Shown piece by piece: positions 1 through 64,000 of a stretch of 64,000 bases of DNA. The notes beneath the pieces are model-generated. The model made no database searches and was not told where the DNA came from. It saw only the letters and a program-made list of their open reading frames with translations. The stretch spans positions 62,001 through 126,000 of the forward strand of contig JAMZAV010003227.1 of assembly GCA_024449915.1 (NCBI GenBank). The letters are read 5' to 3'. Position 1 is the first letter of the stretch. The number at the start of each line of letters is the position of its first letter. Origin of the DNA: Sweltsa coloradensis. Taxonomy: Eukaryota; Arthropoda; Insecta; Plecoptera; Chloroperlidae. A program made the position numbers and the translations under genes.

Positions 1-189
1 GACAGGATAAATGATTAATAAAATTTCAAGTTTACAGAGTACATATTAATATAACAACAAATTACAATCAGTCAAAACATTTCAGACTAGATTGTACGTT
101 TTATGCCTGATTCTAGACAAGACCCTTTGTGGCAAGATCAGTAATGGAATGGGTCCTAGCTGGACATATAAAACATGATACAGGTCGCA

Positions 190-770
190 ATCCCTAGAAC
201 AGTGGGAGCATTTGCAGTCTGTATATGATCACAGATAATAGAGTACTCTGTTATCTGTGATATGATGAATGGAACTTTCTATCTAGACAAAACAAATTGT
301 GAAAACCGTGAGCTGCTACACGGGTTAGCACATGCCTGTTTTTGGCAAGAGGTTTTTTCCAATCATCATTTTTGAACAGCTCCATAGTAAAGAATTCAGG
401 TCTAATTACAAGACGTTTTGACATGCAGTTATGAACGACAGTACGAAAGGCGTCTGATTGGCTTAGGTTAAATTTAAACTGTAGGTCAGCTACAAACAAT
501 GATTCATCTACCATCTCATACACCAAGCGGGAACGAGTAAATTTACATAGAGAAAGGATCTTTTTCATATAGGGTCTTAACCGATTCTAATTGTGTGAGA
601 TTGGCTTGGGAGAGGTAGGGCCATATGATTTCGAAGCCGTAGGAAGCAATCGGGGAAATTATAAGGTGGAAGAGTTTCATAGCACAAGAGATTGAGAGTG
701 AGTATAATTTGGAGATAAGGTGCATGGCTTTAAAAAAATATATCATCATCCAATTTTAACCCATGCATTG
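190..770 (-). pseudogene. LINE reverse-transcriptase C-terminal relic
   Basis: Two minus-strand open stretches (749-543, then 568-251) join across a frameshift near 555 into one LINE ORF2 tail. It contains an ASYGFEIIWPYLSQANLTQL-like stretch, the usual post-RT thumb region of non-LTR elements, then a basic region. Further on, near 190-215, a Cys-rich CKCSHCSRDCDLYH-like stretch remains, as expected of the C-terminal zinc knuckle. The reading frame is also broken by a palindromic insertion at 230-259. No start or poly(A) tail was identified, so this is a dead, 5'-truncated copy. Clade assignment (CR1/L2/Jockey group) is a guess from the motif style. Confidence 0.6.
230..259. mobile_element. 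30-bp palindromic micro-insertion with 7-bp TSD (copy 1)
   Basis: Two inverted arms, CACAGATAATAGAGTA and TACTCTGTTATCTGTG, meet with a 2-bp overlap and one mismatch. The element is flanked by exact 7-bp direct repeats ATATGAT (223-229 and 260-266). It sits inside a LINE coding relic and disrupts it. A second copy with its own different 7-bp duplication lies at 15532-15575. The direct repeats mean it arrived by transposition rather than arising by slippage. CA...TG ends and a 7-bp duplication would fit P- or Dada-type transposases, but that is only inference. Confidence 0.7.
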
Positions 771-1256
771 TTTTAAAAATTGTGAATTTTCTGGGATTTT
801 TTGGATGGTAAAAAAAAAAACTAGTAACCACAGATTTTCAAAATTCGAAATCCCCACACACAGATTCTAGGTAACAGGCTAATCTAGAAGATGGAAAAAA
901 TTAGTCTCTAAGACTAAATGCCAGGGAGTAAATGGTACCGGAATTTAGGCAATTTAACATGCGCGACATAGGCCATTCGTAAGAAAATGACTTGTGATAT
1001 TAATGACTTGTCAAGTTATATATTGTAGTAGGGTCGTCACTTTATAGATGTGCTCATCTGTAATGAAATTAATTATTATGTCCTATATGTAACTGATACA
1101 TATTGCTGCATAAAATAAATTAATGAAAAACACGGAAAATAAAATAGTAAAAAAGGGGGTTCATCCTTGGTGAAATTCATGATAATGCCCACTATGTAAC
1201 TAGTAAATATTGGCGATTAAAGAAATAATAATAACAATAACGTTAATTGTTTTCAG

Positions 1257-1447
1257 GCTCCCCTCTACCCAGCAGTACAATCGCACCGTTCAATAAGAGG
1301 GCACCGAATCCTTCCCTGGGGTCGATTGATTATGACTGCATCAAATACGTCAAGAATCCTACATCTGCGGACTCCAAGACCGGACTTACGGACGTATATT
1401 GTGCATTCAATTATCCTAGAACGTACTTTTGTGAAAGAGAGAAATAA
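1257..1447 (+). CDS. Last exon of an upstream C-type-lectin-like gene (partial)
   Basis: The exon follows a clean acceptor (tttcag) and enters in phase 1, as do the last exons of the complete copies at 35439 and 58971. It encodes about 62 residues ending CAFNYPRTYFCEREK and then TAA. The pattern C-I-K-Y, then C-A-F, then F-C-E matches the three terminal cysteines of a C-type-lectin fold and lines up with GCVKYYDD...C...VCEM in the downstream copies. It is 24 bases longer and clearly more divergent than those, so it is an older or differently selected member of the array. An AATAAA overlaps the stop codon. The rest of the gene lies left of the window. Confidence 0.72.
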
Positions 1448-3182
1448 AGATCAATTTCTTGGTTAGAGCAAGACCCCGATTAAATATAACTAGCGTTCGA
1501 CAAGGGTTGGAATTTGCGATGATGCGCATTGAAAATGTAATCGTTGAATCGTTTAGATGGCGAATTTTACCCGCGTAACCCACTAACCCGAGTTGAACAG
1601 TAAAGTAATATAAGCGGGGTTAAAATTCAAGAGCTACTGATTGAGAACGTATTTTAAAATTTAAATTTTGATGATTTAAATTTTCTGATGTATCTTTTGC
1701 GGAAGCATTGGAGTTATTGTCAAGATATTTTAACATTTTATTAATACTTCAAGTAGAATAACTCTAACCATGTGTTTTCATTAATCATTTTCTAAATTTA
1801 AATTGTATGGATTTTAATTAATACACTAGAGTGCTTTGATATATAGTTATTGAATTACATCGTTGAAAATTTCAAGTTTGATTCATTTATTAACCTCCTC
1901 ATAACAAGAAATCATATGAAAACAAGGTTTTTAAAGGTCGTAAAAGTTTGCCCCGACTGGAGATCGAACCCAGAACCTCCGGTTTTACGTACTCAACAAT
2001 CACAACATAAGCAATTTAGTCACGGTTTGCCATGGGCCTAGGGATCAGTTGGTGGCCGGTGACGGTACGTGAAGCCGGTCGTTCTGGGTTTGTTCACTAG
2101 TCGTTGCAAACTTTTACGACAATTACTATCATTCAATAAGCAATCAGACGTTTTTATTCAATGATAGCTGAGTTTATGTAAACAATGACTTCGAAGCTGT
2201 GCTGGCGCAAGAACACGAATCACAGAGTAAAAGTCTATCACGAGGCTGTATAGAAAGACTACCCCTAGTTTCCTATCTCACAGATTGACTTCCTCTTCAT
2301 TATGACCTCACATTCATTGTTTCATCTATTTTGTTTATAAGTATTGGAACTTACTAACAGATGTTTACCATAATCACTGTACAAGAGATAAGAATGTCGC
2401 TATGTACGTGTGTATATAACAATATTTAGATTTCAACCATCTTCCACATACGATTGCCTGATCTAATGCACGATTAACGATCCAGAGATACGTTTTTTTT
2501 TTAGCGTTTTAGGTTTTTTAATGCTAATTTTACAAAAATTAATGTTTTTTTATACTAATTGAGAATTAGTTTATCAATGTATTCTAGTGTTTTATTTGAC
2601 TATATTGAATTGAAAAGTTACTTTATTCATCATTTACCATTAGATGTGCAAGAAACACCCCACATTTAGGGTTTTGGTAGAAAATAAAAAATAGATGCTA
2701 CTTAATGCTAACATTGACAAAATTAATGCCTAATATTCAAAATTTAAAAAAAAATCTCTACGGTCTAATCATTTGAAAATACGACTTGTATTTGAAAACA
2801 TTTTTTTTCAAACGTAGTAACAATCTTACGTTGAAATTGCTACGCTAAAAAGATACAATTTTATTATTGTTGTCAATATGTTGAGAATGGTTGTGATGCG
2901 TTGGTGATAAGTAACATATTCTAAACCCCCTTTCAAAATGTATCAATAACACAACCTAAAATCTACTTTTTTTCACAATGTAACATTACAATTCCAAGGA
3001 TGGGACATGCTACATACACAATGGATATGAATTGAATACAATTTTATGTTTAAATATCTCTAAATCAAATGGGTTATCAAGAAATCACTTCCTCGTATAG
3101 TGCGTGTTTACAGTTTCGAAACAGATTCGCCTGATAATTAAGTTTAGTGCCCCCGCTCAACTTTTGGTGGACGGTAGCAGCG
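1448..3182. other. Spacer between upstream lectin gene and gene A
   Basis: This is AT-rich DNA without a supported gene. The only recognisable item is a minus-strand tRNA-like SINE head at 1945-2010, with an inverted B box in the segment ggagatcgaacccagaac. The 300 bases before gene A should hold its promoter, but no convincing TATA box was seen. Confidence 0.5.
1945..2010 (-). repeat. tRNA-like SINE head fragment
   Basis: On the minus strand the sequence reads GGAGGTTCTGGGTTCGATCT, which contains an RNA polymerase III B box (GGTTCGAtct), followed by an acceptor-stem-like GGGGC. No full cloverleaf can be drawn, so this is a SINE relic and not a functional tRNA gene. Confidence 0.4.
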
Positions 3183-3224
3183 ATGAGAACACTACGAATA
3201 CTTACGTTCGTATTCATCTGTATG
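3183..3224 (+). CDS. Gene A exon 1 (signal peptide)
   Basis: Encodes MRTLRILTFVFICM and ends in phase 0 at the donor ATG|GTAAGT. The same ending (-M then gtaagt) closes exon 1 of genes C, D and E, which supports both the start codon and the junction. Confidence 0.72.
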
Positions 3225-6200
3225 GTAAGTTTCCTTCATTTATATTTTTATACTAGAGTTTCAGGAAGTCTTTGGTGGCGCAGTATCTACTAACTTTGGG
3301 CGACTGGCGGTCAAGGAATGGAATTTTAACATGGGGATAGGCGGATAGGAAGAAATTACGTATTTTTCATTGGCTACGCAGATTAAAATATATTTACGGA
3401 CGCAATGTCAACATATCGGATAACTAAGGTTCTTCCAGTAACATTGAAATACTTTTGAAATTGAAACGGTATGTCTACTTCTAAAGCGTCGTAAGAGGCC
3501 AGCTGGCATAGCCCGTACACCAGCTATAACAAGTTCCTAGCTTTTAATTGTTTTTGAAAAAACTAGAACTTCAATTTCCATTATTTCATTGTAAAATCGT
3601 TAATAACAGATATAAGACAGATATTCGATTGGTTTGAACTGCCAAAATGTAATGCAGCTTTGAGTAATCTTAATTAAATTCATCCTTTTAACATGTGTTC
3701 AGATGGCGCCAATGTAATTTTTGTCCACCAGTCGGCCATGACAGTCGGTGTGACGTCATCTGAAGCTCTCGTATTGCAAGACGTAAACGTATTGATGACA
3801 AAAAAGGTTTACGTAACATAGTTTTATGACTATGCTTGAATGCTATACTAACATAACTTAACCAAGCTTTGAATTGGGTGCACATAAATTTTGGTACTTC
3901 AAAAATATCTATACATACGGCCAGGGCATGTATTGAACATTGAATAATTGTCAAGAAAGGATATTTTGTGGATGGCCCTTCACTACAGTATTACTAAATA
4001 AATATTTACTGTAAATTAGCTAGACAAAATATATGAAAACGTTCAATTTGGACTTTAAAAAATTCTAAATTGAGATAAACGATAAAAACAAAATAATGTT
4101 CTTATCTGTGTTTAGATATGAGTTTTTGTTCTTCTAAATGTTAGCTAGTTGAGTGTAAAAAACGGAAGAATTATTCTATGCGATTCCACCTCAATAACAG
4201 GAAATTCTTTAAAGAGCTACGTCAAGAACAGTATTTTTTCTTGTATGTGTTTCTTTAATACCGTTTATGTTTCATAGGCTAGAGTTCTCAAATGCACGGA
4301 TGGAAACGAACATAATATAGACGTTAGAAACTTAAATCAGCCGGATGGTTCTAAATCTGTCAAAGCTTCAATGCAGGTAAGGGGTTCATGATACTAAATT
4401 GTGAAGGTATTAACGTGTATCCAAAAGCTCACTATAGGCTCCTATTCAAGGTCGATGGGAATAGCAACTCTGCTTTTGAGCGAGAATTATCTGTGCTTGA
4501 TTACAGAGTAGAGACGGATTCCTCATTTTATGGACATTGCCTTTTTCGCCGATCTTCATTCAAGCGGAATAAGTAGTCTCGTAGACCTGTCAACCCTTAT
4601 TGGCTCGCGACGACTTAAGACAGCGTTGCCGATACGGAGGCTCCACTCCGTTCAACATAATAGGAAAGCAATTTAAATGTGTTGTGTTTGAAGCGGGATC
4701 ACATTATTATAGTTTCGAGTTATATTTGGCAACGTCGAGACACTGTCCTAGTGGAGGGTCCGTCGTTGACGAAGGTATAATTGGTACATTGGCAGGCCTG
4801 TTTGTAAATTTAGTTTCTTTGAGAAAATTAAATGCGATAAAATGCCGATCCCGATTTTACCTCCGTATGGCTATGTGGCGCTATTTATTTAAATTACCAG
4901 CGCAAACGCCATCACTGTAGATATCATGTCCACAAAGATCGTAAAGGCAAACTACATTATCCAGTAGACCTTGTGTTAGAAAATAAGGCAATGCCATTTA
5001 ATTTCCACCTCGCTGGTAAGATTCGATACACCTTGGTCACTCCATGCACTCACCGTCTGATAAACATGATTCGATAAAAAACGCAACCTTATTTTGTCAA
5101 TGAAATAAAGCGCTTATCTAGAAGGCCGCGATCTTTTCTAGCTACAGTGATGCTGATGTTCGCGTTGGTAACTAAAATAAAACAAAAGTAAATGAGAAGC
5201 TGCCTCCTTCATCCGCTAGATCGCATTGATTTTCCTTTGCAAGCGCGACTAGGATGACTCACAAGAGTGGTTTCAGATGACTCGTTGGTCTTGTCGTGTG
5301 GCTCGTTGGTCTTGTGGTTAGCGTATCTGCTTCCAATGCAGAAGGTCCAGGGTTCGATTCCCGCTTAAGTGAGAAGTTTTTTAACTTCTAATTTGGACTC
5401 AAGTCCATCAGTTCTTGTCTTAGGAGTTTGTAAACGGTGACTTTGGAGCCGTCCTAGCAACGAAGCACATAATAAATTCAGAGTTGTTCTGTCTGAATCG
5501 GCCTTGTTGATTCTGGCGTTGATCTGCGGGTGTTCGCACTGTCCATACCACTGATTGCTATATTTCCTATTAAAAATATCGATCTTTGGTTGGTTATCGC
5601 TCACTCGTCGATTGCGTCGGGGCCTACAGGGTTGGCTTGGTCGCTTTGATTTAAAGTCCTCCGCTGAAAATCAGTTATATAACTGAGTGGGTAGACTCTA
5701 AATACAATTTATTTATTTAAAGATAATTACATTTTAAGTCGTGTTATGAAAAAAATAAAATCAAGAATCCTGTGGAATACAAGCTTTTGTGTCAGATTTT
5801 AAAGCCAACGCGTGCCACGTTTGACGTCATTAAGCGCCTGCGCTCGGCTGCTTGTTCTCCTGCAGCGGTAACTGAGCCACAGTTGACGTCACGCGAGCAG
5901 GCGTGGCCAAGACACAGAATGTCAGTCAATATTTTTTTCCCAGCGTATTTTTTGTCCGATTTATTTTTTGTTTTGTTTTGCATAATCAAAATAATGTCTC
6001 AAAACCCACGATTAAATATATTTTTCAGATGAAATACTTTTTTGGTTGGATCAACTATAGCATCGAACATGCTACCTGTAATATTCGAATATCGAATATA
6101 TAAGTTGATCTACATTTATCGTTAGGCTAGCCATTAAAACAACGAGTACATCAATGACCTTGCACTACTAATTCAATTGTCATGGGTCATACCAGAGCCT

Positions 6201-8001
6201 CAAGGTTGTGATGAAATGCCCACGCAAACACCTACGCCATGGTTCTAGTTTCATATACACGTGTTGATTTCTCTGAAATCTATCGTCATTTCAAATCTAA
6301 ATCATGAATTAATCACAATGGTTATCTAAACAATACAAGAGTATACATTTAATATAATTTTAAAAAAAACTTCAGATTCTTAGTATACGATTAGAATCCA
6401 TTAATTCATCCCAAACAGTAACTGGTATATATTCCAAAATATGAATTTTTTGAAATCTGATCTTAATCAATCTTTTTAGAAAGGTAACTTGTTTATTCAC
6501 CCACTCTCATTTTACTTTGCAGACATGAATACAAATTAACATTCAATACGCTATTGACTTTTTTTTTAATATTCTCTTATTTCGTCACTTTTATAACTTG
6601 TGGGTATAATGCATATTTTGTGTTTTAAATGTGTACACTCTACATGTATGATATGTTGTAAATTATAAAAAAAGGTAATAAAAATAAATAAATAACATTT
6701 TATTGTTATATCGCAAATGTCGATTCCAGAAACTAAAAACACGTCATTCCACTCAATATAAGATTGGTTGATTTATAAAAAAATGTCCTACTATTATCTC
6801 TGTTGCAATATTACTTACATTATTAACTTTATGGGGATATAATGGTGAAATAACATAATAGTTTTATAAAAATTACATTCTGAAAAATAAAACGGAAAGA
6901 GAAGATGTCGTAACTTCGTACCTGGGTACACACAACTATTTCAAACTTTTCTTAACTAAATACAGTGCATTATTGTGTTTGCATTTGTGTGATTAGTTTT
7001 ATTCAGTTGTCCTCCTTTTTAAATCAGTTTTTATAACTGAATAGGATAAATCCACAATCAATCGGGTTAATAAACAATCTACACACGCGATTTTTTTTAC
7101 CTGGTTTGCCTGTTTAGTCTTTATTGCAAACGCATTTTGTTGACTTAAATTTCCATATCAAAAGTCTTGTATACCGCTCAAAATATATTTAAAGCCCTAA
7201 TTTAAAGAAATGTTTACCAAATAACTCCTTTGACATTTTCTTACATAAATTGGATGGATATTTTGTATTCGAATTACTTTTCTTTGTTGGAATTTGTACT
7301 TTTATAAGTATGATTGCCCTCCCTAGATGTAAGATAAAGGCACCCCGCCCCCCTTTTGATTTACCCTCTCAGAATCTCATATCGTGGTTGGTTTGTTTAA
7401 ACTGATCCGCACGTAGGCGAATCTACATTCTACATGCGTCATTTAATTCTACGGATATGTTTTTTACGAGATCAAATCACACATATATATTATAACTATG
7501 ATTTCAATCTAGCCTTGGTTAATATCACACCATAATTAACAGGAAAGAGAAGTCCCAATACATTTTTACCAAACAATATGAAGGAAGCGTTATTCATTTC
7601 ATTCTGTCAATAGCCTTGATTTACGTCACTTAAGTTTTTATAACATACCTTATGTATGTTTTTTAACTTTCTCGCGCGATCTCAATTCAATGGTAAATAC
7701 AAATTGTGGCAGTAGCTATTTTTTGGATTTGGACTGAAATCACAATTGGTATCAACACTTTTTCTCTTCTTGTGTACGTGTGTTACGACTTACTTTGAAA
7801 ACCGAAAATAACCTCCGATTGCCATATGTATTTTTGTTAAAATTGTCGTTGAACAAGGTGATACAAATGTTTTGGTGACCCTTGGCACATTTGAGGTTAA
7901 AGAAGAAATAATATCGACAGTGTTGGCTCGAGCGTTAAGCATGCGACTCTCATTCGGAAGGTCTAGTGTTAAAATCCCGTCAATAACGGCAATCCTGACT
8001 G

Positions 8002-8076
<75 letters not shown>

Positions 8077-11000
8077 TGGTATAAGAAATTTAATACTACT
8101 CACAATCAAATTAGAAAATGTCTCAACGAGTTTATAAATGGAGTTAAAGAAATACCCGAATTCTTTACTGAAGGAGTAACCTTTCTCAAACCAAAGGACA
8201 ATGACACGAAGAACCCAAGTAAATATCGGCCAATTACATGTCTACCAACTATATATAAAATTTTGACTTCATGCATAACAAATAAAGTATATAATCATTG
8301 CGAAGAACACAATATCATGGCCGAGGAACAAAAAGGATGCTGTAAGAACTCACAGGGATGTAAAGAACAACTTATTATTGACTCTACTGTAATGAATCAG
8401 GCCACACAATAAGAAAAGGAATATTCACGTAAACTACATTGACTACAAGAAAGCCTTTGACTCAACACCACCCCACATGGCTTATTTAGATTTTACAAAT
8501 ATATAAAATCAACCCAGTAATTGTAAACTTTTTGAAGACAGTAATGGAGACATGGAGAACAACACTAAAACTAAATATGAAAAACCAGCAGATAACTACA
8601 GATCCAATAAAAATTAAACGGGGCATTTTCCAAGGTGACTCATTAAGTGCATTATGGTTTTGTCTGTCATTAAAACCCACTGTCACATATGCTTAACGAA
8701 TCGACATACGGATTTAAAATTAAGGACAATAATGTGGTATGTCACACAATTTCCCACCTATTCTACATGGATGACCTAAAGTTGTATGCATCAAATTTGC
8801 TCAACTAAACAGTCTAGTCAATACAACATTAGAATTTAGTCAAGATATCTGCATGGAGTTTGGAGTAGACAAATGTAAGACGCTACATATCGAAAAGGGT
8901 AAGGTTACACAAGCAGAAGAGTTCCAGCTAGATGATGGAAATAGGATTGGAATAATGGACGATAACGAGGTATACAAATATTTAGGATTCTCACAAGCTG
9001 CCAGAATTGAACATAAAGCTATGAAAGCAAAATTGATAGATACATACAAGAAACGACTAAAGTCTATCCTCAAGACGCAACTAAACGGTAAAAACAAGAT
9101 CACAGCAATAAATACATATGCTGTACCAGTACTGACATATTCATTCGGAATCATTAAATGGACGCAGACAGACATCCACACGTTGGAAATATTAACTCGT
9201 ACTACACTTACCAAACACAGAATACATCATCCTAAATCAGCAATAGAGAGATTGACACTTCCAAGAGAAAAAGGAGGACGGGGCCTAATTGATCTGAACA
9301 ACTTATATTATAAACAAATAGACATTTTAAGAAAATACTTTTTTACAAAGAGCAAACCAATCCACACTGCATAGGGCTGTGGTGCTAGCTGACAAATCAT
9401 TAACTCCACTCAATCTAGCAAACGAAAATGTCAATCTACAAGGGAAAACTCATAAACTGACGCTTCAAAAGAGTTACGTCTCTCAGAAAAGACCCTACAC
9501 AAGAGACATTATGATGAACTACACAAAGGTCACGTAGATATTAAAGCATCAAATAGGTGGTTAAACAACGGGGAACTATTTGGAGAAACAGAAGGTTTTA
9601 TGATGGCTATTCAAGACAGAGTGATTGCGACGAACAATTATAAAAAATACATAATACAAGATGCGACAGTAAACGATCAATGTAGAAAATGTAGTGCAAA
9701 GGGTGAAACAATCGAACACATCATATCCGGGTGCAAGTCACTATGTCAAACAGATTACCTCTACAGACATAACCAAGTAGCTAACATTATTCATCAAAAA
9801 CTAGCAATCAAGTACAACCTCATTGACACACACACACCTTACTACAAATACAAACCAGAGAAAGTACTAGATAGTAAAGATTACAAATTATATTACGACC
9901 GCACAGTTATAACAGACCAAACGATACATCACAACAGACCGGATTTAATAATAATTGACAAGAAGAAACAAGAAACTACCCTTATCGACGTTGCTATCCC
10001 AATGTGCCATAACGTCGAGACCACGTGGAAGAAAAAAATTTACAAGTATAGTGAACTTGCAATTGAGATCAAGAAGATGTGGAAACAGAAAAAGGTAAAT
10101 ACAATCCCCTTCATTATATCAGCCAACGGCATCATACCGAAGAAGCTACATGAAAGCATTAAACAACTAGATCTTCAACCCAATGTATACATCGAGACTC
10201 AAAAGGCAGTAATACTCAACACGTGTAGAATAGTTTGTAAATTTCTAAACTAAGAATGATACTTCGAGATTCCGAGACAGCTTCCATCCTGACATGGTTT
10301 TCGTGGTTTCCCATAGTCCGAAGAGCAAATGCTAGGATGGCGACGAGAAATCGGCCACGACCGTACACAGCAGAAAGAAAACATCATCTACAAAAAAATA
10401 TTACAATTTATAAATGACTTATTTAGTTAGAGTTAAGACAAAAGTAATAATGTATGTAATAGGTACACATGGAAGTACTTGACGTAAGTCCGTACAACAT
10501 GTTAGCTCCGGTTTTAACCGAGTTTGTATGAAATACATCCAATAAAATAATAATAATAATAATATTATTATTATCATAATTTTTGTGGGAAGCCTGCCCA
10601 GAGTGCAATACATGTCGCCGGCGACTTCAGGTGTCTTACTAGGTATGTTGCAGATAGGACAATTGTGAAGGGACGTCCGAAGGCTGTTTAAGAGGACTCA
10701 AACCCTTGCATTTGCATTAATGACTGAGGAAAACCTAGGAAAAAACCTTCAGTCAGTATTGCCGGTCTCACGGGATTTGAACCCGGGACCTCCCGAATCA
10801 GAGTCGCGCGCTTAACTCTCGAGCCAACACTGTCGGTGCAATCCTGACTGTAGTTTTTCCCGAGGTTGTCCTTTATCGTTGTGGTCCTCTTCAACAGCCC
10901 TCGGGCATCCCTTCAAAATTGTTCTAATTCCAATATACCTTTTAAGATACCTGCAGACGGGCATGCATTGCAACCTGGGCTGATTTCCCACTAAATTATA

Positions 11001-12178
11001 ATTTCATATCATCGTTTTTTAAATAATGTTTGTTATTCTTTACAGAAAATAGCGACTTTAGTTTTCGGTTGTCCCGGCCTTGATCCCGGCGACGCCACCA
11101 TTACTTGCAACCACGCTAAAATTGAGAAGAGGTTTGGTCCAGGTCTTGATTGCACAGCCAAGGTTCCCGTGCGGACTCGTGCAAGCTTTGTTAGTTGTCC
11201 ACCAGGCTACGCTCAGGTCGAAGAATACTCCACCATTACCTGCAAGTTCCCGGGTGCCTGGGATAATGACGTCTTCACCTGTGATGGTAATTTAGAAAGA
11301 AAATGGATTTAGAGCGCGTCAACCGTTACGTCATAATGCGCCAGTCTAGCCTAGGAGATATGTGGAGAAAATTTTATGATGAAAAGAGGTTCTCACGTCG
11401 TGGTCGTCATCGTCTTTGTCATCGTTCGTGTTGTAATGGTTATTATGACCTAACGGTTGATGCGCCTTTAATTCAAATAAAAAAAACTGTTACTATCTAG
11501 AAAGATTAATGCCCATTCTTCAAATGTTTATGATTTTCTTTAAAAAATATTCTTTTTTTATTTCCAGTCATACCAACAACTGTGACAACTACGACAGTAT
11601 TGACAACAACAGTTACTAATAAAACCACTTTGGCCCCAACAACAAAACCGACCTCGAACACAACAATTCCTTCTAACTCAACCAAGCCTGCCAACACAAC
11701 TCTAGCTACCAACACAACAAAGATTACCAACACGACTCAAGCTACCAACACAACAAAGATTACCAACACGACCACGCTAGCCGGTAATACCTCGTCGGCA
11801 ACTACAACAGTTATCAATGGGACGAGTGTTTCTACATCATTGGCCACCACCACCGCTACAACATTGACAACTACGACACCGACAACTACGTCACCGACAA
11901 CTACAACACCGACAACTACGACGCCGACAACAACCCCCACCACGACAACCCCTACCACGACAACCACAACGACAACCACCCCTCAGACCGATGCTCCTAC
12001 GACAACTACATCCACGGAAAGTGCGACTGGTTCTACTTCGGTGGATACGACGACATCGCCGTATTGGGCGACTACCTCCGGAGAGACGAGCAGATCAAGG
12101 TCATACACCCAGAGCTGGGGGTGGGATTCACGTAATAGAGACAACTGGCGGGGGGATTCGCGTAATAGGGATGTTTAA
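3183..12178 (+). CDS. Gene A: secreted sushi-like/mucin protein lacking the lectin domain
   Basis: Four exons: 3183-3224, 4278-4376, 11046-11286 and 11568-12178, about 330 residues. Residues 1-14 (MRTLRILTFVFICM) are a hydrophobic signal peptide. Residues 15-47 are a linker of unknown function. Residues 48-127 are a six-cysteine domain containing GCPGLDPGDATITC, SFVSCPPGY and ITCKFPGAWDNDVFTCD, which resembles the second half of a sushi/CCP repeat. Residues 128 onward are Thr-rich and mucin-like, with several N-x-T sequons, ending in a DSRNRD-repeat tail. The first ATG precedes the hydrophobic core. All three splice junctions keep frame and match the sister genes in phase. Unlike genes C and D it stops inside the mucin exon and no lectin exons follow before gene C. 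Intron 2 is swollen by nested transposons. A secreted, O-glycosylated product is likely; its ligand is unknown. Confidence 0.75.
3466..3790 (+). repeat. Interspersed repeat, copy 1 of 3
   Basis: A block running from ctaaagcgtcgtaagaggcc to a gtgacgtcatctgaagctct-type end recurs at 37637-37945 (+) and, inverted, at 36880-37160. It has no coding capacity. The three dispersed copies make it a non-autonomous element of unknown class. It lies in gene A intron 1. Confidence 0.6.
4278..4376 (+). CDS. Gene A exon 2 (linker)
   Basis: The exon is 99 bases, phase 0-0, acceptor cataG and donor CAG|GTAAGG. Its C-terminal KSVKASMQ lines up with KPIKTSHQ, KPVKASAQ and KPVKTYVQ of genes C, D and E; the rest has diverged. 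Confidence 0.68.
5299..5717 (+). repeat. tRNA-derived SINE (family S2), full length
   Basis: It starts with a tRNA-like head (gctcgttggtcttgtggtta) and carries a B box GGTTCGATTCC at 5351-5361. A roughly 300-base body follows. It ends with the stem-loop ATCAGTTATATAACTGA and an AT-rich tail. A near-identical copy lies at 62995-63410 and fragments at 33120, 44935 (inverted), 49345 and 61735 (inverted). The 3' stem-loop resembles the ends of LINEs here, so a LINE partner very probably mobilised it. It sits in gene A intron 2. Confidence 0.82.
6985..7065 (+). repeat. LINE 3'-end fragment with terminal stem-loop
   Basis: Contains tcctcctttttaaatcagtt, then the hairpin ATCAGTTTTTATAACTGA and gaataggata. 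Sister fragments are at 14990-15105 (+) and 37190-37290 (-). Severe 5' truncation that keeps the same 3' end is typical of non-LTR retrotransposition. Confidence 0.55.
7918..8003 (+). repeat. SINE family S1, 5' part of a split copy
   Basis: The tRNA-like head (agtgttggctcgagcgttaa, then gactctcattcggaaggtct) stops at gcaatcctgactgta. The same 15 bases restart at 10838-10852 and the SINE body continues there to about 10985. This half and that half are one SINE interrupted by a later insertion. Confidence 0.8.
8003..8074. repeat. (TAA)n microsatellite, 5' of Dong-type LINE
   Basis: About 72 bases of TAA repeats, broken once (aatataat). They directly precede a Dong-type LINE body. They are probably the target array, itself part of the tail of the inverted S1 SINE at 10575-10837. 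Confidence 0.85.
8075..10545 (+). mobile_element. Dong/R4-type LINE, 5'-truncated and frameshifted
   Basis: Reverse-transcriptase motifs run in order: SKYRPITCLPTIYKI, EEQKGCCKNSQGCKEQL, VNYIDYKKAFDSTPP, RGIFQGDSLSALWFCLSL and HLFYMDDLKLYAS with a YMDD active site. A C-x2-C-x8-H-x4-C knuckle follows (CRKCSAKGETIEHIISGC, 9690-9745). Then comes a PD-(D/E)xK restriction-like endonuclease core, RPDLIIIDKKK...LIDVAIP. This domain order and TAA-array insertion are those of the R4/Dong clade. Long open frames remain at 8853-9374 and 9600-10253, but at least three frameshifts break the ORF near 8410, 8690 and 9375. The 3' UTR ends ccaataaaataataataat. It is dead and lies in gene A intron 2. Confidence 0.85.
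10575..10837 (-). repeat. SINE family S1, inverted copy
   Basis: Read on the minus strand, it begins ACCGACAGTGTTGGCTCGAG. It has a B box in GGTCCCGGGTTCAAATCCCG, a body with a conserved TGCAAGGGTTTGAGTCC, and ends CTTCCCACAAAAATTATGAT in an AT-rich (ATT)n tail. It inserted into another S1 copy, giving the 15-bp duplication at 7989-8003 and 10838-10852. Confidence 0.82.
10838..10985 (+). repeat. SINE family S1, 3' part of the split copy
   Basis: It starts with the duplicated gcaatcctgactgta and continues as the S1 body (gttgtcctttatcgttgtgg, then cctcttcaacagccctcggg) to ctgggctgatttcccac, matching the 3' end of the other S1 copies. It ends about 60 bases before gene A exon 3. Confidence 0.75.
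11046..11286 (+). CDS. Gene A exon 3 (six-cysteine sushi-like domain)
   Basis: The exon is 241 bases, phase 0-1, identical in length to the exons at 27859 and 42123. It holds six cysteines: GCPG, ITC, LDC, SCPPG, TCKF, FTCD. The block V-x-S-C-P-P-G-Y...ITCKFPG-W-D...C follows the later half of a CCP module. The ITC here lacks the N-glycosylation sequon that genes C and D have at NITC. Confidence 0.82.
11312..11470. mobile_element. Foldback MITE filling gene A intron 3
   Basis: Inverted ends gcgcgtcaaccgttacgtca (11313) and ttatgacctaacggttgatg (11443) enclose a short non-coding core. Related copies with the same ends and core (tctttgtcatcgttcgt) are at 39507-39735 and, inverted, 52903-53150. 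The insertion makes up most of this 281-base intron. Confidence 0.65.
11568..12178 (+). CDS. Gene A exon 4 (mucin-like, terminal)
   Basis: Enters in phase 1 after tttccag and runs 203 codons to TAA. The first 170 residues are mostly Thr with Asn, Pro, Ala and Ser and include TNTTKITNTT-type repeats. They should be heavily O-glycosylated. At 12080-12082, where the mucin exons of genes C and D end in G|GT, this copy reads GGA and continues into a basic, Ser/Arg/Trp-rich tail with two DSRNRD units. This suggests read-through into former intron sequence. Confidence 0.75.
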
Positions 12179-12642
12179 CCCTTTACAGGATCCCAACATT
12201 TTGTTTTCTCTTTTTTATAGATATTTTTCCTTGATCTTGTGCTGATTTTGCTTTACAAATTGACAAAACAATGAGTTTATTTTAAAAAAATATGATTTTT
12301 TTGCGATTTTTCCATAATTTTTCCTTTTTATTACATGATCAATTTGGATCGACTACAGGCAAATAAAATATCCGGGGCATCCCGGAAATTTGTTTATTTT
12401 GTTTTTATACAAAATTTTATTTTGAAACTATTATTAAAATCATTCTAATCATTAGAATTTAGTTGGGAAAAATTCTACCAATTCCGAACAAAACAAAGCA
12501 GCTTTTTACCCAGGTTCAAAAGAATGAAAATTTGGCAGATACAATTGTGTAGCTTTTGGAAAGGGGTGGTAAATATGTTTCCCATTAAAATAAAATAAAT
12601 ACTATAACAAATAATCAATATTGATTTTAGGATATGGAATAC

Positions 12643-12925
12643 ACTAGGGAAACGCCAAAGTCGTTGTTAAACGAGTGAGTGAGCCATGTGTTAAGTACCC
12701 GATTACATTACTTTTCTTCCCCCTACCTTGGGCCTACCTAGCCTATCATAGGCTAGAGAGGCGCATTATGACCTTACAGTTGACGCGCCCGTCCCCGTAT
12801 ACCAACTAAACTTTAAAAACTATTATTTATACGAATATAATTATCAAACTTAAATGCAAATGTTCCCGGGTACTCACCACATGACTCGCTCACTCGTCTC
12901 ACTACGACTTTGGCGTTTCCCTAGT
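12643..12925. mobile_element. Helitron-type non-autonomous segment with inverted CTAG ends
   Basis: Left end ACTAGGGAAACGCCAAAGTC and right end GACTTTGGCGTTTCCCTAGT are mirror images for about 40 bases, including gagtgagtgag. The right end looks like a Helitron 3' terminus: a short GC stem, then CTAG followed by T. A sister copy lies at 33694-33971. It has no coding capacity. Confidence 0.7.
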
Positions 12926-14115
12926 CTACTTGGCTAAAGCGCCCTTGTAGCCGAAATGTGAAAGAAGTGAGTTCAATTCCCCGGTCGGGAAAGATTTTGT
13001 AATTTCTAGATTGTATTTCAAAAATAATTGAACATGATTTGAAATGCATAATATAACGCAGTGTTGTCCATCATCTGTGGCAATAGGGCCTACTATGGTA
13101 AACATAGCCAGTACGAAATACGTGAAAATATTGCAAGGTTTACTCAATCTACGAGCGAATTTTGTGGGTACCTTGACGTGCAACATTCGACAGACCTTGC
13201 ATGGGCACGGCATTTCACGGCCAGGCGAATAATAAAACAAAAAATATATTTTCAAAATCTAAAACATTGTACCCGATTACATTACTTTTCCTCCCCCTAC
13301 CTTAGGCCTACCAAGCCTATCATAGGCTAGAGAGGCGCATTATGACCTTACTACAGTTGACGCGTCCGTCCCCGTATGCCAACTAAACTTTAAAAAACTA
13401 TTATTTATACGAATATAATTATCAAACTTAAATGCATATGTTCCCGGGTACTCACCACATGACTCTCTCACTCGTCTAACTACGACTTTGGCGTTTCCCT
13501 GGTCTAGTTGGCTAAAGCGCCCTTATAGCCGAAATATGGGAGACGTGGGTTCAATCCCTGGTCGGGAAAGATTTTGTAATTTCGAGATTGTATTTAAAAA
13601 ATTATTAAACATGTTTTGAAATGCATATAACGCAGTGAAGTCCATCATCTGTGGCAATAGGGCCTACTATGGTAAACATAGCCAGTACGAAATACGTGAA
13701 AACATTGCAAGGTTTACTCAATCTACGAGCGGAATTTGGGGGTACTTTGACTTAAAACATTCGACAGACCTTGAATGGACACGGCATTTCACTGCCAGGT
13801 AAATAAAAAACAAAAAATATCTTTTCAAAATCTAAAACATTGTCGTTAAAATAATTTCATAACATTGGAAGTCTATTTTTCAGTTTATTATTTCTTGTAT
13901 GTTTAATAAATCGCAATGAATCTTGCTGATTTTGTTAGCAGTTCTCAATAAACTCGTACCGGATGTCCGTTTAAAATTTCAGCGCAATCTGTTCAGCGAT
14001 TCGGCTGATTTTTAACGTACACACACACACACACACACACGCACGCACGCAGAAAAACAATAAGGTCCGTTTAAGTCGAATGGAAATCACTACGTTCGCT
14101 ACGCTCACTCGTTCA
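12926..14115 (+). repeat. Tandemly duplicated tRNA-like repeat joined to the Helitron-type element
   Basis: After the CTAGT end comes a tRNA-like head (ttggctaaagcgcccttgta, B box near gagttcaattcccc) and a body to about 13265. From 13272 the sequence restarts at a point equal to 12697, giving a second copy about 575 bases downstream. That copy continues through another tRNA-like head at 13503-13570 and an AC microsatellite at 14018-14050 to ctcactcgttcaataa. The copy at 33972-34555 has the same order once. One composite non-autonomous element with an internal duplication is the simplest reading. Confidence 0.6.
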
Positions 14116-14159
14116 ATAAATAATCAATATTTAATTAAATCTAGAGATTTAATAAACCA

Positions 14160-14235
14160 TCCTTACCGGGGTTCGAACCCGCGTCTCCCAAATTTTAGGT
14201 AAGCGTCTTGGGAAACTATATACCACCAAGACGGT
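14160..14235 (-). repeat. tRNA-like SINE head, minus strand
   Basis: On the minus strand the sequence reads GTTACCGTCTTGGTGGTATA and later GGGTTCGAACCCCGGTAAGG, a good B box. The variable region is too long for a normal tRNA. It is a SINE head from a third tRNA-like family. Confidence 0.45.
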
Positions 14236-14530
14236 AACTCAATAATTTATTTGTAGGTGCGTTATACATGTGAACTGATGTTAAAACATCATCTGTTGGT
14301 ACGTCCAACTCTGCGTTGGGTCGGCGTAGAAGATTGATCTCTTCATCTTCTTCTGTCCTGCCACCACTCTTCCCAGTCCACAACATTCCAGTCTCCTCAT
14401 CGCTGTGCCACATATTTCCTCACACTATTCTGCCATAGTTGTCGTGGTATTCCCCTTGGTCTCCTACCTGGAATTCCTTTCCATCCCTTTGACATATCCA
14501 AACCGCTTAAATCTTCTCTCTCAAATTCGC
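14235..14530 (-). pseudogene. Probable LINE C-terminal relic
   Basis: Minus-strand frames give short pieces such as ETKGIPRQLWQNSVRKYVAQR-like and WWQDRRRWRDQS-like segments. Such W/R-rich patterns are common after the RT domain of some LINEs. Frames are broken several times. Clade and borders cannot be set. Confidence 0.3.
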
Positions 14531-14989
14531 TCAATACTATTTGATCTTGAATTTACTAATTTTTTATTCGGTCCCATCTGGTCTTACCTACAATGCTAAA
14601 ACTCCACGTCCACAAACACATAATTAATTTACAAACAAATTATTTTAATACAACAACTTTTGATATTGAAATAGTTGATGTGCTGTGATTATCATATCCT
14701 AAAAATCCGTTCCAAGCGAATACATTTAATAAATGAGATAATGTCAATCGATTCAAAACATTTTACAGTGATGCATCCGTCTACATTTTATTAAAGGACT
14801 GTTATTCGTGTCACGATGTCCATGGAGATATGTATATTATTAAGCTTTATTGCATACTTTAAAAAATCAACCTTCGGAAAATTTTTATTTTTTTATGATG
14901 TCCATTCCAAATTTTTGAATATACATTTTTAATCGGTTTTCCAATATATTGTTAGATTAACTACACTGATGTAAAATTTTAATTTTTAT

Positions 14990-15105
14990 GATGTATTTAA
15001 TTTCTGTTTATTGTTGTGTGCATTTATGTAATCTTCGTTATATTTTTTGTTCTCCTTTGTAAATCAGTTTTTATAACTGAATAGGATAGACGTTAAATAA
15101 ATAAA
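14990..15105 (+). repeat. LINE 3'-end fragment with terminal stem-loop
   Basis: Contains ttctcctttgtaaatcagtt, the ATCAGTTTTTATAACTGA hairpin, then aggatagacgttaaataaat. This is the same 3' end as at 6985-7065. No coding part is left. Confidence 0.55.
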
Positions 15106-15531
15106 ACTTAAGAGGATATTATAGGACATGCGTTATAAGCTAAATCATGTTAGAGCTCGGCCGACTGACACCACAGATGTTTGACATTTTTGGTAGTTTT
15201 ATAATCTACAGTAACACTTTTTTTCTTAAATTAATAATAATTTTTAAAAAATCATTATTTTGTATTTTGTTGAAAAGTCCAAAATTTACTATATTCGTGA
15301 CTTGATCATGACTTTTTGACAAAAATTATTAAAAATCTATCTCTAGTGCTGTCTATGTATGCTTTATTGAAAACTATGTTGAGTTTCATCTTATGTCGGA
15401 TGCTTCCTGGCTGAGCGAATAATGTCCTATTCCCTCCCTCGTACTGAGATATCAGTCATCACTACAGCCTTCTACGCTATGACGAAGTTGATTTGTAGGT
15501 GTTAACCTCCAACTTTCTTATAAGCTCACAC

Positions 15532-15575
15532 CACAGATAATAGAGTACACTACGTAGTGTACTCTGTTATCTGTG
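15532..15575. mobile_element. 44-bp palindromic micro-insertion with 7-bp TSD (copy 2)
   Basis: Arms CACAGATAATAGAGTACACT and AGTGTACTCTGTTATCTGTG face each other around TACGTA-type symmetry (one mismatch in 22 bp). Exact 7-bp direct repeats CTCACAC flank it at 15525-15531 and 15576-15582. The outer 16 bases of each arm equal those of the 230-259 copy; this copy has 14 extra central bases. Confidence 0.72.
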
Positions 15576-15986
15576 CTCACACAGTAAATTAGTTGCACCG
15601 CGGTTGTATTCATCCCGTCTAAAATAATCATTCCTGAAAGTATTTGCAATATTAGTTTTGGACTTAATTCTGTTATTTTTAACTTACTTAAATTGAACTG
15701 TTATTTTTTTTTATTATAAAATTTAAAAAGAATAGACATATTCAGATATTGTAACCAACATCAAATACCTGTTCTGACTTGTTTTATTTACATAATTCTA
15801 AAATTAGCTGAAATTAAAAATTAATATATTGTTTTGAAAACTCTACAAAGCATTCAATAATTCATAGTTCAGTTTTTTTGTAAATATATCACATTTTTTA
15901 CATGATAATATTTAGAAGTGACATGTTACATGGTAAGTATAAATAAAATAAAAGGTCTACATTGCACTGTATAGGATGGCAAGTAA

Positions 15987-16636
15987 ACTAGGAAAACGCT
16001 TAAGTCCCGCCGCGTTGATGGATGAACGTAATTTTTTTAAACGAAAAAAGCGTAAAATTGTGATTTTTTTAATAGATCATTTTTCGATTACGCTCAAATT
16101 TCACACGAAAATATTAACTCATAAAATTAAAGTTCTGTGAAAAAATCATTACAATCGGATAAAGCATGTAGGTTTTATTCGTCGAAGAAATGTTAAAAAT
16201 TGAAAAAAATCGTTAAAATTGCGATTATCATGAGAAATAATTTTTCGATTGCGCTCAAATTTCACACGAATATATTAATTCATAAAATTCAGGTTCGGTG
16301 AAAAAATCAATACAATGGGATAAAGCATGTAGGTGTTATAAGTCGAAGAATTTTTTTAAAAATCGAAAAAAATCGTAAAATTGCGATTTTCATGAGAAAT
16401 AATTTTTTGATCGTTTTTTCCCCCCGTGCAGTTCTTCGTTTAGAGATTTCACAGACCTCCATCAAATTTAATCGCAATTGGAGTATTGGTTTAGCCGGAA
16501 TCGTGTTCACAGACACACAAAAATACAAAAAAAAAAAGAAAGAAAGAAAAAAAAAACATTCCGGATTTTTTTCTCCAGTGTAGTGAAATGGAATCTTCGC
16601 TTCGCTCGCTACGCTCGCTACGCTCATCCAAATAAC
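15987..16636 (-). mobile_element. Helitron-type non-autonomous element
   Basis: Left end ACTAGGAAAACGCTTAAGTC then cgccgcgttgatggatga; right end cgctcgctacgctcatcc. Both ends match the termini of the 50651-58817 composite. Internally a roughly 125-base motif (cgattgcgctcaaatttcac, then a cttataacac/tttatcc-like block) repeats two to three times. Because the CTAG end is the Helitron 3' end, the element is read on the minus strand. Non-coding. Confidence 0.65.
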
Positions 16637-17117
16637 ATCCACCAATCAAAATCAAAACTTTCATCTCAATCTACTTTAAATTTAAAGTTTACAAATTTGG
16701 CCAATCATAGATACATTCAGCAAACAGTATGGATCTAACATTGCAACGAAATATTTTGCCATCAAGTGTAACCCCATTTTTTCAGTGAAAGATTTATTCT
16801 TATTTTTAAAGGGGCAATTTTTTTTACATGTATGGCTGTTTGTTATATCTTGTAAAACTTGGTGCGTGTGGTTATCAAATTAGTTTTTTTACATACTTGG
16901 GATTTTTTAAAAAGTGCTAAAACATTCAATTAAAATGCTATGAATAATTAAAATCTGCAAATGAAACGGGTTAGGGTGTCCAAATAACATCTTATACTGC
17001 ATTTAAAGTTTTGCTTAGTGTAGGTGCCGAGTACATAAAAGTGATCCCTTATTAAGGCCAGCCCCGTATTTTGATCCCATGGGTCACCAGAAACATCCTG
17101 TATCATCCATGTTGAAG

Positions 17118-19066
17118 TGCAGTCAACTAGAAAACCGCGCGTCATCGGACGTCGTGGCTTCAACCTGAGAATGACAACGGCCCGACGGGGCAGATAGAAT
17201 TTTTTATATCGGAGAGTAACTAGAAAACCCCGCGTATCGGACGTCTGGTTTCATTCTAACCCTGAGACATGACCCGCGCAGACGGACAGATAGAAGCTTT
17301 GCATATCGGGGAGTCAACTAGAAAACCGCGCGTCATCGGACGTCGTGGTTCATTCTAACCCTGAGACATGACAACGCGGGAGCAACTAAAAACCCGCGTC
17401 ATCGGACGCGGGTTAAACCCTGAGACATGACAACGCGCAGACGGACAGATAGAAGCTTTGCATATCGGAGAGCAAATAAAAACCGCGCGTCATCGGGCGT
17501 GTGGTTTATTTTAACCCTGAGAATGACAAGCGCAGAGGACAGTAGAAGCTTTGCATTCGGAGGTCGACTAAAAACCCCGCGTCATCGGACGTCGTGTTCA
17601 TTCTAACCCCGAACATGACAACGCGCAGACGGACAGATAGGAACTTTTTATATCGGAGAGTCAACAGAAAACGGCGTATCGGGCGTCGTGGTTCATTTAA
17701 ACCAGACATGAAAACGCGCAGCGGACAGATATAAAGCTTTGCAATCGGAGAGTCAAATAGAAAAACCCCGCGTCTCGGACGTCGTGGTTCATTCAACCCC
17801 AACAGAAACGCGCAGACGGACAGATAAAGCTTTGCAATCGGGGAGTAACTAGAAAAAGCGGCACGGACTCTGGTTCATTCTAACCCGAGACATGACAAGC
17901 GCAGACGGGCGATAAAAGCTTTTATATCGGAAGAACTAGAAAAACCCCGGGGCATCGGACGTCGTGGTTTATTTTTACCCCAACAGACAACGCCAGACGG
18001 AAGATAGAACTTTGATTCGGAGAGTCAACTAGAAAACCCCGCGTCACGGACGTCGTGGTTCTTTTAACCCTGAGACATGACAAAAGCGCAACGGGCAGAT
18101 AAAAGCTTTTCATATCGGAGAGTCGACTAGAAAACCGGGCCCTCACGGGCGTCGGGTTCATTCTAACCCTGAGACTGACAACGCGCGAGGGCAGAAAAAG
18201 CTTTGCTATCGGGGAGTCAAAAGAAAAAAAGCGCTCATCGGACGTCGTGGTTCATTTTAACCCCGAGACTGAAACCGCAGACGGACAGATAGAAGTTTTT
18301 ATATCGGAGAGCAACTAGAAAAGCGCGTCATCGGACGTTTGTGGTTCTCTAACCTGAACATGAAAAACGCGAGACGGGGCAGATAGAAAACTTTGGATTC
18401 GGAGAGTCGACTAAAAACGCGGTCATCGGACGTCTGTTATTTAACCCCGGGAATGACAACGCGAGACGGGGCAGATAGGCTTTGCATATCGGAGAGTAAC
18501 TAGAAACCGCGCGCATCGGGCCGTGGTTCATTCTAACCCCGAGACAGAAAACTCGCAGATGGACGATAGAAGCTTTGCATATGGGAGTGACTAGAAAACC
18601 CCGCGTCATCGGACGTCGTGGGTTCATTCTAACCTGAGACTGACAACGCGCAGACGGGGCAGATAGAAAAACTTTGCATATCGGGGGGTCGATAGAAAAC
18701 CGCGCGCATCGGGGGCGCGTGGTTCATTCTAACCCCGAGACTGAAACGCGCGACGGACGATGAATTTTGGGGTATCGGGGAGTCAACTAAAAACCGGGTA
18801 CGGACGTCGTGGTTATTTTAACCCCGAGAATGACAACGCGCAGACGGCAGATAGAACTTTTCATTCGGAGAGTCAACTAGAAAACCCCGGCGTATCGGGG
18901 TGGGGGTTCTTCAACCCTGAGACAGACAACGCCAGACGGAAGATAGAAAAGCTTTGCATACGGAGAGTCGACTAGAAAACGCGCGTCATCGGACGTCTGG
19001 TTCATTCTAAACCCCCAGAAAGACAACGCGCAGACGGACAGATAGAAGCTTTGCATATCGGAGAGT
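17118..19066. repeat. Satellite array, about 21 units of about 93-100 bp
   Basis: Each unit reads roughly gagtcaactagaaaaccgcg, then tcatcggacgtcgtggttca, ttctaaccctgagacatgac, aacgcgcagacggacagata and gaagctttgcatatcg. I counted 21 recurrences of the ctagaaaa landmark. Units differ mostly by small deletions and by shortened or lengthened homopolymers rather than substitutions. The array ends about 400 bases upstream of gene C. Short open frames in it are meaningless. Confidence 0.9.
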
Positions 19067-19472
19067 TAGTTATATCGTTCTTTAGGTCTGTGCGTCATAA
19101 AACGTTTACATTTATAGATTTTTTGTTAATAAACCAACTTGATTGTAATACCCGTGCGTCACACACAGGAAAACACATTTCAATGCAATGTACGGGAAGC
19201 GTAGAATATAAAAATTATTGATCTGAACCGATTAAATAATAAATATCCGATCAAATCGAAAACTGTTTCTAAATGATACGATTTATGTATCCATACAATA
19301 TTTTCCCAAGTGCAGCATCCGCCGACAACTTTGAAAGGCATGGATGCCCACTGCTGATGAGTTGAGCGTCATCGTTAAACTTTTTTAAAAATAGAAACTG
19401 CTTTAAAGCACCGAGTAATGGTTATTAGGAGGCAGTTGGCATTAGAGTTGCTTAAAACTTTAAGAAGCCATC

Positions 19473-35605
<16,133 letters not shown>

Positions 35606-36879
35606 ATGAACAAGAAATAACAAAAATAAAATTCACTCGTTTGAATCACTGTTGTAATTAATTTTAACTCGTATGCACATTAAAAATGGAGTGATTATCA
35701 AATGGTGACTAATTATTTAAAAGCTGGATAACATTATTAAATCTAATTTAATGTATAATAATTTAACAACTTAAAGGTAAATATTTTATGGATGTACAAA
35801 TTTAACGCCAAATAAAAAATTCAACACACTGCAACTAATAAATAAATTGTAATGGGTTTTTACAGACTGAAACACATTTTTCAGTTTAATGCAATACCAC
35901 CTTTAAAACTCCTAAATTCACTCGCAAAGATTGATCATGAGTAAATGTCAGCAACAAGCAATGTCAGTCAGACGCGAATAATGTGAAAGATTTTCTAATC
36001 TTTGAGGTTTAGTTGAGTTGAGGTTGAGTTCGTTTAGTGCAAAACTAAAGAGATATTTTACACGTACATACAACAATGAATGGGCCAAGTCAATAACTGA
36101 CCAAGTTACAAAGACCACATTCTGAGATAAATAGATAAAACTACATAACGCAGCAAATTTTCAATTTAAAAGCATACAAAGTTGCACACTACTTACCCTA
36201 AGATACCTAACAATATATTATTTTAGGATTTTAATTTTTTTGAATTTACTTTTCCTGGAAAAAAATCGGGAATATTTTTTACTTGGTCAGTTATTGACTT
36301 GAGGTTGTCACTTGGGCATGCCTTTTCCATCAACCCCTTTGCAGCTACATATCAATAAACTATCACGTCACTTGAAAAATAAATGTAAAAAATAAAAATA
36401 TATATGTACATAAATATTTTTAAAATTTTACCCAAAATATATATATTTTTTAAATTTTACCCAAAATATATTATTATATCTTAGGCCTAAATTATTTGTT
36501 TGACAATATAAAATAAGACTAGGAGAGGAGGAGGATTAATGTAGTTAATATCTACATAAGCAGTCCCATGATCGCCAACCTCATTGCAAGAAATGAAATG
36601 ACCAAGTAACACGTACTTGGTCAGTTACTGCCTTGAGCCAAGTTTTCATCGCCTGGTAAATGGCTAATAACTGCTCGAACTTGGGTGTTTCTTGCATTAA
36701 TGTGATGCCCCTATCCCTAGAGAATATAATGGCGGTCCTAACTCATTTGCGCATTTTTTGTAACTTGGGGACTTATTGACTTGGCCCATTCTGTGTTAAG
36801 CACTACCTCCTAGATGCTATTCGTAGCGAGGAGGCCCGAGTAGGATCTAGGAGGCAGGGGGTGAAGAAGGGGTGCGAGA

Positions 36880-37160
36880 GTTTCAGAATATCACGTCACA
36901 CCGACTAGTGGGGGAAAAATACATTGACGCCATCTAAACACATGTTAAAAGATTGAATTTTACTGAAGATTCCTCAAAGCTACATAACAATTGGCAGTTC
37001 AAACCAATCAAATATGTTATATTATTATTATATCTGTTGTTAATGTTTTATCAAGAAAACAATTGGAAATTGAAGCTCTGATCTTTTCAAAAACAATTAA
37101 AAGTTAAGCCGTGAAAAGCAGGTCCAAGGCTATGCCAGCTGGTCATTTTCGACGTTTTTT
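36880..37160 (-). repeat. Interspersed repeat, copy 2 (inverted)
   Basis: Reverse complement of the 3466-3790 block, recognisable by cacgtcacaccgactagtgg and tatgccagctggtcattttc. With 37637-37945 it forms an inverted pair. Matching aggaggccc at 36828 and ggcctcctt at 37942 may be the outer ends. Confidence 0.55.
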
Positions 37161-37189
37161 TAAAAAATATTTATTTGTGTTTTTAACGT

Positions 37190-37290
37190 CTATACTATTC
37201 AGTTAAAAAACTGATTTACAAGGAGGACAAGTAAACAAATTAGCCAGAAGCAGACACAACAATAAACTTTAGTTAAGTAAATATTTGAAA
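37190..37290 (-). repeat. LINE 3'-end fragment
   Basis: The minus strand shows TTGTCCTCCTTGTAAATCAG followed by the TTTTTTAACTGAATAG hairpin and a TAAA-rich tail. It is the third copy of the 6985 type. Confidence 0.5.
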
Positions 37291-37636
37291 TACTAAACAA
37301 TAATGTATTTAAACACAATAATTTTGGTAACAAATTCAAAAAGGATATTAAATTATTTAATAAATGAACCAAATATAAAAAGGGGTAGGGGGAGAAGAAA
37401 AGAAAAGGGGGAAAAAAGAGAAAAAAGAATCATCAAAATAGAAAAACGAATGGAAAAAAACTAATTTGTTAGACGATCCCACTCAAACGAATATTTGACA
37501 TATTTGACAAAAAGTATTTCAATATTACTGGAAGAATTAGCTATCAGATATATTGAAATTTTGCGGGGTACACAATTTTAAATCAGTGTAGGCGATGAAA
37601 AAGTTAGTAGATACTTTTTGTCAGCCACGAAACAAT

Positions 37637-37945
37637 AGGTATATTTCTAAAGCGTCGAAAGTGGCCAGCTAGCATAGCCCTAAGACCTGCTTTAACATGG
37701 TCCCAGCTTGTAGTTGTTTTTGAAAAAAAACAGATCTTCAATTTCCATTATTTCCTTGCGAAAACCTAAATAACAGATAATAGAATTCGATTGGTTTAAA
37801 ACTGCCAAATGGTATGCAACTTTAAGGAATCTTCAATAAAATTCACACTTTTAACATTGTGTTTAGATGGCACCAAAGTATTTTTTCCGCCAGTCGGCCA
37901 CGAGAGTCGGTGTGACGTCATCTGGAACTCTCGTATTGTAAGGCC
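37637..37945 (+). repeat. Interspersed repeat, copy 3
   Basis: Direct counterpart of 3466-3790, from ctaaagcgtcgaaagtggcc to gtgacgtcatctggaactct. Non-coding. Confidence 0.6.
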
Positions 37946-38094
37946 TCCTTGATGTAATTACCACTGCATCCTAGATATTTTTCCACGGTCTTCCTCTTGT
38001 CCTGCTTGTCCATGCAACAAGATTTTTCTGTTATAACCAGTAATTCGCCCTATTCGCCCCACACGCTTTTACGCGCTAATTAACAAACCCACGG

Positions 38095-38170
38095 TGGCAC
38101 ATTCGATTAGGGCGCTGGTCTGATCGTACGGTTCTCGAGGACATAGGTTCGAATCCCGCATAAGACATGA
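38095..38170 (+). repeat. tRNA-like SINE head
   Basis: ggtggcacattcgattaggg resembles an A box and aggttcgaatcccgc is a good B box. The acceptor stem does not pair convincingly, so a SINE head is more likely than a tRNA gene. Confidence 0.4.
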
Positions 38171-38261
38171 GGTTTTTGTAATCGTTTTTCATCGTCATCT
38201 ATCACCACTCATCGTTTTGAACAGCCTTTGTGCGTTAAGAGAGACGGTAGATAACAACAAC

Positions 38262-38264
38262 AAC

Positions 38265-38297
<33 letters not shown>

Positions 38298-38330
38298 ATC
38301 ATCTCATCATCATCTATCATCATCATCATC

Positions 38331-38376
<46 letters not shown>

Positions 38377-38378
38377 AC
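38262..38378. repeat. (CAT)n microsatellite
   Basis: About 115 bases of CAT repeats with short interruptions. The open frame through it (polyHis/polySer) has no other support as a gene. Confidence 0.9.
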
Positions 38379-38764
38379 AAGCATCATACTTCAGTGGCAC
38401 GAGAGCAGAATTTAGAAAACTCGCCTTGTATATGTGCTATCCACTATGTATTACGTACAGGCTCCATTAACATTAACTTACCAGTCAACAAGAGTGTCAC
38501 ATGAATCTTAATTATAAACACTGGCTGCGAAATAAATCATGTTAATGTCAATAGTTAATTAAACTCATCTGTCCATTCAAGTTGGATGACCATAAGAGTC
38601 CAACATACTTACAAAGTGCGTGCTTCTACAAATAAAACTACAAATGTAACAACAAAATTATTAAATTAATGAATGATTATGAATACTGTAACTTGGTACT
38701 GTTGAAAATAAATACAACACACAAATAAACAAACATACATACAAACAAACATAGTTGTAAAAAT

Positions 38765-39420
38765 GATGATGGAATGCTTAAGAAAAGTGGGAGTAATTTT
38801 GTCAATATATAAGAGGAAAAGAACTGGTACTGGAGAGATTGTGGTTTAAACTAGGAAGAGATAAATAAATAATTTTTTTGTGGGAAGCCTGCCCAGGGTG
38901 CAAATCATGCCCCTCTACAGGTGTCTAACTGGTATGTTTCGGATAGGACAATTGTGAAGGGATATCAAAGGGCTGTTTAAGAGGACTCAATTCCTTGCAT
39001 TCGCATTACGACTTAGGAAAACCTCTGAAAAAACCTTCTGTCAGGATTGTCGGTCTCGGCGGGATTTGAACCCGGGACCTCCCGAATCAAGAGTCGCGCG
39101 CTTAACGCTGGAGTCAACACTGTCGGTAAACTAGAAAGAGAACGTCTAAAAGGGTTTGGACATATGAAAATGATGGGCAGGGAGAGGGGCCCTAGACGAG
39201 AATTTGAAGCGGCAGAGGAGGGGAAAAGAAAAGGAGGAAAACCAAGATAGAGAAATGGGAAAGATTAATTCAAGAAGACGTTGGAAAACGAGATGAAGTG
39301 TGGGATGTGGCAAGAGGAGAGTTGTAAGAGGACAGAAGAGAGTGGAGTAAATTGGTGGAGAGGAAGGAGTTAATTGATGCGGAAGAAACTCTGAGTCTGG
39401 CAAGCTTAGTATCTACTGTT
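38765..39420 (+). pseudogene. LINE C-terminal relic, split by a SINE
   Basis: After the SINE, the plus strand reads ERLKGFGHMKMMGRERGPR, EEGKRKGGKPR and, after a frameshift, IQEDVGKRDEVWDVARGEL and EDRREWSKLVER. This FGH-hydrophobic...GRPR...W...DRxxWR pattern marks the extreme C-terminus of many LINE ORF2 proteins. Upstream limits are unclear. Confidence 0.55.
38862..39127 (-). repeat. SINE family S1, inverted, full length
   Basis: On the minus strand it goes from ACCGACAGTGTTGACTCCAG through a B box (GGGTTCAAATCCCGCC) to CTTCCCACAAAAAAATTATT. Near-exact direct repeats flank it: aaactaggaagaga (38848-38861) and aaactagaaagaga (39128-39141). Confidence 0.82.
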
Positions 39421-39506
39421 CCATGCCCTCCCTATATAATGGTGGAAAACCACCACTCAACCCGACATAGTTGGAACTGATGTGGTTTATTTGGATTAAG
39501 GTCACG

Positions 39507-39735
39507 TCAACCGTTAGGTCATAATGCTCCACTCTAGCCTAGGGGATATGTGGAGGAGGGTCCCATGCTGGTCAGAACCAGCCACGGGTAGGGGGAGGAA
39601 AGGGGGGTTCTCACGACGCGGTCGTCATAGTCTTTGTCATCGTTCGTTATGTCATCGTCATACTCGTCGGGGATGTCGTCAAGAGAAGGGGGAGAGGTCC
39701 CCGACGACGACTGCCAGAGCTCGCCTCTAGTTTCG
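39507..39735. mobile_element. Foldback MITE copy
   Basis: Starts cacgtcaaccgttaggtcat and contains the cgtcatagtctttgtcatcg core. Related to 11312-11470 and the inverted 52903-53150 copy. The right inverted end is lost. Confidence 0.5.
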
Positions 39736-40057
39736 GGGAGTCAGTTGGAACTGTGTTAAGAATATTATTAATAACAAGAGGGGGTTGGAATAACCAAGAA
39801 CCAAGAATAACCAAACAGCAGATAACGAAACAAGGTAAGAAAAGCAGAAACGGCTGCACGTGCCTCGTATTATAGAAGTACAATGGCGTGTCGTGGTTCA
39901 TCCGGTAATTTGTATCTTCTTGCTTGATCGGATATGCAACACTGCACTTGAAATTCCAAAAATCCTAAAAAATTATAAAAGATAAGATTTATTTTTTCAA
40001 AAATAAATTCCTAAAAGTTCAGCTTCGGAATGATTGGATGCCCTTGTAGATATAACA

Positions 40058-40065
40058 TATAAATA
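40058..40065 (+). promoter_or_regulatory. TATA box of gene D
   Basis: TATAAATA followed by GG lies about 100 bases upstream of the gene D start codon. This would place transcription start near 40090 with a short 5' UTR. It is the only clear TATA box among the four gene starts here. Confidence 0.5.
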
Positions 40066-40161
40066 GGCACCACATAACAACCATTGTTCATATATTCTCA
40101 GGATCTAGTATAATAGGCCTAACATTGGATTGAGGTGTCAGTCCGTTACGTCCAACACGCA

Positions 40162-40209
40162 ATGATGAGGTTCGCTGCTATCTGTGTGGTGATCACATTA
40201 ACCTTAATG
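40162..40209 (+). CDS. Gene D exon 1 (signal peptide)
   Basis: Encodes MMRFAAICVVITLTLM with two consecutive ATGs, donor ATG|GTAAGT, phase 0. Confidence 0.75.
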
Positions 40210-43200
40210 GTAAGTTCATGAAACGAAATGAGCTCCAAAGAAAAATATATTTATTTTACATAATGAAGATTTGTTATTTAACTATGAATTGAACTTAATA
40301 CTGCTCTTAGGTGGGAAAATAAGTTTATTTTTTTTAAAATAAATAAATAAATAATATAATAAATAAACAAATAAATACCTGGAAGCAACATTTATAGCAA
40401 TACTTATAAATGCTTATATTTTTCTGTAAAACTTATTTTCCCACCTAAGAGCAGTGTTAAGTTCAATTAATTGTTAAATAACATTTGCCTGTTCTATTAA
40501 AGTTTCTTTTAAAATAAAGATTTTTTCCCTTCATATAACCCGTTGTATGTATATTTTATTTAAAATGAGATTTTTTTTTAAATTATTATGTCTGTCTTAG
40601 TTTGGACATTTCCATTACTCTTTAAAATCATTTATAATATTTATTTATTTTCATTTCGTTACTCATTCGTTTCACTCAAACGGAAAATGGAAAACGCTCT
40701 CTCTCTCAATATTCCATGATTATTTAGAGTAAAAACTGGAAGCAACATTTATGGCAATACTTATTATTACTTATTATATTTTAATTTTAAAAATATATTT
40801 TTCTGTCAATGTCTGAATTTCATATGCTTCGGCTGCATTTAAAGTAATTAAAACTATTGCAACAAATATCGCTGAAAACGGTTTTATTGGCTAAAAATGT
40901 GATTTTGTAAAATGAATGCATTTTGTTAAAAATGTTATAAACATTGTCACCAACGTAAATAATGACCGGGACATGTGCGTTCCAAACAGGGAATGTATCT
41001 GTTTTGCAGTCTTGTTTGTCCACAATATGTGAAATAAGGCACTGCCTCGACAAAGTACATATTAGCATGTTTCTTGATGATGCATTCTGTGGATAATTAG
41101 TTTTTGTCACATAAAACATTAAAAAAAATATATATTATTATAGAATGCATTCTAAAAACTAAAAATTAATGCTTTAAACTTTAAAGTTATCGTAATACAT
41201 CATGTCATCTAATACATGATTCAATATTTTAATATTATGTTTAGTTAATTATTTATTTTTCTATTTTTTCAGAATTATTTAATGGAATAAATAAATAAAT
41301 AAATATATATTTTTAGATTGAAAACTTTACCGATTATTATATGTTAAAAAATTATTATTTAATAACAACTCTGTGTTCTGAAAATACGACTGAAACATTG
41401 TTATTTCGAGTGGATTCAATGTTAGTGTAGCTTTTTGAAAAATAGATTCTTCACGTTTCTCAAAAGAAAACGTTAGTGTTATACTATCTTATACATCAAT
41501 ATCAGAGTCGTAGAAACAAATCATTTCCTCTGACATTCTTACTTGAATCTATTACAGAATATACTTCCTGGAAAATGTTTTTGGGATGGAGTCTAACCGC
41601 TTCGGTCGGGCCTTTAACCAACACATGGAATCTAAGCCAGTCAAAGCGTCAGCTCAGGTAATGAATCAACCCATTAAATAGATGTTCTAAATAAAATATA
41701 TTCATTTTCTTATAAAAATATTAGTATTTTAATTGTCATTTGTAAAACACTTGTACTGTTTTTTAAACTAAATTCTTCACCAAATTTAAAGTAAAATAAT
41801 AAAAAAAGTTTTTTTAAGGAGTTTTTTAAGAACATTATTTTATACTGTAAGTATTCAATATTTCAACATTTCATTATGAATTTGGCAGACAAATTAACGT
41901 TCTCCCGTTTTCCAGCATGCACATATAAACTTCCGACTTTTCGGAATAGTACAATAAATACTCATTTTCAAATATGGTGCCAGAAATATTAATGCTAGAT
42001 GACTGTTTGCAATCATACAAAAACAAATAGCGTTATGAACAGCCTTTCGGTATTTATGAATGTGCCTGACGCCAAGCAACAAAACATATATAAATTAATT
42101 GTAAATTAACAAATCGTTTCAGAAAGCTGCTTCCTTAGCTTTCGGATGTCCTGGTCTCGAAATCGGAGAAGTCAATATCACTTGCGTTCAACCATGGCTT
42201 GAGAAACAAATGGGATCAGGGATTGATTGCTCTTCTAAAGTTCCAATTAAAACCCAGGCAGTCTTTGTAAGTTGCCCAAATGGCAGCGCCATTGTTGAAG
42301 ATTACTCGATCATTACATGCAAGTTCCCTGGTCAATGGGATAACGAAGTTTTTACTTGTGATGGTAAGTTTTGCTTTAGCTTATTGTTTATTGCTTCTCT
42401 TTATTACTGTTTTAGCGATTTATTAAATTATCCATTTTTAATAGTCAAAATGATGTTCTTTGTGAATGCGGGAGTACACTCTAAATACGAATTTATGTAT
42501 TTATTAATGACTCACGATAACGCAAAAAAACACAAAGTAAAGCCAAAGTGGTAAATAGAAATTAAGTTGCAATTATATCATTCTTTGTACAAAACAACTA
42601 ATATTACATTTGCATTTAGTGAATCCTTATCTCAATTCAAAGAGTGTCTACATTAATTGACCTGATTGGGATCCACATTCAAAGTGTCTTTCATTACGAA
42701 ACTATTTCAGACACGATAGCTATACTCGGCAATTGTTTATCCAAACACTCTACAATTGTTTCTTGAAATAATTCAATCATAATAAATATACCTTCTTCAT
42801 TTATCAAGTAAATTTTAAATCCTCTTAACCATAACTTCGTTTCGTTTGAATATTAAAATTACACCATTAGGGTACGAGTTTTATTTTACATATATTATTA
42901 TATTAATTTGTATTAATATATTCTATGGTTAATTTATATATTTTATTCACAAGGAACCCTATGAGTCCCTTTGACAAGTAGCCGAAGTAAAAATAAGGCT
43001 TCACTACAACAGAGTAGAGGTGAAGTCAAATCTTTGCGATACGACCTCGCGGCCCCGCACCTTGCCTTGGGTGTACACAACGAGGCGGTTGCGCGCGCAT
43101 TAGCCACTGTGACTTCAACGTTTGTGTAGTGCTGATGTTTGACCATAAAGAGAAACGTTACTTCATTGTAAAAATTTTGGAGAATATCGTATAATGTACA

Positions 43201-46200
43201 TTTAAAGAGCATACTAAAATAAAACTATAGCCTGGTTTTAAATTGAGTTCTTATAGGGGCTATTACACCGAAAAAATTATTTTTTACAAATAATATACAA
43301 CATAAAACTACACTCAAATGTCCGTTTAAAAATTATATGTTGAAACTGTGATTTGACAAGAATTTTTTAAATTTTTGATCGTAAAATTTGCGAAAATTGT
43401 CGTTTTGTGAAATTTATTAAATTGGTTTTAGCTTGCTTCTTTTTTGTTCCACATAGATAATAGAGCATCATGCCAATCTGAAATGGCACTTTATTTCATC
43501 GTGCCAACACTCAAACACGCAAAAATACACATTCCAAAATAACACCCCTTCTTGATAATCAGCATATTTTGACAGAACCACTTGCCCAAATTACAAAACA
43601 AAATATTAAGGATTTACAGAAAAGGCTACCAAGTACGTCAACAATGGCAAATATTTTTTGGGTCAAAATCCTCCAAGGTCACGGGTCATAAAGATCGTCC
43701 CCATGTTATTTCTTATGTTAGATTTTTGACGATGGGACCTAGCTCGAGAAATACCAAGTTTGACAATTTTTTTTTAAGGTCAGGGTGCACCCAATTATTT
43801 TTCTGTTAATTTCTTAATTCATAACTAGTTTGCATTAATGAAATATTTTAGTTTAGTTTAGCAGGTGAATACCCCTTTAATCAATTGAGTTCTTATGATT
43901 GAGACATCTAATTGAAATGTTTCAGTTGTAGTCACTGAGCCAACAACGACAACTACGAATGCAACAACAAAACCAACAACAAAACCAACAACAAAACCAA
44001 CCACCAAGCGACAGAACACAACATCTGCCAAACCAACAAATAAAACTACCATTGCAACAAAGATCACCACAAAACTTCCCAATACCACTATCACATTACC
44101 AGCCACCGCTTCAATCTCTACAACTGCGTCTACTGCCACCTTATCTGTGGGTACTACCGCCCCACCCGGCACCACTACCGCCCAACCAGCCACTACCACT
44201 TCAACTCCTGCGCCCTCTACCACACCAGTGGCTACCACAGCTAGTACTACTGCTGCCGCAACTGCTAGTTCTACTACTACCACCCAAGCGGCAGTCTCGA
44301 CAACTGCGGCTACTACTGTAGCTCCAGTTACCACTTCAAGCGTTGCTTCTACAACGGCTCCGGCCACCACATTAGGCGCAGTTGTTACTACAACTACACT
44401 GGCCACTACCGTCGCAGATACTGCTACGACTACCGTAGCAACTACCACAACTTTATCACCAACAACAATAACAACAGAAGCAACAACAACACCAACAACA
44501 ACAGAAGCTACAACAACACCACCAACAACAACAACTGCACCAACTACTACGACAACAACTGCAACGACGACAACCACAGCCACAACTACAACAACCACAG
44601 CCACAACTACAACGCGAACTCCTCCTTCAGGTAAAAGACCGTTAAGCTATTGTACCACCTCTGGCCGATAGTTTGAAAGTCGAAGAAACATGTCTGAAAA
44701 GTTTGCTGAATGAAAGAAGGCCTTTAAAATAACAGAAAAAAATTGATAAATTTTTTGGGCGGGACATAACCTCACTTTTGGAAATGATACATAGATTTTT
44801 GGACAAAAGTGTAATATACAAGTCTAGTTCAAAATTAAATTTTGAGAATCGGTTTTCTGGACATAGTTTCTAAACACCTTTAGCTATAACTTGACTATAG
44901 CTAAAATAGTTTTAAATAAATAAATAAATTTTATTAAGAGTCTACCCACTCAGTTATATAACTGATTTTCAGTGGGGGACTTTAAATCAAAGCGACCAAG
45001 CCAACCCTGCAGGCCCCGACGCAATCGACGAGTGAGCGATAACCAACCAAAGATCGATATTTTTTTTCTGAAAATAACAGTTGGTGTACGAATTTTTTTG
45101 TCAAACGGTACAAAACTGGAAAGTTATCTTGCATGCGGGACAGAATTAAACGCCTTGCTCCCGTCTAATGATATTACATCTATTTGTTTAGTCGAAATTT
45201 CGTCCATCATGTGCTGCCAGTCCTCAATCAATTCTGTTAGCATGGTTACGCAAGACCTTTTGGGAAGAAATCCATGCTGTTGATTGTTGATTAGGCCGTG
45301 TTCATTATTGAAGTGCTTAAGGATGTAAAACGAAGTACCCTTTGTCTAGCATTTTACACAGAACCGATGTAAAAGCAATATGTCAAATAGTTGTTTACGT
45401 CCTCTTCGTCCCGGCCTTGTTATAGGAACCACCCGTTAGCCGGCTTTCAAAGTCACCCGGGATTTGCCCTGTGGAAGTGACAGGTTGTAGAGGACAAGCT
45501 AACGACGGTGCAACAGCAACTGCACACTCTTAAATTCTTGTGGGTATGCCTCCGGCCCAGAGCCAGCTCCTGCACGAAGTTTCTTAATCTTAAGTAGAAC
45601 AATGTCCTCAGTGACCATAATATCTCCGGGGGTCAGGGGAGGTGATGGGGCGTTGATGCCGAACGATTCAGATGTGGGTGGAGGCGGTTAAAATTAGGAT
45701 TAATTTTTGTGCACGTAAAGCTTTGCTAGTCCTTAGGGTCACGAAGCAATTTGTCTCCTGCCGAAAAATTCCGGGGCCGTACTTCCACTTTTCCACGAAT
45801 AAATTCCAGACATTTGGGATTATTTGATTGTGCCTAGTGTCCAATGTAGCTGCTGATGAGATGACGTGTGGGACGCTTACATTCTTCTTAGCTTGCATAT
45901 TTCTCTAAATTCCTATCACTGGGCTCTACTTTCCAACGCTTGTATAGTTGTCACGTTTCTTGATGAGGTTAACAATCGATTTGTGTTTCCAGGGACGCTG
46001 CTTACCACTGATAGTAACTTTGGGAATAGATCTGTCGACATTTAGCCAGAAGGTTGTCTCAAATGATGCCAAAACTGTTCAATGTCATTGTGAACGCTAA
46101 CACTGGAGGTTGTTAAATAATATCCTCTAGTTGATCCCAATTAGCCTAGTGTAGTTGTATGCTTCTTAGGATAGTTTTATCTTTGGTTTTTTAATTTAAG

Positions 46201-49200
46201 TTGAGGTTTGAGAATAACCTCATGATCACTCACTTCTGGAAGTACCTGCACGTGTTGACAATGTGTTCGTTGCATAACACTAGGTTCAGAGAGATGATTG
46301 TGGCGGTGATCCTGGTTGGTCCTGCACTTACTGAGTAAAAAGAGGTCATCAAAATGCCGTCAGATACTCTTCTGCAATTTATATTGCACGTTTATGCATT
46401 AATGTTCCAGTAATGTCCAAATTAAAATCCCCAAAGCAAAACAGCCCTTAATTTCTCATTTGTCTTGGACTAGTTTAGAGAAGCTAGCATTTTAATATCT
46501 GTTCTGGCATTAGATTCGCTCTATAGGGGAACCACAAGTATTTATCCCGAACAAACCCCATCTCAACCCAAATATTTCCGCGTCCGTCTCAAGATCACAC
46601 GCCTCACTGCAGCAAGTTCCGGCCTCGTGGCAATAAGCACTCCACCTCTAGAGACTTTCTGTCTTTAGTGTTCCGGCCTTTTTCGTGGCCTCGTGCAATA
46701 AGCACTCCACCCTAGACTTTCTGTCTTTAGTCCGGCCTCTGGACATAAGCACTCCACCCCTAGAGACTTTCTGTCTTTAGCTCCGGGCCCTTTCGTGGCA
46801 ATAAGCACTCCACCTCCTGGGAGACTTTCTGTCTTTCTAAACACTGTATAAGTGTCGCCAAAAAGTTCCCAGTCAACCCAAACTTCACATGGACAAATTT
46901 TTGATGCATTTGAGCCTCAAGCCTCGCTCGGATGAGTGGTGGACGGTTGGCGTTATTTAAACTTCTTGCATTGAAGGACAGCACTGACATGTTGTTGCAA
47001 TGCTTAAAGGAAACGTCCCCAAAGTCTAGTCTATGCTACTTTCAAATAGAGAATCAGAGAACTGTGGTACAGTACATTTCCAGCAAGTGTACTTTTCAGT
47101 TCCTCTAGCAATCAGTCTGTATTCTCGCCCTGTGATATCTGCGCATGTTTTGTAGATTGGTGACGAGCACTTTGAGCAATTTATAAAAAGAATGGTTTTT
47201 TTCTTCCACCTAAAAGGCAAACGCCACAATAAGTGGCTCGTGGGGGTCCGGGGTTCAGTTCAATATCGCCGCTGAGGGCAAGTATCAGTGGAACGACAAC
47301 ACTGGGCGCCAAGGTGGGTTCCCGACGACGCCGAGACCGAGGTCTGCCTCTGACGCAATCCCAGAACAAAACAAGCATTCTACACGATAATTTAGATCCA
47401 CACAGCGTGTAGGCCGAAACTTTACATTTACCCACAATCAATAAGTTTTCATGCAATTTGTTACAATGTATGGTCACATGAATGCTATGCTGTCGAAACA
47501 GTGACGCTCTTGAAAATGTCAATGCGTGTCTGATTATTAAAAATACCAGGATACTCCATAGCATTCTGCTAAGTACACCTCTGCATGCTACCATTTTGCT
47601 GACGATACTTGGATGCACAGAAATGGTAGATTTGTATCTTTCTTTATAGGATCTCCGATGTACTACCACCAAAATAAACTGTCAACTGTTTAAATTTTCA
47701 CTTTCACATTATGTTGTAAAAAAAAAGATAATATTAAATCATGATTTACTTACAAACTCTGCCAAATAAACTTTAGATAACGATTACCCAGAGTAATTAG
47801 GGTTCACAAAATATTACAAGATAAAAATTATTGACAATTAACACTTTGAAAGTAAAAATATTAAATAAAAACATTGACATACAATTTTTTTACAAGTCCA
47901 ATAAAACACACCGCCTACACATTTTACATACATACATGCATACAGTTATAATATAAGCCTTATACAGGCATACAATCAACAAGCAACTATAAGTTTCTTG
48001 ACAATGATCGCCTACATTGTTTACACAAAAAGCAAGTCTTTTGGCCACTAGATATTTTACATTCTATTGTTAATTGGTTATACTATAGCAATTAAATCTA
48101 CTTTGATAAAATTATTATATTTTAACAAAAAAATTTGCAATGGAACTTGAAAAAGTAATGAGATCCCACACATAACAAAAACTTGTAAAAATACAGCCAA
48201 ACCTTACACACTCAAAAGAAATGAGATCTAATAAAAGGGCAAAGGTCATCTACCCTTCCACATTTGCGCATTCTTAATTCATAAACGTACTGTGTCCCAT
48301 AACAACATCCTAGAAAAGCTTAGCAAAATAGAATTTGCATTACCATTACGTTTAAAGTAATTAGAAAAAAAGAATTTGGATGAACTAATGTTTAAATTAA
48401 TTCTAGTTGCAAATTCTATTTTGCCAAGCTTTTCAAGGATGTTGTTACGGGACACTGTACGTTTATGAATTAAGAATGCGCAAATGTGGAAGGGTAGATG
48501 AGCTTGGCCCTTTTTTAGATCTCATTTCTTTTGAGTGTGTAAGGTTTGGCTGTATTTTTACAAGTTTTGTTATGTGGGGGTGTTGGTGTACATGAATGAC
48601 TTGAAAATGTTTTTGAATGTATTTTTATTATTTCTAGGGTACGGGAAACCTTTCTCAGGCAAGATCTACAAGTGGTTGTCATGGAATAACATGACGTGGA
48701 ACATCGGTGAAAATGCATGCAGGGCGGATGGTAACCACCTGGTTATCGTCAATGACGCAGCAGAGTTGGCACATATCAGGCAGAATATAGCTAATAGCTT
48801 AGATTTCTTTGTGGGAATTACAGACCTCGCTGCGAATTCTGTTTTCATAACTGTTGATGGTGAGTTTAAGACATGTAGAGATGATTTTGATGGTTGCTGA
48901 CAGAATATGTATAACGATGTTTTAACCTAGGTTTTATATTTGGCTACTATGACATATATTTTTGTTCATGATACCTTCAATATGTATAATTCAAATATCA
49001 AATCTACTTGCAATAATTAAAATCCTTTAATTGGCACATCTAGTCCAGATTTGAACGCATAACATTGATCATAGAAATAGGTCTTGTTGCAAGACGGTTA
49101 GAGCTAGAAAACTTAATCATTGTGCAGACAAGTAAGATTTTACATTCTCATTTGCTGCTCAACTTGCAGTACCTAGGAGTTTTTTTTTTTTTTTTTTTTA

Positions 49201-51331
49201 GGATTTATTGACTGTAGTTTTGACCATACTTAACGAATTTTTTAAGTCATTTATAATTATCCAAATTTTACATAATTAACTGCTGAACCACATGAATGCA
49301 TACAATAGTTTAATATAGAACCCTGTTTAAAATATAACGCTTTTGTGTGGTTCGGGCTTCCAATGCAGTCCCGGGTTCAATTCCCGCTAGAGACAGAAGA
49401 TGTTATACATCTGAAATTATGTAATCAAACGGTAACTTTGAAGTCGTCCTAGCAAAAACAACACAAAATAATCATAAAAAGCACTCTGATGTTGTTCTTA
49501 ATTACACTTGTTTATTCAGGCGCGACCGCTTATGGAATCGTGTCCAACTTCTTTGACTGTTTTTTTCTATGCACAATACCTGTCTCTAGTTGGTTTATGT
49601 TCGCTCGTCGATGGCGTCAGAACCTACAGGGTTGGCTTGGTCTGCTTTAATAAAAGTCCTCCACTGAAAATCAGAGATACTACTGAGTGGAAAGAATTGA
49701 ATTATTTTTTATTTACTTATTATCTTTTGTCGTTGGGAGTAAAAATAGGGATGAATTCCAGCGAACCAGGCTTTGGCACAGAATGCAGCGGTATAGTCTG
49801 GATCAGCTGGAAGCTCTATCGTTTGTCCTATCGGGTTGTGGTTTGCACCAAAATAGAAAGAAATAATGTGTTAATTGCTCATTTTAGATAATATTTTCTG
49901 AATAGGATTTTTAAATAGACTTTTCGAAATGTGTGGATGGAAACGGACAATAAAAGTTGGTCCAAGATCGAACATTTTTTTTGAAGTTGTACATTACATG
50001 CCATTATGATCTACAACTCCATAGAAAGATCACAGTGTCTAACTTTCTATGTCTCTTTTAAAAACCACATTAAAAAAAATATTAATAACTTAACAAATAA
50101 TATAAAATAATAGGTTAAGGTTGATCAAATGATGTTGAACAATAATTTCGTGACAACGAGCATGTATTACTAGATAAAAAATTGAAATGCGTTCTTATTA
50201 AAGGGGCTATTAAGTCAAAAAAATATTTTTTACCACATGATCTATAGCACAATACTTCACTAAAATGACAGTTTAAAAATTTTTATCTTGTAACTGTGAT
50301 TTAACACCAATTTTTTTATTTTTTTTTATCCAGAAATTTGCGTTAATTGGTGTTAAGGGAAATTTCTTAAATCGGCTTTAACCTGCTTCTTTTTGGGTCC
50401 ACATTGATACTAAAGCATAATACCAATCTAAAATGCCCATTTTTTACATCGTGTCTTGAAACTGTGCCCAAATATACCCTCAAACACGCAAAAATATGCA
50501 TTCCAAAATCACACCCAATCTTGGTAATCAGCATATTTTGACCAAACTATACTTGCCCAAATTACAAAACAAAATATAGAGAATTTACAGAAAAGGCTGT
50601 AGAGTACGTCAATAATTACCAATATTTTTTTGGATCAAAATCCAATAATAACTAGGAAAACGCTAAAGTCCCGCCGCGTTGATGGATGAGCGTTTTTTTG
50701 TAAGTTTTTTTTGCGTTTTGTGCGTGTTTGCACTTTCCTTTGCAAGTGCTTTTTGAATGCATTGTGGAGGTGATTGTTGTCAAGTTTCTATTGTTATTTG
50801 TTAATTGGTATTATAAACTTCAAAAAACTCATATTAAAACCTTTATTTCTGTAGATTCTGACTAATTTTTTCAACTTTTTCTTTCAAAAGGTACTACATC
50901 ACCATAACCTTAATGTCCATGTGAAATCTGAACGTTGTAGCCCTACCCGTTTTGTCAGAATCGGCCCAAATGTGACGAAAATATCGCACTAAAAATTGAA
51001 AAAACTAATATTAAAACCTTTATTTCTATGGATTCTAGCTAACTTTTTCAACTTTTTCTTTCAAAAGGTACTACATCACCATAATATTAATGTCCATGTG
51101 AAATATGAACGTTCTAGCCCCACCCGTTTGGTCAGAATCGGCCCAAATGTCACGAAAATATCGCACTAAAAATCGAAAAAAAATCGTAAAAGTACGATAT
51201 TTATGAGAAATATTTCTTCAATTGTACCCAAAAACAATACACCTCTAAGTTCAGAGAAAACGAAGGTCCGGTCAAATTTTCATCAAGATCGCGTATGCCG
51301 TTTGCCCGGAATCGAGCGAACAAACAGACGG

Positions 51332-51366
<35 letters not shown>

Positions 51367-51438
51367 CGAGCTAAATTTTTTGGGGGGGCAGTGAAATTGA
51401 AGTCTTCGCTTCCGCTCGCTACGCTCGCTCGCTCATCC

Positions 51439-51526
<88 letters not shown>

Positions 51527-54500
51527 GATGAGCGTAGCGAGCGTAGCGAGCGAAGCGAAGATTCCATTTCACTACACTGGAGAAAAAAATCCGGAATGTT
51601 TTTTTTTCTTTTTTTTTTTTTTTTGTATTTTTGTGTGTTTGTTAACACGATTCCGGCTAAACCGACACTCCGATTGCGATGAAATTTTATGGAGGCCTTC
51701 GAAATCTCTGAACTTAGAACTGCCACGTTTTTGAGCGCAATCGGGAAATTTTTTCTTATAAAAAATGCAATTTTACGATTTTTTTCGATTTTTAAACAAT
51801 TTCTTCGACTTATAACACTTACATGCTTTATCCGATTGTAATGATTTTTTAACAGAACCTTAATTTTATGAATTGAGATATTCGTGTGAAATTTGAACGT
51901 AATCGAAAAATTATTTTTTATTAAAATCAAAATTTTACGGGTTTTTTCTTTTTAAAAACAATTCTTTGACTTACAACATCTACATGGTTTATCCTATTGA
52001 AATGATTTTTTCACAGAACCTTAATTTTATGAATTAATATATTCGTGTTAAATTTGAGCCCAATCGAATTATTATTTCTTTTGAAAATCCAAATTTTACG
52101 ATTTTTTTCTTTTTTTAAAAACCTTTTTTGGCTTTTAACACCTTCACGCTTTATCCAATTGTAATGATTTTTTCACAGAACCTTAATTTAATTAACTTTT
52201 ATATTCGTGTAAAATTTGAGATTAATTGGAATATAACTAACGCGTATCTTAAATTTGACATTTGTTTTTAAATTACATCAAGCTGGCGGTGACCTAACCA
52301 AAGAACATGCAAAGAAACTCGTATGTCCTATGGGCCGAATTATTTATTGTTGTCTTCAATGTTTATTTTTCTTTGGGGGCCATTTTCCCTTCTGTTTCTA
52401 CAGTTCACAAAATATTTACTCCTTCTTGTAACTAATCTTAATTGGTGATAATTTGTTATCAAATTCTAGATTAGTTGAGGTACTGTTATTTGTGTGTTTC
52501 ATGTACATTCGCATGTATTCATTTGGTACGCTATAGGCTGCCTTTACGTTTATTTACGTAATATTTATCTCGTTTTGTGACCGGCTGGTTTGCCAGCTCG
52601 GGTCTGTAGCCTACCCCCGAATCCCCGTCCGTCTGTGGCTGTTTTCGACCTGCACGGACTTTTTTTCCTTCCGTACCCCCTCCATCTGTGGCTGGTTCAA
52701 AACCTGCACGGACCTTTTCCTCCCATATCCCCACTCGTTGTGGCTGGTTCTGACTAGCACAGCCCTTTTTTCCTCCCTTATCCTCCCCGTCTGGGCCCGG
52801 GGTAGAATTGGCCCAGAGCATGGCTCTGCTAATCGAAAAAGGGCGTTTCAAGAGAAAGTCCACCTCGCAAACATCAGCTAGAAAGAGCGGAGTATCTTAC
52901 TCCCGAAACTAGAGGCGAGCTCGGGCAATCGTCGTCGGGGACCTTGTCCCCTTCCCTAGACGACCCCCCGGGGGACGAGGGACAATGACACAACGAACGA
53001 TGACAAAGACGATGACGAACGCGACGTGAGAAACCCCCCTTCCTCCCTTACCCATGGCTGGTTCTGACCAGCATGGGCCCTCCTCCCCCACCCCCCTGAG
53101 ACTAGAGTGGTGCATTGTAACCTAACGGTTGGGCGCCCTTAATTCAAATAATAAAAAAAAAAAAATCCTCCCTTATCCACACCCGCTGTGACTGGTTCTG
53201 ACCAGCACGGACTTTTACAATAAATATGCCGCGTAAGCAGTCAGCGCAGGCCCGACGAGAAAATCATCTCAACTCATGCGAGAGCGTCGAGAGAACGAAA
53301 GCCCTGACAAACGCATTGGTCGCCTTAGAGATGCTGCTACTCTTTATGTTTGAAGCTCGAACTAGAGAAAATGAGGATGCGTATGCTCTGCGATGCGAAC
53401 AAAATCGTCAACGAACGTTAACATCCAGAGCAAATTTCAATCTATTCAACTTGTGCAGAAAGGAGGTCTGCGCAACTGAAAAGAAGTAGAGATCGTTTGC
53501 AGCTCGAACAACTACTGAAACCGAAAGTAGAAAACGGATTTTTTTAGAGAGAAACACACGCACACGGCTTAATGAAACGCTCATACAAACATCAAAACGC
53601 CGGCTATAAGCTTACAACGTGTAACGGAAGCAATTGCTTGTGAAACACCTTCTCAATAAACCCCAACGCCGTGCAATAAGCTTACAGCGTGTAACGGAAA
53701 CAATTACATGTGAAACACCTTCTCAATCAACCCAACGCCGTGCACTAGACCTTCAAAGAAAGACAGATACTATGGCACTTGAAACACATTCTCAAACAAT
53801 CCGACGCCGTGCAATAAGCTTACAACGTGTAACACAAGCAATTGCATGTGAAACACCTTCTCAAACAAACCAGAGAAGGACAAATAGCTTACAACGGATA
53901 ACTCATGTCCGACAACAACAATCTAGAATAAAAAACATTGAGGAAGGGAGACTTCCTCCAGGACCTAATGCCAATGTTAAAGTTACAACCTTCGAGAGAC
54001 ACATGCAGAATGATTTTAATTGGAAAACCTGCAACAATTGTCATAGGAATTTTCCTGGATTAAAATTAAACATTATGCTTAAATGTTATGTCTGTTCAAA
54101 ATCACCATCCTCATTCACCAAAACAAACAACATGGATCCTGGAGTTGTACCAGAAGAATTATCTTCTTTATCAATGATTGAAAGTCTTTTGATTGCTCGC
54201 ATCCATCCTGTTGTATCAGTGTACAGAGTCAAAGGACGGGCAATACGCTTTATAGTGGCAATGTTATTAATTTCCCACAAAATGTCTCTGAATTTCCCAC
54301 AACGTCTGCCTAACTCTATAAACAGTTTATCCTCAATTGTTTTTGTTAGGCGCACTTCTGCACTTTCCCGACAACATTGCAGACTTCAAACGTATGCTCA
54401 ATTCGTCTTCGGCGTGCTTTGTTAGGGTTGAAGTCTCATAATCGTTTTTATAAAGACATTTCAATAGATGAAGCTGCTCTAACAGTTTTCCCAAAGAAAA

Positions 54501-57500
54501 ATGGCAATGTATACGGAGACTTGCAGTACACGACAATTGAGGAAATGATGAAGTCAATGTAGAGAAGGTCTTGAATACACTAACGTTCCTAAAAGTTATG
54601 CCAATAAACCAAAAAGACCGTATTGAGAGTTCTCTTCAACCCGACACTGTTCCATGGCCAACCGTTTCAAATACACCTATTAATGAGTTTACCACTAAAG
54701 GGTTATATCGTGCAAGCCTTCCCCACTCTTTTCCCCTACAGGAGATGGTGACCTCAGAGACACTTCACGTCGGGACACAGATAAAGGCAACACAATACTT
54801 TCAATACCTAATGCAATATCGTGATGGCCGGTTTGCACACGATAATCGATTTCGTTTCTTTGCCCAAAACCCTTATTTTACGTGGAACTCTATAAGTCAG
54901 GGTAAATTTTGGTTAAAAAGGTTGATCTCAATGGAAAGACAGCTGGACAACTAAAAGAAATTCTACAAACAGATCCCAACTTGGCAAACAAAGTAATGTT
55001 TTTGCTTCATCTCTAAGAATTACAAAATCATACTGGTTCAAACGTAGTAGTGAGTTACAAGATATGGTTAAATTTTTTGGGCATTCCAACAGTTTTTTTT
55101 ACATTAAGTGCAGCTGACATGCTTTGGCCAGAACTATACCACATTCTTGCACCAGGAGAAAATTCCAAAAAATGGGATCTCAGGTTGCAACTAATCTCCG
55201 TCGGAAATTACTTTGTGAAAATCCATTAATTGTTTCGTGGTTTTTTCCAAGAACGAGCATCTTTCTACATCAACAAAGTTTTTGGGTCCGTTTTTAATGT
55301 TACTGACTCTTGGTTTCGGTACGAATGGCAACACCGTGGAAGTAGTCATGTTCACGGCTTACTGTGGCTGAAAGACGCGCCAGATGTACAAGTATTGACC
55401 TCACGAACCACGAAAAATTTACCTACCACCATAAACTACTACGACAATCTCGTTTCTACTTTTAAATTTCCTGGTGTAAATGAGCCCACCCGCCTTTTGT
55501 ACATCCATGCCAGATCGGATTCAGTGAGGTGGTCGACAAAGATGCTGATCTAATTATCTTTTAAACAAAGTACAACGACATACCCGTTGCAGCGAAGGCT
55601 ATTGTTTGCGTCGCAAGAAGAACTCGACAGTTCTCAAATGTCGTTTTCTTTTTCCCATTTCCCCTTGCGAAAAACGAATCTGTCAACGGACGAAAAAGAT
55701 GAAATGGTGTTAAAACTGAACGTAACGACCCTCTATTAAATCGCTACAACAAATTCATTATTCAATCATGGAGAGCGAACATGGACATCCAACCCGTCAT
55801 GTCAAAGAATGCAGTTCTAAACTACATTGCAAAGTATGCAAAAAAAAGTGAACCACAATCAAAATCATTTAATGACCATTAAAAAAACATCCTCACAACT
55901 ACAGTCAAAGATACAGACCCAGCTAAACTTGCCTTTAAAAAATTTGATAATACAATCTCTTGCCGAGCGTTGATATTTCAGCACAAGAATGCTCCCATCT
56001 TTTGATGGGATATCCGCTTTACCATTCAAGTCGCGCTTTCGATTCTCTGAATGTTGGAAGTGATCAATGGGTGCCTCTTGCAGACGTGAATGAACATGAA
56101 GACAGCACCAACAAAAAATATATCTGACATATATCCAAATCGTTCCTCACCAATGCAAAACCTCTGTTTTCTTGTTTTTGCTACCAAGTATTACTGGAAG
56201 GGTCACTGGGTGTGTCGCAAAACTCCTGCTGTTGTTAGGGTTTTTCCCCAAACTATCTCTTGGGACCAGACCACGAAAGGAACGAATCCTATTACCATAA
56301 AACAAGTTTTGTTGAAAGTCCTTGGACCAGTGAGATAAAAACTCAACCCAACTGAACAGTCATGGGAAACAGTTTTCCGAGACTCCGGGCTGGTTGCAAA
56401 AAGAAGATGTGGCCAATGAAATTGAACCGAAGGGGATGAAGATTTGGGAGGATGAAGATCCAGAAAGGGAACAAGAAGAGTGGATGGTCTTGGCGGGCAT
56501 GGGCCCCAATGATCAGGCTGTTCAAGTCGATATTGGTTAAGAGAATTTGACACCCTCATTTCCTTGGACAGAATCCTTTAAAAAAAAACTATCCTTCCAT
56601 TGAATCTGTTTCAAACTTTTTACCGGATATAAACAAATTGAAATGGAACTCGATGACGAAATACCCAATGAAATAAATATAGTACTGAACAGCAGGTGGG
56701 TGCTTGACATTCTTTAAAAACCAAAAAAACCCTTTATACAGTCAGAAACAGACCATAACAAAGTTCAAAGGACTAATTGTCAAGGTACCGCTGGTACAGG
56801 TAAAAGCACTTTAATTAAAGCTATGACAACTATGCTGCTTTGAAGCTTTAGGTAACGACAGTTACATGCTGTTAGCACCCACTGGCGTAGCTGCCTTAAC
56901 ATAAATGCTTCGACGATCCCATTCTCCCCTTTCACTTTGGTACTAACGCTAAAAAATTTACAAATCTTTCGGGGAAAAGCGAACGTGAGTTCCAAATCAA
57001 AGGGAAATCAGTAAAATTTTAATCATTGACGAATACTCTTTTGCTGGCTGCACACTCATGGCGATGATCGATAAGCGTACACGCCAAGCTAAGCCAGGTC
57101 AAGCCGTTTTATCCATTCGGAAACTTGTTTGTTTATCTGTTTGGTGACATTCGTCAACTGCCTCCTGTATGTGATCGGCCCCTATATTCTGACAAGATAT
57201 GCAATTATGGGTTAAAAAAACGACGGAATGCTGGCGTACCGTTCTTTTAGCCACGGGCACACTCTATCTGTAGTACAGCGTCAGGCTGGAGACAGTCCAG
57301 CCCAGATTCGCTTCAGAGACCTACTCAGCCCGACTGAGCAATGGCTGCTCCAACCAAGATGACTGGGATTTGCTATCGACACGGTTTCAAACATCATTAA
57401 GCATGGACGATCAACAAAGTTTTTAAAATCTCTATATTTAGCACCTACCCAAAGGGTATAGTAAATAGTCACAACATTGAAACAAATAAACAAATCTTGG

Positions 57501-59137
57501 TCACCCAGTAGCAAAAATAAACGCTATACATAATTGCAAACAAGCTGCTCAGGGGACAGAGGATTCAGCTCAAGGTCTTCAACCAACGATTTATCTCTCT
57601 CGTGGGAGTCGTGTTTTGCTACGATCCAACCTTTGGACAAAACACGGACTTGGGCAATGGATCAACTGGACTGTAAAAGACATCATATATGCTCCTCACA
57701 CAAAGCCACCAAAAACGACCAACCTTTGTGCATCTTGGTTACATTCGATAATTAACTGGCCCATCTTATCACGAACCAAAAATGATTCCGATATGTCCTG
57801 TAACAAGGGCATGGACAGAGAAAGAAAGAAACTGCACTCGCATTCAATTCCCCTCCAATTAGCATGGGCAGTCACCATTCACCCAAAAATCAAGGGATGA
57901 CGCTTAACCCCTGTTACAATAAACCTTGGAACGAAAGAGTTTGCTACTGGATGAGCTTTGTTTGGGCTCTCTCGTGTCGTAAGCTAGAAGACATAATGAT
58001 CAATCCAGCATTTCCCTACGATAGAATTGGAAAAAATTCATCAATTAAAGAGTTTACAATGCGTAATTTGGAAGAGAAACGCTATGCCACAATGGCTCTA
58101 TCTAACATTCCACCCTTGTTATAATTATGTATTAAATTCACAATGAAAATAACTATAATGACCCTTGACTCGGCTGTGATAAGCCTAGGATCAAAGCGTT
58201 TACAATTGGAATTAGCTTTGTGGTATCTCTCGGATAAGGAAGTTCATATGATGAAGAATTTACGGCTACGGTCAATTGAAGAGGCAAGACATTCTTCTAT
58301 GTTTCTTCCGTTCGCTCTATTTGTTATAGACAGAAACTATAACAAAATGATGTCTTCGTGGTAAAGTGTAGTGCCTAATGGGGATCATCCACGTTAAAAA
58401 ATGGTAATAACGCGTCTAACCGATACCTCCATTTAAAAACAAAATTTTAATAAGGTGATGTGGAAATTCGGTATTTTATCAATTCAATTACAGTCTATAA
58501 CTACTTGTTCGACGATAATAAAAAATTTAAAAATAAAATTAACATTTTCAAAAACCCTAATAGACAGTTTTTCAATTAAAGCAATATTTATTAACTTTAT
58601 ATAAAACAGGGGGCGCGGCAATATGATCTACCCAGTTGACGCGCCCCTAATCCTCATGTCGTTGTAAAAATTAAAATAATATCGCCAAGCGTGTTCGCAG
58701 GCAATTAGCAATGCGAAAATAAAATCAATTTAAATATCATCTACATAAAAACATGGCATCTCAATGCACCAATTACGCTCATCCATCAACGCGGCGGGGC
58801 TTAAGCGTTTTCCTAGTAAAATAATAAATCCCAATAATTTTTCTGTTGATTGCTAAATTCATAACTAGTTAGCCTAAATGAAATATATTTTTTGAGTTTA
58901 GAGGTTAAATACCCCTTTAAGAAAGTTTGTAGTGATTGCATTTTGAATTGATGTTAAACAATGTTTTCAGGTTCGCCCTTGCCATCTTTCATGCCGTGGT
59001 TGGCGGGGAACCCTCTAAACAGGGCCACATGGGGTTGTGTGAAATACTACGATGATCCTACCCGGCCAGTCGGCCTCATTGAGTACGAGTGTAATACACA
59101 TGACTCAAATGGAGCTGTTTGTGAAATGTCACAGTAA
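40162..59137 (+). CDS. Gene D: sushi-like/mucin/C-type-lectin-like protein, frameshifted in exon 2
   Basis: Six exons: 40162-40209, 41558-41657, 42123-42363, 43926-44630, 48638-48859 and 58971-59137. Layout, phases and domains match gene C: signal peptide MMRFAAICVVITLTLM, linker, six-cysteine sushi-like domain, 235-residue mucin stretch, lectin-like domain. Exon 2 is 100 bases, where genes A, C and E have 99. The extra base, in the run cttcctggaaaatg, puts the predicted reading frame into a stop within 13 codons. Everything downstream is intact and looks under constraint, so this may be an assembly error or a very recent inactivation. Intron 4 carries a LINE and a hairpin; intron 5 (10.1 kb) carries a Helitron. 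Confidence 0.75.
40269..40485. repeat. Inverted repeat in gene D intron 1
   Basis: ctgctcttaggtgggaaaat (about 40301) faces attttcccacctaagagcag (about 40434). Arms are about 57 bases, separated by a TAAA-rich spacer of about 105 bases. Probably a small MITE. Confidence 0.6.
41558..41657 (+). CDS. Gene D exon 2 (linker, one extra base)
   Basis: Acceptor attacag, donor CAG|GTAATG. From the middle onward one frame reads ENVFGMESNRFG and KPVKASAQ, in line with genes C and E. The first four codons (NILP) fit only the other frame. The shift falls at the ctggaaaat run. Confidence 0.72.
42123..42363 (+). CDS. Gene D exon 3 (six-cysteine sushi-like domain)
   Basis: 241 bases, phase 0-1. It encodes AFGCPGLEIGEVNITC, GIDCSSKVP, FVSCPNGSAIVEDYSIITC and KFPGQWDNEVFTCD. 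All six cysteines and the NITC sequon match gene C. Confidence 0.83.
43252..43880 (+). mobile_element. MITE family M1, full-length copy
   Basis: Runs from aggggctattacaccgaaaa to gtgaatacccctttaa, roughly mirror ends. Copies are at 21280-21890 (inverted) and 50202-58922 (split). It ends 45 bases upstream of gene D exon 4. Confidence 0.65.
43926..44630 (+). CDS. Gene D exon 4 (mucin-like)
   Basis: 705 bases, symmetric phase 1-1. It starts VVVTEPTTTTTNATTKPTT and has KPTTKPTTKPTTKRQNTTSA, as in gene C. Long Thr/Ala runs follow, ending RTPPSG at G|GTAAAAG. It is 48 codons shorter than the gene C exon. Confidence 0.83.
44930..45065 (-). repeat. S2-type 3' end following a LINE relic
   Basis: The minus strand reads TATCGATCTTTGGTTGGTTA, GCGTCGGGGCC, CCCACTGAAAATCAGTT and the stem-loop, exactly like the 3' part of S2 SINEs. 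It lies directly downstream of, and on the same strand as, the 2A-bearing LINE relic. Confidence 0.65.
45066..47690 (-). mobile_element. CR1/L2-like LINE with N-terminal 2A-like peptide, degraded
   Basis: The minus strand, from 47672, encodes a 163-residue open frame that ends in LSGDIELNPGPP (2A-like at 47244-47270). A Cys-rich PHD-like finger follows (CGVC, CSKC, C, CWKC), reached by a one-base shift in an A run near 47200. Endonuclease remnants come next (VLSFNARSLNNANRP, about 46985). RT motifs NNQQHGFLPKRSCVTML and VISLDGSKAFNSVPH appear at about 45300-45130. The remaining RT is deleted. In such LINEs the 2A causes ribosome skipping between the leader and the enzyme. It lies in gene D intron 4. 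Confidence 0.75.
46610..46850. repeat. Short noisy tandem repeat inside the LINE
   Basis: Four units of about 55-60 bases share ggcaataagcactccacc and gagactttctgtcttt. They differ mainly by small gaps and short extra pieces. The block lies in the endonuclease region of the LINE relic. Confidence 0.7.
48167..48577. repeat. Long inverted repeat just upstream of gene D exon 5
   Basis: The left arm (48167-48339) and right arm (48409-48577) are reverse complements at about 90 percent, for example cacatttgcgcattcttaat against attaagaatgcgcaaatgtg. The loop is about 70 bases. The arms end about 60 bases before the exon. In pre-mRNA this would form a strong hairpin next to the acceptor. Non-coding; likely a foldback element. 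Confidence 0.8.
48638..48859 (+). CDS. Gene D exon 5 (first part of lectin-like domain)
   Basis: 222 bases, phase 1-1. It encodes YKWLSWNNMTWNIGENAC, NHLVIVNDAAELAHIRQNI, FFVGITDLAANSVF. Matches gene C exon 5 residue for residue over most of its length. Confidence 0.84.
49345..49700 (+). repeat. SINE family S2, diverged copy
   Basis: Has a decayed head (cgggttcaattcccgct), ggtaactttgaagtcgtcct in the body and ctacagggttggcttggtct with tccactgaaaatcaga at the end. The open frame across it is not a gene. Confidence 0.6.
50202..50650 (+). mobile_element. MITE family M1, left half of a split copy
   Basis: Starts ttaaaggggctattaagtca and follows the 43252 copy up to ggatcaaaatccaataata, where the Helitron composite begins. 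The right half resumes at 58818. Confidence 0.72.
51331..51364. repeat. A-run
   Basis: 34 consecutive A residues inside the left non-autonomous copy. A similar A-rich tract sits at 16526-16556 in the 15987 copy, and T-rich at 51599-51624 in the inverted copy, so it is an inherited part of the family. Confidence 0.8.
51438..51525. repeat. (TAA)n array between inverted Helitron-type copies
   Basis: About 88 bases of near-perfect AAT repeats between cgctcatcca and tggatgagcg, the outer ends of two inverted element copies. Confidence 0.9.
52610..52800. repeat. Minisatellite, about 55-60 bp unit
   Basis: Four imperfect units share ctgtggctg, a gacc/gaac, then tgcacgga and a T/C-rich stretch. Two more partial units are at 53045 and 53170 (ctggttctgaccagca). 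It lies in the 5' non-coding part of the Helitron. Confidence 0.6.
52903..53150. mobile_element. Foldback MITE copy, inverted
   Basis: Contains gaaactagaggcgagctcgg, gaacgatgacaaagacgatg and aacctaacggttgggcgccc, the reverse complement of the 39507 copy. It is nested in the Helitron leader. Confidence 0.55.
53226..58124 (+). pseudogene. Helitron Rep/helicase gene, decayed
   Basis: Pieces of one protein, in order, across many frameshifts. 53634-53930 holds about five degenerate 24-codon repeats with RAISLQRVT...CETPSQ. 54120-54360 holds NNMDPGVVPEEL...SLLIARIHPVVSVYR, the conserved Helitron N-terminal region. 55230-55400 holds the HUH site (HRGSSHVHGLLWL, HVH at 55347-55355). 55815-55850 holds the two-tyrosine motif NYIAKYAKK. 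56784-56810 holds a PIF1-type Walker A (GTAGTGKST), followed by LLAPTGVAAL and IIDEYSF. 57143-57169 holds GDIRQLPPV. 57850-58050 holds the last helicase motif (LQLAWAVTIH...GMTL). It would nick DNA and drive rolling-circle transposition, but more than ten breaks make it inactive. Confidence 0.85.
58818..58922 (+). mobile_element. MITE family M1, right half of the split copy
   Basis: Resumes with aatcccaataatttttctgt and ends ttaaatacccctttaa, as the 43252 copy does. It ends 48 bases upstream of gene D exon 6. Confidence 0.72.
58971..59137 (+). CDS. Gene D exon 6 (last part of lectin-like domain)
   Basis: 167 bases, after ttttcag in phase 1, to TAA. It encodes PSFMPWLAGNP, GCVKYYDDPTRPVGLIEYEC and GAVCEMSQ. 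Same cysteines and same lack of EPN/QPD and WND as gene C. Confidence 0.84.
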
Positions 59138-60239
59138 ATGTATTTAAAAATTACAATTAATGGTTTGAAATAACCTCGTTTCAACACTGTTGTCACTGTA
59201 TGTGTAGGTGTATTTTAATTCACACACATTAAAAAGAAAAAACAATAATACTGAATTGTTCCGTTTATTCGTTGGTGATTTATATACTATGCTAAACCAT
59301 AATAAAATTATAATTCCATTTTAATTCCTTATTATTAATAATTAACGTTGGTGTGTATGGAAGGATAAATCTAAAGCCAAGTAAAGAGGGAAACGCAACA
59401 TAGCCTACTACAACCCAACGCAATAAATACACAGATTGTAACGATTTATTTGAAGCTTTCTCGGTTAAACATATTCATAACAGTCAGGGGACAATGTGGT
59501 GGTTGCTGTTTGAAGATAAATTCAATTAAAACTCGGTCTGACTGTGAAAGTAGTCATGACAAAGTTGTCATTAACGAGTTGTCTACAGACGGAATGAAAT
59601 TTTTCAGTTTCTAAAATTTCGTACAACGTCGTAAATTTATATAATTTAAATGCTTATCTTTTTAAAATAACTTCTAAATAAACTCCAAATTAATGTATCA
59701 TGAATGTCATCAACAAGCAATGTTCGTGTCAGACGCAATGACGTCTTATCTTTAAAAAGTCTCGTTGTAGAAACCCTTAACTCTTAACTAACTACTTTAT
59801 AAAGATTTCAAACCATTAAAACAAGATTTAAAAATGCGAAATATTTTAAACGACTCAATATCAAGAATATACCCCAAGTTGGAAAAGAAAAAGACTGGCG
59901 CCTGTTTCCACGAGAATGTTAAATTAATGTGCAAAGATGAGATGAGTCGATAAATGTAGCTCCAGCGTTTGATTCGGGTGGTCCAACTAATCCCGCCGCT
60001 ATAGGCAATCCTGACTGACGGTGCGTCGAAGGGATCGAGTCTTTAAAAAAGTTTATTATTAGATAGTATTTAAAAGGAATGCTTAAAGATTCTACAAATT
60101 CTAAATATGATTTAAATGGAAACTGAAAGTGTTGAAATTTTAATCCCAAAATGCTATTTCAACTCAAAATTTTTCGCTTCTTAATTAATGAATGTGTGAG
60201 TCTACTGTAGTAAGCTACATGCCACAACCAATTCCAGTT

Positions 60240-60480
60240 TCCGTAGTTCATACATCTTCAGAAGTTGTGTTGTCACGATTCGAGAATCCCACATTAATAA
60301 GATAATGTAAACTTTTGGTGGAGGTGCCGGGTCTCATTAAAATTTTGAAAATTTGTCATTTTGTCCGTTGTTTTTTTTATCACATCTAAATGAAAATTAT
60401 TAAATTATTGTGTTATACTTTGCATTAAAATTAATTTCATAATCGCACTAGTATATTAATTGTTAAGTTAATTTATTTAT
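60240..60480. repeat. Duplicated spacer block, copy 1
   Basis: Shares tcagaagttgtgttgtcacg and ggtggaggtgccgggtc with 61318-61540, at the same spacing. The latter motif also occurs at 27379. Confidence 0.5.
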
Positions 60481-61317
60481 ACACAATACAGACGTTCGAT
60501 TTTTTTTAAATTCGTGCCAACAATGTAGGAGGTAAGTGAGATAGGTGGGAAATGACATGTGTACACCTATTTAGTCTTTCTTTTAGATTGTTTTGTATTT
60601 GTAGATTTTCTGGTTCGGGTGTCTTCAGTAAAAACGTTTTAAAGTCTTCACTTTCACGAAACATTTCAAGTAGAAGTATTTATTTATCATTTGCAAACGA
60701 CTCTTACACTGAGTGCACTGTTTCTAGCACTCAAAACTTAAATATTATGCTGATGCGTACATATTTTCGTCTCTAGCTATAAAGGCTAAAGAAACTCCAT
60801 TAAGTGCTAGTTAAACAAAACAAATAAGGTTTGCTCATTGCTTTGAAGATTACATTACCCATTGTATTCTTACATTTTTCTATGGAATATCTTTATTTTT
60901 AAATTTATTTAAATTTATATCATGTACGTCCAATAACATTCAAAGTTTGTTTTACCCACGTTTATTGTCATGGTCGATACGTATTTCTAAGAATCATTCA
61001 TACAATAAGTTAATTGCTTTATTGTTTAACACTTTTATTTTTATTTTTAATTTTGTTATTCTGTGTCGCAACTCGCAAGGTAACAGCTTTGGCAGCAGAG
61101 ACCTAATACAGTTTTAATATTATTAATCACCATAAGAGTTATTTACGGGAAGGTTACATAATGCTATAAAATGTTATTGGCTATAAATAGAACCTTAAAA
61201 AATATATTTTACAATCTCAAAATATTATTTTCACACATTTCATATTACCAGCGTAAAACGTTGTCATTCGTAAGGCAAACAAATGTGTATGACCATTAAC
61301 AATATCACTTTCTGTGA

Positions 61318-61540
61318 TTCATACAATTCAGAAGTTGTGTTGTCACGATATGTCGAAAATCTAACGTAAATGACAAAATTCGAATATTTGGTGGAGGTGC
61401 CGGGTCCCGGTATAATTATGAAAAATGTTTATTTTGGCACTAAAGTGCACTTAATTGTTATGTTTAACTTTGTTTTTTCATTCATTTCATGATTGCACTA
61501 TTTTGATTATTGTAATAAGTACAACAACTGCAGTTTTGGA
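61318..61540. repeat. Duplicated spacer block, copy 2
   Basis: Partner of 60240-60480. No coding sequence. Confidence 0.5.
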
Positions 61541-62154
61541 CATTTTGTCTATAACTTTACTATTGATTGACAGTTTCGTTTTGCTATTGCTAACATCCAA
61601 ATATATTATTTTGCTTCACTAACTACGCTCATTTATTTCATCTTATTAGTTGACCTTCAGTGGCAAGGGCAGATTTCATCAAATCTGGTGTTTTGGGCTT
61701 CGGAAGTCATCGAAATAAATAAAAAATAAAAAAATCGTATTTAGAGTCGACCCACTCAGTCATAGAACTGATTTTCAGTGAGGGACATTAAAAATTATCA
61801 TTGTAACGTATTAAATATTTTATTGTCTAACATCCTCAATATTTTCAAGGGCAGGAAATAACGTTTTTCAATATTAATAATAGTTACATATCATTTGATT
61901 GCTTGATTCTCTCTAACACGCAATATATCCGTTCCAAACGAAATCTTTTACTGAATGATACGTTTTGTAATCAATACCTTTCGTTTCCGAGGGCAGCATC
62001 CGTTTAAAAATTTTAACTGCTCGATGCCTCTGTAGATAATATGTATATCCGGGCCCTGATATGTAACTTTTTATAGCGATACGCAGCTTTTAAAGAGCGA
62101 GAAAATTGATGCGTTGTGTTAGTATTTAATATCTTCTAAGTTCACGACGTCATC

Positions 62155-62728
62155 ATGTGGCTCTCTGCTAGTTGTTTGCTGTTCAACTTCATCCTTATGG
62201 TAAGTTAATAAATCTTAATGTGCTATTTGTAATAAATAAATAAATAATGACATATTACACATTTATCTTTCACATTTTCATGGTATATACACTGTATGTA
62301 ACTCATATTTACGCTTTGAAGCAACTTTTAAGGGATTTCATAATGTCCTACCATACTTTTCCCTTATTTTTTAAAACTATTTTAAAAGTGATAACGTTTT
62401 AGTTTAGTCTAGTTTTAAAATGATTGAATTGTATCTTTTTCTTTTTTTTACACATTCTTATAAAATGTTGCTATATTTTTTAAAAAAATCAGAAAAAAAT
62501 AAAATACGTATATAATTGTAATTTTTTTAGAGCTTCATATTATAATATGTAGGAGTCTGTTTAATAAGAATTCACGAACAGCGAAAGAAAATATCCTATT
62601 ATTGACATTTTTCTGGTTACGTTTTGCAGGATGCAGTGCCGGACAATGTTCTCGGAGTGGGGATGAATCGTTTAGGCAGCGCCCTTAACCCACACTTGGA
62701 ATCTAAACCAGTTAAAACGTATGTTCAG
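62155..62728 (+). CDS. Gene E: first two exons of another sushi-like/mucin/lectin gene (partial)
   Basis: Exon 1 (62155-62199) encodes MWLSASCLLFNFILM and ends at ATG|GTAAGT. Exon 2 (62630-62728, 99 bases) encodes DAVPDNVLGVGMNRLG and ends KPVKTYVQ at CAG|GTAAGG. Both agree in length and phase with gene C. The sushi-like, mucin and lectin exons should lie right of the window. Intron 2 already contains an S2 SINE. Confidence 0.75.
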
Positions 62729-62994
62729 GTAAGGCGTGCAACAGATAAAATCATCCAATTTTGTATTTATCATTATGCAAGTAAAGTTTAGATTGTTTCT
62801 TCGTAGCAGTCACTAGAACACTATATAGGCCCCTGTTTTAATTGTCATTTTTATTTCACGAACTTTTTTTATTTCAAAGAGTTATCTTCTTTCAAATAAT
62901 ATGTTTTACTGATTTGTTGTGTTGTAGTGATGCAATATTTACTTTAATTGTTTAATTTTTTTAAATTTATAATTGTTAATTTGTTTAATTGTGT

Positions 62995-63410
62995 AGCTCG
63001 TTGGTCTTGTGGTTAGCGTATCTGCTTCCAATGAAGAAGGTCCAGGGTTCGATTCCAGACAAAGTCAGAAGTTTTTTAACTTCTGATTTGGACATCAGTC
63101 CATCAGTTCTTGTCTTAGGAGTTTGAAAACGGTGACTTTGGAGCCGTCCTAGCAACGAAGCACATAATAAATTCAGAGTTGTTCTGAATCGGCCTTGCTG
63201 ATTCTGGCGTTGATCCGCGGGTGCTCGCACTGTCCATACCACTGATTGCTACATTTCCTATTAAAAATATCGATCTTTGGTTGGTTATCGCTCACTCGTT
63301 GATTGCGTCGGGGCCTTCAGGGTTGGCTTGGTCGCTTTGATCTTCTGTCCCCTACTGAAAATCAGTTATATAACTGAGTGGGTTGACTCTTAATACAATT
63401 AATTTATCTA
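62995..63410 (+). repeat. tRNA-derived SINE (family S2), full length
   Basis: The head gctcgttggtcttgtggtta, B box GGTTCGATTCC (about 63046), the body and the stem-loop ATCAGTTATATAACTGA all match 5299-5717 with few differences. The low divergence suggests both are young. It lies in gene E intron 2. Confidence 0.82.
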
Positions 63411-64000
63411 TTAAAGTATTGATTGAAGTTAAGTATGGCGCTTGGGGGTTGACACTAACTCTAGAGCGTTCCCGTGACCGAACTCATGAGCAAGGACTGG
63501 CAATGATTCTGGTTCCATGGACGATTTACCGGCCACTGTTGGACAAGTTCATCTTAGAACGTCGATGGGCTAGAACGATGAACAGTATTGTTGTTTGTAG
63601 ACGTTGGGAAATGTGCTTGAAAGTAGGAGTTAGTTGAACAAACATCGACCACCGAGTGTTAATAATCATACGTGAAAGTACCAAAAAACTTATTATGTTA
63701 ATTTCACAAAAATAAATTGATAGTATCCCTTTCCTCCTTAAAAGTATTTCTCAGGCAGCCATGTACACTTCACGCTCGTTAGAACTCACATTAAGTTGTA
63801 CAACGCTCTGGAGAAAATGTTATATACGTAATTATAACTGAGGAAAATGTCAAAGTCGTTGTAATCTAAATATTAGGCCAAGTGTTTGACTCAAACGGAC
63901 CACAGATACTACCAAAACTATATGCCTTTATACACAATTATTTAAGTGAATTAAAATGCGAATCGTATTCAAACGTATCTGGTAAACATTTAACAAATTT
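63411..64000. other. Unannotated end of window
   Basis: Gene E intron 2 presumably continues here. The open frame 63383-63637 shows no recognised motif, and nothing else was supported. Confidence 0.4.

Follow-up and report, generated by a model that had tools for sequence, protein, structure and literature searches.

Results

Two Short Palindromic Inserts

The window analyzed here is a stretch of 64,000 nucleotides of Sweltsa coloradensis DNA (assembly GCA_024449915.1, contig JAMZAV010003227.1, positions 62,001 to 126,000) carrying two short palindromic inserts, each placed between two identical 7-bp copies of a target site duplication (TSD). The features are as follows.

116..562, minus strand: interrupted reading frame, which rejoins once 37 bp (30 + 7) are removed
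223..229, plus strand: left copy of the insert 1 TSD, ATATGAT, identical to 260-266
230..259, plus strand: insert 1 (30 bp), CACAGATAATAGAGTACTCTGTTATCTGTG, flanked by ATATGAT on both sides
260..266, plus strand: right copy of the insert 1 TSD, ATATGAT, identical to 223-229
15525..15531, plus strand: left copy of the insert 2 TSD, CTCACAC, identical to 15576-15582
15532..15575, plus strand: insert 2 (44 bp), CACAGATAATAGAGTACACTACGTAGTGTACTCTGTTATCTGTG, flanked by CTCACAC on both sides
15576..15582, plus strand: right copy of the insert 2 TSD, CTCACAC, identical to 15525-15531

The coordinates and letters of both inserts and their perfect 7-bp repeats agree exactly with those of the initial annotation. 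Read against the inverted repeat of the full-length elements described below, insert 1 is composed of 17 + 17 nt of transposon ends overlapping at GTAC, and insert 2 of 24 + 24 nt overlapping at ACGT, with the insert 2 arms matching both ends of element L211 over 24 nt (one exactly, the other at 95.8%). Position 10 distinguishes the arms within each insert, being T in one and C in the other (in insert 1, T on the left and C on the right). The window contains seven matches to the 16-mer arm at up to three mismatches, including the four arms of the two inserts. The expected number is 0.68, and none of 100 shuffles gave as many as seven. Scanning the whole window for 24-199-bp inserts that combine 12-bp inverted ends with direct repeats of at least 5 bp gave 11 rows, and among these inserts 1 and 2 alone are no longer than 44 bp and have a 7-bp repeat.

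Also in the window are nine looser matches to the arm, which have no exact duplication and were left out of the counts. Three of the nine (minus strand, starts 13079, 13653, and 34122) sit inside a tRNA-like dispersed repeat.

One of the inserts had been described as interrupting a LINE coding frame. The interruption of a frame by insert 1 is supported by the open frame restored on removal of the 30 + 7 bp, but the LINE identity is not confirmed, a protein search with the upstream part of the frame having found no homologue. Among the matches listed from a comparison with the DNA fetched for the analysis, there is no insert-free paralogue of the frame.

Arms and Probable Scars across the Genome

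The genome searched is the window's own assembly (1.45 Gb), with backwards patterns serving as controls. The arm at up to one mismatch occupies 3,363 places (1,674 + 1,689) compared with 26 (15 + 11) for the control, and the two-ended pattern occupies 505 places compared with 0. Among 50 listed of the 505 two-ended places there are 34 distinct centres, some of which may represent one joint with a later base change. Plain joints account for 31 of the 50, with microhomology of at least 3 nt in 14 of the 31 compared with 13% under uniform trimming, and a further nine are one change away from a plain joint. For the inserts in the ten remaining scars, a set that leaves out those nine, matches to the arms of the element itself add up to 70 nt, compared with a mean of 37.7 and a maximum of 49 for shuffled inserts, and 70 nt was reached in none of 2,000 shuffles; a looser set of 14 inserts gives the same verdict. 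The insert at L178 also copies 3 nt of that site's own duplication.

The initial annotation regarded a lack of 7-bp repeats in most copies as the finding that would speak against it. Such repeats are exact in 38 of 63 arm records, a few of these being spurious, and contain one mismatch in 17 more and two or three mismatches in the other eight. Of ten further sites, nine have an exact repeat 7 letters long or longer, reaching 8 letters at L221 and 9 letters at L227, and L228 has no duplication. Scars with one end only also carry exact duplications (e.g. L152, L156, L160, L161, L199, L222, and L223). The target consensus is roughly STWNWAS, position 2 being T in 64 of 76 strand-doubled counts.

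Matches to the arm in collections of viral and prokaryote sequences look fortuitous, since none of the 135 loci fetched has an inverted pair within 5 kb. A literature search found no paper on the 16-mer arm sequence.

Full-length Elements and the Limit of the Retained Arm

Full elements with the same ends as the inserts are 6.6–14.4 kb long with 34–36-bp inverted repeats (34 bp in L211 and L212 and 36 bp in C3724) and 7-bp duplications. The duplications are exact at four paired elements (CTTCAGA at C3664, CTAGAAG at C545, ATACAAG at C3724, and CCCGAAT at C43), and in all four pairs examined the TSD directly abuts position 1 of the element. Some 6.6-kb copies contain no long reading frame.

The initial annotation called for a search for any long copy carrying a transposase between these ends, and such a copy was found once. 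The ends of C3724, which share subterminal DNA with L211, enclose a transposase gene with RNaseH_N (1.8e-35), GTP-binding (5.3e-21), and RNaseH_C (6.3e-9) domains, the RNase H domain being split by the GTP-binding insertion. The C3724 transposase matches the P transposase structure (PDB code 6p5a) at 6.4e-43 with the catalytic residues D230/D303/E531 conserved. An N-terminal THAP domain is partial on exon 2 (6.9e-6) and whole after a predicted GT-AG splice (2.9e-15). By its split RNase H domain with the D/D/E residues, its THAP domain, and its inverted repeats and 7-bp TSD, C3724 is classed as a P-superfamily element. The P-type helix-turn-helix (PF12017) reaches 19.7 bits where the cut-off is 23. 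The ends were tied to a transposase gene in this one element only, in a comparison of 150 P-like matches in the genome with 100 listed places.

The length of retained arm is sharply bounded in 30 sites fetched among 83 rows with an exact 27-mer. Thirteen of these continue into a full element and 17 end at position 27 (14 sites) or 28 (three sites), with none ending at 29-33. The evidence for a 27-nt limit comes mainly from sites picked for the exact 27-mer.

Discussion

Probable Excision Footprints of a P-superfamily Transposon

Both inserts are best explained, with a probability of about 0.93, as footprints left by the excision of a cut-and-paste DNA transposon of the P superfamily and not as ultra-short transposons. 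This reading is drawn from the arm limit at 27/28, the full elements with the same ends, the one-ended copies, and the many centres. In most of the sites examined both TSDs are kept together with remnants of the ends, and the junction is variable. Two explanations had been offered in the initial annotation, and the one invoking products of joined ends is supported, the ends being those of a much larger transposon joined in place after excision.

In the proposed mechanism an element of several kilobases would insert at each site, duplicating 7 bp of target, and would later be excised by its transposase. At either end, cleavage of the transferred strand would fall at the tip of the element and that of the opposite strand ~27 nt into the 34-36-bp inverted repeat, so that two 3' single-stranded tails with the element's first ~27 nt would remain at the donor site. 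These tails would then be trimmed and paired at microhomologies (GTAC in the 30-bp scar and ACGT in the 44-bp scar) or, alternatively, extended on a nearby template, and joining would leave the order duplication, end, end, duplication. The repair may proceed by a polymerase-theta-like pathway, and the scars are presumably heritable and of germline origin.

Both the ~27-nt stagger of the cut and its polarity are suggested by the arm limit, the TSD abutting position 1, and DDE chemistry. An improbable variant of the footprint explanation, overlapping it and differing in the cut alone, takes the 27-nt limit to be a binding-site or repair boundary with no staggered cleavage. The 27-nt cut is indeed deduced from sequence, and the fly P element has 17-nt tails as far as PMC7776569 describes it. 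However, the TSD lies at position 1 of the full elements while the donor keeps at most 27 nt, which indicates that the transferred strand would be cut at the tip.

It is very unlikely that the inserts are ultra-short MITEs, that is 30-44-bp palindromes mobilized in trans by a P-like transposase and inserting as such, which corresponds to the other earlier proposal of minimal transposase substrates. The perfect 7-bp duplications would fit this, as would the recurrence of one 44-bp centre, TACACCACGTAGTGTA, in seven of the 50 listed two-ended scars. However, centres are not shared as they would be in a copied family (34 distinct among the 50 listed of 505), half-elements flanked by perfect duplications occur commonly, and some inserts are copied from local arms and, at L178, from the duplication of that site as well. 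The recurrent centre is itself found in three combinations of the position-10 alleles, which argues against one mobile 44-mer but does not account for the recurrence, a point that counts against the footprint reading too. Templating of this centre by the first bases of the duplication was considered and rejected, as it held for four sites but not for the three that followed.

Internal deletions are a known feature of P elements. An equally slight chance is given to the inserts being internal-deletion derivatives, in which gap repair of a full element was aborted and the short copy then transposed and multiplied, an origin with which the 6.6-kb copies without a long reading frame would be in keeping. 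Against this, the retained ends stop at 27-28 of the 34-36-nt inverted repeat in the sites examined, whereas random deletion predicts no sharp limit, and one-ended copies lack one end altogether. An assembly or low-complexity artefact has a negligible probability, for although palindromes can confuse assembly, the backwards-pattern controls are 0 or near 0 and flanks and duplications vary from site to site.

Implications of the Footprint Reading

On balance we favor a wider interpretation of the footprints, in which they would derive from a P-superfamily branch with a 27-nt stagger, whose usual fate in this lineage is excision and end joining rather than template repair and which has left ~2,000 or more heritable scars in this genome. 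The estimate of about two thousand or more is obtained by subtracting the second arms, at least 505, from the 3,363 arms. If this is true, the stagger exceeds that of the fly P element by ten nt, or roughly one helical turn, and a C3724-type transposase is predicted to cleave with a 27-nt stagger. Each scar would then document, naturally and independently of the others, a single end-joining event between a near-identical pair of tails. Experiments in flies have already yielded P excision scars; in the present case they appear to be carried in great number by a natural genome. Such a set from one defined pair of ends would provide data on the repair of breaks with long 3' tails, including microhomology choice, templated inserts, and trimming.

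The inserts resemble MITEs in being short with inverted repeats and target duplications but differ in having no common internal sequence and one-ended members, and on present evidence they are not mobile units. Very short palindromic inserts with TSDs should accordingly not be annotated as miniature transposons.

Relation to Known P-superfamily Systems

The Drosophila P element has a homologous transposase (6p5a, E value 6.4e-43) with the D/D/E residues, the THAP domain, and the GTP-binding insertion in common. Fly P excision products recovered in the laboratory show the same anatomy in the account given by PMC2895639, the two duplications enclosing a remnant of each end and, between these, an insert or a microhomology, with 17-nt tails and templated inserts. 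In contrast to the 8-bp TSD and 17-nt tails of the fly element (again within what PMC7776569 describes), the TSD here is 7 bp and the arm limit 27 nt. The 34-36-bp repeats, the end sequence, and the very many natural scars in one genome are further differences.

Galileo, a P-superfamily element of Drosophila, has 7-bp and occasionally 8-bp duplications and a palindromic target, GTANTAC, as summarized in PMC4168063. The 7-bp TSD is common to both, and the STWNWAS consensus resembles this target, the comparison being by description only. The long foldback-like inverted repeats attributed to Galileo in PMC2775673 differ from the 34-36 bp found here. Zebrafish Pdre2/THAP9 is a P-superfamily element with a THAP transposase from an animal outside the insects, and unlike the elements described here it has, according to the portion of PMC10983969 concerned with it, 13-bp inverted repeats and 8-bp duplications.

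Results

Short Inserts in the Window

The two tiny inserts between perfect 7-bp direct repeats reported in the initial annotation are present in the window exactly as claimed, both being read directly from the sequence:

230-259, copy 1, 30-bp insert with an ATATGAT duplication on each side
15532-15575, copy 2, 44-bp insert with a CTCACAC duplication on each side

The arm sequence forming them is rarely expected by chance in the window. An open minus-strand frame is restored at copy 1 once 37 bp (the insert and one duplication) are taken out; the interruption of a frame thus stands, while its identity as a LINE received no confirmation in the protein search.

In the window's own assembly (1.449 Gb, 16,871 contigs), a search for the 16-base arm allowing one mismatch gives 1,674 + 1,689 places compared with 15 + 11 for the reversed pattern. 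Because a two-ended site may be counted twice, the number of distinct sites falls below 3,363 and is estimated at about two thousand or more. The two-ended pattern (14-base arms separated by 0-30 bp) is found at 505 places genome-wide and its control at none. The 27-base arm with up to two mismatches gives 318 + 312 places across the genome, including 83 exact rows, with a control of 0. No full element adjoins the arm in 30 loci (26 sites, in contig order) fetched from the 16-base search; among 100 matches listed in that search at least three arms continue into a full element (C43 twice and C60:858412; loci L181-L183).

Full Elements and Transposase

Several inverted pairs of the 27-base arm lie 6-14 kb apart, and the full elements and the scars they contain are as follows:

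L211, element of 6,624 bp, perfect 34-bp inverted repeats, duplication CTTCAGA
L212, element of 6,692 bp, perfect 34-bp inverted repeats, duplication CTAGAAG
C43, arm pair with matching duplication CCCGAAT
C3724, element with exact 27-mer ends 14,359 bp apart, 36-bp inverted repeats, duplication ATACAAG
L211, 5785-5834, internal scar common to L212, duplication GTAGTGT
L218 (fetched part of the C3724 element), 397-428, internal scar, duplication CATCAGC
L218, 1845-1862, internal scar, duplication GTGATAG
C3724, 71899-71996 and 73744-76624, exons of a transposase gene (about 993 residues; GT-AG borders, splice predicted)

L211 and L212 are 97.4% identical across most of their length and have no reading frame above 124 codons. 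The C3724 element has subterminal DNA in common with L211 at both ends. The GTAGTGT scar of L211 and L212 was probably formed once and then carried along; scars can travel inside a later host element, so a scar common to several places is not alone proof of its own mobility.

Of 375 candidates for the P-transposase RNase H family in the genome, 150 were scored as matches. Comparison of these with 100 places listed for the 27-base arm places one (C3724:74639-75043) inside exact 27-mer ends, supplying one long transposase-bearing copy of the kind that the initial annotation proposed to look for. The protein contains a THAP domain (2.9e-15, on the predicted splice), RNaseH_N (1.8e-35), a GTP-binding insertion (5.3e-21) and RNaseH_C (6.3e-9), with the P-type helix-turn-helix scoring under the cut-off. 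At E <= 0.01 its one match among sequences of solved structure is to the fly P transposase (6.4e-43), and Asp-230, Asp-303 and Glu-531, whose roles are described in PMC7776569, are all conserved. At least 66 relatives were kept among 7,988 candidates scored, the best named being insect proteins with 37-41% identity. By the tests made here, the parent element belongs to the P superfamily.

Arm Limit and Proposed Cut

Of 30 loci retrieved for an exact 27-mer, 17 are scars and 13 continue into full element ends. The scar arm is 27 nt at 14 sites and 28 nt at three. At these three (L184, L198 and L202) the 28th base is a C that also comes next in the partner arm or the duplication; none of the 30 sites has an arm ending at 29-33 nt. 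Among 50 two-ended scars unselected for arm length, no arm exceeds 28 nt, a length reached once (L184).

The duplication adjoins position 1 directly in the four pairs examined, so the target-joining strand must be cut at the tip, and as the donor retains up to 27 nt the opposite strand would be cut at about 27 nt from the tip. DDE transposases join the 3' ends of the element to the target, and hence the donor tails would be 3' tails. Such 3' donor tails would pair at microhomology and then join. By this reading, each window copy is a pair of joined tails, overlapping at GTAC in the 30-mer (17 + 17 - 4) and at ACGT in the 44-mer (24 + 24 - 4).

Joints and Target Duplications

The 50 two-ended places analyzed, of 505, contain 34 distinct centres (the sequence where the arms meet), and the two-ended copies are many joints and not one element. 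Plain joints between two copies of the same end account for 31, with microhomology of 0 (4 joints), 1 (11), 2 (2), 3 (9) or 4 nt (5); 14 of the 31 have at least 3 nt, compared with 13% expected under uniform trimming. The remaining 19 bear inserts by the first count, nine differing from a plain joint by a single change, and these may be plain joints mutated later. The other ten inserts sum to 70 nt matching the element's own arms (mean 37.7 and maximum 49 in 2,000 shuffles); an initial test with 14 inserts had a sum of 87 compared with 50.3. At L178 the insert reproduces the adjoining end together with 3 nt of the duplication at that site; copying from local sequence points to repair in place.

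The recurrence of one centre at 7 of the 50 places sits less easily with independent joints. This centre occurs on three combinations of the T or C at position 10, an argument against a single mobile 44-mer. Templating of this centre by the target duplication was rejected, failing at three of the seven sites.

A single arm lies between perfect 7-bp duplications at many sites (L152, L153, L156, L160, L161, L199, L222 and L223). A two-ended transposase substrate cannot miss an end; a trimmed scar can. The 7-bp repeats claimed for the window copies extend to other copies: in 63 duplication records (some sites entered once per strand, both window copies included) the 7-mer repeat in the expected range is exact in 38, some lying within the arm itself (e.g. 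L143 and L164), with one mismatch in 17 and two or three in 8, compared with 421 of 22,800 random positions. Nine of ten further sites have an exact repeat of at least seven letters (eight at L221, nine at L227), with none found at the tenth, L228.

P-element excision scars are already known, and laboratory-recovered fly scars have the same layout (PMC2895639). The fly P element has the same geometry with 17 nt (PMC7776569), compared with the approximately 27 nt proposed here. The 7-bp palindromic target resembles that of Galileo (PMC4168063), whereas the stonefly element differs in its short inverted repeats. A full-text literature search, covering few subscription papers and sources in part, returned no report of the stonefly family, a 27-nt cut or scars so numerous.

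Other Features

Matches to the P-transposase RNase H family number at least 150 in the genome, many within long open frames. The window also contains:

12876-13177, 13454-13753 and 33924-34207, three copies (85-91% alike) of a dispersed repeat that includes a tRNA-like segment and is probably a tRNA-derived SINE
25146-27004 (+), reverse-transcriptase frame (RVT_1 1.7e-20 in 25146-26528), then another frame, the pair apparently forming a single retrotransposon whose frame is broken
8853-10253, frames similar by eye to those of that retrotransposon
53634-54425 (+), DUF6570 domain (3.9e-13), a domain known from Helitron-type elements
48294-48453, 160-bp MITE-like element with inverted ends and a 5-bp direct repeat
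31453-31635, element of about 181-183 bp with inverted ends, GTTTAAAC repeats flanking the 181-bp reading
11582-12178, 28603-29298 and 44147-44671 (+), threonine-rich low-complexity frames, mucin-like in appearance
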